Shown: positions 1 through 64,000 of the stretch, one piece after another
Layout: each line of letters opens with the position of its first letter
Numbering within the stretch: the first letter of the stretch is position 1
NCBI RefSeq assembly: GCF_029962835.1
Contig: NC_080579.1
Coordinates: 83,655,959 to 83,719,958, forward strand
DNA from: Magnolia sinica
Lineage: Eukaryota > Streptophyta > Magnoliopsida > Magnoliales > Magnoliaceae
Direction: 5' to 3'
DNA: 64,000 nt
Position numbers and translations under genes: made by a program
Notes under the pieces: model-generated
What the model was told of the DNA's origin: nothing
Databases searched by the model: none
The model's input: the letters and a program-made list of their open reading frames with translations, nothing else

Positions 1-180
1 ATTAGTTGGTATAAGGCTTTGATGATGACGATGATGATGGAACACAAGTTTAGGTTGAGTGTGGATCTATGTTTTGCAAAGTGGATCAACTAAAGGAAGA
101 TTCCCATTGATAACCCACCTTAGGGCAATGACAAGATTGTATGTTGTGCACATGTAGAGACCGTTAGCACTGGAATTGAT

Positions 181-845
181 TGGTGACCATGGCATTTTCT
201 ATCATCAACTATATCCTACCTAATCGATCCAGTGAGCATTTTCAATTTTTGATCCATGTTTTTGCTGTAAATCATGTTAAATTAGTGTCAAATGGTTACA
301 AATCTATGATTCTTCATGTTTCCTATGAAAAATCATGGATTTGGAACTTCAATTTCGAGATTTGGGAGAGATGGGTCAAGTTGCAAAAAATGGAGAAAAA
401 TAAAAAAATTCTCAATTTCTCACAAATCAATTGCAATCTTTGTATCCAAACACAAAATTAAACATGTAACCTGATCTAGTGATTCTTATTTTGCTTTTAA
501 ATGTATTACCTGTGTTTCCATAAATGTCTTCTTACGTTTATAAATTATATGAATAGACTTTGAATATAATTGCATCAATTCAGTTGGAAAGCACATATAT
601 CAAGACCCCATAAAAAGGAAACCCCTATTATGTGTACTTTTTTTGTAATGTTTAGATTTCTAAGTGTGTATTGATGTCTTTTTCAATAATCCGTGAAGTT
701 TCATTGAAAATTCTGACCAATTTCCCAATGTTCTCATGTTTCCCAACAAAAACGATACTTTATGTGATACAACCGATATATCCCATGCAGTAACCGATAT
801 TTATTCGTACGATACTTTACACGATAACGATATTTAAAGCATTTC
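181..845. mobile_element. hAT-like MITE, family 1, decayed copy
   Basis: From about 220 this sequence runs parallel to the two outer halves of the element at 60540-62107. It shares the segments around 'gagcattttcaat', 'ttcatgtttcctatgaaaaatc', the 'gaatagactttgaatata' block and the closing GATATTTAAAGCATT. Unlike that copy it lacks the inserted second MITE, so it serves as the empty-site comparison. Its left end is too diverged to place, and I cannot show a target duplication. Confidence 0.7.
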
Positions 846-849
846 CCAT

Positions 850-2039
850 ATGTCCCTCCATGACTTTCTTGTCTGGGAGCTTCATGCTGGAGGGATAACT
901 AGTCATTTTAGGCGTGACAAGACTATTGCCCTTGTAGAGGAGCGTTTTTATTGGCCAAGTCTCAAGCGAGACATGGCTAACATTATAGGGCAATGTAGGA
1001 TTTGTCAGCTAGCAAAGCAGAGGATGCAGAACATTGGTTCATATGCTCCTTTGCTAGTCCCCCATGCTCCATGGGTTGATATTAGCGTGGATTTCGTGTT
1101 TGGGCTCCCCAAAACGATTAAAAAGCACAATTCCATTTTTGTAGTTGTGGATCGCTTTTCAAAAATGGCTCACTTCCTCCCATGTTCTAAAACATCTAAT
1201 GCCACTAACGTGGCTAAGATATTCTTTAGGGAGGTAGTTCATCTGCATGGTTTGTCGAAGACCATTGTGTAAGATCGAGATGTGCAGTTTATGAGTTATT
1301 TTAGAAAACTCTATGGCACATGATGGGAACTAAGCTGCAGGTCTCTTTGGCATACCATCCCCAGTCTGATGGTCATATGGAACTTGTCAATCGAAGCTTA
1401 GGGAATCTACTAGGATGTCTGGTGGGAGACCATATCAGGACCTAAGATGTGGTTTTGTCTATAGCAGAGTATGCATATAACAATTCGATCAATAGGTCCA
1501 CAAGAATGAGTCCATTTAAGATAGTACTTTGGGACAAGCCTAGAATGCCTATAGATCTCATACCAATGTCCGTCTCACATAGGCCATCTGAGTTCGCAGA
1601 AGCATTTGCACAGCATATTCGTGATTTGCATAGTGAGATCAAGAGGTGCATTCATGCTATTAATCAACATTACAAAATCTTTGTAGATTCACATCGTAGG
1701 TTTAAGGACTTTCAGGTGGGTGACTACGTCGTGGTCCGCATTAGGCCTAAACGATTCTCACAGGAAACCGTGAGGAAATTGCATGCTCGCAATGCAGGTC
1801 CCTATAAAATTTTGATAAGAGTAAGCCCTAATACGTATGTGGTGAATCTTCCATCTAACATGGGCATTTGCGCAACATTCAACGTGGAGGACCTTGTGCC
1901 TTGTGACGGACCCACGACTCCATCTTCTAGCCCTCCTGCAAACCTTCCTCTTACCCCAGATGATGGTGTCCTAACCCCGACCCCAGTCCATGGCCTTTAC
2001 CAGACCCCACTTCCCACCCATTGCCTTATCTTCCATCAC

Positions 2040-2086
<47 letters not shown>

Positions 2087-2178
2087 ATCTGGACCACCAA
2101 GTAGTCTCTACCCGCCATAGAGAGTATCAGAAATGCCTCATGAAGTTGAAGAACAGGCTGAAGTCAGATAACACCTAG
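850..2178 (+). pseudogene. Ty3/gypsy integrase fragment, broken
   Basis: Two open segments in different frames make up the 3' part of a gypsy pol gene. 850-1272 has the integrase zinc-binding tail (CRICQLAK) and the start of the catalytic core (DISVDFVFGLPKT, VVVDRFSKMAHF). A stop and frameshift follow. The next stretch still shows YHPQSDGH, where the usual catalytic Glu of DGQTE falls in damaged reading. 1449-2042 encodes the C-terminal domain with the GPYKI and TFNVEDL signatures of the GPY/F module. No chromodomain is visible. gag, protease and RT are missing upstream. It is closely related to the minus-strand element at 28-32 kb. Confidence 0.9.
2041..2082. repeat. (GA)n microsatellite
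   Basis: About 21 uninterrupted AG units lie just after the gypsy C-terminal coding part. Open frames running through it (Arg-Glu repeats) are artefacts. Confidence 0.98.
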
Positions 2179-2276
2179 ATTACAGAGGCAGAGTTTCAAC
2201 GCATTGATCCCAACCTCCTCAAGCGTTACCACAGCTTTATTTTGCCAGTGGCGATTTCTTCCCAATCGGGGAGAGT

Positions 2277-3504
2277 TGATGGGGACATCAGAGGACTTAT
2301 TCGAGTGTACTAGAGATGAAGGCGACCACCCACATCAAAGCAACTCTCTTTGTGGATGCGAGACGAGTTCCAGATGGGGCCCGCCAAACCACTTTGAAGA
2401 CCCCACATGCATTAAATGTGCTTCAAGAAGATCCCACTTAAGGATGATACATGTGGGTTGCTTAGGAGACAGTTTTAGTCATAGGATTTTTTTTCATGTC
2501 ATTCCGACCATTGAATCTTTTCGATCAGGCCATCAGGCCACCAGATCTTCCAGACACAGGCCCCTTGGACCCTGATTTTGTTTTATTTATGTTTTTTATT
2601 ATTTTTAAGATTTATTTGACAGTTAAGATTGATGGTAAGTGTTTCAGTTTGCTTATTTTGGATGATGGGCCATGTCACTTAAACAAGTTCCATGTTTATA
2701 ATTTTTTTTTAAAGTTTTAACATAAAAGCAAGGGTGGATGCCCAACCCTATTGGAAAGCTTGAGGGAAAAAAAAAAAGTCTTCCTTCTTTTGAAAAGGTG
2801 TTCTTCCTCTTCCTTTAAGGTTTGTGAGAAAACACTCCCTTCCAGTCGAATTGTGTAAGGGTAGAAGCTTGCTTGGTGGTGGATTCCTCCAATGTGTTTT
2901 TTCTTTCTCTCTCTTCTCCAACAAGGTACACACTTTCTTCACTTTTTTATTCTCATTCCCTTACAAGTCCTCTAAACCCATCAAAACCCAACCCAATCCA
3001 TCTCCTTTCTCTTCCCCCTACCCATCCACAAATGAACATGCACGCAAGCACGCGTGTCCGTACAGGCTGCCATGTGTGGGCCCCCCTTTTGGTACTTTTC
3101 CTCCCTTAAGTCCCTTCCAAACCCTACCTATAACAAAGCCCAAATCCTTAGATCCCTAATTCCCAAAATCCCTAAGCCTCAATCTCTAGACCCCAAAACC
3201 CTTGACGAAAATCTAATTTCTTTTTCTTTTTTTTTAAATCTGATTTTATTGGTGTCATTGTTTTCTCACGTGGATGTTGTACTACCCACGCTAGAAATCC
3301 CCACTTCCAAGTGTGCCACTCTCATAATACTTTATATCTTCGTGCACCGTGTATGTGATAGCCTAGGCCTTTTGCCTTGCTAATCTGAATTTTCTGAATT
3401 TATTATGTGTATGTGTTTGATTTTATATGTTGAATATTGAAATTGATGCGTATTTGATCCCACATCTTACATCCTAGGTTAGTTTCACCCATCCTACATC
3501 ATGC
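2277..3504 (+). mobile_element. Probable 3' LTR of the gypsy fragment
   Basis: A purine-rich tract (CGGGGAGAG) ends at 2275, followed by TGATGGGGACATC. The minus-strand gypsy element has the same arrangement (CGGGGAGAAT then TGATGCAGACATC), so I take this as polypurine tract plus LTR start. The right end is set near 3504, where 'catcctacatca' gives way to LINE coding sequence. The interior is pyrimidine-rich and non-coding. No second LTR is in the window, so the end is approximate. Confidence 0.6.
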
Positions 3505-3506
3505 AT

Positions 3507-5745
3507 GGTGCAAATGATCTCAAGAACAGTAGACCTATCAGTCTTATTGGCAGCCCTTTATGAGATTTTATCGAAAATTCTTAACCAAAGGTTGAGAGGT
3601 GTGTTATCCAAGGTGATTTCCACTTTCCAAAGTGCTTTTGTGTTGGGTCGGTAAATTTTGGACAGTGCTTTAATTGCCCATGAATTTGTCAAATCTTGTT
3701 TTAAAGCTGAGTCCAAAGGGATTGTCTATAAACTTGATATGGAAAAGGCATATATGATCACATTAGCTAGTCATTTCTAGAATGTATTCTAGGTAGAATG
3801 GGATTTGGGATTGTTTGGAGAAAATGGATTCATTCCTGCATTTCATCAGCCAAATTTTCAATTCTCTTAAACAGGTCCCCGTTTGGCTATTTCAAATCTT
3901 CTCGAGGTCTTCAGCAGGAGGACTATCTTTCCCCTTTTCTTTTCGTAATCATGTCAAAAGCCTTGAGTAGATTGTTGAGTAGAGGTCAGTTGGTGGATCA
4001 AATAAAGGTTTTTCCGATAACCCATCTTCAGTTTGTTGATGATACTATTTTGTTTTGCAAAACTGAGGCTTCTATGGTGACTAATATGAGGGCTACTGTG
4101 GGCAGGTTTGAGGTGAGTTTTGGAGTTTCGACTAAAAGTGAATCTCTCCAAATCAGAAATGTTGGGAATCCATACCCCCAAGGATCTTCTTTCAAGGTTG
4201 GCTAGGATCTTTGATTGTAAAGTTGGTTCTTTTCCCTCATCCTATTTGGGCCTTCCTCTCTATTTGGAGAAGCCTCCAAAAGCATCTTTGGGATAAAGTT
4301 ATCGAGCAAATGGAACGTAAGTCCCTAGAAAAGCAAGTTAATCTACCTTGGGGGTAGATTAACCTTGATCAAATCATCTCTTTCCTACCTGCCCTTGTAC
4401 CTTTTATTGTTGTTTCGATGCCGTAAATCAGTCATTGACCGTATAAATAAACTGCAGAGAGATTTCTTATGGGAAGGGGGGAGTGCTAACAGTAAATTCC
4501 ATTTGCTTAATTGAACTAAAGTTTGTAGACCTTATGATGAAGGGGGGGCAGGGATATGTAATTTGGAGCATGCAAATGCATCTCTCTTAGGCAAATGGAT
4601 CTAGAGATTTGGATTAGAAGGTTGCTCTTTGTGGAGGGAAATTATTGCCGCCAAATATGACCCGTCACCTTTGGGCTGGTGGACCAAAGAGTCTTCCCTT
4701 TATCACACACCCTCTGTGTAAAAGGGTGGCTAGAGTGGCCCATGTTGTTAAGGAAGGTTTGAGTTTCGTCGTTGGGAATGGTTCCAAAGTGAGATTTTGG
4801 GATGATGTTTGGTGCAAGGATTCCTTGGTCCAGGCCTCTTTCCTAAATCTTCGTATTTTATGCCCCTTGGATAATGTTTCGATGGTTGCTTGCATGTCTA
4901 GTAAGGGGGTGTGGACTCCTCCATGTCATAGAAACCTTAGTGATTCCGAATTCGATGACTTGGTACACTTGCTATCTCATTTGCAAGGGGTGAAGTTGGA
5001 TACGGACACGGCTGACCCTTTGGTGTGGAAGTTTGGGAAGTTTGGAAAGTTATTTGTCAAATCTCTGTATCAACGGCTTTCCCAGGATGGGCACAATGGA
5101 GAGTGTGCTCATATAGCTTTAATTTGGTCTTATTGAGCCACTGCTAAGGTAGCAGCCTTCACATGGTTGGTAGGGAAGAACAAGATCTTGACGATTGATA
5201 ATCTTCGCAAACGTAACATGGTGTTACCTAATGTATGCATCCTTTACTTGGAGGCGAAGGAGACGGTGGATCATCTCTTCTTGCATTGTTCATTTGCCAA
5301 GATTGTGTGGTCGTGAATTTTTAAAAAGGCAAACATTTCTTGGGAGATGCCAAGGTCAATTGTATCTTTGTTCAGGGCTTGGCATGGGGAAGACGAGGGG
5401 TTGCTCGGTAATCGAAGATGGAGGTTAGCCCTACTTGTGTTTATTTGGTCCATCAGGTTCAAAAGAAATAGCTATACTTTTAGCAATGAGTCTCATGTCG
5501 CTACAACTATTTCACAATGGGTCTTTGTTTGTATTTACGAGTGGGCCTCTTCCAGGCCTACTTAGGGGGTTTTTCCTAGGAGGGTTTTTTGGTTGTCTCT
5601 GTGGGGTTGTTTCCATGCAGTCTGTTGTGGGCAAGCTTCTAGGTGAGGTTTGTATAGTTCTCTTTTCTTTGTTTTTTTTGTTTTTTTTTTTTTTTTGGTT
5701 GTTGTTTTTAAAAAGATTCTTTTCATCTCTTTTTTTTTTTAAAAA
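3507..5745 (+). pseudogene. L1-type LINE ORF2 remnant (RT to 3' end)
   Basis: Translated pieces in shifting frames follow a plant L1 ORF2 in order. They are RPISLIGS (about 3530), a degraded FVLGR..ILDSALIAHEF block, YKLDMEKAY, the GLQQEDYLSPFLFV turn, the intact catalytic FVDD (about 4035), then the C-terminal zf-RVT region at about 5150-5310 (AFTWLVGKNKILTIDNL, VDHLFLHCSFAKIVW). Several stops interrupt it, so it is dead. The endonuclease half is absent. The 3' end is T/A-rich low-complexity sequence. Its left edge abuts the gypsy LTR, which suggests the LTR element landed inside this LINE or truncated it. Confidence 0.9.
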
Positions 5746-5974
5746 AGGACCATTTTGGAAAATATCGGAAGAGGGTAAACCATCACTTTTCGTTTTTATC
5801 TTCTTTAGTTATATTCAAATGTAATGGGCGATTTGTTTTACATCCACCCACCCACTCTTTTCATCTCTGAAAAAAGAAAAGACCATTTTGGAAAATATCA
5901 GAAGAGGGGTAAACCATCACTTTTCGTTTTTATCTTCTTTAATTGTATTCAAATGTAATGGGCGATTTGTTTTA
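5719..5974. repeat. Direct tandem duplication, about 135-bp unit
   Basis: Two near-identical units starting 'tcttttcatctct' (about 5720 and 5855) each contain 'gaccattttggaaaatatc', 'taaaccatcacttttcg' and 'aatgggcgatttgtttta'. They follow the LINE 3' end. Confidence 0.9.
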
Positions 5975-5997
5975 CCCACACCCACTCACGTGCACAC

Positions 5998-6105
5998 ACA
6001 GTTTGGGCTTAGCCAACATATAATAAAGGTAAAGCCCTGGCACACACGCACACATTTTGGGCTTAGCTGACATATAATAAAGGTAAAGCCCTAGAAACTC
6101 TTGAT
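5998..6105. repeat. Direct tandem duplication, about 54-bp unit
   Basis: Two copies of a unit with 'tttgggcttagc', 'acatataataaaggtaaag' and 'ccct' stand head to tail, separated by CA-rich sequence. Confidence 0.9.
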
Positions 6106-7068
6106 AGGAGGATGTCAATGTAGTGGACACCTGGAAAGTTAACAAAAATGTGTTCAGTACTGTAGGTTCACACCCCAAAATGTAAGAATGGATGCTTTTT
6201 GAAATTTGAAACTAGCTCTTGATAATTAAAACTTCTTACAAGAATTTGAATGGGGAAAAATCCCCTACACATAACTCATTCATTTTAAGTGAGACTTGAG
6301 TGAGCTATGCAACACACACACGTTCTATTGAGTTGGACGAGATCCTCTACCTAGCATTTGCGAATCATGCAAGGACAAGGTCTACATGCTGAGGAAGAGC
6401 TGTGTCTGCCTCTCAAATCTGAATTTGAAGGAGAGTCATTATAGGAAGAAGTCAGAAACTTTGAAGAGGGCAATGAATGTTTGCCAAATTTATTTAACCA
6501 CCTAGCCCAACTATTACAAGCATGCCCCAAGAGCAAGCAAGTAAAGTAGGGTCACAGCTCTATCCTCCAGCACAACTATATATAACTTGGAATAGATTAA
6601 GCTTTTCCCCAACAAATAAAGGCCAACATATGGCTTGGAATAGTTTAAATATTCTATATATTTAAGTTTTTCCAAAAATATAGGTCAATAACAATTACAT
6701 TTAACATGAAGTAAATACATTTATAATACTATTATACTATTATTTAAATTTTCAAAAAGTATAGGTAGATAACAGTCATAACATCAACCAATATATCATC
6801 CCTGATATCTGTTTTTGTGGCAATCAAGATTGCTTGGCAAAAGTTCAATGGCAGACTGCATACCTAACATCAACCCGCTACTCGAGTCTAGAATCGGCAC
6901 AACATATCACTCTCAGGCAGAGTTCACAGTATTTGCTATAATTTCTCATCATCATGGGCTTCTCCCAAGTATTTTGCATAGACTTTATGAATCTTATTTT
7001 GTCAATCAAGATTTGAAACATGAAATCTCATCATTTGATTGGCAAAGGTTTGATGATTGGCTGCCCGC

Positions 7069-7890
7069 TTGATAACAAACCCCTCCTTTAAATGAGCATG
7101 GGACCAGTTCACGCACTACTACCAGTACGAGGCAGAATTAGAATCCATTGCTGTTTAAAGACAAAATTAAACATATGCTTGGACTTTCAACTTCCAAATT
7201 CTAAAGCTAAAAGTCCCAAATAGATGAAAGTTTTCAGGATCCAACTTGATATCAACCCCCCTCCTTTAAACGGGCAAGGGACCAGTTAGCGCACTACTAC
7301 CAGGCAGAACTAGAATCTATTAAAAGAATTAAACATTCGCTTGGACTTCCAACTTCCAAATTCTAAACATAAAAGTCCAAGTAGATGAGAGTGAAACAAA
7401 CAAGTCCAAATCAATATCAAACTGTCAATTAGTGTCATTAATCAATATCAAACTGTCGATTAGTGTCATTCTCAACATTTTCATCTTCATCTCCATTGTA
7501 ACCATATTTCCATCAAACTGGTTTGGGCATGGAAATTACTATTGAGTTTTCACACAAATATCCTCCAAACTATCGATGTTTGGTATATTCTCCGTCGACG
7601 ATGGGTTCATTATTTGCACAGTCCACATTGTCACAACTCGCAAGTAGTGGATGGGTAACCACGTTTTAGAAAAAGGTGGTGAACCATTGTTATAGTCTAG
7701 TATATTCTCCATCGATGATGGGTTCATTATTTGCACAGTCCACATTGTCACAACTCACGTCTCACAAGTAGTGGATGGGTAACCATGTTTTAGAAAAGGG
7801 TGGTGAACCATTGTTATAGCATAGCCTAGAAGGGAAACACACACACATGTTTAATTAATTAATTAGAAAAAGGTAATGAACCATTGTTAT
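7069..7890. repeat. Cluster of three different tandem duplications
   Basis: Three duplications lie side by side. A unit of about 177 bp is repeated at 7069 and 7246 ('cctcctttaaa', 'gggaccagtt', 'gcactactaccag'). A 31-bp unit is repeated at 7411 and 7442 ('aatcaatatcaaactgtc'). A unit of about 117-121 bp is repeated at 7583 and 7700 ('gatgggttcattatttgc', 'agtggatgggtaacca'), with a partial third copy near 7866. No coding sequence is seen. Confidence 0.9.
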
Positions 7891-7924
7891 ATTCTACCAC
7901 AAACATATACACCAATGTTATAGA

Positions 7925-8890
7925 TTAAGGCATGAGATGAATGTATTAGAAAATCAGTTTGGTTTCAAGCCTGGGATGTCCATCACTGGAACTATTTTCC
8001 TACTTTGAAAATTGATGAAGAACTATAGAGGAAATAAGAAGGATCCATGCATGGTCTTTATTGACTTAGAGAAAGCATATGATAGGATCCCTAGAGAGTT
8101 GATCGAGTACGCGTTGGGAAAGAAAGGAGTTTCAAGAGGATATATTGGCACGATTGAGGATGTGTATGAGGGAGGGTAACAAATGTGAGGACCACTACAA
8201 GAGAGACAAGTTCGTTCCTGATTATTGTAGGCTTGCACCAGGGGTCAGCATTAAGCCTGTAACTTTTCACATCAGTTATGGATGAGTTAACGAGGCATTT
8301 GCAGGAAGATCCCATGGAATATGTTGTTGGTAGATGATGTAATTTTGATTGATGAGATACGGGAGGGTGTAAACACAAAGCCAGATTTGTGGAGGGATGC
8401 TTTAAAATATAAAGGATTTAAAATTGGTCAAACTAAAATAGTGTATTTAGAGTACAATTTTAATAACAATAGGAGTGAAAACAAGGAATTTGTTAAGATT
8501 GTTGACCTGGAAATTTCCCAAAATGACGACTTTCAATAACTTGGGTCAATAATTCATGAAGGTGGAGAGATTGAGAACGATGTTGCCCATAGAATTCAAG
8601 CTAGGTGGAAGAAATGGAGATATGCCTCTGGAGTTTTATGTGATCATCATATACCACTCAAATTGAAAGTGAAATTTCATACGATAGCTATAATAAGACT
8701 AGCCATGCTTTATATGACAGAATATTGGATAGTTAAGGAATAGAATGTTCATAGGATGTGTAGCTAAAATGAGGATGTTGAGATGGATGAGTGGGCAAGT
8801 TGAGGAAGGGTAGAATTGGAAATGATTGCATTCGAGGGAACTGCAAAGTAGCACCAATAAGTAATAACATGAAGTACACTTAGATGGAAC
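7925..8890 (+). pseudogene. RTE-type LINE reverse transcriptase remnant
   Basis: The translation gives ENQFGFKPGMS, then MVFIDLEKAYDRIPRE, KKGVSRGYIGTI, the catalytic MLLVDDVILIDE, TKPDLWRDALKYKGFKIG and LGSIIHEGGEIENDVAHRI. This is the order typical of plant RTE-clade non-LTR elements; the DLEKAYDR...VPRE block separates it from the L1-type elements elsewhere in the window. The LVDD catalytic pair is kept, but stops and frameshifts between blocks make it non-functional. Only the central and distal RT remain. Confidence 0.88.
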
Positions 8891-9275
8891 TTTTGTATCT
8901 ATAACCAAAGCCTCATCTTAGAAGTTGATGGCTGTATTCTTTACAGAAGCTAATGACATATCAAAGCTCTAGTGAAAGGAGTGAGAAGAGGTCCCTCATA
9001 ATCGGTTTGTTGATGCCCCTTTCTAAGCATATTATTTCCTTTTGTTTGCTTTAGTGAAGTTACACGCACACTCGCGTGGTGAACCAACCTGGAATCAGCT
9101 CCTAGCAGTTACAACCCAATATATCTGGACCTATGTTCAATATGATCAACATGTTCTACTTATTATGTTGATATATTTTGATATCTTCTTAATATAACCT
9201 TGAAAAAAAAAAAGATATCTTCTTAATATAAAAGCATGTAATTCACACATTCAACTGTTTGGCTCAATTCCTCAC

Positions 9276-9341
9276 CTCAAGATGTTGAGCAGCTTCTGTC
9301 GCCAAACCTACAGCTGCCGCAGCAAGTCCAATCAATCCACC
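9276..9341 (-). CDS. VAC14: VAC14 exon 3
   Basis: Acceptor TTTTGTAG|GGTGG and donor GAG|GTGAGG. It has 22 codons, GGLIGLA...EAAQHLE. It is too short to stand out as an open frame and was found by joining exons in phase. Confidence 0.93.
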
Positions 9342-10111
9342 CTACAAAATTTTTTTTATTGATTAATTAATTAATTAATTAAATTAAGAAAGGGAACTAA
9401 AAACAGTACCTAGAAACCAGGGGGGAAAAAAAGTAAGAATGTTCCCTGTTATAGTTTAGTGGGGCCCAGATGAGCAGCAGTCAGATAATCGGAACCATCT
9501 GTCTGGTGGGTGCAATACCATGGATGAACTATGGCACAAAAATCACACTGACCGGGTGATCTGACCATCATTCAGTGTCATTCAAATAGGCAGTTGAAAA
9601 CAAGAAACGGTCGATGGTCCACAATTGATGGGAAAATAATGTCCACTAACTGGTAGCCAGGATCATCCACTCCGTGTAATTTTGATTATGGTGGCCCGTC
9701 GACAGTAGTGTGCACAGTCTCATTCATCCAGCAATTGATCGTGCAGGCCCCACTTAAAACACTTAAAGAAGATTTTAATAGAGAACTCTTCCTCCCTCCA
9801 CGCACCTTCCGATGATTCACTTGTGAGGAGCGTGCGAACTCCAATGTCAGCAGACTTATCACCGCCGTTATCCGACCATGATCTCTCGCCATTGCTAGCT
9901 GCTTCACAATCCCTTCTAACTGAAATTTCAAAAAATAAAAATAAAAAAAAATCATTCTCCACCAAATTCGAAAATAATAATAATAATAAAATAGACAATA
10001 AAACTGGAATTACAGAAACACCTCAAGAGCGGCATTCTTGCGCTTCTCGTAGAGCTTGTCAGCGAGGTTCCGAAGAACCGCTGCCGGAATTATCGAAAGA
10101 GCGTCCGCCAT
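9276..10111 (-). CDS. VAC14: VAC14, exons 1-3 (5' part of the gene)
   Basis: Scaffold subunit of the complex that makes PI(3,5)P2 on endosomes and the vacuole (with the FAB1/PIKfyve kinase and a FIG4/SAC-type phosphatase, as known for the family). Three exons splice in phase 0: 10111-10022, 9919-9806 and 9341-9276, giving 90 residues. Recognisable pieces are MADALSIIPAAVLRNLADKL, EGIVKQLAMARDHG, NHRK and GGLIGLAAAAVGLA, which match the N-terminal HEAT-repeat region of plant VAC14 as I recall it. The full protein is about 700 residues, so about 13 percent is here. The start is the first ATG of the conserved N terminus. Introns 1 and 2 are 102 and 464 bp; intron 3 leaves the window. Confidence 0.95.
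9806..9919 (-). CDS. VAC14: VAC14 exon 2
   Basis: Acceptor TTTCAG|TTAGAAGGG and donor CGGAAG|GTGCG. It has 38 codons from LEGIVKQLA to VNHRK. Frames reading through the flanking introns are shadows of this exon. Confidence 0.95.
10022..10111 (-). CDS. VAC14: VAC14 exon 1
   Basis: ATG at 10111-10109 in the context CGTTATGGCG. The exon has 30 codons ending NAALE, with donor GAG|GTGTTT. A TC-rich leader lies immediately upstream. Confidence 0.95.
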
Positions 10112-10800
10112 AACGAAATGGGCAAAATCAAAGGAGAAAGATAGAGATGCGTTTCCGAATCTTCTAGAAATGGTATTGGAAAATCCCTGATTTGAATTTC
10201 CGAGAGGGCGATCGCAGAAGAAGAAGGTAGGGTTTTGGAATTTGCAAGAAAGAAAAGAAAATCTCCTCTCTCGGAAAGGATTTCTAGGCTTTCGATTGAG
10301 GATTGTTAGTGGGCGGTCGTCTCCTCCACGGCGTTTAAACGCTGGAGGGAGACAGGTTTGGGTATTTACGGAAATGCCACTGGATTTTTCAGTGAATGGG
10401 CGAAATTGCCCTTCCCAGGAAGTCGTGGGATCCGGAGACTGATACCATCCAGGCTTCGGCGGGCGGGAGAACAGCTGAAATCAGAAATGCCGGGGCGATT
10501 CGCGCGAGGAGAGGGAGAAGGGTCTATTCGCGCGAACCTGCCGGTAAAGAACACGTGTGAGAGATCCTGTCCGTTGATCAGGTGGGACGATGTGAACGGT
10601 GGGTTCCAGCATCTGTGCTGTGAACTCCTCTTCCATCTGCCCTCGTCTAAATGCTAAGTAGGTTGGCTCGGTATGCCCCACCACTTAATGATCACTGCCG
10701 TTCATTTAGATCACGTGATTTTATATGAATCAGATAACAGCGATCCTCGCCGCCCCTGTGGATAATGAGTTCAATAGTATCTAACTCACAAGCTTTCCTT
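10112..10800 (-). promoter_or_regulatory. VAC14 5' leader and promoter region
   Basis: The leader just upstream of the ATG is TC-rich, as usual for plant 5' UTRs. Further upstream the DNA is unusually GC-rich for this window. It carries two copies of ATTCGCGCGA (10498-10507 and 10526-10535), which resemble E2F-type sites, and a CACGTG G-box core at 10552-10557. No convincing TATA box was seen. The role of each site is inference from motif shape only. Confidence 0.5.
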
Positions 10801-10838
10801 GGCCCTTCACGCCGCACATGTGGAAAAGGCGAAATAGG

Positions 10839-11369
10839 GGACGCGGATTGGCTACCGACGCACGGTAGCGAGGTGGCTACTGGACAGTGCTATGTGGGCC
10901 TCATAATGATGTATGTATTTTATCCACGCCGTCCATCTGTGTTTTCAGATCATTTCAGGGCATGAGCCCAAAAAATAGGCACATATCCATCTCAAGTGGA
11001 CCACACCACAAGAAAACAGTGATGGTTAAACACCCACCATTAAAAACTTCCTATGCCCCCCCTGTATTTTTTATTTTCCATCCAACCTGTTGATTAGGTC
11101 ACAAAGAACTGGATGAAGGGAAATCACAAAATAAGATTCATCCAAAACTTTTGTGGCCTCTAAAAAGTTTTTAATGGTGGTTGCTCAATCACCACTAGTT
11201 CCTATGGTGTGGTCCACATAAGATTTTTACCTGCATCATTGTAATCTCATAGTCTAAAATGACCTGAAAAAGTGGATAGACGGAGCGGATAAAATATATA
11301 CATCATAATGCATCCCATATAGCACCATCCAGTAGTTACTAGTGAACCTTTGGTAGCCAATCCGCGTCC
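10839..11369. mobile_element. Long inverted-repeat element (family 3), copy 1
   Basis: The ends are inverted copies of GGACGCGGATTGGCTACC (10839 and 11369). The whole 531 bp is roughly self-complementary: the left arm reads 'tatccacgccgtccatc', 'aagtggaccacaccaca' and 'ccattaaaaacttcc', and the right arm carries the reverse complements. There is no coding capacity. I could not define a target duplication, so the superfamily is open. Confidence 0.85.
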
Positions 11370-12725
11370 GTATTAAGCGTCTTTGTTAGATTCATTTGCT
11401 CCTTGCACTCGTTGAGGAGAGATTCACTTGTTTCTTGAAAATTATACACCTTACGAATCAAAAAGATTAGATTCAGCCCTAATCAAGCTTGTGATAAACT
11501 TTGTTAGTTTCAACATTAAAGTTGTAAGTTTGAATGCCCATTGTGGCGTTTGTGAGTGTAAAACAGCTACTTTCTATAAAAGCTAAAGTGTTAGAAGATG
11601 TAATATCATCGCATATAATTGCATTTGAAACTTCTACACTCCCTGCACGTGTGGGATGGAACTTTGCACGATAATACATGGGACAAAGGTGGAGGGGCAC
11701 CTACACCAATAAGCTGGGCTTGATTTCCTAGTCTTTAGGGTGGACCTAATTTTCCTGGATCCCATGGGATAATATAACAACGTTTAAAGTGATGATTTAA
11801 CATAGTAGTGAATGTCGTGTTCAAATTTTAATAACAGCAAATATGCCTTGGTAATATATTCTCCCACGGTGGGTTCAAAAAATTAAGTCCGAATCACGGT
11901 CTAAGAAATCTCATCCATCCAACTCAGGAATTGGAAAGTCAAGCACAGGTTATTTATGGTGTAGGTGTCACTCCAATCTTGTCTAATATGTTTTCATGCG
12001 AAATTCCTTCTTGCACATGCGAAGAGTGTTATAATCCCTCAATATACATTAATACACCATCATTTACCGACTCGAGCTTTTAGATAAAGTGATTATTTAA
12101 TAGTGAGTGTGAGTTTGTGTAAAGAAAATAAATTAAAAATTAAAAAAAAAATTCATCAAGTGATTTGTCACCGGGCTCAGTTATTAAAATAATTTTTGGT
12201 TGATAATTATGACAATAAAAGAATTGAATTAGATATACATTTATGTATAAAGCAAGATCATATGATTCTAATAATATGGGGCATATCCTTAAAAAAGAGC
12301 ATTTAGACTCAAAGCCTTGGACACTACCTTTAGAGGTCAACTCAAAGCAAGAAGAGAGATTTTCATCCTCTTAACAGGCAGTTAAATGAATAGATGGTTG
12401 AGATAGAGAAGGCAACACCGGTTCACATTAAACTTGTAAATGGCTAAATATTCTATAGTTGGGATCTTTCAGCAAGGCTACTCTCAAGACAAACATCCCA
12501 TGTTAAGGCCCATCACATTAATGGTTTGGATCATAGAACATGGGCCCCACTCTTGCAAAATGAAGAGGAGAACCTATTACAGGAATTATCCCCTAGGCAT
12601 TGCTTAATGTCTATACGTCTCATAAAAAAATCACGCTTAGCATAAAAGGTCCAACAGTCAATAGTCGGTCAATGCATACATTTGTTAGACTGACTTTTGG
12701 CCTAGGGTACCACTTTCTGGTGCCT
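11370..12725. other. Intergenic, no gene seen
   Basis: AT-rich non-coding sequence. Short open frames on the minus strand lack any family signature or splice context. Two weakly similar stretches (about 11780 and 12080, 'aaagtgat.atttaa') hint at an old duplication. Confidence 0.5.
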
Positions 12726-13265
12726 AGATTACTTATGGCCCGACCTCACCCAATATTGGGTGGCCTTTGTCATGGGCCCACCTTGATGTATGTATTTTAC
12801 ATTCAAGTTTACTGTCATTTTAGGGCATGAGGTGAAAAAAGAATAAGTCCAAATCTTAAGTGAACTATATCATAGTAAACAGTGGTAATTGGCCATTAAA
12901 ATCATTTTGTACCCTGATCCATAACTCAAGTGGTAGATTGAGTGAAGATACTTTCGTTTTAAAACTAAGGTCGTTAAATCCATTCTCCCGGGTGGCTAGA
13001 AAAAAAAAAAAAAAACTTTTTTTGAGTTATAAAAGTTTTAAATAAGTTAATATTTGCTTTTTTTACCTTCATTTAGGTTTGACGGAAAATATGCATTACC
13101 ACGGCTTATGGGAAGATTTTAATGGATTTCCTTCAATTTTGGACTTGTGCCCAAAAATGATACGGTAAAATGGATGAAATGCATGGATATAAAATACATA
13201 TATCATGGAAGGGCACAGGGTAAGGGCCCCATCATCTTGGGTGAGGCCGAGGCCGCACCTAATCG
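12726..13265. mobile_element. Long inverted-repeat element (family 3), copy 2
   Basis: The left end (AGATTACTTATGGCCCGACC) and the reverse complement of the right end (CGATTAGGTGCGGCCTCGGCC) correspond, and both continue into TCACCCAA. The arms contain 'ccaccttgatgtatgta' and its inverse near 13190. A poly-A stretch near 13001-13015 interrupts the middle. Confidence 0.78.
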
Positions 13266-13537
13266 GCTCTCCTCTTTCGGTACTTCGTGCTTGCTGTCTG
13301 GTCTGGATCTAACTCACTTGTGACATTTTTGGCTGGTTCAACTGCGTGAGTGAGTACACTTTAGAAAAGCTACTCGCGGCAAGAGAGGCAAACTGGTGAA
13401 TCGCAGGGCATATGCCAACTTGGCACACGTGTGGGATCCGTCTACGTGGCTTGTGAGGACGCAGTTAGCCTACGCTGTCGGAAAACCAGGGTGGTTCGTT
13501 CACTCAATAAGTGACCTCACGTGCGGTTGAAATAGCG

Positions 13538-14066
13538 TACTGGCAGGTAATACCCCCTACAGGCCTAGCTGGAGACAGTCATATCAGGGGCTCTGTGGAG
13601 ACTTATATATTTTATCCATGCCGTCTATTTATTTTGATAGATCATTTTAGTCCACAAACCCAAAAACGAGACAGATTGAAGACACAAGTGGGCCACACCA
13701 CATGAAGAAGGTGATTGTACTCTTACTGTTGAAAACTTACTATGACCCACCGTGATGTTTATTTGCCATCCAACCTGCTATTAAGGTCACAGAGACATGT
13801 AGGAAGGGAAAAAAATAAATATCAGCTTCATCCAAGGCTTCCGTGCCCTTAAGAAGTTTTCAACAGTAGGTTTTAAATCTCCATTGCTGCATGTTGTGTG
13901 GCCCACTTGAGCCTTATATATGCTTCATTTTTTGGTTCATGATATAAAATGATATTTAAACATTGATGGACGGCGTGGATAAAATATATATATTAAGGTG
14001 GCCCCATAGAGCCCATAACCGTCCGTCTCTAACTAGGTACCGGTAGGGGTAGTACCCAATCCACGC
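13538..14066. mobile_element. Long inverted-repeat element (family 3), copy 3
   Basis: Terminal parts match inversely (left 'ccccctacaggcctagctgg', right 'ctaactaggtaccggtaggg'). Inside are 'tttatccatgccgtctattt', 'caagtgggccacaccacatg' and 'actgttgaaaactta', with their inverses near 13855-13985. The length is similar to copy 1, but the terminal sequence differs, so subfamilies exist. Confidence 0.82.
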
Positions 14067-14569
14067 CCTGGCAGTTTTCTTTCTAATAGCCCATTTTCCC
14101 CACATGGGTATGGCCCACCTGATGAGGGGATCGACCTGATTGATTCGCCAGAACACTTTAACGGTCGGATCCACCCGATCCCATATCTCGCATGTGGCCT
14201 TGATTTACCTGTTCAGTCCCTCTCGATTCCGCGAACAGTTACTTTTCCTCGTAAAGGAAAGCACTTTTTAACTTTTTCTTTACGATCCCTGTCGACACTA
14301 TTCCCGTGCACTTGGCACACCGCACACGTGAAATTGAATAAGATTGTTCATCACATGGGCCCCACTTTTCGAAATCGTAAGATAGAGAAACACAGCTGCG
14401 TGCAAGAGTCAGGCCAGTCGTTGGAGGAGGGGCATGGCGAACCTAAGACGCGCGGAAAATCAAGAACGTCCACTCATCGGGTGGGCTACAGTCGGGTGTT
14501 GAATGTACGCTAGCCATATTTCTACATCCATACTTTTTTCTCACACACGTGTCCCACTTGTTGAGTGAG
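14067..14569. other. Intergenic, no gene seen
   Basis: Moderately GC-rich sequence with one CACGTG core near 14325. Overlapping open frames on both strands here and at 14443-14992 have no homology signal and run into the inverted-repeat elements. Confidence 0.5.
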
Positions 14570-14840
14570 TACGCTTGGCATTTGGGCCAGAGCGTGTCCT
14601 TCGCTTGACCCGTAGGATGAACGGACTGGATCATGCACACGTAGTGTATTGGCACGTGTGCTGCTGCAAGAGCAACAACGGACATGATACACAGATTGCC
14701 CACAAACCAGGGTGGTGTGGCCCACTTGAGTTTGGATCTCCCTTCTATTTGTGTCCATGCACTAAAATGAGCCGGTGAAATGAATGGACCAAGTGGATAT
14801 GAAGCAAACATCACGAAGGGCCCTATATTTTCTGGGGTTA
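14570..14840. mobile_element. Family 3 inverted-repeat element, half copy
   Basis: A right-arm signature is present ('ggtgtggcccacttgag', 'ggatctcccttc', 'ctaaaatgagccggtgaaat', 'aatggaccaagtggat') without a clear left arm. It is a truncated or internally deleted copy. Confidence 0.6.
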
Positions 14841-14911
14841 CAGGAATCGCCGGGAACCCCCTGTTGCAAACAACCGGCGTCCCTTTCGGTGAAAGAAATG
14901 CAGATACTGGA

Positions 14912-15383
14912 GATTGCGTATCTAGTAAAGTGTGCAGGGTCCACCGTGATTTATCTATTTTATCCACTCCGTCCATCCATTGTACCGGATAATTTTATGG
15001 CTATAAAAAAATGAATCATATCCAAATATCAAGTGGACCACACCGCAGGAAACAGTGTGAATTGAATGTCTACTGTTGAAAAATTTTTAGGGGCCACAGA
15101 AGTTTTGGATCAAGATAATTTTTTTTCCCTTCATCCATGTCTATTTGATCTTATGAACAGGTTGGATGACAAATAAACATAACTGTGAGCTCTGGCAAGT
15201 TTTCAACGGTGGAAACCATTATTCTCACTGTTTCCTGTGGTGTGGTCCACTTGAGTTTTGGATATACTTCAATTTTTGGATCAACCCTTAAAATGATCTT
15301 TAAAAACAGATGGACTGCGTGGATAAACCACATACATTCACAGCGGGCATAAAAGAGTTTACTTAGTATGATAAAAGCAATTG
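14912..15383. mobile_element. Long inverted-repeat element (family 3), copy 4
   Basis: Left arm 'tatccactccgtccatcc', 'caagtggaccacaccgcagg' and 'actgttgaaaaatt'; right arm carries the inverses ('ttcaacggtgg', 'gtggtgtggtccacttgag', 'atggactgcgtggat'). The ends pair loosely (AGATTGCGTATCTAGTAAA with its inverse at 15360-15383). Confidence 0.82.
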
Positions 15384-15963
15384 GCCACACATTTACGAGA
15401 TCGATCCAATCAATAGGTTTGAAGGAGACGATCCATATTTCCATATCACAAGGAAAAGAGTCGAATGAGGCCCATCATATAAACGGTTTGGATCATTGAA
15501 ACATGAGAGCACAAGTCCCACAACCAGAGACTCATTGCAAAAATAGCCATACCTCAAGATGTGTAGTAGGAAACCCCAGTCAAACCTTTCTCACGACCGC
15601 TTTTCCACCCATTTCTCATATTGCAAATCCCTCCCCCCTCTCTCCCTTCCAATGAAAAAACACATGTATAGGTTCAAAGAATATACAAAATGAGCAACGC
15701 TCCTATGTTAGTTTACCAATCTTTAGGAAATGGTGGCCTCTTCAAGGTACAAAAGTCTACAAAAAGCCAAACGGTCTAAATCACTGCTCAATTATAAATA
15801 GAGTATAAGCCAAAAATTACATTAAGAAGATTATAATAACCAAATATTCAAAAGAAAAGATAGTAACAATGTTTGCAATCTCGATAATATCAATCAATAT
15901 ACGAAACACCACTGGAATACATCATTTTTAGCACATGGATTATAGTATTGTAATATATATTGC

Positions 15964-15966
<3 letters not shown>
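15384..15966. other. Intergenic, no gene seen
   Basis: AT-rich sequence without coding signal, leading into the (TA)n tract. Confidence 0.5.

Positions 15967-16033
<67 letters not shown>
15967..16033. repeat. (TA)n microsatellite, left tract
   Basis: About 33 TA units. With the tract at 16354 it brackets a small non-coding element. Confidence 0.97.
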
Positions 16034-16469
<436 letters not shown>

Positions 16470-16599
16470 TGCAGCAACCGCTGCTGCATTATCCAGCAAC
16501 TACGGCTAACGGAAGGCCCCACAATTCTTCCAATTTCTATTAAAAAATTAAAAAACCTTTATAAATTCACATTTTTAAAAATTAATTCTTTGACTTCTG

Positions 16600-17490
16600 A
16601 CCAACATTTGCAATATTAATTATATTATCAGCTAATATTATCGATATCACACCATGGTGATACAAAATATCACTAAAATGCATCTATTTCAATATGATAG
16701 TATCATGATATATCACATTGTATCAATAATCCTATTAGTACAATGCCATATTTTCAAAATATCATATATATATATATATATATATATATGGTTGTATCAA
16801 CGATACATTCAAATGTATCCTTGATATTATTGATGTTGACAATGACATTGACCCTCATTTATTTATTTTTTCCCTCGATTCTTCTATCCTAATCCATTGA
16901 GTGAATTTGATGAAATCCCTTCGATTATATAAAAGAGAAACTGGATTAGTTTTTTTAAAATGAAAATTAAGATTGGAAAGCGGGTGAGCTCGATTTTAAA
17001 ACGAAGACTCTTTTATTTTGATTTCGTTTTTATGTAAATCACTTGTAATCAGTAGAAATAAGATGAAGATCCATTATTTTGCACATTTTGTATGCTCAAT
17101 CATGGATTTTAATATCCAATTTAAAATTTTGGAGAAAATGAAAAAATTACTCGTGTTTTCATACATTTCTTTAGAATTATAAATGATATAAATTAATTTT
17201 AAATATAGTTGCATTACTTTTGTTATATAGTGTATAATTTAGGGCTTTATACAAATGAAATCTAATATGTGCACTTGCTTTTTGTGATATTTTTGTTTCT
17301 AATTGCTTATTGACGTTTTTTTTAATATCTTTAAAGTTTCGTTGAAAATTTTGACCAATTTCTTAATGTTTCCTATTGTAAAATAATGAAATATTATGTA
17401 TTACATCTGATATTTCTCAAATAATACTCGATATGTTTTCATATCCTAAGCGAATGAACATTCGTTGATACCGATAAAAAAAAAAATTTG
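16600..17490. mobile_element. Decayed hAT-like MITE sequence, family 1 related
   Basis: The TATC/GATA-rich character and blocks such as 'aaagtttcgttgaaaattttgac', 'caatttcttaatgtttcc' and 'tattgacgtttttttt' parallel the family 1 copies at 181-845 and 60540-62107. The ends are too worn to define. A (TA)n tract lies at 16763-16789. Confidence 0.6.
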
Positions 17491-17539
17491 AATATGTTGG
17501 TGAGTAAGTGGCTCCCATATTTTTAAAACTCATTGACTC

Positions 17540-17965
17540 GACTCAAAACTCAATTCAAGCCAAGTCACCATGAAACTCGTTGGCATACGAGACTATTTTG
17601 ACTTGAAGAGACTCCGCAATGCGGTTCATTAAATTTGTTCAATTTGACGTGACTTAGCATAACTTAACCGGAGTCACTCATTAAGTGAAGGGATTTTTAA
17701 TAAAAGAATTGTAGCAAGAGACATGATTTGAATGCAAGACTTTATCCTTAAAATGTGTATGATGTTGCCACCTTGTCATACACTTAACTAGTGAAAGGTA
17801 CAAATGTTTTTTTTTTTTTTTTTTGTTTGTTTGTTTTGTATTCATGGAATTGCAAAGTGTTAACTTAAATACTCCATAACTTAGCTTCTGTATCAAGTCA
17901 AGTTGAATAGAGTCTTCATATAACCGACTGAATATCAACTGGAGTTGAGTTTTCGAGTTTTTTAC
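17540..17965. mobile_element. Possible MITE with inverted GACTCG-rich ends
   Basis: The left end ('aaaactcattgactcgactc') pairs inversely with the right end ('gagttgagttttcgagtttt'). The interior is non-coding with a poly-T run near 17808. No target duplication was found. Confidence 0.4.
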
Positions 17966-18812
17966 CTATGGCAACCCTTGAAGAAACAAACATTCACTGA
18001 CAACATTTCATTACATGAATGAATGCAAAGAGAAACAGAAAAGTAAAAGGAAGAGAACATAGAAGTGCTATAGATTTTGAAGATGGGAAAGATAGTGTTT
18101 AGACAAGCAACATGGGTGACAAGGTGAGCCTTTGTAGGCTCACTCTTTAAACACATGCACATAGGAGTTGTTTGATAGCATGGATTTGAGTGTATTTGAG
18201 TGCATTCAAAATCCGAGTCATTTAGAATCAGAGGTATTTAAATTACATAGTTTTATTGTGTTTTAAAATTATTATTATTATTATTATTATTTTGTGATCT
18301 GGAATCACGTGGCTCTTTTTGCTCAGTTTTAATGGCAAGAGGGTTGCGTGTGTAACAAGGGTGTCGGTAGGCTAATAATGCATTCTACACATGGCATACT
18401 GATGATATCATAAAACAATCGAATTATCTACTGCATCACTAAAATTACATCAATAGAATGATCCGAATAGTCCAAACATTGACCATGTAAATCAATGGTT
18501 GAAAAACATTGGTGAGTCCCTTGTTTGTGTTCCTATGCTTGTGGCTCACTTAAGGCTCGAAATGTTGTCACTTTTTTGCCAAAGTATACAATTCAATGAA
18601 CTTATTACAATCATTCTGTCAAATATCACATATGTACACTAATTAGGGATATTAAAGTCGATTTAGTAATCAAATCTAAATTCCTATAAATATATTATAA
18701 AATGTCAATATATTTCTATTTTTGGATCCTAGTGCATTTCAATTACAAATTGTCAAACACAATCGAGGATTTTGAATCACCTTGATTTGTGATTTGGAAT
18801 TCAATGCAGTCC
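17966..18812. other. Intergenic, no gene seen
   Basis: AT-rich sequence with an (ATT)n run near 18268-18290. Its last bases (AAATA, 18813-18817) are the left target duplication of the solo LTR. Confidence 0.5.
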
Positions 18813-18817
18813 AAATA

Positions 18818-21800
18818 TGTAACGCCCCGAAAATTGGCTCCCAAGTACATGAACTTTGATATCGAATTCTCAGGTATTAACTTAATAAAATGCACATGCA
18901 TCCTCATTCTAATTCACATTAAGTCTGCATACGAATAATCAGAGTTGCACAATTCAATTTAGCGGAACCAAAGTGAGGCAGAAATAACAAAAATTAATAA
19001 ATATATGGCAAACAGTTAAAGTACAACTGAAAAGTGGTGTTCGCCCTGATGAGGATTATACAAGCCACAATATACACACCCAAGATGATTAAAGTGTAAA
19101 GTTTTCAGTTTATTCCACATTTTTCGAAATATAACGGTGGTGGCGCAAACCGATCTAAGCCTACCCGCCGAAGGCCTTGATAGAAACTGCATCGATAGTA
19201 TGCCTAGTTGGTGTTTTAAAACACCGTCCCAAGTGGGAGTGAGTGGCTAACTCAGTGGTTCCATTAGTTCTAAGTTACACATGCTATCGACACAATCAAC
19301 GCAGTCAATGATAAATAAGAATCAAACAATTCCTAAATACTCTTGTTAAATGTGGATATAAAGATATGACATGATGCATGCCCTTTCCAAACAACACTCT
19401 CTTACACGCGACTCTGACCACCTGGTTCGCAAATGACAACAATTCCTCAACATGCGACTTTAACGCCTGTTTCGCCACATTCTAAATTAATACGATGCGA
19501 TGAATGATCATGTTAGCCAAGTAATAATTAAGTTATATTCATCCAGCATATTGACGAAGTTAGGATACCGGCATTATATCACGAGTCCTTATCTGGATCA
19601 CGTGACTTGTTACCGCATGGAGCGACTTCTTACCATTGTCCATTGATCCAACTTTAAGTATCACACATTTATCTTATAAATCAACAATTCCAAAGATACG
19701 GTATAATACCTAAATGTATGATGATCAACCCGGTATAGGTCGTCACCCAAACCGAGTATGATCACTCCATTCTAAGGTGCAAGCTTATCACATAAAACCA
19801 AAAACACATAAGGAAAGGGCTCGTCACCCAATTTCATTCATGCCCGAGTCGTTCGAACAGTAATCTGGCACGGAACCATCGACCGGGTAGTTTGATGGGA
19901 ATCGTTCGAACAATGGTATATCACCTCCATTAGTGCTCACTGGTCACTACGGGGAGGCTTGTTACCCCAATATAGGCCGAAAGCTCGGACACGGTGTCTC
20001 ATACCACCATGGCCGGCTCATGAGTCTTAGGGGATCATATTGCACTAACGGTTATGAGCGGACCATCCATTGGAAACGTGATATCTTATATTCAATTTGA
20101 TCTTAACATACATTGTGAACATACATGATCAGTCGGCTAATAGACTGATTTGATTGACCTTGGAGAACCTCGGCGTAACCGCCATTAGGTGCAAGCATCC
20201 CGTGTAGTCCAGCTATTGTTAGTTGTCCGTATTCACCCGGGTCGATCGAACAAACCTAGGATATCCGCCTTAACTCAGGTCACCCGTTGATTTGGGCGAT
20301 TTACCGACTGACCCGACATTGTAGAAATCATAAGCATCGCTATGAACTAAACACTGCATCATGCAATTATAACATACATACTACTACGCAACGACCTAGG
20401 CATTTCATCGAATATGTAAGCATCAATAAAGTAATACATTCACTTAGGCGTTTCATCAAACACGTGAGTACTAATGAAATAATGGATTCAATCACTTACA
20501 CATTTCATCAAACATGTGGGCAACAATAGAGTAATACATTCATTGGAGCATTTAATCAAACACGTGAGCATCAACAAATCAACGCATTCAATCAATCATG
20601 TAAGCATGCATAGACAAGCAATGACACATATTATAATCAACCACGAAATATAAACATGCTAGCTATTTACAAATCATTCACCACAACATATCATTAACTG
20701 AGACCCTCAATGGTCAATAAATGAAAACCTAGGCATAATGGTTCACACCTTTAAGAAGAAATTTTTGATTTTGAGTTCCTAGGGTTATGGATTTGAAAAA
20801 AATCACAAATTCATATACAAATACCAAGAAATACGTGAGATCCATGCAATTCATCCTAGAAAAACCTAAGTTGGGAAGTAGGTTTGTTTCTTACTTCCCA
20901 ATTGCGAATGAGGTGGATTTGGTGGAAGAAAATGATCGATGCTAGGGCTTTGATTGGAGGAAATCGATGAAGGGAAGCACTAAAGCTTCCCCATTCCTAC
21001 TCTCACTCTTCTTCTCTTCTTCTTTCTCTTCCTCTTTCTCTCTTTTACTCCTTTGAAAAATGCAAATTCGTAAGGGGAGAGGGGGTGCTCAAATGAGGGC
21101 TTTATATAGTGTCAGATGTTGCACGAATGGCCTCAAGGGCTAAGTTTTCATTATACTAGCCCTATAAGAGAGTGTTTCTAACCTTTAGGGCCCATTATGG
21201 GGTGTACATGTCGATATACACCGTAGGATAGTTAGCCCTAATGATGATATACGTATGGATATGATCGCCCCGCCATTTGGATGTGTCAATAACGGATATG
21301 ATTAAAAGTCTGTTTAACGGTCACCGATGGTCGATCAGGGCCGTGGCAATACGGATATGAGTAGAGAAATATCATTGACTCATGTCTCGAGTTTGGTTGT
21401 GATATAACGGTTGGAAAGCCATAACTTCACGAAAGAGCGGAAGGTCAATTTCACTTAAGTTTCAGATTTCGGCTTAGGGGATTTGCGCGTTGCAAGCACT
21501 TAGCTTTCGGCCCAAGTTAACCCGTTCTAGGAACTTTCTTAGTTCGCCACCCACGATGGGTTTCAAGCCTAGTGAGACGTATATTATTTTATAGTTTCAA
21601 AACTAATGGCCCACTAACGAGTGGTCTAGAGCTCGTTTGAATAATCAAGGCATTTTCGAAATGAATTAGGTAGCGAGATTTCTCGTGGGCAATGATTAGG
21701 GTTTGGATTAACTATGTTCATAGTGTGCCCTTTTCGCAATTAATGAAAATGGTAATTCAGTCATAATCACTTTAAACTGTTGGTTCGTAGGCTAAATGAA

Positions 21801-22147
21801 TAATTGAGTCACTTTAGTTTGTTAATTACGATCCGACCCCTAGTTGTCTCGTCTTTGGGTAGATCTTTAATCTAGCTGTGATAGTCTTGATTAGTTAGTA
21901 ATAGGTCAGCTAAATGTGGGCCCCATGCGAACATATCATGCGGTTAAACTCAGTGTTTAAGTGATCAGCTGGATTTGCTGGCTTTCTATGGTTGATTAAT
22001 CGGATTTGTGAGGTTCTTTATTGGTACTACTTGTGTATAGGATAACATCGAGTGTTAATGATTAGTAAATGACAATATAAATTAATTATAATGAAAAATT
22101 TCAAGAATTTTTGAAAATCCAAAATAACGAAAATCCAGGATGTTACA
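18818..22147 (-). mobile_element. Solo LTR, 3.33 kb, with 5-bp target duplication
   Basis: The element begins TGTAACGCCCCG and ends GGATGTTACA, so both strands start with TG and end with CA inside a short inverted repeat (TGTAAC/GTTACA). It is flanked on both sides by AAATA (18813-18817 and 22148-22152). No gag-pol sequence lies inside. On the minus strand it begins TGTAACATCCTGGATTTTCG and has a good TATA box, CTATATAAAG, at 21109-21100. A CT/GA-rich leader-like stretch follows, so I place the orientation on the minus strand. Long LTRs starting TGTAAC are usual for some plant Ty3/gypsy lineages; the lineage is inference. It most likely arose by LTR-LTR recombination. Confidence 0.85.
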
Positions 22148-22370
22148 AAATACAAGCTCTCAAACAAGCTTATAGTTCTTTGAATACTAAATATTGTATG
22201 AAATTGAATATATTAGACCAAATCATCTCAACGTAGGTGAGTAATTAACTAATTAAATGAATCACCATATCAAAAAAGGATTGAAACCAAGGTATTTGTT
22301 GAAAATATGTATTAAGCATTGGGTCAAGTGTATTATTGAGCATTGGACCCAACCCACATGTAAAATGAAG

Positions 22371-25300
22371 CCACGTTGCCCCAAAATCAAAGAGAGACTA
22401 TATGAGATACAAGAAGACTCTCTTCCTCATCTATCAAGGAATGGATGAGGGCGCTTTTGAGAAGATCGTGTGTGCCACCACCTCAAAGCAAGCATGGAGC
22501 ATCTTATAAAACTCATTTAAAGGGGTGGATAAAGTGAAGAAGGCATGTCTCCAAACTCTTAGAGGTGAGTTTGAAGCTTTACATATGAAGGAGTCAGAAT
22601 TAATTTCGGATTACTTTTCAAGAGTATTGGGTATTGTAAATCAATTACGAAGAAATTGAGAAACTTTGGATGAAATTCGCATGGTGGAAAAAATCTTATA
22701 GTCTTTAGATCCAAAATTTGATTATATTGTTGTAGCCATTGAAGAATAGAAATATTTGAATTCCATGACCATTCATCAACTCATGGGATTTTTATAAGCT
22801 CATGAAGAAAGAATTAACAAGAAGAAGCAAGAAACGTTGAAGAAATTACTTCAAACAAAGCTCACAATGAAGGATGACCATGAAAATTCTAAAAGTCAAA
22901 GAGGTCGAGGATGATGTCGTGGCCAAGGAAGAGGAAGAAGATGACGCATTTACAACTTTGAAGAAAGAAGCCAAAATTCTCATCTTACAAAGGGGCGTGG
23001 AAGAGGAAATTTCACAAGGCCAAGGTATGAAAGATTTTAAGACAAATCTCAAGTTCAATTTTTTGATTGTAAAAAGTATGGCCACTATGCTTCGGAGTGT
23101 AAAAGTTGTACTAGCCATGTTAAAGAGAGATAATTATGTTGAAAGAAATAAAAATGAAGAGCCAACTATATTGTTGGCTTATAAAGGCGATGGAAGTGAA
23201 GATAAAAACTCCTAGTGTCTTGATACCGGGGCAAGCAATCACATGTGTGGGATAAGGAGCATGTTTGTCAAGCTAGATGAATCGACAGGAGGCCATGTCA
23301 CATTTGGAGACTCGTCTAACATTTCAGTAAAATGGATAGGTAAAATCCTAATCCGTTTGAGAAATGAAAATCGTCAATTATCTCTAATGTTTATTATATG
23401 CTGGATATGAAAAATAATATATTGAACTTGAGACAACTCTTAGAGAAATGCTATGATATTCATATGAAAAATTATAGTCTTTTGATAAGAGACCAAAGAA
23501 GTAATTTGATCGCAAATGTGGCCATGTCAAACAATAAGATGTTCTTATTGAACATTCAAAGTGATGTTGTAAGATGTTTATATGCTTGTTTGAATGATCC
23601 GTCATAGCTTTGGCACTTAAGATTTGGGCGTCTAAATTTTGAAGGACTAAAATTATTATCCAAGCAAAAGTTGGTGAAGGGTTTGCCATTAGTTGATCAT
23701 CCGGATAAACTTTGTGAAGATTGCCTACTTGGCAAACATTTTCGAAGAAGCTTTCCAAAAGAGGCATCAAGAAGAGCCATAAAGTCACTTCAACTCATTC
23801 ATACGGATGTGTGTGGACCAATCACTCCTTCCTCACTTAGTAAGAACAATTATTTCCTAATTTTTATTGATAATTTCAATCGAAAAACTTGGGTTTATTT
23901 CTTAAAAGAAAAGTTCAAAGTTTTTGGCGCTTTCAAGAAATTCAAGACTTTTGTTGAAAAGGAAAGTGGATTACATATTAAAGCTATGGGATCTGATAGA
24001 GCAGGCGAATTCACATCAAAAGATTTTAAAGCATATTGTAAAGAACATGGAATTCGCCAGCCTTTAATAGTCCCATACGCACCTCAACAAAATGGGGTGG
24101 CCGAAAGAAAGAATAGAACAATTCTTAACATTGCTTGAAGTATGTTGAAGAACAAAAAGATGCCTAAAAGAAGCGTGGAGTGGAAGAAAGCTAGGCGTTT
24201 CATATTTACGGGTTTTTGGAAGCATTGATTATGCACATGTGCCCGACCAAAAGAGATCTAAGCTAGATGACAAGAGTGCAAAGCACATCTTCATTGCCTA
24301 TGATGCTCACTCGAAAGGCTACGAATTGTATAACCCAAGCAATGGAAAAATGATTGCAAGTTGAGATGTTGAATTCGATGAATAAGGCACGTGAGATTAG
24401 ACTACAAAGGAAGAAGACTATGACATCATTCCTTTAGAAGAAAAAGATGATCAAGTGACACGAATGCCTGCTTCTTCACCTGCATCTCCAGTTTCATCCG
24501 CTCGTGTGAGCCAACATCATCATCTTCATCAGAAGAAAGTTTAAGTGAAAGGCCAAGACGCGTGAGAAGCCTATGGGAGATTTATGAGGTAACTGAAAAT
24601 CAAAATAACTTTACATTATTTCATTTCTTTGCTAATTGTGAACCAATAAGCTTTGAAGATGTCATACAAGGCAAAATGTGGAAAGAAGCTATGGATGAAT
24701 AAATCAGCGTAATCAAAAGAAACAACATATGAGAGTTATCCACTCTACTAAAAGGGTACAATTGGAGTCAAGAAACAACACATGAGAGTTATCCACTCTA
24801 CCAAAAGGGCAACATGCAATTGGAGTCGAATGGATGTACAAGGCAAAGAAGAATGTGAAAGGGTATAGCCAACGACCTGCAATCGATTATGAGGAGGTAT
24901 TTGCTCCTATTGCTCGCCTAGAAACTATAAGATTGATAATTTCTTTAGCCGCACGAAATAAATGAAAAATATTTTAAATGGATATGCAATCTTCCTTTTG
25001 GAATAGGTATCTTGAAAAAGATGTTTATATGGAGCAACCATTGGGATATGTTAGAAAATGGCATGAAAATAAAATTTTAAAATTGAAAAAGGCCTTGTAT
25101 GGCTTAAAGCAAGCACCAAGGGTATGGAATAGTAGAATTGATAAATGTTTTCAAGCAAAGAATTTTATCAAATGCCCATATGAGCATGCCCTCTATACTA
25201 GGGTGAATGAAAATGGAGATATGTTGTTTGTTTGCTTGTATGTGGATGACTTGATCTTCACATGAGGTAATCCAAGTATGTTTAAGGAGTTCAAGGAATC

Positions 25301-26203
25301 AATGGTTCGAGAAATTGAAATGATGGACATAAGCCTCATGTCATATTTCATTGGCATAAAAGTGAAGCAAATGGATGAATGAATCTTTATCTCTCAAGAA
25401 GGCTAAGCAAGAGAAGCTATCAAGAAATTCAATATATACAATTGCAAGCCAACAAGTACACCTGTGGAATGTGGTATCAAAATGACAAAGGATGATGAAG
25501 AAGAAAAAGTGGATTCTACATTATTCAAGAGCCTAGTTGGAAGTCTTCGATACTTGATGTGCACAAGACTTAACATTCTATATGGAGTTCGGTTAGTGAG
25601 CCGGTACTTGCAAGAACTAAAATCCTCTCACATTAAAGCAGTCAAGAGGATTCTTCGATACATAAAAGGTACGATGAGTTATGGTTTGCTTTATTCATCA
25701 TCTTAAGACTTTAAACTTGTATGCTATTCATATAGTGATTGAGGGAGGAGATGTGGATGATAGAAAAAGCACCTCCTATTTTGTAATTTATGTGAGTGAT
25801 ACTGCATTTACATGACAATCAAAGAAGCAACCGATTGTCACTTTCGACATGCGAAGCCGAATACTCTACATCATTAGGAGTATGCCATGCAATTTGGCTA
25901 AAGAGTCTGCTCAAATATATTCAAATATATTAAGAGGATATATGAAGATCTACGTCGACATTAAGCCATCCATTACCTTAACAAAGAATCCCTTATTTAA
26001 TAAAAAGGAGTAAGCATATCGACACTCACTTCCGCTTCATCCGAGAGCATGTGAAGAACAATGAGATCGAGCTCATATTCGTCAAATCACAAGATCGTGT
26101 TACTGATATTTTCACGAAACCCCTCAAAGTCGACATCTTTAACAAGGTAATAATTATGCTTGGAATGGTTGATGGAAAAAAATTATGTTTAGGAGGGGGG
26201 GAG
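22371..26203 (+). pseudogene. Ty1/copia gag-pol remnant
   Basis: Translated blocks follow copia order. gag spans about 22385-22860 ([33 protein letters not shown]). A CCHC knuckle has its second Cys replaced by Tyr (FDCKKYGHYASEC, about 23060). Protease has an intact [10 protein letters not shown] (about 23219). Integrase (23671-24138) keeps HTDVCGP, GSDRAGEF and QQNGVAERKNRT, so the Asp, Asp and Glu are all present. RT has an intact LYVDD (about 25245). The RNase H tail reads FTKPLK. Many stops and frameshifts interrupt it. A local duplication of about 55 bp lies at 24716-24826. The 5' LTR, primer site and gag start are missing. Confidence 0.92.
26191..26203 (+). promoter_or_regulatory. Polypurine tract of the copia element
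   Basis: AGGAGGGGGGGAG directly precedes the LTR start TGTTGAAAAA, the normal place for plus-strand priming. Confidence 0.85.
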
Positions 26204-26613
26204 TGTTGAAAAATAAACATAAATTTTATAAAATTGTTATAGTGTGGTAAACTAATAGTGTAAGAGTATAAGCTTCAAGAGAGCCACCTAAAAGCTTTAT
26301 AGTTTATATTCATATGGAAAATGACATGGGTAACTAGAGTAGATAGAATCTCATTAAATGTAAAGAAATGTGTAGAATGGACCCCAAGGGCCTATATATA
26401 CATGTAGGGCATCTTCATTGTAACACAACAAGGGAAGAATATCCAATACAAGTGAGTTTTTTTTTTCCATCTCCAAGTCCTTCCTCTTGTCCCACTTCTA
26501 GAGTTTTAAAGGCCTCTTCACATACAACAGGCTTCCCCCTTCTCATGTATTCTTCTTCTCTTTAATCCCTTCTTCTCTGACCTTCATCTCTCCCTCTCTC
26601 CTCTCTTCTTCAC

Positions 26614-26695
<82 letters not shown>

Positions 26696-26813
26696 CTCTT
26701 GTTCTTCTATGGTTGGGGAAGTCTCGTGTGGATAGTGTGTATTGTTTATCGTGGGCCAATCATTAGTTGGACAATGTCCACCACCTTGGGCCCACCATTG
26801 ACTGTCATTTACA
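26204..26813 (+). mobile_element. Copia LTR, 610 bp
   Basis: It starts TGTTGAAAAA right after the polypurine tract and ends TTTACA right before a primer-binding-site-like sequence. A TATA box (CCTATATATACATG) lies at 26391-26404, and a long (TC)n tract interrupts the 3' part. Having a polypurine tract on the left and a primer site on the right of one LTR is the layout of an LTR shared by two tandem elements, or left after recombination between them. Confidence 0.8.
26615..26690. repeat. (TC)n microsatellite inside the LTR
   Basis: About 38 CT units, probably expanded after insertion. Confidence 0.97.
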
Positions 26814-26828
26814 TGGTATTAGAGTGTT
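26814..26828 (+). promoter_or_regulatory. Primer binding site, initiator-Met tRNA type
   Basis: TGGTATTAGAGTG matches the usual plant copia site TGGTATCAGAGC except for two C-to-T changes. It directly follows the LTR terminal CA. Confidence 0.75.
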
Positions 26829-27331
26829 GATCATCTCTTAGGATTATGTTTCACTCAGATTGCATCAGAGGTACCCATCTTAGGTTTTTCAAGCTATTGT
26901 TTTGATCAAATAAAAGGCTCCTATCTATTCATTTCTTTCTTTCTTTAACTAGAGGGGTTTTGAAAGGTGTTGATGTCGTGGGACGTTGCTCTTTATTTTT
27001 TTGGCGGTAGGATTAGTTGGATCCAAGTGTTAGTCGGCCTGCATATTATAGTTTCTTGGTTGCGATCGACGATCAAAACTTTACTGGATGCTCGATCCAA
27101 TACTGTGGATATTTTTCCCTTTTTAAGTTGTTGTCATTGTGATTCATATAATGGTTGAAATTGTTATTGTCATTTTGAATAGAATCCTTTAGGATCAACA
27201 TTATTAAGGTTTGTTTATGTTGTTGCTATTTTATTACTATATCCGTCATTAGTTAAGGGTCCAACATTGGTTGAGATTTAATATGGTTGTCTTTTTTCTT
27301 CATCTTTATTACTGAAAGTTGTTGCCAACAA
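26829..27331. other. Untranslated leader-like stretch, no gene
   Basis: Sequence downstream of the primer site up to the gypsy LTR. No gag coding follows, so the second copia copy that this site implies is lost or replaced. Confidence 0.5.
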
Positions 27332-28208
27332 TGTGATGCAGGGACATGTGATGGCCTAACCCTAGATGCATGTATCATATGAATGATGTGATTCAAGTAA
27401 ATAAATTAATCAACAAACTATTTTTTAATCAAAGGGATTAGGCAAATCTCAACACAGAGATGAGATCATTCCGTCAGTACCATGCCCCTTAGCATAAAAT
27501 CATATAAACAATAAAAATGGGATAACCTGGGGATATGAGGATATCCTATATCTAGTATAAGTCAGTTTACGGTCAAGTTTGAATCTAATTCTACTAACTA
27601 GTCATTCCTGTTTTCTGTTTAAATTAAAAGGGAATATCCAAAAGAACAAAAGTGATGAAGAAGGGAGGATTCGAGATAAAGAAACTACGGGTCCTTTGTC
27701 ATCAAAACAAAAGACTGCGGATTTCTTACCTTTTTCCGCACCTTGAAGATTTAGGAAGAAGGAAACCTGAAATTGGAGTGGAATCCTTAACACCAAGGGC
27801 CAATCCTGAAACCCTAAGCTCTTGATGAAAGATGAAGAAAAGATATGAATTTCTATTCATTCAATCTTAATAAAATAGGGTTTCTCACAATGTATATATA
27901 AGGCATGGAAAAAGTAAAAGTGCACTAAAGCCCCTAAAAAAAATAAAAAGATAAAAATAAAAAAGTGCACCAAAGTCCCTGAAAATAAGGAAAAGAATTA
28001 AAAAAATGGCTAAAACTAAAACACCCGCGCGACAGGGTGTGAAATCCGCCCTATGAGCGGTTATGCCACTCCTGCACTCGTAGCATGTCAAAAAATGGGT
28101 CCAATGGATCCGGCATCCATGCACAACAACTCATTCGCTCCGGTACTCTGTCGGTGACGTCTCCTCTTCTGGGACACTTTAAAGGGTGCATCACTGATGT
28201 CTGCATCA
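27332..28208 (-). mobile_element. 3' LTR of the minus-strand gypsy element
   Basis: On the minus strand a tract CGGGGAGAAT is followed by TGATGCAGACATC at 28208. The LTR is taken to end at 'tgcatcaca' (27332). A TATA box (GCCTTATATATACA) lies near 27897. The start resembles the LTR at 2277, which supports one family for both gypsy fragments. No matching 5' LTR is present, so no target duplication can be tested. Confidence 0.7.
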
Positions 28209-31200
28209 ATTCTCCCCGAGCAGGAAGAATTTACCACTAGAGAAAGTGAACTCCTGTATCTCTCGAGCAAATTGGGGTCAATGCGTTGCAGCTCTGTCTC
28301 TGTGATCCAAGTTATCTATAATGGGCCTATTCGTTCATTTGACTAGGAATTTCTGGAAACCCCCATAGCGAGTGGAAACCGCCTCAGAGTCTAAAATTTT
28401 CTCTATCTCATCTCTTCTCGATGCATGTGGAAGAGAAGGTAAGATGGACACAGGAAGGTTAAGCTGTGGCCAAGGTCCATATATAGGGGGTGTTTGGGAA
28501 GAAATAGGGGAACCCATAGATAGAGGTGATGGCTCGTGATAGGGAACTATATTTTCCACATTAAATGTGGAACTGATGCCCATGGTGCAGGGATATCAAC
28601 AACATAAGCATTAGACCCCGACATTTTCACAATTTTATGTGGGCCCATACTACGGGCATGAAGCTTCTTCACGGATTTAGGTAGAAACCGATCAAGCATA
28701 ATACGAACTATGACGTCATCTCCAGGTTGATTCTCTAAATCTCCCGTGAGTGTCAGCGGAAAGTTTATAATATTCATTACTTAAATTAATCTTCCTCCTG
28801 ATCTTGTTATACAACACATGTATATGTTGGGCAAAAGACTCTCCTAACTCTAAAGGACGTTGTGGGGTAGCCATAAGGATCAAATCTATGGGAGCTCGGG
28901 ACCTAAGATCTATAATAATTTTAAACGGGTTCATTCCTCTGGACCTGTTCACCGAAGAATTAAACATGAACTCTATTGTGGAAAAAACAATGTCCCAAGT
29001 CATATAGTGGTCTCCAACCAAATATCTCAACAAACTCCCTATGCTACGGTTCACTAGCTCTGTTTGACCATCCAACTGGGGATGATATGCTAAAGAAAAC
29101 TAGAGCCTTGTACCCAAAAGATGTTAGTGAGTCTTCTAAAAATAACTAGTGAACGTAGTATCTTTGTCAGACACGATGGATCTAGGTACTCTATGAAGTC
29201 GCACAACCTCCTAAAAGAATAATTTAGTAACATGGGAGGCATCCGGGGTCTTATAACAGTGTAGGAAATGGGCCATCTGAAAAAATCTAACAACAACAAC
29301 GAGTATGAAATCATGCTTACGAATAGTCTTAGGAAGCCCAAGCACGAAGTCCATACTGACATCTTGCCACGGGGCATGTAAAATTGGCAAAGGAGTATAT
29401 AAACCTGTATTTTGTTTCCTCTTCTTCGCCAGTTGACATGTCCGACACTGCCCTACAATCTTAGCCACATCTCGCTAGAGATTATTCCAACAGAAATGAT
29501 CAGACGTAAGGGCAACTATTTTATCTCGGCCAAAGTGACCTGCCATCCCTCCAGCATGCAGCTCCCAAACTAGAAAAACACGGAGGGATGTGAATGAGAT
29601 ACAGAACTTGTCTCCTCTAAAAAGATATCCATTTGTAAGGACAAATTCCACACTCCTCGAGGGTGACAATGACGCATAAATGATCCTAAAATCAAGACAG
29701 TTTGAGTACTCATCCTTGAGTTGATCAAAACCTGTTACTTCAATACTCATGGACCGCAGCGTCATGAGACGACGACTAAGCGCGTTAGCAACCTTATTCT
29801 CTTTTCTGGCCTGGTGCTTAAGCACAAATGTGTACTATGCCCACTTGGCATGCCTAGGGCTCAACTTCTTTTGAGAGCTCAAATATTTCAGGGCCTCATG
29901 ATCAGAGAACAAGATGAATTCTCGTGGTAATAAATAATGTCGCCAATAGCGCAACGATTGCACAACCACATAGAACTCTTTGTCATAAGTGGAGTAGCGT
30001 TGTTTAGCCTCGCTCAACTTCTCATTGGAAAAAGCCACAGGATGTCCCTCTTAGCTTAACACTCCACCTATGACAATTCTTGACACGTCACACGCTATCT
30101 TAAAGACTTTAGTGAAGTCAAGTAGAGGCATAACTGACACTTCTGTCATCTTCTTCTTAATTTCTGAGAAAGCCTGTGCCACGAGTTTAGTCCATTAAAA
30201 CTCTCATTTTTGTATGCAATTTGTGATGTGAGCCATAATTGAGCTAAATTCATGGATAAATCGTCAATAGAACGTAACTAGGCTATAAAAGCTTCGCACG
30301 TTGTGTATGGTACGCGGCTAAGGCCAATTAACAATAATATTGACTTTCTCAGGGTTAAAGACATACCCTCTGACGATACAACGAACCCAAGAAGATAACT
30401 TGGAATGCCAAGAAGGATCACTTCTTGAGGTTCATATAGAGTTTTTTTGCGCGCAAGGCGTTGCAGACCTACCTTAAGTGCTCGATGTATTGGCTAGGAG
30501 ACGTACTGTAGATGATAATATTATTGAAGTACGCAACTAAAAAGTTGCCCATAAAGAGTCGCAACACCTAGGTCATCACCCTCATAAACGTACTTGGGTC
30601 ATTGGTTAATCCAAATCGAATAACCGGCCACTCATACAACCCGCCCTTCTTCTTGAAGGTAGTCTTCCATTTATCTCTCGGGCGAACATGAATTTGGTAA
30701 TAATCACTCTTGATGTCGATTTTTGAAAAGATAGTAGAGGTGGCCATCGTGTCATCAAGCCTCGCGATGAGAAATTTGACAATGATCTTGTTTATGCCTT
30801 TACTATCAACACACATGCGCCACGTGCCGTCTTTATTGGGAGTAAGAAGTGCAGGCACGACACACGAGCTCAAACTCTCACGAATGAATTCCTTTTAAAG
30901 AAATTCATCCGCATGCCTCTTCAACTCGGCATGCTCGGTGGGGTTCATTATGTAGTGAGGGAGGTTTGGTAGGGTCGCCTCTAGGACGAGATTTATCGCA
31001 TGTTGAATGTCTCGCATTGGTGGAAACTCGTCTGAAAGGTCCTTAGGGAAGACATCTCGAAACTCCTCTAGGACCGAACGAGCCTCCTGGGGTATCCCCA
31101 TAGCAACCTCGAGTGTACTCTCCCTAGCCAGTAGGCCATACACCATAATCCCCACCTTGGTCTCTCTCTCAAACCCCTTAGCATCTATGATGTGGAGAGA

Positions 31201-32133
31201 CTTCGACTGAGGCGCTTTTTGACTCTTAAGACTGCCTGGGGATGCAACATCTTTCACTCCTGTTGACGATCTGGGAGGGAGCAGGCTCAAGACAAGCTTC
31301 TTTCCTTTATGTTTAAATACACAATTATTTGTACACCCGAATATTGTGACATCTTTGTCATAGAGCCATGGCCTTCTCAAGATGATATGACCAATGTATA
31401 TCGTGACCACATCACACCGTAACTTATCCTTGTATGACCCAAACTCAATTGGAACAAGGCATCGCTGGGTCATAGGGAGGGATGTTGTATCCACCCAAGA
31501 AACTCTGTATGGGTTGGGGTGGGGTATTGGCTTCAACCTTAGGCAACTCAAAGTAACTGGGGAAACTACATTATCACAACTCTCGCTATCTATGATCACC
31601 TCGCAGCTCTTTTCTTCGCACTTGACATAAGTGTGGAAAATGGTGGTTTTGCGCCAATCTTCGCTTTCCTTTATCTAGGTTAAGGCGCACCTCACCACTG
31701 CAAGTGGCGTAGTCTCCACAGTATCATCCTCTACATCACTAGCCAGTTCAAGGGAGGGGATAATGATCTCCTCATCATCCTGGTCACCATCAACTATATT
31801 TGTCACTTCTTCTTCTGCGGGGTGTTCGGAAACAAAGGCAATACTCTCACCCTTATTTGAACACTCGACGCCGATGTAACCTATGTCACCATAACAGTAG
31901 CACTGCCCTGGCATTGCGGGCCTAGTACTTGGTCCATACATATTGTTACTTTGATTTATGTTGACTGGCTGGGTACTAGGTTGAGCTTTGGGTTGAATTC
32001 CAACCTGGGGTCTCGCTCCCCGCGGAGCTACTCTAGGCATAGTAGGTTAAAAATCAATCTTCCTTACATTGGACTGACGCACATAGGGCTCCAGTTTCTG
32101 CACCACTTGGTAAACATGTTCCAGATTGGTGAC
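28209..32133 (-). pseudogene. Ty3/gypsy gag-pol remnant
   Basis: On the minus strand, from high to low coordinates: the end of gag (VYQVVQKLEPYVRQ, about 32110) and a zinc knuckle with His replaced (CYCYGDIGYIGVEC). The protease site reads IIDSESCDNVV, where the usual Gly is Glu. Next are RT ([27 protein letters not shown]) with the YxDD box changed to YFNN at 30520-30528, RNase H (FSDHEALKYLSSQ), and integrase (CRTCQLAKK, DVSMDFVLGLP, SDKDTTF, YHPQLDGQTELVNR). The GPY/F end closes the series (MGPHKIV). Many stops and frameshifts interrupt it. gag is cut at about 32133 by unrelated sequence. Confidence 0.92.
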
Positions 32134-32760
32134 CATGTGAAGGTCAAGAACTTAGACACTCAATATGAATGGTCAAGAACTTAAAATTAGGTTGAACAAA
32201 TTGCAATTTAATTTAATAGTGCATCCAAACACACACTAAAGGTGTTCAGGCAATACCGCAATAGCCATTTGAGCTTGTGTTCAGCATGCATGTGAGACTA
32301 AAAAATGACGAAGTGACCTGCAAATTGCAGTTACATTCCTCTCAAGTCCAACGTAAATGATATGTAATTGCAATTTAGAGCCTAGACTCTAAATATGAAT
32401 AGTAAGGAGCTTACAATTTGGTAATTCCCACTTGACTCAACAAGCAATTGCAATTTGATTCAATAGTGCATTGAAACGCACCCTAAAGGCGTTCAAGCAA
32501 TAGCCATTTGAACTTACGCCCAGCATGCATAACACTTAAAAATGAAAAGTGGCCCTTAAATTGAAGTTACTAAAGTCCAACTTCAATGAAATGTAATTGC
32601 AATTTAGAGCTCAAGGAACTTAAATTTTTTGGTGATTCTCCCTTGATTAGATGAACAATTGCAATTAAAACTAATAGTAAATCCGAACACACCCTAAATG
32701 TATCCATGCAATATCTGTTTGGACTCGTGTCCAGCATGCGTATCAAAATGCGGAGCTAAA
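32134..32760. repeat. Tandem array, about 2.6 units of 210-247 bp
   Basis: The block 'attgcaattt(g)attcaatagtg' recurs at about 32200, 32447 and 32658, each time followed by 'caccctaaa..gt' and 'cagcatgc'. The units are diverged and non-coding. The array touches the cut end of the gypsy gag. Confidence 0.85.
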
Positions 32761-33091
32761 GATCTTTGAAAATATGGTTGGTTTTCCTTACCCTTGAACT
32801 GTCTTGGTAGCGCCAACGATCAGAATCTCCTGCTTCTTTTCTACTTGCAATGCCATGGAAATTACACCAATAACCACAAGCAAAGGAAAAACACTTATGG
32901 ATGACAATCTGCTAGTGACGAATTGCCTACTTTACACCGAATTGCACAATGCAAGTTCCAGTTATGACTTTACCATACGCGGACAACTGAGAATAATCAA
33001 AGACGATGAAAAGCAGAGAAGGATGAACACCAAATGATAGGTAACTTCGTCTGAGCATGATGTAAGATTGATGTTCTTCTTACATGTTAAG

Positions 33092-33389
33092 TTAGGGCTC
33101 CAACTTGAGTTTGGTTCAACCCAAACCCAACTAACCCAACTGATTTGGTTGGTTTGTCAAGGTCCTCAGGTTGGATTTAGGTTGAGAAATGGCAACCTGA
33201 TTTGGATTTGGGTTGTGCACATTCAGGTTGGGTTAGGTCGGTTGAGAACAATCACATATATTTGGGTTGAGTATAGAGGACTTTGGTTGGGCATCTTGGG
33301 TTGGAATTTGGGTCGGATTGGGTCCTCTTGAGGTTGGTTGGGCTCCAGTTGACCCTCAGCCCAACCCAATCTGGCCAAGTTGCACCCCT
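33092..33389. mobile_element. hAT-like MITE, family 4, with 8-bp duplication
   Basis: Flanked on both sides by ATGTTAAG (33084-33091 and 33390-33397). The ends pair inversely (TTAGGGCTCCAACTTG and AGGGGTGCAACTTG). The inside is almost entirely GGTTGGG/CCCAACC-type repeats. Eight-base duplications with short inverted ends are typical of hAT elements; no transposase is present. Confidence 0.85.
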
Positions 33390-33397
33390 ATGTTAAG

Positions 33398-33755
33398 GTT
33401 CATGTATCAAGAACAAACGCAAAAGTCCATGCATAGATAGTGGTACTATGCTGAACAAGTTACATAAGGTTAATCGGACTGTCGATCTGGTGGGCAGCTC
33501 CTTTAATATGGTCCAGATACATGAATCTTGAAATGAAAGAATAACATCCATATGAGGTGGATGGGACCATTCATGAGGCGGGCAGCTCCCTCCTCACAGT
33601 GAATGTGGTGGGCCTCCATGTAGTGAACATGTAAGGTGAACAGGCCTGTTGATCTTGTGGTTCAAGGTGTGGATAGACAATATCCAAAATGAAAGGTGAT
33701 TGGACTTTGTTAGCCATCAAATTAGCAGCCTGAGAAAGGAAGGGTTAGCTCTAGA
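33398..33755. other. Intergenic, no gene seen
   Basis: Non-coding spacer between two family 4 elements. An imperfect repeat of 'ggtgggcagctcc' and 'ggcgggcagctcc' occurs at 33489-33590. Confidence 0.5.
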
Positions 33756-33759
33756 CAGA

Positions 33760-34115
33760 GTTGCAACTTGGGAGGCTGGTTTGGGTTGGTGCAACCCGAG
33801 CCCAACCTGACCTCAAGAGGACCCAACCCACAATCCGACCCGAACCCAATTCCAACCCGAATTCCTTTGTGACCAACCCCAAATTGAGCCAACCAAACCC
33901 AACAGGATCCAGTCTGACCCAAATACATGTGATTATTTCCAGCCCGACCTAACACAACCCAATGCTCAACCCAAACCAAACTCGATTTGAAATCAGGTTG
34001 GGGTTTTCCAACCGTGTGCCAACCCGAGGACCCGGGCAACCCAACTCAACCTGACCTGAACTTGGGTTGGGTCAGTTGGGTTCAGGTTAACTTGAACCTA
34101 AGTTGCAACCATAGC
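33760..34115. mobile_element. hAT-like MITE, family 4, second copy
   Basis: The ends are inverted (GTTGCAACTTGGG and GGTTGCAACTTAGG) and the inside is the same CCCAACC-rich sequence, in the opposite sense to the first copy. The flanks share a longer imperfect repeat (TAGCTCTAGACAGAG and TAGCTCCAGATAGAG) instead of a clean 8-bp duplication. Glycine-rich or asparagine/proline-rich frames here are artefacts. Confidence 0.75.
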
Positions 34116-34511
34116 TCCAGATAGAGCAATGGTCCACGTTCAATTAGAAAAGCTCACAACAATTGGATGATCGGAGGTGTAATTGTTCTATAACTTCAAT
34201 TTTTTGGCATATAGGCCACCCACAAAGTGGCCCACCATATCAACAATCCCGATCACCACATGTTTGCCACATGTGTTGAGGGGGCTGAAAATACATACTC
34301 CTCATGTTAGCATGCCCTTCATGCTATTGAAAGGCTCACAATGGTCAGTTGAGTTGCAATGATTTTGTTAAGATAGTAAACATAATCAAATTCCAAATAA
34401 AACTACCAAACATATGATAATAGGCATGTTGAATTCTCAAGGGGAAATGTATACCGAACTACAAATGTTAAGGGAGAATTCCAATACGTACAGTGCTTTA
34501 TGTTGATTGTA
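34116..34511. other. 3' flank of the PPR gene
   Basis: AT-rich sequence downstream of the stop codon. No clear AATAAA was seen within the first 100 bases; AACATAAAG about 20 bases past the stop is a weak candidate polyadenylation signal. Confidence 0.4.
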
Positions 34512-36746
34512 TCATAGTGAATTTCTGTTATATCCTTGTGTTTGTGAAGTATAAATTTCATCTTTGTGGAACGGTTTACCTCTCCTAGGTACGTCTGCTA
34601 GTTCACAGAACTCTGACAAGACCTTTCTCGTCTTTAAACCTTTTCTCTTTTCTGCTGGCCGAGGTCCTAAAGCACTTGTATCTATACTCGCATTGTAATT
34701 CTGTGATGATTGTACAACAGCATCATAAGCCTTTGAAGAAAGACGCAGCCCCTCATTGCGAGCCCTCAAATACATCTCATACGCAAGTCTCGGCTTCGCA
34801 TCTATGGCTAGAGCTTCAATCAGCATCTCGTATGTAATCTCATTCGGCGTGATGTTCTGAACTTTCATGCGGTGAAACCACTCAAATGCAGCACTGCCCA
34901 TACTGTTCCGTGCACAGCCGCTTATGATCGCATTGTAGGTGACGACAGTCGGATCGTTTCCAGACGCAACCATCTCCCGGATGACTGAATCCACCTCCTC
35001 GGGCCGCCCTTGTCCAATGTAAACCGAGACAAGAATTGTGTATGCATGCAAATTCGGCTTGACACCCAACTTGCACATATGCTCCCATACCCGGAGAGCC
35101 TCATCATACATCTTCCCTTTCTCAAGGGCACTAAGCAATGCCCCATAAGAAAGGATTGTAGGTTTTTCACCTTGTTCGACCATCCTCCTAAATATTTCAA
35201 CTGCAGCCGAAGTCTCTGATGCCCTGGAGCAGGCAACAAGAACTGCATTCCACTCTCTGCTTCCTGGTTTTAGGCCTTTATCTTGCATCTTATTGATCAA
35301 CCTAACACCCCATCTCCAAATTCCCCTTCTGCTTGCTGCAGTAAGCAGTATATTGAAATGAGAAACAATCAGCTCATACGATAGATTATTGGGTTCTGGC
35401 CCCTTGTCCAACAAGTCCTCATAAATCTCCAATGCGGCCCACCATTTCTTCGCCTTCCCCATCAGCCATATCAAATGGTTGCAGACTGACAAGCTAATAT
35501 CACTCTCTGTTTCCCTTATCCTTCTATACAACTCTTTCGCTACAAGGTAGTGGCCTTCCATGGTACACGCCCACACAAGGCGCTCGTATTCCGCTTGACC
35601 GGGCCGGAGCCCCATCTTATCCATATCGGCAAGAAGCTTTAAGGCATTGGTAGTTGAATGATCTCTTTTCACAAGCCACCTCCGCATCACCTGGTAGCAA
35701 ATGCGAATCATGAAATTCTCAAGCTTAACAAGTTCATTCTCCCAATTCTCACCTGCATCTTTTCCAATCTCCCCCTTACGATACTTCTCCCTTGTTTCAA
35801 CGAAGAACTGAAGCGCCCCATCTGCATCTTCCATTCTTCGATATGCAAGTAAGGCTGTTGAATACGTCACAGCAGACGGAGATAGACCCTTCTCCTGGAT
35901 TTCAGCCATAATGCCAAGAGCCTCCTTTGGACGGCCTTGTTCGAGATAAACTGCCATCAAAGTGTTGTACGTTACAATGTTGGGGATGATGCCTTCCTTT
36001 TTCATATCTTCCATCACTTTATTGACTTGTCCGAATTGTTCTGATTGCTTCAGAGCACCCAAAAGACTGTTGTAGATGAAAAGGTTTGGGCCAGAAAAAC
36101 CACGGGAACCCTTCTTCTTTCTTTTAAGCCATTCAACGAGAGCAATGGCTGAATCCAATTTCCTATCAATGCCGAAACCTCTAATCATCGACGAATATAC
36201 AGGAAGAGGTAGCTCTTTGAAATCTTTAAGAACTTCCTCCACATCGTCAGCAGTTTTTGCACACTGCAAACTATGCGCCAATGCACGAACATCGATCTTC
36301 CCACTCTTCTCTTCACGTAATTTGCTTCTGTTTTCACAGTCTCCTCCTTCTGTATCACGACTGTCCTTGTCATTCTCAGATTCCTCTGAAAACCCACAAT
36401 TCAAATTCAATGCTCCTTGTGTAATTTCAACCCCGCCCACTTCCTGCTCCAAAGCCCAAGCCGAACCAACCATTGCCCCAAAAGAGCCGCTCTTCCGGTT
36501 GTGAACAAGAACCGAGTTGGGTTTCGAGCGATCGGTAGAAAATCCATTTCGGCTATCGAGATTCCGAACCTGACGGCAATTCAGTCCGCTACGGAAGCTG
36601 CTAATTCCCATTGAATTGATTGAAACAAGTGAAAGATTGGAACCAAAGCTCCATAATTTCTTCGAAATGCAAGAACCAAGATCAAAATTCAAATTGGGTG
36701 TTGCCAAAATGTCCATTTTCGAAGGCCAGATGCTCAGAGCCTGCAT
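34512..36746 (-). CDS. P-class pentatricopeptide repeat protein, probably plastid
   Basis: One uninterrupted frame of 744 residues. The open frame runs 11 codons further upstream, but the first of these is TTG; the first ATG is at 36746 (MQALSIWPSK), so I start there. Residues 1-90 are Ser/Arg/Asn-rich with few acidic residues, like a plastid transit peptide. About 11-12 PPR motifs follow from residue 183 (IYNSLLG, VTYNTLM, VTYSTAL, LSYGALL, HAYTILV, VTYNAII, ITYEMLI). The last six, from residue 497, are spaced exactly 35. There is no E or DYW tail. PPR proteins bind organelle RNA. From memory the C terminus (ALGPRP) recalls At3g46610/LPE1, a psbA translation factor; that assignment is tentative. 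Confidence 0.93.
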   Translation of the reverse strand: MQALSIWPSKMDILATPNLNFDLGSCISKKLWSFGSNLSLVSINSMGISSFRSGLNCRQVRNLDSRNGFSTDRSKPNSVLVHNRKSGSFGAMVGSAWALEQEVGGVEITQGALNLNCGFSEESENDKDSRDTEGGDCENRSKLREEKSGKIDVRALAHSLQCAKTADDVEEVLKDFKELPLPVYSSMIRGFGIDRKLDSAIALVEWLKRKKKGSRGFSGPNLFIYNSLLGALKQSEQFGQVNKVMEDMKKEGIIPNIVTYNTLMAVYLEQGRPKEALGIMAEIQEKGLSPSAVTYSTALLAYRRMEDADGALQFFVETREKYRKGEIGKDAGENWENELVKLENFMIRICYQVMRRWLVKRDHSTTNALKLLADMDKMGLRPGQAEYERLVWACTMEGHYLVAKELYRRIRETESDISLSVCNHLIWLMGKAKKWWAALEIYEDLLDKGPEPNNLSYELIVSHFNILLTAASRRGIWRWGVRLINKMQDKGLKPGSREWNAVLVACSRASETSAAVEIFRRMVEQGEKPTILSYGALLSALEKGKMYDEALRVWEHMCKLGVKPNLHAYTILVSVYIGQGRPEEVDSVIREMVASGNDPTVVTYNAIISGCARNSMGSAAFEWFHRMKVQNITPNEITYEMLIEALAIDAKPRLAYEMYLRARNEGLRLSSKAYDAVVQSSQNYNASIDTSALGPRPAEKRKGLKTRKVLSEFCELADVPRRGKPFHKDEIYTSQTQGYNRNSL

Positions 36747-37030
36747 TCTAGGGGGGATTTGCAAAGACCCAGAAAGCAAAATCCCATTCTAGAGAGAGAG
36801 AAAAGAACCTATTCTCATGACCAGCTTTCTATAGCAATTTTCAAAGATGAGAATAGAAGAAAGAGCAAACACCCATTTTGTTTCTTTGAAAGGAGAGATG
36901 GATTGTTCTTACCTTTTGAGATGATTGGGATGATGAGATACGGGTATTCTGTGAGAGTCTTGCTTTTGCAATTGTGCTGCGTGTCTGAAGCAGATTCTAT
37001 GAGGTGGGTTTTGGAATTTGGATAGGGTGG
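36747..37030 (-). promoter_or_regulatory. PPR gene 5' leader with probable intron
   Basis: On the minus strand CAAAAG|GTAAGAAC (donor at 36912) and TTTTCTCTCTCTCTAG|AATGG (acceptor at 36789) would define a 124-bp intron in the 5' UTR. After splicing, an upstream ATG at 36787 opens a short out-of-frame reading of 17 codons before the main start, which could dampen translation. Both sites match plant consensus well, but use is inferred. Confidence 0.55.
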
Positions 37031-37329
37031 CAACGGGCCGGGTAGTCCGCCCTGAATTAGAACGGGGCTTGGACCGATTTAGATCGGCTATTGGGCCAGC
37101 CTTGGGCCCAAGTCATTGTGGGCCAATTTCCATCCTAAAAGCACATGCATCTTGCATGAACACCATCTGTTTCATCTATCCAAGGATCTGTTTGGTTACC
37201 ATAAAAAAACATATATTCGGATTGAACTTTTCCAACACGTCTCTCGAGTCAAGGTCGCCTGAATATCTATGGATGAATGGACTATTTTTCAGGGGCGCCG
37301 ATTGCCTGTGCCCCTCCGCAAGTGAAGTT

Positions 37330-37640
37330 CCTATGGTCTGAAGCTATGTGGGCCCATATGAATACCCATAAGAAATCAATTCCGTCCATCAGTTTCTCAG
37401 GTTCACAATAGGATATGAATTCAGAAATCAAGCAGATCCAAAGCTCAAGTGGAACACACCAAATAGTAAGCTTGGGTTGCATTAAATGCAAGAGTCATCT
37501 TTGGTGTTGTCCACTTGAGCGTTGGATTTGCACGATTTTTGGGCTAATACCTTAAAATGATATGAGAAAATGGATGAACAGCGTGGATAAACTGATGTAT
37601 CATGGTGGCCCCACAGGGGCTTTGGTTGGACGGGTTTGGA
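37330..37640. mobile_element. Family 3 inverted-repeat element, short copy
   Basis: Left 'agctatgtgggcccatatg', 'attccgtccatcag' and 'gctcaagtggaacacacc'; right arm has the inverses ('ggtgttgtccacttgagc', 'aacagcgtggataaac', 'ggtggccccacagggg'). Confidence 0.75.
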
Positions 37641-37674
37641 CGTAATCCACAATGGTTTCAATTGCATATGAACA

Positions 37675-37850
37675 ACATGGTTAGCTACAGAAAGGTTTCA
37701 ACGGTAGACATTTTCATTCCTGTTATGTTTGTGTGGAGTGGTCGACTTGAGTCTTGCATCCAAGTGATTTTTGAAATCCTGTCCTGTTGTGAACTTGAGA
37801 AACTAATGGACTGAGTGGATATCTCATAGGCATTTTTGTAAGCCCCACAT
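37675..37850. mobile_element. Family 3 inverted-repeat element, half copy
   Basis: Only a right arm: 'gtttcaacggtagac', 'gtgtggagtggtcgacttgag', 'aaactaatggactgagtgg'. Confidence 0.6.
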
Positions 37851-39610
37851 AGATCATAAGTATCTGTAAACATGTGGTGCACTGGTAGTTTAATATTAAG
37901 ATATTTGGTACAACTGGTTATTTGAAGATGTATGGTGGTGCATGTTGGTCTCTTAAACATGTATGGTGGCATATCTAGCACATGTAATATATATGTATGT
38001 TGTTGATGTTTTAAATGTGCTAGTAACAGGGTTTGTCTATGCCATCCAAAGACCATTTGATGTCATTGAACAAATGTTGATGTCATTGACAGATGTTTGA
38101 TCCCATTGAGAAAATCATAATAAATTCATATTAGTTGCAAAACTGTTTTAGATGTTTTCTTGATGACAATAGATTTTCGAGCAATGCCTACGCCATCAAA
38201 GGTCCCATCAAAGTTGCATGTAGAATTGAGTTAGTGTGCGATTGTTTTCTATTCCAGTTGTGATATATATATATATATATATATGATTTTCAAACCACAA
38301 AGCACAAGTGGTCCTTATAGACCAGCTTGTGATATTAAAAGTTCATAAATCCAGAACTTGGCGGAATTTAATGAATTCCGGATTGGATTGAAAACACATG
38401 CTAAATTGAACCAAGAACATTCTACTGTAGGATGAGGTACGCACTTACCTCATTCGTTTGATAGTCGGTGGCCACTTTTGTACTTGCAAAATGTCCAATG
38501 GTTTGTATCCTCTTGGCTTTTCTCTTCCATTTCATCTTCTTAGGTGACTGCCAAGGATGGAAAGCTTCACACATTTTTTAGCATATGGAGAAAGTTCAAG
38601 AATATTTAATTTACAGGCTTTTAGTTTTCCTCTCTCATTGTAAAACCAAATCCTACCATGATTTACTTTTCTTTTAATGTTATGCTAATAATAATGATAC
38701 TAATAATTTTTAAATTGATTAGCCTTAAGTGACTCGGATTTTTAAGTTTTCTTAAAAGACGGGAAATGCACACTTTCAAGCATGAGTGCAGACCCGTTTC
38801 ATGTGCATGGTTTTGTCATGTGAAGGAAAATATAATAAGGATTTTGAGCTCCCCACTTATGACTATCAGCTTGGGCTTAGTGTGGTCCACTAATGCTTGG
38901 CTTCTTTATTATAGAGCTTGAAAATTTGGCCTAGGTTATAATGTAGGCCTAAAAATAAGGTCTAGGCTGAGTCCAAACCAGTTTGGATGCATGCCGGGCC
39001 TTAACATAGTGTTATAAAGTCTACATCTATACGTCTAAGGTCAGCCTGCAACCTAAAGAAAAGATCAATGGTCTAGATTAAGGTGGCTTAGGCCATGACT
39101 TGTTTATATCTACTAAGCAAGTAAGCATGAGGTGTTTACCAAAGTGGATTTCCAAAGTGGATTTTAAGGAATTATTTTAACATTTGGAACTATCTACATT
39201 ATTTCACTCTGGAATAGGAAGTAAAGATAGAATATATAATATGTAACACACGTGAAGAGCTTAAGATGATGAGTGGCATATGTAACACTTGTATTGTTTA
39301 TTTTTTTTAAAAAAATTTATTTATTATGTGCACATTGACATATGCATCACACCTATGGCACTTGAAATTTGAGAGTGGCTTACCTTGTACATTTGGGGTG
39401 CTTGAATATGGACATTACATGTGGCACATCTGACGCATGATCATGGAACAATGTATTCCTTAATTTACTAAAATAGTGAAAAGGCTTTAGGCATTTGTTT
39501 CACTTTCTACACAAGTATATATACTATCCTTATTTTATTCCAACTAAGGAAGATACCCTTTCTATTTTTCTAAGTTTTCATATATAAATGGGTTAAATAA
39601 ATCATGAAAC
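37851..39610. other. Intergenic, no gene seen
   Basis: AT-rich with a short (TA)n at 38263-38284 and a GGCCTA-rich stretch near 38930-39000 that may be an old MITE. No coding or splice signals that I trust. Confidence 0.5.
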
Positions 39611-39619
39611 AGATCCAAA

Positions 39620-40010
39620 AACAAATTTATGCCGTCCATCCATTTTTCCGGATGATTTTAGAGCATGAGCCTAAAAAGAAGAAGATCCAATTCTCAGGTG
39701 GACCATACCATAGGAAATAGGGGTCATTAATCATTAATGAGCCACAAGTTTTATGTGATCATATCAATAGGTTGGATGGAAAATAAACATTATGGGCCTT
39801 AGGAAGTTTTTAACAGTAGAACATTCAATCACCACTGTTTCCTATAGCATTGTCCACCTGAGAATTGGATCTCCTTCATTTTTAGAATCATGTTTTAAAA
39901 TGATCCGATAAAACAGATGGACGGAGTGGATGTAGAATACATGCATCAAGGTGGGCCTCACAGTAAGGGCCACACTGTCTTGGGTGAGGCCGGGGCCGCA
40001 CCTAATCCAC
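39620..40010. mobile_element. Family 3 inverted-repeat element, copy with left end lost
   Basis: Left arm starts inside ('atgccgtccatccattttt', 'caggtggaccataccat'); right arm is complete and ends 'ggtgaggccggggccgcacc', nearly the same end as the copy at 12726-13265. These two form one subfamily. Confidence 0.78.
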
Positions 40011-41000
40011 TTTCCAAAGTTAATCCATTGCAACTGTAATGGGCATAGATAGGCAGCAGCCTGGTGGTGAAGCCCTGAAGCCCAACAGGACAGCCTTGCC
40101 CATTGATCGTCCTAATTTCATTCGTTTCATCTGAGCCAGTCGATTTCGGTCCTTTATTTTTGCCCTTTTTCGAGACAGAGAGAGGCTGGCTAAATAGTGG
40201 GACCCATGTAGATTGGGCGTCGCCCCAAAATTAAATCGTTTAGATGATCTTGACCTCAGATTAATGGCCATTTGGGCCATCGACTTTTTCTGCTTTAATC
40301 CATCCATTCGCTATCTAGCATCAAGACGATCCTGACCTCAGATTAGTCGACATTTGTTCGATGGATTTGGGCCACTGACTAAATTCTGCTTTAATCCATC
40401 CATTCAATGTATAGCAGCAACTTCAAATGTTCTGTGCACTTATTAGCTATGACTCATCTATGGTTGGGCCCACTCTTTGGAAAGTTTTAGTTTGAGGTAT
40501 ATTATGCCACGTGTACTTTTTTATTTATTATTTTTTTCATAAATGTGCGGATGAAGATGTGTTTGGAACATCACACGCTGCCAGAACATGTTAGTTTTTC
40601 TACACATTGTACATGTGGCAAACATGCGATTCAAATTTAGCCGTCCAAATCCTTGTCCCAATGTAGATGGATCATAACCTCCAAATCAGATTTGATTCAA
40701 CGATCCTAACCTCTAATTAATTGAATTCTAACCAAAAAAAACTATTGATTTTAGCCGTCCATTATATTTCAACCAAACATTTCTATGCAGTTTGGATATC
40801 AGCCCTATGCAATTTCCTGTTTATGACAATGTAAATGGGGCCCGATTTCAAAGGTTTAATTAAAGTTACACGCTTGCCACTGTACAATTCCTGCGTGCAT
40901 GCATATGATCCATCCAACTCTGTCGGAGTATCAAAATTCACCTCTGGAAAATACCCAAAATATTGGTAGGGTGATAGTCTACCACCACTTTTAAGATGGT
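40011..41000. other. Intergenic with a tandem duplication
   Basis: A unit of about 85 bp is repeated at 40244 and 40325 ('gacctcagatta', 'tctgctttaatccatccatt'). The rest is non-coding and AT-rich. Confidence 0.7.
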
Positions 41001-41008
41001 GGCAGCTA

Positions 41009-41617
41009 GAGCTGTACACGAACCGAGTTAGCTCGGTTAACTCGCTCAACTTAACTCGAAAAAGCTCAATTCGACTCAGTTTGAAACTGAGTTCGAGCCA
41101 AGTCAAGCTGATTTTTGGAGCTTGAAAAATTTTTGGAGCCGAGTTTGAGCTTGTCCGAGCTCGAATCAGGTCAGTGACTTAGTTATTTTGATATTGACGC
41201 TGCTCACCAAGTGTTTGATGAAATGGCTCAACAAAGTGTAATTTCGGGTGCATACATTCGCCATGGGTGCCTGGTGGCGCTGAAGGTATGGATACATAAC
41301 AAATCACTACAAAAAAAAAAAAAAAAAAAAAAAGAAACTTTACATGATAAAACTCCATCTTGATTTTGACACTGGCGGCCGAGTGTTTGATGAAATACTT
41401 GTAAATTGTTGCTGCTCTTTTGCATATGGTGAGAAATTGAAGGTGCACTCTATGCGTTTGAGAAAATGTCCCACAGGCTCGAACTGGCCCGATCTACTGA
41501 CTGAACTGAGCCGAGCTGAGCTGACCAATTAGGCTCGAGGAGGATTGAGCCGAGCCAAGTTCAAGCTGAGGTCCGACTCTGGCTGTGCCAAGCTCAACTT
41601 GGTTCTACTCGTGTACC
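41009..41617. mobile_element. hAT-like element, family 5, with PPR-like scraps
   Basis: Flanked by GGCAGCTA (41001-41008) and GGCAGCTC (41618-41625), 7 of 8 matching. The ends pair as GAGCTGTACACGA and GGTACACGAGTAG, and terminal parts are rich in GAGCTCG/AACTCG. The middle holds two short readings with a VFDEM-type box: GVFDEMAQ-like at about 41207-41280 with VISGAYIRHG, and GGRVFDEI at about 41375-41400. VFDEM...SGAY is a common PPR motif, so a gene scrap may have been captured. A poly-A run lies at 41311-41333. Confidence 0.7.
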
Positions 41618-41625
41618 GGCAGCTC

Positions 41626-42501
41626 ATTCATATGACGTCCAGAACACATGGATGTCGATCTAGAATCACAGGGCCCTTGTTAATTGAGCAATCCTATCCG
41701 TCCAAGCAATGGTTATCAAATGCACAACTAGATATTAAAGATCAGCAGTCCAATTTTCAATGGCAGGATCAATGAATTAAAATCGTCCAATCAGTGTGAT
41801 TACTAGTCCATGATCGATCCACATTGTTCTCCAATATTCAGATCGCCTCAGATTATTCTAAATATGACCAGGTGGGCCATTTTAGTAAATCCTAGCAGAG
41901 TACGATACACCCGGCAACGATTACCAAATCCAAGCCATTCAAATCATGGCACCCTCTGTACATGGATCAGAATCCAAAAATTCAAAGTCAAAAGTTATCC
42001 TAACCGTCGATCTGGTGATCATCAAACAGCCGGTTGAATTGCAAACCAACACTGTCCAAATTCAATCAATGTACTTCTTCCACTTGGGATTATTCATGGC
42101 AAGGTTTGCTAACAATCAGGGCAGTCCATTCATCAGGTTGGCCAGTTTATGAACAAGATGGACAGCTAAAATAACTAGTTTAAGCCATCCAAGTTGTTTT
42201 GTACAATGGCAAACCACAAACATGAATAGTGATCTTGACTGTTCATATGGTGGGCCACACTGATTGACAATTCTGACCATCCAAATGTTAACTTTTCAAG
42301 TTGAATGGTCTGTATGGAAACCACGATCCAATCCGTTTGATTTTTGATATATGGCCCATCCATGTGGTGTGCTACAAAATCAACGGTCCTAACAGGCACA
42401 ACATTTACAAGATATGATTTGGAGGCAGTTCTCATATATTCTATTGTAAACATCAAAGAAATAACATATGGTTCCGACAGACTGAATTCTACTGCATCAC
42501 A
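41626..42501. other. 3' flank of the unknown gene, no other gene seen
   Basis: Non-coding sequence downstream of the stop at 42502. Short frames on both strands carry no family signal. Confidence 0.45.
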
Positions 42502-42693
42502 TTAACTTCTGCTCTTCCTGTTGTGTGAGAGTTCGGCCTCCAACCGCTTGATTTCTTCTTTCATTTCTCGCAACGTCGCCCTTGATTGTTCTTCACTCGC
42601 ACTTCCACTTAGAAGGCTGAACAGATGCTTCAAGCAAGACAAGTACTCTGTTTTCGCTTCCGGGGAATTTAACAAGAAGCTAGGTATTCCAGG
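42502..42693 (-). CDS. Unrecognised gene, terminal exon
   Basis: Acceptor CTTTTTCTCCACAG|CCTGG. It has 63 codons and a stop: PGIPSFLLNSPEAKTEYL..., then a Lys/Glu-rich helix and NRKSRS. The open frame extends a few codons into the intron; those are not part of the exon. Confidence 0.68.
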   Translation of the reverse strand, partial: PGIPSFLLNSPEAKTEYLSCLKHLFSLLSGSASEEQSRATLREMKEEIKRLEAELSHNRKSRS

Positions 42694-45600
42694 CTGTGGA
42701 GAAAAAGCCACATCGTTACAGTTGAATTCCGGAATTCCCTTTAAAAGCTATTAATTTCTAAGGCATGCTATTTTGAACTACCATGGTTGATGGATACATC
42801 CATTTCTACTTTACAATAGTATAAGTGAATTCGTTGATTTTTACACCGACCTTGATTGCATTATCTATAGTCGAATATGAAAGAATGCCTGTGTGAACCA
42901 AGGAGGGTGTACTATATCAATTCCATCATTTTTATTTTTATTTTTATTTTTATTTTTGGCTCTTTTAAAAAAGGGTTCATTGCAGAAACGTCCCCTTAGT
43001 TATATGACCATCCCACATACATCCCCCTCTGTAACCCTTTGTTAGGAGCCTTTAAAGAATCTGCACTAGACCAAATGCCGCCACGAGGTAAATAGGCATT
43101 AGTGTTTATAGATGGCCTCCACCTTGTCTAGCAGGGCCATGCCCAAAAGAATATGTTGATCCAATCATCAGGTTGGTCACGCCGTAGAAAAATGCACCGC
43201 CAAAAAACTTCCAAATTCACGTGTTGGCCCATTTGATGGTTGGATTGGCCTGATCTTCGGGCATCCCATTTTCATGGTGGGTAAACCTAGTGGAAAGGTT
43301 TGGATGACATACACCATGGTGGACACCATACATGATCACAACTAGTTGCCTATGAGATTGGTAAAACGGTCATTTGCTCAAAGATAACGATGCTAAGGGA
43401 TCATGTGGCATAGTTGTCAAAAGCTAACAATTTACAATTCACGATATGAGTTGGATCTTAGGCAAAAAATTTTGAATCCCTTTTTGGATGAATCCTATGA
43501 TTCTAAAATTTTGAATCCCACTATTACAATTTGATTACTGGTTAACCATTTACAGTATACTTGTTCTCTTCTTTTTAAAAGCAAACATTTGTTTTAGAAT
43601 AGTCCAAACACATGCAGTGACTCTACTCAATCATAGTGCATTCATGTAATTTCTTTTGGAAAGAAGGGATCTAGCGAAACAAGGTTTTTGCAAATAAAAA
43701 AGCCACAATTATAGGGTCCTTATGCTTCAGGAAAAGTAAAAGGTCCTGATGCCGCCGGATGAAGTGGGGACCATGGTCCAATGATCAGGGACCCCACTTC
43801 ACAACAATGAAGGAGATGTTAAGCAAAACAATCCATTTGCTTCATGTTCATCCTTGCTTAAATACCATGCTAAAAAAAATATAAAACAAACCATGGAGTC
43901 ATAAGATGAGGCAAAACAAGAATTGAAACAATGCTGCATTCAGCTCAATAGATGAGCTGAAAAAAAGAAGAGAAAAAGGCCATTATGAAATGCTCAGGAA
44001 GAAAGTTTGTACAGTATCATTCAAATTACAGTTTGTAGTCTAGTGATCCAATAGTTTATGTTGAGGGGCTCCATGTGAATGGCCCATGCAACAAGAGTTG
44101 CAGAGAAAAAATATCAACCTTCAATAGGTGCCAACATAGACGGTTAAGAAAACATACAGCAGCAGTTCACATGGAAAAAAAATAAAAATAAAAAGCAAGT
44201 TACCTATTCGCTTGAAGCCTGTCATATCAATGGCTTGGATTACTAAACCACGGGCCCGCCCCACTCGTACAAACTAACAACCAACGTTCTAGTAATCACC
44301 GGTATTATTAATAATATAGGGAATAATATCTATATTGCCTGATTGGTGATACAGATACCACTAGAAATGCTGATTTTTCCAGGTATCGGTGACATATTGC
44401 AAATGCATTGATACTATATCGTATCGCCAAAATCATCTTGCCAGTTTCCATTTATAGTCTCCCTTGTATAAACTGTATCCATGATATTATTGTCAATAGA
44501 ACTCAAGAAGGGGGAAAATGTGAGTAAATACTGTGAAAATTAGAACAAATTCAGAAAAAAAATATACAATTGTTTTTTGTTTGTTTGTTTGTTTGTTTTT
44601 TCTTTTCTTTTTTTGAGTTAGGGAGTGGATTTCAATCACTCTTTAATTTTTGTGAATCAAATCCCTCATTTGTGGGAAAAAAATCAACACTCAAAAGCGC
44701 CAATGGGCCAAAACACAAAAGGTAAGAAATTTTTGAAAAATGGTTTTTATTTGTAGATTTTGTTATGGATTTCATTACAAATCCATGTCCATGCATGATC
44801 ATGCATAGACATGGATTTGAGTTGAAAAATTCAACATTTGGGAGGTGGAAATAAATCCTAATTTTCTCTAATTTCTTCCCTAAAATTGTTAAATAATGAG
44901 TGGATTTTTTGTATGTTGATGAGAGGTGGCCAATCTCTTGACTCACCAAAAGCTTTCCATATTTTGATTTTTTTTAATAAATTATTTAAAAAATAAAAAA
45001 TCTATTTTATTGTACAAAAAAATGACACTATTTCATGTAAAACATACTGTTGATGAGTGATGTGTTGCATTTTTATTGAAAATTATTTTTGAACTTTTAA
45101 AAATTATGAACAAAATTGTTTACTTTTAAAAAATATTAATGTTATTTCTCCATGTTTCCCGAAGTTAACCATACATTTCGAAGCATTGGCAATACCGATA
45201 CATGTAATGATACATATACTATGAACAGGGGAGAGAGAGAGAGAGAGGAAGGGGGGGGGGGGGGGAGGGCTAGATTTCAAAACCAAGTGTGTCTTCTTAT
45301 TTTAAATACCTCCTTGAAGATTGAAATACATTGCCGTAAAGCACGCTCAGCCTCTGGTTCAATCTCATGTGCTTCCTGAATTATCAAGCACATAAAAAAT
45401 TATTTGCAATAAATCCAAATGCAGCTTAGCACTTCAATCAAGCAAGATAAAATCAAGGACAAGCCCTGAAATGCACTTTTTTTAGTGCTGTAAATGCATT
45501 AAAAAAGTGAAAATATTTCAGATTAAATTTTGTTAAGATAATTTATTTTTATTCTGTTTGAAGGGCCTAAAGGAGGATGATAGGAACCCCCGAAAGGACT

Positions 45601-48600
45601 TGGTCAAGGCAATGAGAAGGGTGGACTTGTATGCTTATATAGGGCCTTAGAAACAATTGGCAAAACAAGGTTCATAAAGTCAACCCCAAATAGCTGAGAC
45701 AAGGCTCCTACAGGCTAAAATAGCTAATGACCAACATGGAATGGAAAACACTTGCATACCTTGCATAATTACCTACCAAGACGACTTTCTCCCGTCCATC
45801 AGGTACACCATCCCTTGTTTGGCCTTGATCCAAACATCAGGCTAACTCAACACTTAGGTGAGCCACCCCATAGGAAACAATATAAAATTATACCTAATAC
45901 CTGTGAAAATGGCCCACCTAAGCTTTGGAGGTGATTTTTGGTCCTCATGAGGCACATTAGATGAATGATTAGATGTTAGTGATGGTGGCCCTACACAAAA
46001 CTAATGGTGGGTGTGCCCATCCCAATTATTTCCTACTGTGTGGCCTACCTGAGTTTTGGGTTCCCTGGTGAAAATTTGAGGCAGCTTACCTAATGGAAGG
46101 GGTGGATCTCATGTAAGTTCCACCCATGTGGCCCTTAGCGAAAGACCCACATGATGTAGGCCAGTGTATTCCACATGCAATCACAGACTTTCAAAGGTAT
46201 TTTGGTTATTTCACACCCAAATGGTGCTTTTCTTTATGGTCAAATAACTTGAAACATGTCTCCTAAAGTGTTTTAGGTAAAATTATTTGAAAAAATTTCA
46301 AAAGATGCCATCTTCAAAATGTCGCTATATTTTCTAAAGCTATAAATTAGCATGAACCAATGGTTCAAATTTCAACACAGCCTATCAACATTTTTAGTAT
46401 AACATGAATTTTCAAGTTGGTTTACCAATTGAAAACTTCACCAAGAATCCAATTGAACCCAAGCCTGGTTAAGAAATGGTTGACATCAAGTGGGGAGGCA
46501 TTCATACAATTTTTGCCAGGAAATCATGAGAAATCATGTTTCTAATATGATTGATAAAACATTATTGTAAAGATTACCAAAATAGTTGTACAAGACGACA
46601 TTGACACTGATGAAAAAGAAGACGATGAACTAATGACCAACATGATAGTTATATGTTTTGAGATTCTTGGTTTGTTTTTTGATGATTATATTTTTTCATA
46701 ATCCATCACCAGATAAGTCTTCAGCTCATGCAATAAAGGGTTGCTTGTAAGAAATGCTGTAGTTAATAACAAGATTTTGGGAGCACTACCCTATAAAAAA
46801 TGTGTGGGTGTTGAGGGAGATTTGGCATGATTGATCATTTTGTACTGCATCGTTCTCCTGATGCTGTGTTGTGGAACAAGTTCTTGATGTTCTACATACA
46901 ATCGAGGTTTTGATGCTGTATCAGACAGGTTATGAGATACATGTAAAGTGTAGCATCGGCAATGTATTTGCATTTCAAACATAAAGATCCATTACCATGT
47001 ATAAGGGTCCTTGCAGTGTGATGAGTCACAAAATAATCCTTATCAAGAATGGTGATATGCACAAAAAGCTTGCAGATTGGGTACTCCAAGAGTTCTCCAA
47101 AGTGTGACTAAGGAAGCAAAATTTTAGACTGGTCAATTGGGTCAATGATGGTTCCTCTTGGTGTTGAGATGTTGGAAGACATTGTGTGCACAGATGAGTC
47201 ACTTGTTCTTGATGTTAGGGACCTTTCTCTGGTAGTTGATGGACCATCAAAATCAAAATATCTTCAATGGCTACGTTTAAAGAACCAGAAGGAAGCATCA
47301 TCAACCAGATGAGGTTAGTATAAATAAATCTACGTGTGGAGCGATGAAATAAACATCAGTAGAACATGGGCCCAAGATCTTGAATAAAGGTTAGTTATTT
47401 CTCAAAGAAAAAAAAAGGAGGGAGCTTGGTGTCTCCCCTACCTCAACAACCTTCTGGATTGTGATATCGGAATAGTGACTGAAAACTGAAAAGAACCACA
47501 AATTTATAGCAAGAAAACACATGGCTCCAGTCCTCTCTCTTTCTCTCCCGCTCTCCCTGAATTTGCAATGATTTCCTCCATAAAGCTCCCTATCAAGCTT
47601 CTAGGCTTGTTGGGAGCCTAAGCCTCCCTCCCTCCTTTTTCTCCCTCTTATTCAATATCTACACACATCATAAAGGTGTTATTGTGCTATGAATCTGCCA
47701 TTCTATTCACTCTTTACATCATCTTATCACATCATAAAGGTGTGGTCTTGCTACAATCTGCAGTTCTTTTCACTCTCTACAACAGGTAGAGTCAAGGTAT
47801 TCCGTAACGGCTGTTATGGTTTTTTTTTTTTTTTTAATTGAAAAAAAATCAAAATATCTGTATCGACCCTGTAATGGACCGTTACGGGGGCCATTACGGC
47901 CTTTACGGGGGGTGTAATGGGCTATTACAGGGGCTATAACGGCCTTTATGGGTCATTTTTTCTGTACTGGCCGTTATGGCCTTTACGACCCTATAACGTG
48001 TATGGTTGCTACCAGTACTTTTATGTAACGGCCTTCACAACACACCATGGGTAGAGTAATAAAAGTTTCACCCCCTCCCCCAAATCCCTTCATATCAAGC
48101 ATGGCTCAGGCTTGCTTCTCAAAGTTGAACCCTAGCTTAAGGTTCAAACCCTTCTCAGTAGGCTAGTGCTCGAAAATTAGAGTTATCAATAATCAAGATG
48201 GACTCAAGCATTCCTATCAAGGTGTTCCGTATCGGTTGCAATACGGTTGTAAAGGCCAATACGTAAAGTTAACAACCGTAAGCATTATGCGATATGAGGG
48301 TAAAATGGGGTAGTTGGACTTTTGAGACTGTAAAGGCCGTTAAAGGGCATAACGACAGTTATCCCTGTAACAGTTGAAAAACGACCACTTTTTTATATTT
48401 AAATCCATTTTCATCTCATTTTCCTACTTTTCTTATTCCAAAAACTTTCCCAGATCATTCTACAATAGATTTTGACCACTAATACTATAGTTTTTATGAT
48501 TAAAATAGTAGATTGAAGTGATTTGGACAAATAGAAGCTCTGAGGGCCATTTTTAAAAACATGGAAAAAGTAGTATTTATGCCTTTTTTTTGTCCCGATT

Positions 48601-51600
48601 TCTAGTTCTAATGCTTAATTGTGATGTGTAAACATTAGAGACACATTACCACGATCATAAATTCACCAGATAGCCCAATACAACTCTCTCGCCAAAAAGT
48701 GGACTGTTACGCTACCATAAACATGTTCAAAACAAAAAATAAATACATATTTAGAATTTTTACATTATTCTAGATTTTTTAGATATTTTTTTCTGGAATT
48801 TTTGGGCCAAAAAAAAAAAAAAAACCATTACTGGGGTTGTCATAGTCGTTATACCCCTGTATCAGCTAATACTCGTATTCGTAATGTTGGTGACCATTAC
48901 GACCACCATTACCAATACATAATACCTTAATGCCTATACTTGACCCGTTGCCACCCATAACCATACGTGCCTCCACATGTAACATGGCATGCATGGGTAA
49001 GATTCCTATTATGGTAGTTTTTGCAATATTAAGAAAATAGTGGTGACTCTTTCACCGTACACGCATAGTTCTACACCAGTTGAGACTGATTTGAACTGTC
49101 CAAATCGTGGACCCAACTATGGATGGAGCATAATCAAAAAATTGCACAGAGAAGATAATATTAAACATATCAGTTTTCCTTTTGAATTTAGACTACTCTC
49201 TATTTTACTTTTAACCATCCATTTGATAGACATTAATTGGATGGTTAGGGTTGCCTGATCAATGTGATTTTATCGATATGCTCTGTACAATATGCGACCC
49301 ACAATTTGGATAGTCCGGATGTGAGGATGAGTCAACACCATTTTTTAAATGGTGCAACACTAAGATAGGAATCTAGCCTGGCATACAAATGAACCATTTG
49401 AGCCATTCATCATATAGGCCCTGCCATGTAGATTCCTGGCACAAAAATCAGGCAAACCCACTAATTGGGTGAGCCAGTGAACAAAACAAAATGGAAAGCT
49501 GAACTAAGTTTCTGTGCATTTGTTTTGTACACTGTGGCTCAACCTAATTTATGGGCAGGGCATTTACATGATGGGACCCACCCAATGGATCCTTGGACAT
49601 TCCACGCGTTTGCCACATGGGTATGGAGGTGAGAATGCGGACTGGGATGCACACATGTAGTATTTGCAAGCCTCATGCAAGCATCTCTGAACCATATGCT
49701 CCACCCAAAAGAAAAAAGGAAAGATGATAAGATCTGAACAGAGAGTTCCAATGCATCTCTTACTTATTTTGGAATGGTATTTTAGGTAAGTATTGGTGAG
49801 TTACAGAACATGAAGCTGAGAAAACTGACCGTTGGCTCCTCTAATTCAAGCTTTGTGATTTCCACAAGTGCCAATGCGTCTAGTGATTGCAACTGCGTGC
49901 ACATAAATCCATCAAACATGAAAAGCAACAATTGCAGAACTGACAGTAACTATGCATCTTCTACATCAAAATTTTTTATTCACTATCAAAGCATATAACA
50001 GGTTTGATATGAAGAAATCGAAAGCAAATAAGCTTGTGATTTATTTGAAGTTAAGATCCATTTATTGATTTCAAAGAGACTAAGTGGAGTACTGAAATGT
50101 TATTAAGGTAAACCAAAGATTCAGAAGAAAAACCTTTTAAATGGCATGGAAGCTTCAAATGCCATATAAGAGTTTGGGTACACTATCACATAAAACACCA
50201 GGGAAAGAAAGTAAAAACATGAACTGTTAAAAAAAAGTACCAATCCCCTTGTAACATTGATAACCTAAAATGCTACGTAGGTCTCCAGATAGACTATAGA
50301 AGCTCAGACTGAAAAATTGCGGAACTAAAATTCCTTATGGAAACATTACAAGCTCTAATAGTACCGTTTTCCTCGTGAAACATCGCCATGAAACATCGCC
50401 AAAAATTTTATAACTTAGTGTCATATTTACAAGAAATCCAAATCAGGCTATTGGTTAGTGAATCCAATGCATAAGCACATTTGAATCAAACAAGAAGTGT
50501 GGAACTCGAGAATCAGCATATATAAGTGTCTGGACTTGGTAACAAATATCTTTTCTAGTACTGAGTGAAACAATTCTAAATAATCATCATTTTCCTTAAC
50601 AATAGATGCATTTACTTTATAACATTTAAGCCTATGAATGTACCTTGGTTGTAATAACAAAATTTATTAACAGATCAGCTTATAAGAATAGAGACTGGGT
50701 AATCATCTGCCCTCTTACATGTTGGATAGTTTGCACTAAAATTTGGGTAGTACAATAGTAGAAATTTGTACTGTTGTATTACCTAAAGTAGAAAAATTGG
50801 GTCCACTATCAATCATGGTGGGCATAAATATTGGCACCCTAGAATCATCCTCCAACCACCTTTTAGCTTGAAAGACTATCTGTATCCACAAGAGATGCAT
50901 CAAGACATAAATGTTCAGAAATCTTGCTGAAATCGATGATGGGGCTGGAGAATGGAAGGATATTCCAAGGTGAAGGAATCCTAAGGGTGGCGCTGGTCCA
51001 TTCTCAGTGTCCGTTGCTGGATGACCCTTCTTGGAAGCCGAGGATGCTGCATCCCTATCTGCAAAATATGGCAAGATCCAGGAAATGGTGATTCCTCATC
51101 ACAGGAACTTTGGAGCCCTTAGGACATGTTTGGAGACCATGGATTCCATGTGAAACAATGGAAAAGAAAAAGGGTTTTCCTTTGATGTGACAATCTGTGT
51201 AGTTTGGATAGCAAAGGGTGTATTCCACCAAGCAATCATTACACTTTCCCATAATTTGGATTCTTGGCACAAGAAACTAGGTGACTATTGTGAGAGAGGA
51301 ATATGAGATTTCCACTTGATATCCAAACAAGAACTCAAAATTGGAACCCATGTTTCAATAATTCTCATGTAAATCATCATTAGATAATTATCGCCTTTTC
51401 CTTTCTTTTGCCTTGGATTCCACATGAACAGACATGTTGTTAGAAGATTTGGGTTTTGTGCATTTCCACTCTCTGGATAATGTTCAGAAGGCAATCAATG
51501 TATTGAATGGAAAGAAGGTGGCAAGGTGGAAACTGATGATGAACTTAGTCAAAAATGTTGTTCCTCTGCAATAAGTTGTTTCAGCATCCACGGATGATAT

Positions 51601-54600
51601 GGAGAAGAAACAGGGGAGCTATGCTCCTATGTCCACAAGAAAAGGGGAGGCATATTTTACAGCAGGCTTGAGCAATACCTTTGTCAGGTCTCAGTGGGGG
51701 AGATCTGGGGACACCGATAGTGTCCCTGGGAAGGGAGTTCTGCACCTTTTATTGGTCCCTTTAGCCTGGAAGGAATCATCAGAGAGAAGACTCCAGATAG
51801 TTGTGAATAATGCCATCACCATTGAAAGGAGCCTGCTGTGGTTTTGCCTTGTCAGGAAACTAATTTTGGCAAGGTCTCCACCAGCAACATTGCAGTCTCG
51901 GTGAAGGAAATTGGGCAATCATCGACTCTGACCGATGTAAGGAAGCTGGATTAATGTTTCTGTTGTGTGCTATTTAGGTTACTTCTGTTTTTTTTTTTTT
52001 TCATTAAAATATATTAAATAAAAACATTGGTTTTTATTAATCAGCACTAAAAAAGCATTAAAGATTCATGGGCTATGGATTTGATCCATTGTTGTTTAAG
52101 GTAGATTAGGCTTTAAAAAAAAATAATTTCATCTGGTTTCACTATTCTAATTTTCTTTTAGAACTTTTTTTTTTGTTTTTTTTTGTTTTTTTGTTTTTTG
52201 GTTTTTTTTTTTTTTTTTTGTATGACCTTCTAGATTATAAAACAGCTGGGGATATTGTGTTGTTCCTTGGATGTTTACTGAAATGATGGGTAGATAAATG
52301 GTTTTTATTTTTCAATTTTCAGATTCTTTAAGATTTTTCTCAAAGACAAAGGGAGTCCAGACAGCTCAGCCAGTTCGTATCAAGTCTACAAGTAGATTTG
52401 GTTTGGGTCATGACCTAGTCGATTTCAAATGCCTAGTATTAGAACATTGCATGTAGTCTAGCCATGATAAACCTTTTAAAGAAATTTGACGGTTCACCTA
52501 TGTTTCCATCAAGGAGGGGAATGGAATAACAATGGAATCTAACCAAAGAAAAATACAAAAAAGGATGTTGACAACAAAATGTGAGAGACCAAAAAGAAAA
52601 ACAGTCTCAAAGGAGATGGCATGATAACTAGTGGATTGAGTAATAGCAAGTCAGATGTCAAGTGGAAAAAATGGCAGAGGCAATATAATATTGTCAGCAG
52701 TGATTGTAGTATTGACAACATTGGCCTATAATATTGGTATCGTACCCTTCTGATATGAAGCTACCAAGGAGTTGTAAAACTCAATATATCCTCAATATCA
52801 TGATATATGGCAAAGTATTGTCCTATGCCATCGGTAAAGTTCCCTTGTATCGTCAATAAGTGATATATGTATTGATGATACTCCGACAAGTTTGCAACTT
52901 TTGAGTAATTTCTAAATGACTGGGTATCATCCATCACTCCCTAATTGAGTATCACAGTTTTTCTCATGAGTTATATGATACTCAGCTGTCTATGACACTT
53001 GATATGCATGCACTTCGAAATTGTACACGTGGCAGATATTAACTCAAACAAAACCGACTAGATTGCGCAGCCCACTGCCACGAGGCCCAAATCAGAATCC
53101 AAAGATCAGATTGGTTGAACAATCCTAACCTTTGATTCATGAACACTTGTGTGTGGAAATAGGGACTTCTGGATATATTTCACTTTTAACTGTCCGACAA
53201 AAGTCACTTAATTTCTGGTTAATGATACATCTACAGTGGCTACTGAAATTTGCACAGGTTCATCAACTACTTTCTTTTTTTGGAAAGATGACGAGATTTT
53301 ATTAAAAAAGCAAAAGCAAAAGGAAAGACAACTACAAAGGGCACCGACGAGGCGACAAGACTACAGCCCAAGAAAGACCCAATTACAACTCCTTAACTTG
53401 GGTTCACAAGCAGCCCATTCAATGACCAACGATCCAGCCCTTTGAGAAGTGCCTTCGACGGATTTGGAAACGTCATTGAAGCGTTTCTTTCTTCCCAAAT
53501 GGTAGCAAGGACATTCTCCATAGTGCTTTCTTCTCTTTCCCAAGGCCCACCCCATGCCAAGCAATCAAAAGAAGGTCCACCGATTCTGCGGCTATCCACA
53601 CCACCTGAAAACGTCCCAGAATATCTGCCCAAATCTGCCCCACAAAAGGACAATGCAGAAAAAAGGTGGTCCATCGTCTCCTTGTTGTGCATACACAAAA
53701 TGCAAATATTAGGGATCACCATTGATCTTTTATGGAGTTTGTTAATGGTAAGGACTCTCTTCCTTCCCACCAGCCAACCGAAAGCAGCTATCTTTGGAAG
53801 AACATTATATCACCAAATAAGCTTGTTAAACAATGTCGCCCCTTGTCAGCCTCCATCTCGCAAGCGAGAGTAGAAAGATTTGACCGAGAATGATCCCGAT
53901 TTTTCTAGCTTCCATGACATTGTCCTGATTAGAAGGAGATGGAGCAAAAAGATGAATATGATCCAAAAGGGCCACAAATTCGTCAACTTTCTTGTTAGGA
54001 AGAAATTGCCTACACAGGGGCTCCCAAACCACCACTCCTCCAATATGGGAAAAGTAATCCTCTATCGCAATAGAAGGAAGAAGAGACAAACGAAAAATAC
54101 TAGGAAATTCATCTTTCAAAGGCAAGGACCCCACTCAAGCATCTTCCCAAAATTGGATTTTTTCACTGTTCCCCAACGAAAAGCTAACCCCTTTCAACAA
54201 AGGCAGCTTCACTATCCTCTCCACAATGCCGACGGCTTATAAACTAATGCATCCCTAGTCCACCAACCCCGTTCGAAGACCCATATTTGCCTTTTATGAC
54301 TTCTTTCGAAAGCACCCCCTTCTTCCTCCCCAAACCTCTAAAGCCACTTACCAAGCAGCGCAATATTTGTGGACTTGAGATCTTTGACACTTGCCCCTCC
54401 CTCGTCATAGGACTCATAGACCCCATCCCAACTTAGTAAATGGATGGAATTTCTTTTTTTGTCTTCCTTCCCTTGCCATAAGAAATCCCTTCTGAGCTTC
54501 TCAAGCCTTTAGATAACTGAAGCCGGGCATTTGAAAAGTGACAAAAAATAAGAAGATTAAATAGAGCTGCTTTGATAAGCATGATGCGGCCTCCAAGCGG

Positions 54601-57600
54601 GAGATAACGGTTTTTCCATCAAGCAAGTTTCCTCTCAAATCTTCCCACCACCTTGTCCCAAAGGTGTTTAGCTGGTTTCCCAACACAAAAGGCAACCCAC
54701 AAACGAAGTTGGGGCACACCCAAAGACATCGGCTAACTGCTCCACATTGGCCGCCTCCATCTGCACCCCAAACATCTTGCTTTTAACTATATTGACCTTT
54801 AGGCCTGAAAGTGCCTCAAAGCACTAGATGAGAGTTCTCAACTTGTCCACCATTTCAGGAGACGCATCGCAAAAGAGGAGGATGTCGTTAGCAAATTGCA
54901 GATGACAGACGGGGAAAGGCATCCCCTCCACCTTAAAGCTGCTTATAAATCACTCCTCTTACCCCTTAGAGGAGTGAGAAAAAGAAATACCTCTACCACC
55001 ATGAGAAAAAGAAGAGATGGAGGATCTCCTTGACAAGGCCCCTATAACTTTTGAAGAAACCTTTTGGCGAGCCATTAAGAAGAACCAAGACATTCTATTA
55101 TCCATTTCCTCCATTTCCTCCCACACCCCATCCAGAGCATTATATAATCAAGAAAGCTCTAATTGACATGATCGTAAGCTTTCTCTATATCCAATTTGCA
55201 CACAATTCCTTTTGATCCCCTTTTGTGCATAGAATCAACGTACACATGAGCGATTAATGCACAATCAAGAATTTGCCGACCCGGGACAAAAGCACTTGGG
55301 TCCTCGGAGATAACACTACCAATGATGTTCCACAACTGAGTCGTAAGCACTTTTGCCAAAATTCTATAGGGCCCTCCGATGAGACTTATTGGCCGAAAAT
55401 CCTTTAGGGAATCCGCACTGGAGACCTTGGGAATAAGAGCGATGAATGACGTACCAAGATCACTCGATAACTTGCCCCCTTCATAAAATTTTGTCATGAA
55501 GTTCACAAGGTTGCTACTAACATCTTCCCAGAAAACATGGAAAAAAGTGATGGGGAATCCATTTGGACTCAGCTCTTTGTCTCACCCCCAACAAAGCAAC
55601 GGTGGCTTTGACCTCCTTTTTTTTTTTTTTTAAAAGGGCCTCAAGCGAGTCAACCTATTCAGTTGAGAGGCGATTGAAAGTGAGGTTGTCTAGCCTTGGT
55701 CTTTTTCCTCCCCCATCAACAAGTCTGCATAAAAACAAGAGACTTCTTCAGATAGATGGCCTTTGTCTTCAATGCGAGTACCATTGATGACTATGCTGCT
55801 GATTTTGTTTGTTCTAGCTTGAGTGCAAGCAGTGTTTGAAATATCGGTATTGTATTACGTATCGCATCCTTGGGATACAAATACGTATCGGTTATCGCAG
55901 AGGATATATCGTTTGTATTGGGTAATTTATCGCACTTTTTGAGAAACATGGGAAAACATTGGGAAAATTGTTGAATTTTCCAATGAAACTTCAGGGATTG
56001 TTAAAAAAGGGCCTTACACTTTCAAATCATAACATCTCAAAAAGAAGTGCACATAAAAGGTTTTGTATAGGGTCCTAAGCTATGCCTTGTATGACTGAAC
56101 TAATGCAACTATATCCAAATTAAATATATAACATTTAGAGTGTATGTGATGATCATTTCATTAAACACTCCTAAATACTTTGAAATTTGTCTCAATTGAC
56201 GGTTGGTTGAAGAGAAATTTAAAAAACATTAATATTTTATTAAATTTTAATTAAAAAATGATTTTTATTTTTTGAAAATTGACAATGACTTAACAAATCA
56301 GTAGATCGGCCCTCATACCTGCTTGATTTCATGTTTAGAGTACAACCATGCAAGCAATTTGGGGGAAATTTGGGAAATTTTGAATTTTCCCCAAATCGGA
56401 CCCCCTACACTCAAATTTCAAAATTAGATTGTATGTGATGATCATTTCATCAAATACTTCCAAATATTTCGAAATTAGTCTCAATTGACAGCTTGTTGAA
56501 GGAAAATTTCAAAAAAAAAAAAAAAAAAAAAAAAAAACACGGAGAACATGAAGAACCAATGGATATCGAAATCAAAGCTCCGATTCCATGATTTTTCATA
56601 CAAAACATGAAGAACCACTGGATATCGAAATTAAAGCTTCGATTCCATGATTTATCATACAAAACATGAAGAACCAATGGATTTATAACAATTTGACACC
56701 GATTTAATATAATTTCAACAAAAAAAGGGATATGAAATTGAAAATGCTCACTGGATCAAACATGTGGGATATATTGGCGCTACTAGTGCATTTCGTATCG
56801 CACAAGTGAGATACAAGATATATATTGGGATATATCGGCCGATATTGTCAATATTTAAAACATTGAGTGCAAGCAATGCTATGGAAATACTTCGTATTTT
56901 TGTTGCACTCCTTGATCCAAATGCTTCTCGATCATTGTATCCATTTTATTTTGTCTTCTTTCACCTTGCCTGCATGTTCCTGAATAAGCTTAATCTGCCT
57001 AGCTAATTCTTCAGGAGACGGGTCGTTAACCTCCGCTTTGACATCAAGGGCCTGCAATTCGATAAGGACCCAATTGAATGCTACCCGTGCAATTTCTAAG
57101 TGCCTGCATATCATCGATTAAACTCAAGCAAAGTTTCTCTTTTCTCATTTAGAATAAATTTCCATGTTATTTTACCACATTATAAAAAAATGGTGGTAAC
57201 TCTTTTGATTGTAAACATGTCATAGTTGTATGACAATCTAGACTGTCCAAATTATTAGCCCACTAAACTAATAGATAAACTAACATAATTTTTGGTTCAT
57301 CATACGTCTAAATTTGGGACCTGTAATTTGGATGGCTTGATCTGAATTACTTGTAGGATATTTGAAAGAGATGAACTCATTTGGATATACTGCATCACCT
57401 CTGTTAAACAACGTATGGTTCCCTATGCACAAAAAACATATCATCCATTCTTGTTTCTTGTAATATTATGAGTTCTATGTGTGTAATCATGTCTCTTTTA
57501 ACATCTCCTGAAGTTTCATTGAAAGATTCCATCATTTTCCCAATGTTTCTCTCAGACAGTGATGTATTCCCCGATACATGTGATATTTCCCTTGCAATAC

Positions 57601-57958
57601 CGATATGTTTCCATATCCCGCGGGTGCGATACATGCATTGATACTGATACTGCGAACACTAATCCTCATAATGCCATAGTTGCTGAACAATGAATAATGG
57701 GAGGGAGAAAATATGGTTGGTTCTATTATAGGAGCTTATAATGGACAAGAAGTAAATGGAGCAGGATATGTAAGATGAAAATTTTAGGTCATGGCTGCCC
57801 GATGGGCCAGCAGATGGTAATCATAATGTTATACATTCAAGTGGAAGCAAGCATTCAGGTCCATCAGTTCCAGTTGAATCGCGAGCAAAGCTCGACATTG
57901 CTAGCGAAGCTCTACGACAGAGCAGTGTGCTCATTTCCATTATAGAGCCAATCACACT

Positions 57959-58004
<46 letters not shown>

Positions 58005-58815
58005 GCCAAAATGTAGAATTGTCGGAGTCCTAGATCGGTACATGCACTAATATCCTGTAGAGAGAGCTGCTACTGAACCATGAAACTAATACTATTTACA
58101 ATTGGCATGAGGAATTGGAAAGAAAAAAGGAGTCTTCCCATAAGAATGCTTCTTACTGTATTTATAATACAAATTTCTGTGTGGCCTAAGCTGGCCCACT
58201 TAATAGTGGACCACTAGATAGGAGGATCCCATTCTAGCATGCACATGAACACAAAATCAACTTGAATGAACCATTAAAATTATTCAGTTAAGGGCTTGTG
58301 AAATGGATGGTAAGACCATAGTTAATCAAACCACCCATTTTTCAGGCCCTTAATAAAATGACTGTAATAATACAATCAGGTGATTTTGGAGCCACATACA
58401 TTCCGCTGCAGACCCTTCCTATCCAATCATTGTTGGTGAGCAGGTGGGCCCACCCTTGCCCTACAGCGAAATCTTTCTCAGTATACAGTCAAAATTATCA
58501 CGGGAGCTCAGAAAAGAAAGTTCATGAATATAAGGTACAATATACATAAAGGTTTTACCATTGGCAATTTTACTTTCTGAGCAAAAACCCAGTTAAGTAT
58601 TGTTATGAAAAAACCTATATAATCAAGCTTATCATAAAACAGGGATTAAAAAAAAAGCCAGTAGAAAATAAGAAGAGTTCTTTCATGAACTTCAATATAA
58701 ACTGACCAGTATGACAAGTGCTGCATGCTCATCCTTCAAATTTTCTTTGGCCTCTCCATTATTGTGCATGTTGCCTTTATTTTCTTTTGTCCTATACAAA
58801 ACTAGCCTTGCTATC
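42502..58815 (-). CDS. Unrecognised spliced gene, last four exons
   Basis: I do not recognise this protein. Four exons splice in phase: 58815-58707 (36 codons after one carried base), 49892-49830 (21), 45375-45310 (22) and 42693-42502 (63 plus stop), giving 142 residues of C terminus. Every junction has a GT donor and AG acceptor, and all four frames stay open. The sequence is acidic and helix-prone (LALVEITKLELEEPT, EAHEIEPEAERALRQ). It ends in a coiled-coil-like tail (REMKEEIKRLEAEL) and a basic NRKSRS. The three introns are about 8.8, 4.5 and 2.6 kb and are full of repeats. The 5' part lies to the right, possibly outside the window. Exons between these cannot be excluded. Confidence 0.62.
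42700..44330. other. Intron sequence, no other gene seen
   Basis: Holds a (TTTTA)n run at 42928-42957 and otherwise unremarkable non-coding DNA. Confidence 0.5.
44340..45210. mobile_element. TATCG-rich MITE remnants
   Basis: 44340-44470 and 45120-45210 show the TATCGGTGATA / CAATACCGATAC style of the hAT-like families 1 and 2 ('tctccatgtttcccgaagttaac'). A (GTTT)n run lies at 44573-44598. The ends cannot be defined. Confidence 0.5.
44778..44819. repeat. 42-bp near-perfect palindrome
   Basis: CAAATCCATGTCCATGCATGA is followed without spacer by its inverse, with one mismatch pair in 21. It can form a strong hairpin or cruciform. It lies inside an intron. Confidence 0.92.
45310..45375 (-). CDS. 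Unrecognised gene, exon 3 seen
   Basis: Acceptor AATTCAG|GAAGC and donor AAGGAG|GTATTT. It has 22 codons, EAHEIEPEAERAL...IFKE, phase 0 at both ends. Confidence 0.62.
45775..46150. mobile_element. Inverted-repeat element, family 3 relative
   Basis: Left 'gtccatcaggta', 'aggtgagccaccccatagga'; right, inverted, 'actgtgtggcctacctgag', 'cttacctaatggaag', 'cacccatgtggccc'. It has the same architecture as family 3 but a diverged sequence. Confidence 0.6.
46560..47310 (+). pseudogene. Possible decayed coding fragment, unrecognised
   Basis: A 70-codon stretch open from a stop at about 47103 to a stop at 47312 reads protein-like: MMVPLGVEMLEDIV, ESLVLDVRDLSLVVDG, KYLQWLRLKNQ. Upstream a second acidic piece (DDIDTDEKEDDELM, about 46590) is in another frame. 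I recognise no family. It could be a gene scrap or chance. Confidence 0.25.
47793..48049. mobile_element. hAT-like MITE, family 6, 257 bp
   Basis: Flanked by perfect 8-bp repeats GGTAGAGT (47785-47792 and 48050-48057). The ends are CAAGGTATTCCGTAACGG and, inversely, CATGGTGTGTTGTGAAGG. The interior is a run of GTAACGG/CCGTTAC-type repeats plus poly-T. No coding capacity. Confidence 0.88.
48220..48929. mobile_element. hAT-like MITE, family 6, 710 bp
   Basis: Flanked by ATTCCTAT (48212-48219) and ATGCCTAT (48930-48937), 7 of 8. The ends are CAAGGTGTTCCGTAT and, inversely, TAAGGTATTATGTAT, so the last G has become A. It is a longer member of the family at 47793, with an AT-rich middle; the two are 170 bp apart. 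Confidence 0.87.
48938..49829. other. Intron sequence, no other gene seen
   Basis: Non-coding. Fragments such as 'gggacccacccaatgg' hint at old MITE debris. Confidence 0.45.
49830..49892 (-). CDS. Unrecognised gene, exon 2 seen
   Basis: Acceptor TGCACGCAG|TTGCAA and donor CCAACG|GTCAGT. It has 21 codons, LQSLDALALV...LEEPT, phase 0 at both ends. Confidence 0.62.
49893..51429. other. Intron sequence, no other gene seen
   Basis: AT-rich, without family signatures on either strand. Open frames at 50448-51494 (minus) do not resemble known proteins. Confidence 0.45.
51430..51905 (+). pseudogene. RRM-like coding scrap, broken
   Basis: Reading from about 51436 gives LGFVHFHSLDNVQKAINVLNGKKV, whose FVHF and AINVLNGKKV parts look like the RNP1 and C-terminal strands of an RRM. 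A stop follows, then a 101-codon frame with no recognised domain (51599-51904). It may be LINE ORF1 or a captured gene piece. Confidence 0.35.
51906..53260. other. Intron sequence with T-rich runs and TATC-rich debris
   Basis: Long T runs at 51990-52001 and 52165-52220. 52725-52910 has the TATCG/GATATA style of the hAT-like families. No gene seen. Confidence 0.5.
53268..57114 (-). pseudogene. L1-type LINE ORF2 remnant, split by a MITE
   Basis: On the minus strand, in order: the region before RT (WVLIELQALDVKAEV, EDKIKWIQ, SIWIKECNKNTKYFHSIA at 57103-56880), interrupted by the MITE at 55830-56865. It resumes as ARTNKISSIVINGTRIEDKG and EEVSCFYADLL. RT follows with RPISLIGGPYRILAKVL, SAFVPGRQILD and CKLDIEKAYDHVN (55159-55506). 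The catalytic box reads FAND (about 54894-54905), so one Asp is lost. The zf-RVT end is at 53400-53770 (NKLHKRSMVIPNICILC). The 3' end is at about 53268, with a T run on the plus strand as the tail. Endonuclease is missing. Confidence 0.9.
55830..56865. mobile_element. hAT-like MITE, family 1, 1036 bp, inside the LINE
   Basis: Perfect 8-bp repeats AGTGCAAG flank it (55822-55829 and 56866-56873). The ends are CAGTGTTTGAAATATCGG and, inversely, CAATGTTTTAAATATTGAC. Removing it and one repeat rejoins the LINE reading frame (SIACTQARTNK). Poly-A at 56513-56536. The orientation is opposite to the copy at 60540. Confidence 0.92.
57380..57660. mobile_element. hAT-like MITE, family 2, partial
   Basis: 'acatctcctgaagtttcattgaa', 'cccaatgtttctc', 'gatatgtttccatatccc' and the end 'gatactgcgaacact' match the right part of the element at 62322-63180. 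The left part is missing. Confidence 0.65.
57959..58002. repeat. (TC)n microsatellite
   Basis: About 22 TC units, with Arg-Glu repeat frames on the minus strand as artefacts. Confidence 0.97.
58707..58815 (-). CDS. Unrecognised gene, exon 1 seen
   Basis: Acceptor TTATTTTTTTCTAG|GATAGC is strong and donor ATACTG|GTCAGT is fair. It reads IARLVLYRTKEN...DEHAALVIL. It has a hydrophobic start, an Asn/Lys/Glu-rich middle and ends on a whole codon. Confidence 0.6.
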
Positions 58816-59260
58816 CTAGAAAAAAATAAGTTGTATGATTACTTGGGCAGAATTTCATATTTCTAGAATGCTCATAATCAGATGACAACCTCCGATTCAC
58901 TAGGGTGCATAGGCATTGCAACTATCAATATTCTGCAACAGATGTTTCCAGGTTAATTTTCTTAAGTAAACTGCAAGCATGAAACAAGTAAACAGAAAGC
59001 CTTTATGCTGTCACACTCACATATGAATCAATGAGTGGAAGATAAAGAAAATCTTGAAATGAATGCACACCATATACCAATTCCATTTTCATGACAGAGT
59101 TTTTTAAAAAAAGGTTCAAATTGAAGCTAACCAAAAAGTAAATAATGAGGCAATAGTTAACTATTTACAGTGTTAGAAACTCGGCCATTACATTATTCTC
59201 ACCTTTTGCCCACACAGAATATTTTTATTATACAGGATACTAAGGGCTTGTTTGGCTTTG

Positions 59261-59318
<58 letters not shown>

Positions 59319-60530
59319 ATGTATATATATTATGATTTTGATTCTGAAAATCTCTTTTTTAGGCTTTTAGTATGTTTGGTTAGCCAATTAATTAATCAAT
59401 TTTAGAAAAACAATTTTCCAAATTTGTGCTTTTTTCCTTGACACCTAGCCCCTAGTTTCGTATAGTCTTCTATGCTTGTACAAACTTAGGAAAAGCACTC
59501 ATAAAATACAAGATCTGTGTGTGTGTTATTGGAAGGTCAGTTAATTGCAGTGTATAGCTGTACCCTTCCACACATGTGCCATCATGGATCAAATCCCATC
59601 CACCAGTTGGTCTGTCCATGTTTTACCTAAAATTAATCTGGTTGACTCACATGATGGGCCCCAATATTGAAAAGAGGTGGATGGGTTAGAAAACTTCGGC
59701 CAAGTGTTAGAGACGTACAATTTGATTAGCAAATTGTGGCCCACCTGAGTAGTGGATCAACCTAATTCTTGGGCTAGGGCATCAATATAGTGGTGCCTTT
59801 CTAATTGATGGATTGGATCTTAGACCTACATGCCATGATGGCAAAACTGTGGCATGTACAGAGTTGTATTGTGCAAGTGCATGGGCTTAGCAGATCTCAT
59901 CTCTAGAGAAGTCGGACAAACGCGACTTTCCTATAACCCCCATCTGCAGCGTTGTGGGGTCCACCGCGATGACCGTGCATCCTTTTCGCGATATCATGTC
60001 AGGTTATGACTCCAAAAAATGAGGTAGATTCAAGACTTAAGTGGGCCAAGCCATAGGAAACTGTGGGGATTCAATGCTCACCATTGAAACCTTTGTAGGG
60101 AAATTGTTTTCTTATACATCTTTACCAAACATGCACTTTTTCACATAAGCAATTCTCAAGAAACAATTCTAGAAGCAACACCAAACCATCCCTAAAAAAA
60201 AGTTATCAAATGGAGCTACTTTCTCAGTATACTGCCGCATTGGACTTTCAAATATAGTAAAAAAATAAAACTCCAAAATACAACTCAACTTGATATTTTA
60301 ATAAATAATTTAAATTATTTACTGTAGTGGAAAATTTTTATTAGTGGAAGGGTCATCATCATTATCATCTAAGCTTTATGCCAACTAATTGGTGTCGGTT
60401 ACATGAATCCATTTCCTCCATTCCACCATCAAGGGCCCAAACTTCAATTAGACCATAGGTCATTGACTTTTTCCTTACTAACTTCACCTTTGTTCTTCTA
60501 AGCCTTCCCTTTGCCCTTTTAGAGCCTTCT
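58816..60530. other. Non-coding stretch with microsatellite and half element
   Basis: (TA)n then (GT)n at 59262-59318. 59945-60110 carries a left arm of a family 3 inverted-repeat element ('gtggggtccaccgcgatg', 'ttaagtgggccaagccatagg'). Upstream exons of the unknown gene may hide here, but I could not find one with good phase. Confidence 0.5.
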
Positions 60531-60539
60531 ACTTATACC

Positions 60540-62107
60540 CAGTGTTTTAAATATCGACGATATCAGCTGATATATCTTGTATCCCACTTGTGTGATATGA
60601 AATGCACAAGCAGTGTCGATATATCTCACCTATTCGATCCAATGAGCATTTTCGATCCATGTTTTTATCGTAAATCGTGTTAAACCAGTGTCCAATGGTT
60701 ACAAATTTATTATTCTTCATGTTTTCCATGAAAAATCATAGATTTGGAACTTCGATTTCGAGATTTGGGGGAGATGGGTCAAGTTACGGAAAATTGAGAA
60801 TATTCAAAATTTCTCAATTTCTCGCAAATTAGTTGCAATCCTTGTATCCAATTCCAAACACAAAATTAAACATGTATGCAGTGTTCAAAGTATTGGTATC
60901 GCTACAAAGTTTCGCTGGCTAGGGATATGGAAACAATATTGATATTGTCGATAATAATATCGCTGATAACCGCAAATGCGGCAAAACATGGGAAAAACGG
61001 TGTAATTTTTAGCAAAACTTCAGGAGAGATTAAAATGTACATATTTACATATTTAGAAATAAAACATTTGTAAAAGGAATACATACATAACAAGTTTCCA
61101 TTTAATGGGGCCTTAAAAGCATGTTTTGTTGTAAGAAATCAATCCAACCATCTCATCCGGCCTATTTAATCATCCAACCTTCCATCCAAACATCCATCGA
61201 TATTGCAAAATATCAACAACACATGATATTTCACCAAGAAATCATCAACAATTGGAAAGGAAACAGAAGATTGTGGTCTCAATATCGCGCATGTTACAAT
61301 ATCGATAATATCGAGATATTATCAATATTATCAATGACAAATTGAACATTACGTACAACCATGTGCCCATGAAAAAAATTGAAATAAATTTTTTCTAATA
61401 AACAAAAATTTAATGATATCAATTTGTTGGCGATATTATTGAAATATCGTCGTTACACTTATGATACAAACATTACCTAGAATTTACATAGTCGAAAATA
61501 TTGGCGATATTGATGCGTTGGTAATACAAGCGACACCTAGAATTTACATAGTTGAAAATATTGGGGATTATATTAGTGATATTGATATGTTGGCGATACT
61601 TAGCTATACATTGCTAATACCTGGAATTTTTGATACTACCAGCGCTATCGGTATCGCTACCAGTGCTATCGGTATCATTGAGCTGAAGATAAAGATAATA
61701 TCGGAGATAATTCGAACATTGCATGTATGTAACCTGATCTAGCGATTCTTCTTTCGCTTTTGAATGTATTGCTTGTGTTTCCATGCATGTCTTCTTACTT
61801 TTATAAATTATATGAATAGACTTTGAATATACTTGCATTAGTTTAGTTGGAAAGCGCATATATTAGGACCCCAAACAAAGGAAACCCTATTATGTGCACT
61901 TTCTTTTTGTAATGTTTTGATTTCTAAGTGTGTATTGATGTCTTTTTCAACAATCCCTGAAGTTTCATTGAAAAAAATGACCAATTTCCCAATATTCCCA
62001 TGTTTCCCAACAACAACGATACAACCGATGTATCCTATGTGATAACCGATATGTATCTGTATCGCAAGGGTGTGATACATTATGTGATAATGATATTTAA
62101 AACATTA
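60540..62107. mobile_element. hAT-like MITE, family 1, carrying a nested family 2 MITE
   Basis: Perfect 8-bp repeats CTTATACC flank it (60532-60539 and 62108-62115). The ends are CAGTGTTTTAAATATCG and, inversely, TAATGTTTTAAATATCA. Without the nested element and its duplication it is 717 bp and parallels the copy at 181-845. No coding capacity. Confidence 0.93.
60879..61721. mobile_element. hAT-like MITE, family 2, 843 bp
   Basis: Perfect 8-bp repeats CATGTATG flank it (60871-60878 and 61722-61729). The ends are CAGTGTTCAAAG and, inversely, CAATGTTCGAA. The copy at 181-845 runs uninterrupted across this point, as an empty site should. The interior has two tandem units of about 64 bp ('cctagaatttacatagt', from 61471) and repeats of 'gctatcggtatc'. 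Confidence 0.93.
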
Positions 62108-62115
62108 CTTATACC

Positions 62116-63213
62116 CAATGTTCGAAATATTGATATCGTGTTATGTATCTCATCATTGGGATACAGATACATATCGGTTTTTGCATGGGATATATCGTTT
62201 GTATCATAATTTATTGCACTTTTTGGGAAACATGGGGAAACATCGGGAAAATGGTTGAATTTTTCAATGAAACTTCAAGGATTGTTAAAAAAGACCTTAA
62301 TAAACCCTTTTAAATTATAACCAGTGTTCAAATTATCTCCGATATTATCGAAATATCTCTGATATTATCTTTATCTCCAACTAAGCGATATCGATAACAC
62401 TGGTAGCGATACTGATAACGCTGGTAGTATCAGAAATTCTAGGTATTAGCAATGTATCGCTAGGTATCACCAACATATAATATTGCTAATGTAATCGTCA
62501 ATATTTTCAACTATGTAAATTCTAGGTGTCGCTTGTATTGCTAATGCATCAATATCGCCAATGTATCACCAATATTTTCGACTATGTAAATTTTAAGTAA
62601 TGCTTGTATCATAAGTGTATCAACGATATTTCAATAATATCGCCAACGTATTGATATCATCAGAATTTTGTTTATTAGGAAAAAATTATTTCAATTTTTT
62701 TCTCATGGGCACATGGTTGTTTGTAGTGTTCAATTTGTCATTGAAAATATCAATAACATCCCGATATTATCGATATCGCAACATGCGCGATATTGAGACC
62801 ACAATCTTTCGTTTTCTTTCCAATTGTTGATGATTTCTTGGTGAAATATCAAATGTTGTTGATATTTTGAAATATCGATGGATGTTTGGATGGTTAAATA
62901 GGCTAAATGGGATGGTTGGACTGATTTCGTACAACAACATATGCTTTTGAGGCCCCATTAAATGGAAACTTGTTATGTATGCATTCTTTTTGTAATTGTT
63001 TTGTTTCTAAATATGCAAATATGTACATTTTAACATCTCCTGAAGTTTCGCTGAAAATTCCACCGTTTTTCCCATGTTTTCCCACATTTTTGGTTATCAG
63101 TTATATTATTGGCGATATCGATATTGTTTCCGTATCCCTGGCCAGCGAAACTTGTAGCGATACCGATACTTCGAACACTAATTAGAACATCTCAAAAAAG
63201 AAGTGCACATAAT
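62116..63213. mobile_element. hAT-like MITE, family 1, left part with nested family 2 copy
   Basis: Begins CAATGTTCGAAATATTG directly after the duplication of the preceding element and follows the left part of the copy at 55830 ('atatcgtttgtat', 'caatgaaacttca', 'gaagtgcacataa'). It is interrupted by the element at 62322-63180 and stops where another family 1 end begins at 63214. Confidence 0.8.
62322..63180. mobile_element. hAT-like MITE, family 2, 859 bp, inverted copy
   Basis: Flanked by ATTATAAC (62314-62321) and ATTAGAAC (63181-63188), 7 of 8. It is the reverse complement of the element at 60879-61721 over its whole length. The uninterrupted sequence at the matching point in the 55830 copy ('caaatcataacatctc') shows the empty site. 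Confidence 0.92.
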
Positions 63214-63655
63214 CAATGTTTTAAACATTGATGATATCGGCCGATATATCTTGTATCTTACTTGTGCGATATGAAATGCACAAGTAGTGTCGATATATCC
63301 CACATTTTCGATCCGGTGAGCATTTTCAATTCATATCACTTTTTTGTTGAAATTATATTAAATCAGTGTCAATTGGTTATAAATCGATTGGTTCTTCATG
63401 TTTTGTATGAAAAATCATAGAGCTGAAGCTTTGATTTAGATATCCATTGGTTCTTAATGTTCTCAATTGAGACTAATTTCAAAATATTTAGAAGTATCTG
63501 ATGAAATGATCATCACATACACTCTAATTTTGAAATTCGAGTGTAGGGGGTCTGATTTGGGGAAATTTCAAAATTTCCCAAAATTCTCCCAAATTGCTAG
63601 CAATGTTGTACTCTAAACATGAAATCAATCAGGTATGAGGACTGATGATGCAGGA
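63214..63655. mobile_element. hAT-like MITE, family 1, truncated, reversed
   Basis: Starts CAATGTTTTAAACATTG and follows the reverse complement of 56865 down to about 56300 ('gatgatcatcacatacac', 'gtgtagggggtc'). Similarity ends near 63655. Confidence 0.8.
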
Positions 63656-64000
63656 CATGAAAATTAACTATGATATACAAGATCTCAGGCCTTAGATCAA
63701 ACTAATTCAGAAACATTCACATAAAATTTCCACATCCCACACAAAAGTTCAAACATTCAAGCAATGGGAATCTGTGCGGGTCCAGGCCTACACATGTTAG
63801 GGCTGGATCAATAGAAATTATAAGCCAAACGATACTCAAAGGGAGGAAAAACTCATTCACACATGCACAGTAATCAGTCCTTAATCCAAGAGATTCACCA
63901 GTTTCAATTTAGAAAACCCTAGGATTAAAAAAGAGGCAAACAAATTGAAAATAATGCAATCTAGGGTTAAGGTTATGGAAAATAGGTATGAGAGAGATAA
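63656..64000. other. Window end, no gene seen
   Basis: AT-rich sequence with no coding or repeat signal that I can support. Confidence 0.45.

Follow-up and report, generated by a model that had tools for sequence, protein, structure and literature searches.

How two copies of one transposable element family came to lie side by side with a single 8-bp sequence between them, each interrupted by a member of a second family, is the question raised by a nest of elements near the right end of the analysed window, a stretch of 64,000 nucleotides of Magnolia sinica DNA. The nest very probably consists of small non-autonomous hAT-type elements that arrived by separate cut-and-paste insertions, two of which, F1a and F1b, used one and the same 8-bp target, with such re-use being recurrent in the genome.

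Structure of the nest

The nest opens with CTTATACC (60532..60539), the re-used target, which occurs three times in all. It is followed by F1a, a family 1 element on the plus strand (60540..62107), which measures 717 bp after removal of the family 2 element F2a (60879..61721, plus strand) and of one of the two CATGTATG duplications that flank F2a on the left (60871..60878) and on the right (61722..61729). The middle copy of CTTATACC (62108..62115) is common to F1a and to F1b, the second family 1 copy, which lies on the minus strand, starts directly after CTTATACC at 62116 and continues past the window end at 64000 to 66076. Within F1b, the inverted family 2 element F2b (62322..63180, minus strand) is placed between ATTATAAC (62314..62321) and ATTAGAAC (63181..63188), which differ by 1 mismatch. 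A third family 1 copy, F1c (plus strand), also lies within F1b; it follows its left duplication CACATAAT (63206..63213), starts at 63214 and continues past 64000 to 65377. F1c is in turn interrupted by an LTR-like insert of 1210 bp (63646..64000 in the window and on to 64855), which has TG...CA ends and a 5-bp duplication, ACTGA, present twice, and is thus a candidate solo LTR of an LTR retrotransposon.

The ends assigned in the preliminary description to F1a, F2a and F2b, together with the family 1 ends at 62116 and 63214, were all found to be exact, and so were its duplications, CTTATACC twice at F1a, CATGTATG twice at F2a and the ATTATAAC/ATTAGAAC pair at F2b. Two 8-mers taken from random window positions agree by chance with a frequency of 8e-5 for perfect identity and 7e-4 at ≤1 mismatch. 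F2a and F2b share 89% identity over 826 aligned columns, and sites without a family 2 insert were seen in paralogues from the window, namely in F1e for F2a (4 bp shorter there) and in F1d, F1a and F1e for F2b.

The partner duplications of F1b and F1c are absent from the 64-kb window. A usual insertion required a further CTTATACC for F1b and a further CACATAAT for F1c, and both were then found when 9.9 kb downstream of the window was read. F1c ends at 65377 and is followed by the second CACATAAT at 65378-65385, while F1b ends at 66076 and is followed by CTTATACC at 66077-66084. The earlier claim that the second family 1 copy is cut by a third at 63214 is borne out, with F1c lying inside F1b and having its own two ends and duplication. 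The reading of F1b and F1c as one half-inverted element was ruled out, given that each has two ends and its own duplication. Additionally, CTTATACC is present three times around F1a and F1b (starting at 60532, 62108 and 66077) and, therefore, one target was used by two different family 1 copies.

Read around their inserts, F1b and F1c align with the intact copy F1d at 86.0% identity (898 columns) and 91.2% identity (908 columns), respectively. Homology of F1b extends up to the base that precedes 63214. A segment of about 60 bp next to the F1c site, present in both F1d and F1c, is missing from F1b, so that the F1c site has no perfect empty match.

The following order of events is proposed from this arrangement. 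F1a and F1b, which are about 80% alike in their overlap, would have inserted in succession at one target, producing the order CTTATACC - F1a - CTTATACC - F1b - CTTATACC, and either of them may have come first. Family 2 would then have entered both, F2a into F1a and F2b into F1b, while F1c would have entered F1b and the LTR-like sequence would have entered F1c. The nesting places F1a before F2a, F1b before both F2b and F1c, and F1c before the LTR-like insert.

Other copies in the window

The preliminary description had counted five family 1 and three family 2 copies, a census that is replaced by the profile search of the window, which returned seven copies or fragments of family 1 and two clear copies of family 2. 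Apart from the nest, they comprise F1d (55830..56865, minus strand), a complete long-form copy of 1036 bp that had not been listed before, that serves as the reference for F1b and F1c and that is flanked by AGTGCAAG at 55822-55829 and 56866-56873; F1e (209..843, plus strand), which has no left end and no family 2 interruption; F1f (17141..17476, plus strand), a decayed fragment recovered by the profile search; and F1g (57354..57661, plus strand), a right-end fragment. F1g scores better with the family 1 model (124 bits) than with the family 2 model (64 bits) and clusters with family 2 in a small tree (92/100 bootstraps), and it is therefore considered intermediate between the two families. At 44285-44497 and 52698-52812, weak similarity to the profiles of family 2 and of a family 1 left end perhaps marks old remnants; the E values are 0.0056, 0.03 and 0.079, the best of 20 shuffles reached 0.12 and 0.17, and these matches were excluded from the copy counts.

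In the remainder of the window, the only long gene seen is a 755-aa open frame encoding a pentatricopeptide-repeat protein (34512-36779, minus strand). Retroelement fragments occur at 850-2042, 3798-4205 and 23671-24138 and comprise integrase parts, presumably of gypsy type, a reverse transcriptase and an integrase core that we take to be of copia type; these fragments and the pentatricopeptide-repeat gene indicate plant DNA. Scans of the window for Rfam families and tRNAs returned no match.

Nature of the elements

Elements of the hAT superfamily have short inverted ends starting with CA(G/A)NG and a target preference of the nTnnnnAn kind. The ends of both families read CA(G/A)TGTT (CAGTGTT/CAATGTT), with 12 to 15 of the 20 end bases inverted-identical. 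Outside the nest, end pairs were picked within a small range for the best duplication fit, and on this basis 8-bp duplications were perfect in 20/42 family 2 end pairs (from 39 loci) and matched at ≤1 mismatch in 33/42, while the corresponding values for family 1, of which 20 of 39 other places were fetched, were 12/20 and 16/20. The consensus of the target duplications is palindromic and close to VTTnnAAB in both families; after symmetrisation, T at position 2 together with A at position 7 reaches 58% in family 2 (33 duplications) and 78% in family 1 (16 duplications).

The two families are homologous over about 220 bp of their right ends (profile E 7e-13 to 5e-11). Both are also dense in TATCG/CGATA motifs, which occur at 10-24 per kb versus 0.9 per kb elsewhere in the window. 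In family 1 these motifs lie mostly less than 200 bp from the ends (7/7 and 9/11), and in family 2 they are spread, with 8/16 and 12/21 at this distance. They may represent putative transposase sites, in analogy to AAACGG, which Ac transposase binds according to the excerpted text of PMC3260210.

Stop-to-stop frames longer than 101 aa are absent from 55800-64000. The hAT transposase is marked by the hAT dimerisation domain, PF05699, and no hAT transposase match was obtained among 10/11 ORFs of the window. The short form of family 1, to which F1a belongs, measures 717-749 bp in 18/20 fetched places, among which one (L067) was fitted with 719 bp and another (L051) with 915 bp; the long form measures 922-1036 bp and was sampled in the window and at re-use places only, whereas family 2 copies are mostly 820-880 bp long. 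Copy number is high, with 5677 and 4585 first-look candidates in the searched genome (1.84 Gb, 127 contigs). The earlier description of the nest as hAT-like, non-autonomous and nested is supported by the 8-bp duplications, the CA(G/A)TGTT ends and the lack of any frame above 101 aa. However, family 2 and the long form of family 1 are larger than the usual MITE size and, therefore, "small non-autonomous hAT element" is a safer name than MITE.

Both families were likely moved by one shared hAT transposase, as judged from their homologous right ends, the dense TATCG/CGATA motifs, the similar target consensus and the four of 17 places, described below, in which family 1 and family 2 share a target. 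Of the two explanations offered in the preliminary description for the double hit of family 2 on family 1, that of a joint movement is thus likely by these indirect signs in the sense of one transposase, whereas that of a preferred target finds no support outside the window.

Does family 2 prefer family 1?

The idea that family 2 inserts preferentially into family 1, for instance through transposase sitting on TATCG motifs and attracting elements into the family 1 body, draws on the enrichment of these motifs in both families and on the window itself. There, both clear family 2 copies lie within family 1 (simulated P 0.0024, a post hoc value obtained on the discovery data) and at least 3 of 9 insertions are nested (simulated P 0.0084). 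Outside the window, however, the comparison with chance that had been suggested revealed no excess in a sample of 39 loci made up of the best-preserved family 2 copies. Only one of them (L036) lies inside family 1 versus 0.9 expected, the expectation being taken from the family 1 density in family 2 flanks (2.3% of 156,465 bases, the family 1 bases of L036 included); one further copy (L022) lies inside family 2. A preference of family 2 for family 1 is accordingly very unlikely, and a striking local nest is no evidence that one family targets another.

Target re-use across the genome

The re-use of a target was searched for genome-wide with a family-specific pattern, in which the end AACAYTG was sought within 30 bp outside intact family 1 or family 2 ends (2148 and 881 ends, respectively; the family 1 motif fits short-form right ends too). 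A gap of exactly 8 bp was found in 15/37 rows at family 1 ends, representing 14 places, versus 0.73 rows per other gap (Poisson 3.7e-15), and in 4/13 rows at family 2 ends versus 0.30 per other gap (Poisson 2.7e-4). Reversed-pattern controls gave 0 and 1, respectively. No row was dropped from these counts, in which one place contributes two rows and one is shared between the family 1 and family 2 lists.

All 17 unique places with the 8-bp gap were fetched; they are spread over 12 contigs and their spacers differ. Six are pairs of family 1 copies (L070, L072, L075, L077, L079, L080), four are pairs of family 1 with family 2 on one target (L071, L076, L083, L084) and one is a pair of family 2 copies (L085). 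In four others, family 1 lies beside another or unmodelled end (L069, L073, L074, L078), and in the remaining two it lies inside family 2, at an inner end-like site (L081, L082). At ≤1 mismatch, the spacer 8-mer recurs at both outer ends in 5/17 places (L071, L072, L073, L077, L084), at one outer end in 7/17 (L069, L074, L076, L078, L079, L081, L083) and at neither in 5/17 (L070, L075, L080, L082, L085); these counts are lower bounds, because several outer ends fall outside the fetched stretch or belong to a truncated partner, and a 2-mismatch outer copy is present in 3 of the 5 places without a closer one. At the window locus, CTTATACC occupies the spacer and both outer ends.

A broad pattern, GAACAYTG-gap-CARTGTT, showed no excess, with 201+217 matches versus 530+523 for its reversed control. 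Seven of the 100 matches listed, which were opposite-strand rows of the same place, were dropped, and the 93 usable ones among the matches listed displayed a weak bulge at gap 8 (6 matches) and gap 7 (8 matches). Since the broad pattern falls below its control, the re-use signal is seen only with the longer, family-specific ends.

Two further adjoining pairs were noticed. At 66298-67763, downstream of the window (L009 2357-3822), family 1 and family 2 adjoin with the spacer CTCATAC(C), a junction nearly that of CTTATACC, and no matching outer 8-mers were found by eye. At L042 2069-3776, two family 2 copies stand head to tail, separated by about 1 base, and their outer flanks lack a matching 8-mer; this tandem differs in kind from the 8-bp-spaced ones.

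Origin of the adjoining pairs

A pair such as F1a-F1b could also result from one event, either the landing of two linked elements as a composite or a reversed-ends (alternative) transposition, as in maize Ac/fAc, that placed both ends at one target. The right ends of F1a and F1b face each other, and the excerpts of PMC8225341 describe both composite insertions and 8-bp duplications at the breakpoints of Ac/fAc products. However, a composite that lands once predicts equal 8-mers at the outer ends and an unrelated spacer, whereas all three 8-mers are CTTATACC here, and three alike 8-mers (≤1 mismatch) were likewise found in 5/17 other places, in direct, inverted and mixed-family pairs. Three equal 8-mers therefore refute a single-event origin for such pairs, which leaves it highly improbable for F1a-F1b. 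An assembly artefact or a segmental duplication that set copies side by side has a negligible probability, considering that the junctions coincide exactly with element ends and are accompanied by matching duplications, that the copies differ by 10-25% and that the arrangement recurs at 17 places on 12 contigs with different spacers. Successive insertion at one target is thus the preferred reading for F1a and F1b. The likely reason for re-use is that any target already used must, by definition, suit the transposase (VTTnnAAB) and is present in two copies after the insertion.

The degree of re-use was compared with the target preference of the elements themselves, using a matrix built from 49 target duplications from other loci. 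This matrix predicts that a used target is re-used 19.1-fold more often than a random position. The observed re-use at family 1 ends amounts to 15/0.73 (all other gaps) to 15/0.64 (gaps 9-30), that is, 20- to 23-fold on neighbour-gap counts that are small and partly made of chance 7-mers; the values for family 2 are 4/0.30 (all other gaps) to 4/0.27 (gaps 9-30). Additionally, 17/19 spacer rows have a matrix score above 5 versus 4.2% of random 8-mers. Within the nest, CTTATACC scores 18, while CATGTATG (2.0) and CACATAAT (3.2) score low. Since prediction and observation are close, sequence preference would be sufficient within the error of small counts, and we infer that it is the main cause of re-use. 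A contribution beyond it, in which transposase or chromatin that persists after a recent insertion steers a further element to the duplication just made, could find room in the fact that chance 7-mers probably inflate the neighbour-gap count, so that true re-use could exceed 23-fold. Nevertheless, it is unlikely, given that the matrix alone yields a value near the count and that F1a and F1b belong to different subfamilies, which argues against sister copies hopping at once. If sequence preference is the main cause, the target preference of an element predicts roughly how often re-use occurs, and tandem transposon pairs, which have been proposed as a seed of satellite DNA and composite elements, would form without a special mechanism, provided that full counts agree.

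Family 2 and the element F3

The family 2 consensus, derived from 41 copies, carries GTTGTATG after about 390 bases, with a target score of 18.8, followed by TAGTGTTCAATTTGTC, which is similar to the left end of an element and differs from CAGTGTT by a single base. Over the following ~130 bases the consensus resembles the left end of another element, F3 (41 bits at L069 and 29 bits at L074), and its last 220 bases match family 1. No matching right end was found in the consensus ahead of the inner end. It is conceivable, though rather doubtful, that family 2 is the fossil of side-by-side elements fused via a common target and later moving as one unit, as this order of parts in the consensus could suggest; if true, target re-use creates new families.

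F3 itself is a 2772-bp element that extends from L069 position 1163 into L086 (C1:70248662-70251433), with GTTATGAC on both sides. It has the same kind of ends, and its TATCG clusters occur only near them. Neither a Pfam family nor, specifically, a hAT transposase match was obtained in the 9 ORFs of its L086 part.

Comparison with known systems

A search by title and abstract, in which full texts were covered in part, found no report of hAT target re-use, and searches with the letters of the end sequences returned nothing relevant; in the excerpts of PMC1562414 and PMC2997013, target re-use is not the subject.

The closest precedent is offered by P elements of Drosophila melanogaster, for which double insertion at one site was described (McGurk and Barbash 2018, as summarised in excerpts of the review PMC9659126). 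As in that system, the copies described here stand in tandem, with a junction matching a target duplication in length and consensus, in agreement with repeated insertion at one site. In contrast to P elements, which are insect elements of the P superfamily, the present ones are plant elements of hAT type, belong to several families, form mixed pairs and have a re-use rate that is predicted by a target matrix.

Small non-autonomous elements inserted within members of the same or another family are likewise found among the nested MITEs of maize and rice (Jiang and Wessler 2001, via excerpts of PMC3695323). However, insertion into the same family is common there according to that text, while family 2 lies within family 1 at 1/39 loci here. 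The carrot DcSto elements treated in the same excerpts likewise form clusters and nests, with single positions hit independently more than once, but they are of Stowaway type with a TA duplication, compared with 8 bp in the present case.

Maize Ds and Ds-like elements, as portrayed in the excerpts of PMC3260210, share with the families of this study the 8-bp duplications, the short ends, a subterminal repeat motif, lengths of up to ~1 kb and the existence of classes that are alike in little but their ends. They differ in the sequence of the ends and in the motif, which is AAACGG in Ds and TATCG/CGATA here, and nested Ds are called rare in that text and tied to chromosome breakage. Double insertion into one target is already known from P elements, and it is described here in a plant with hAT-type elements.
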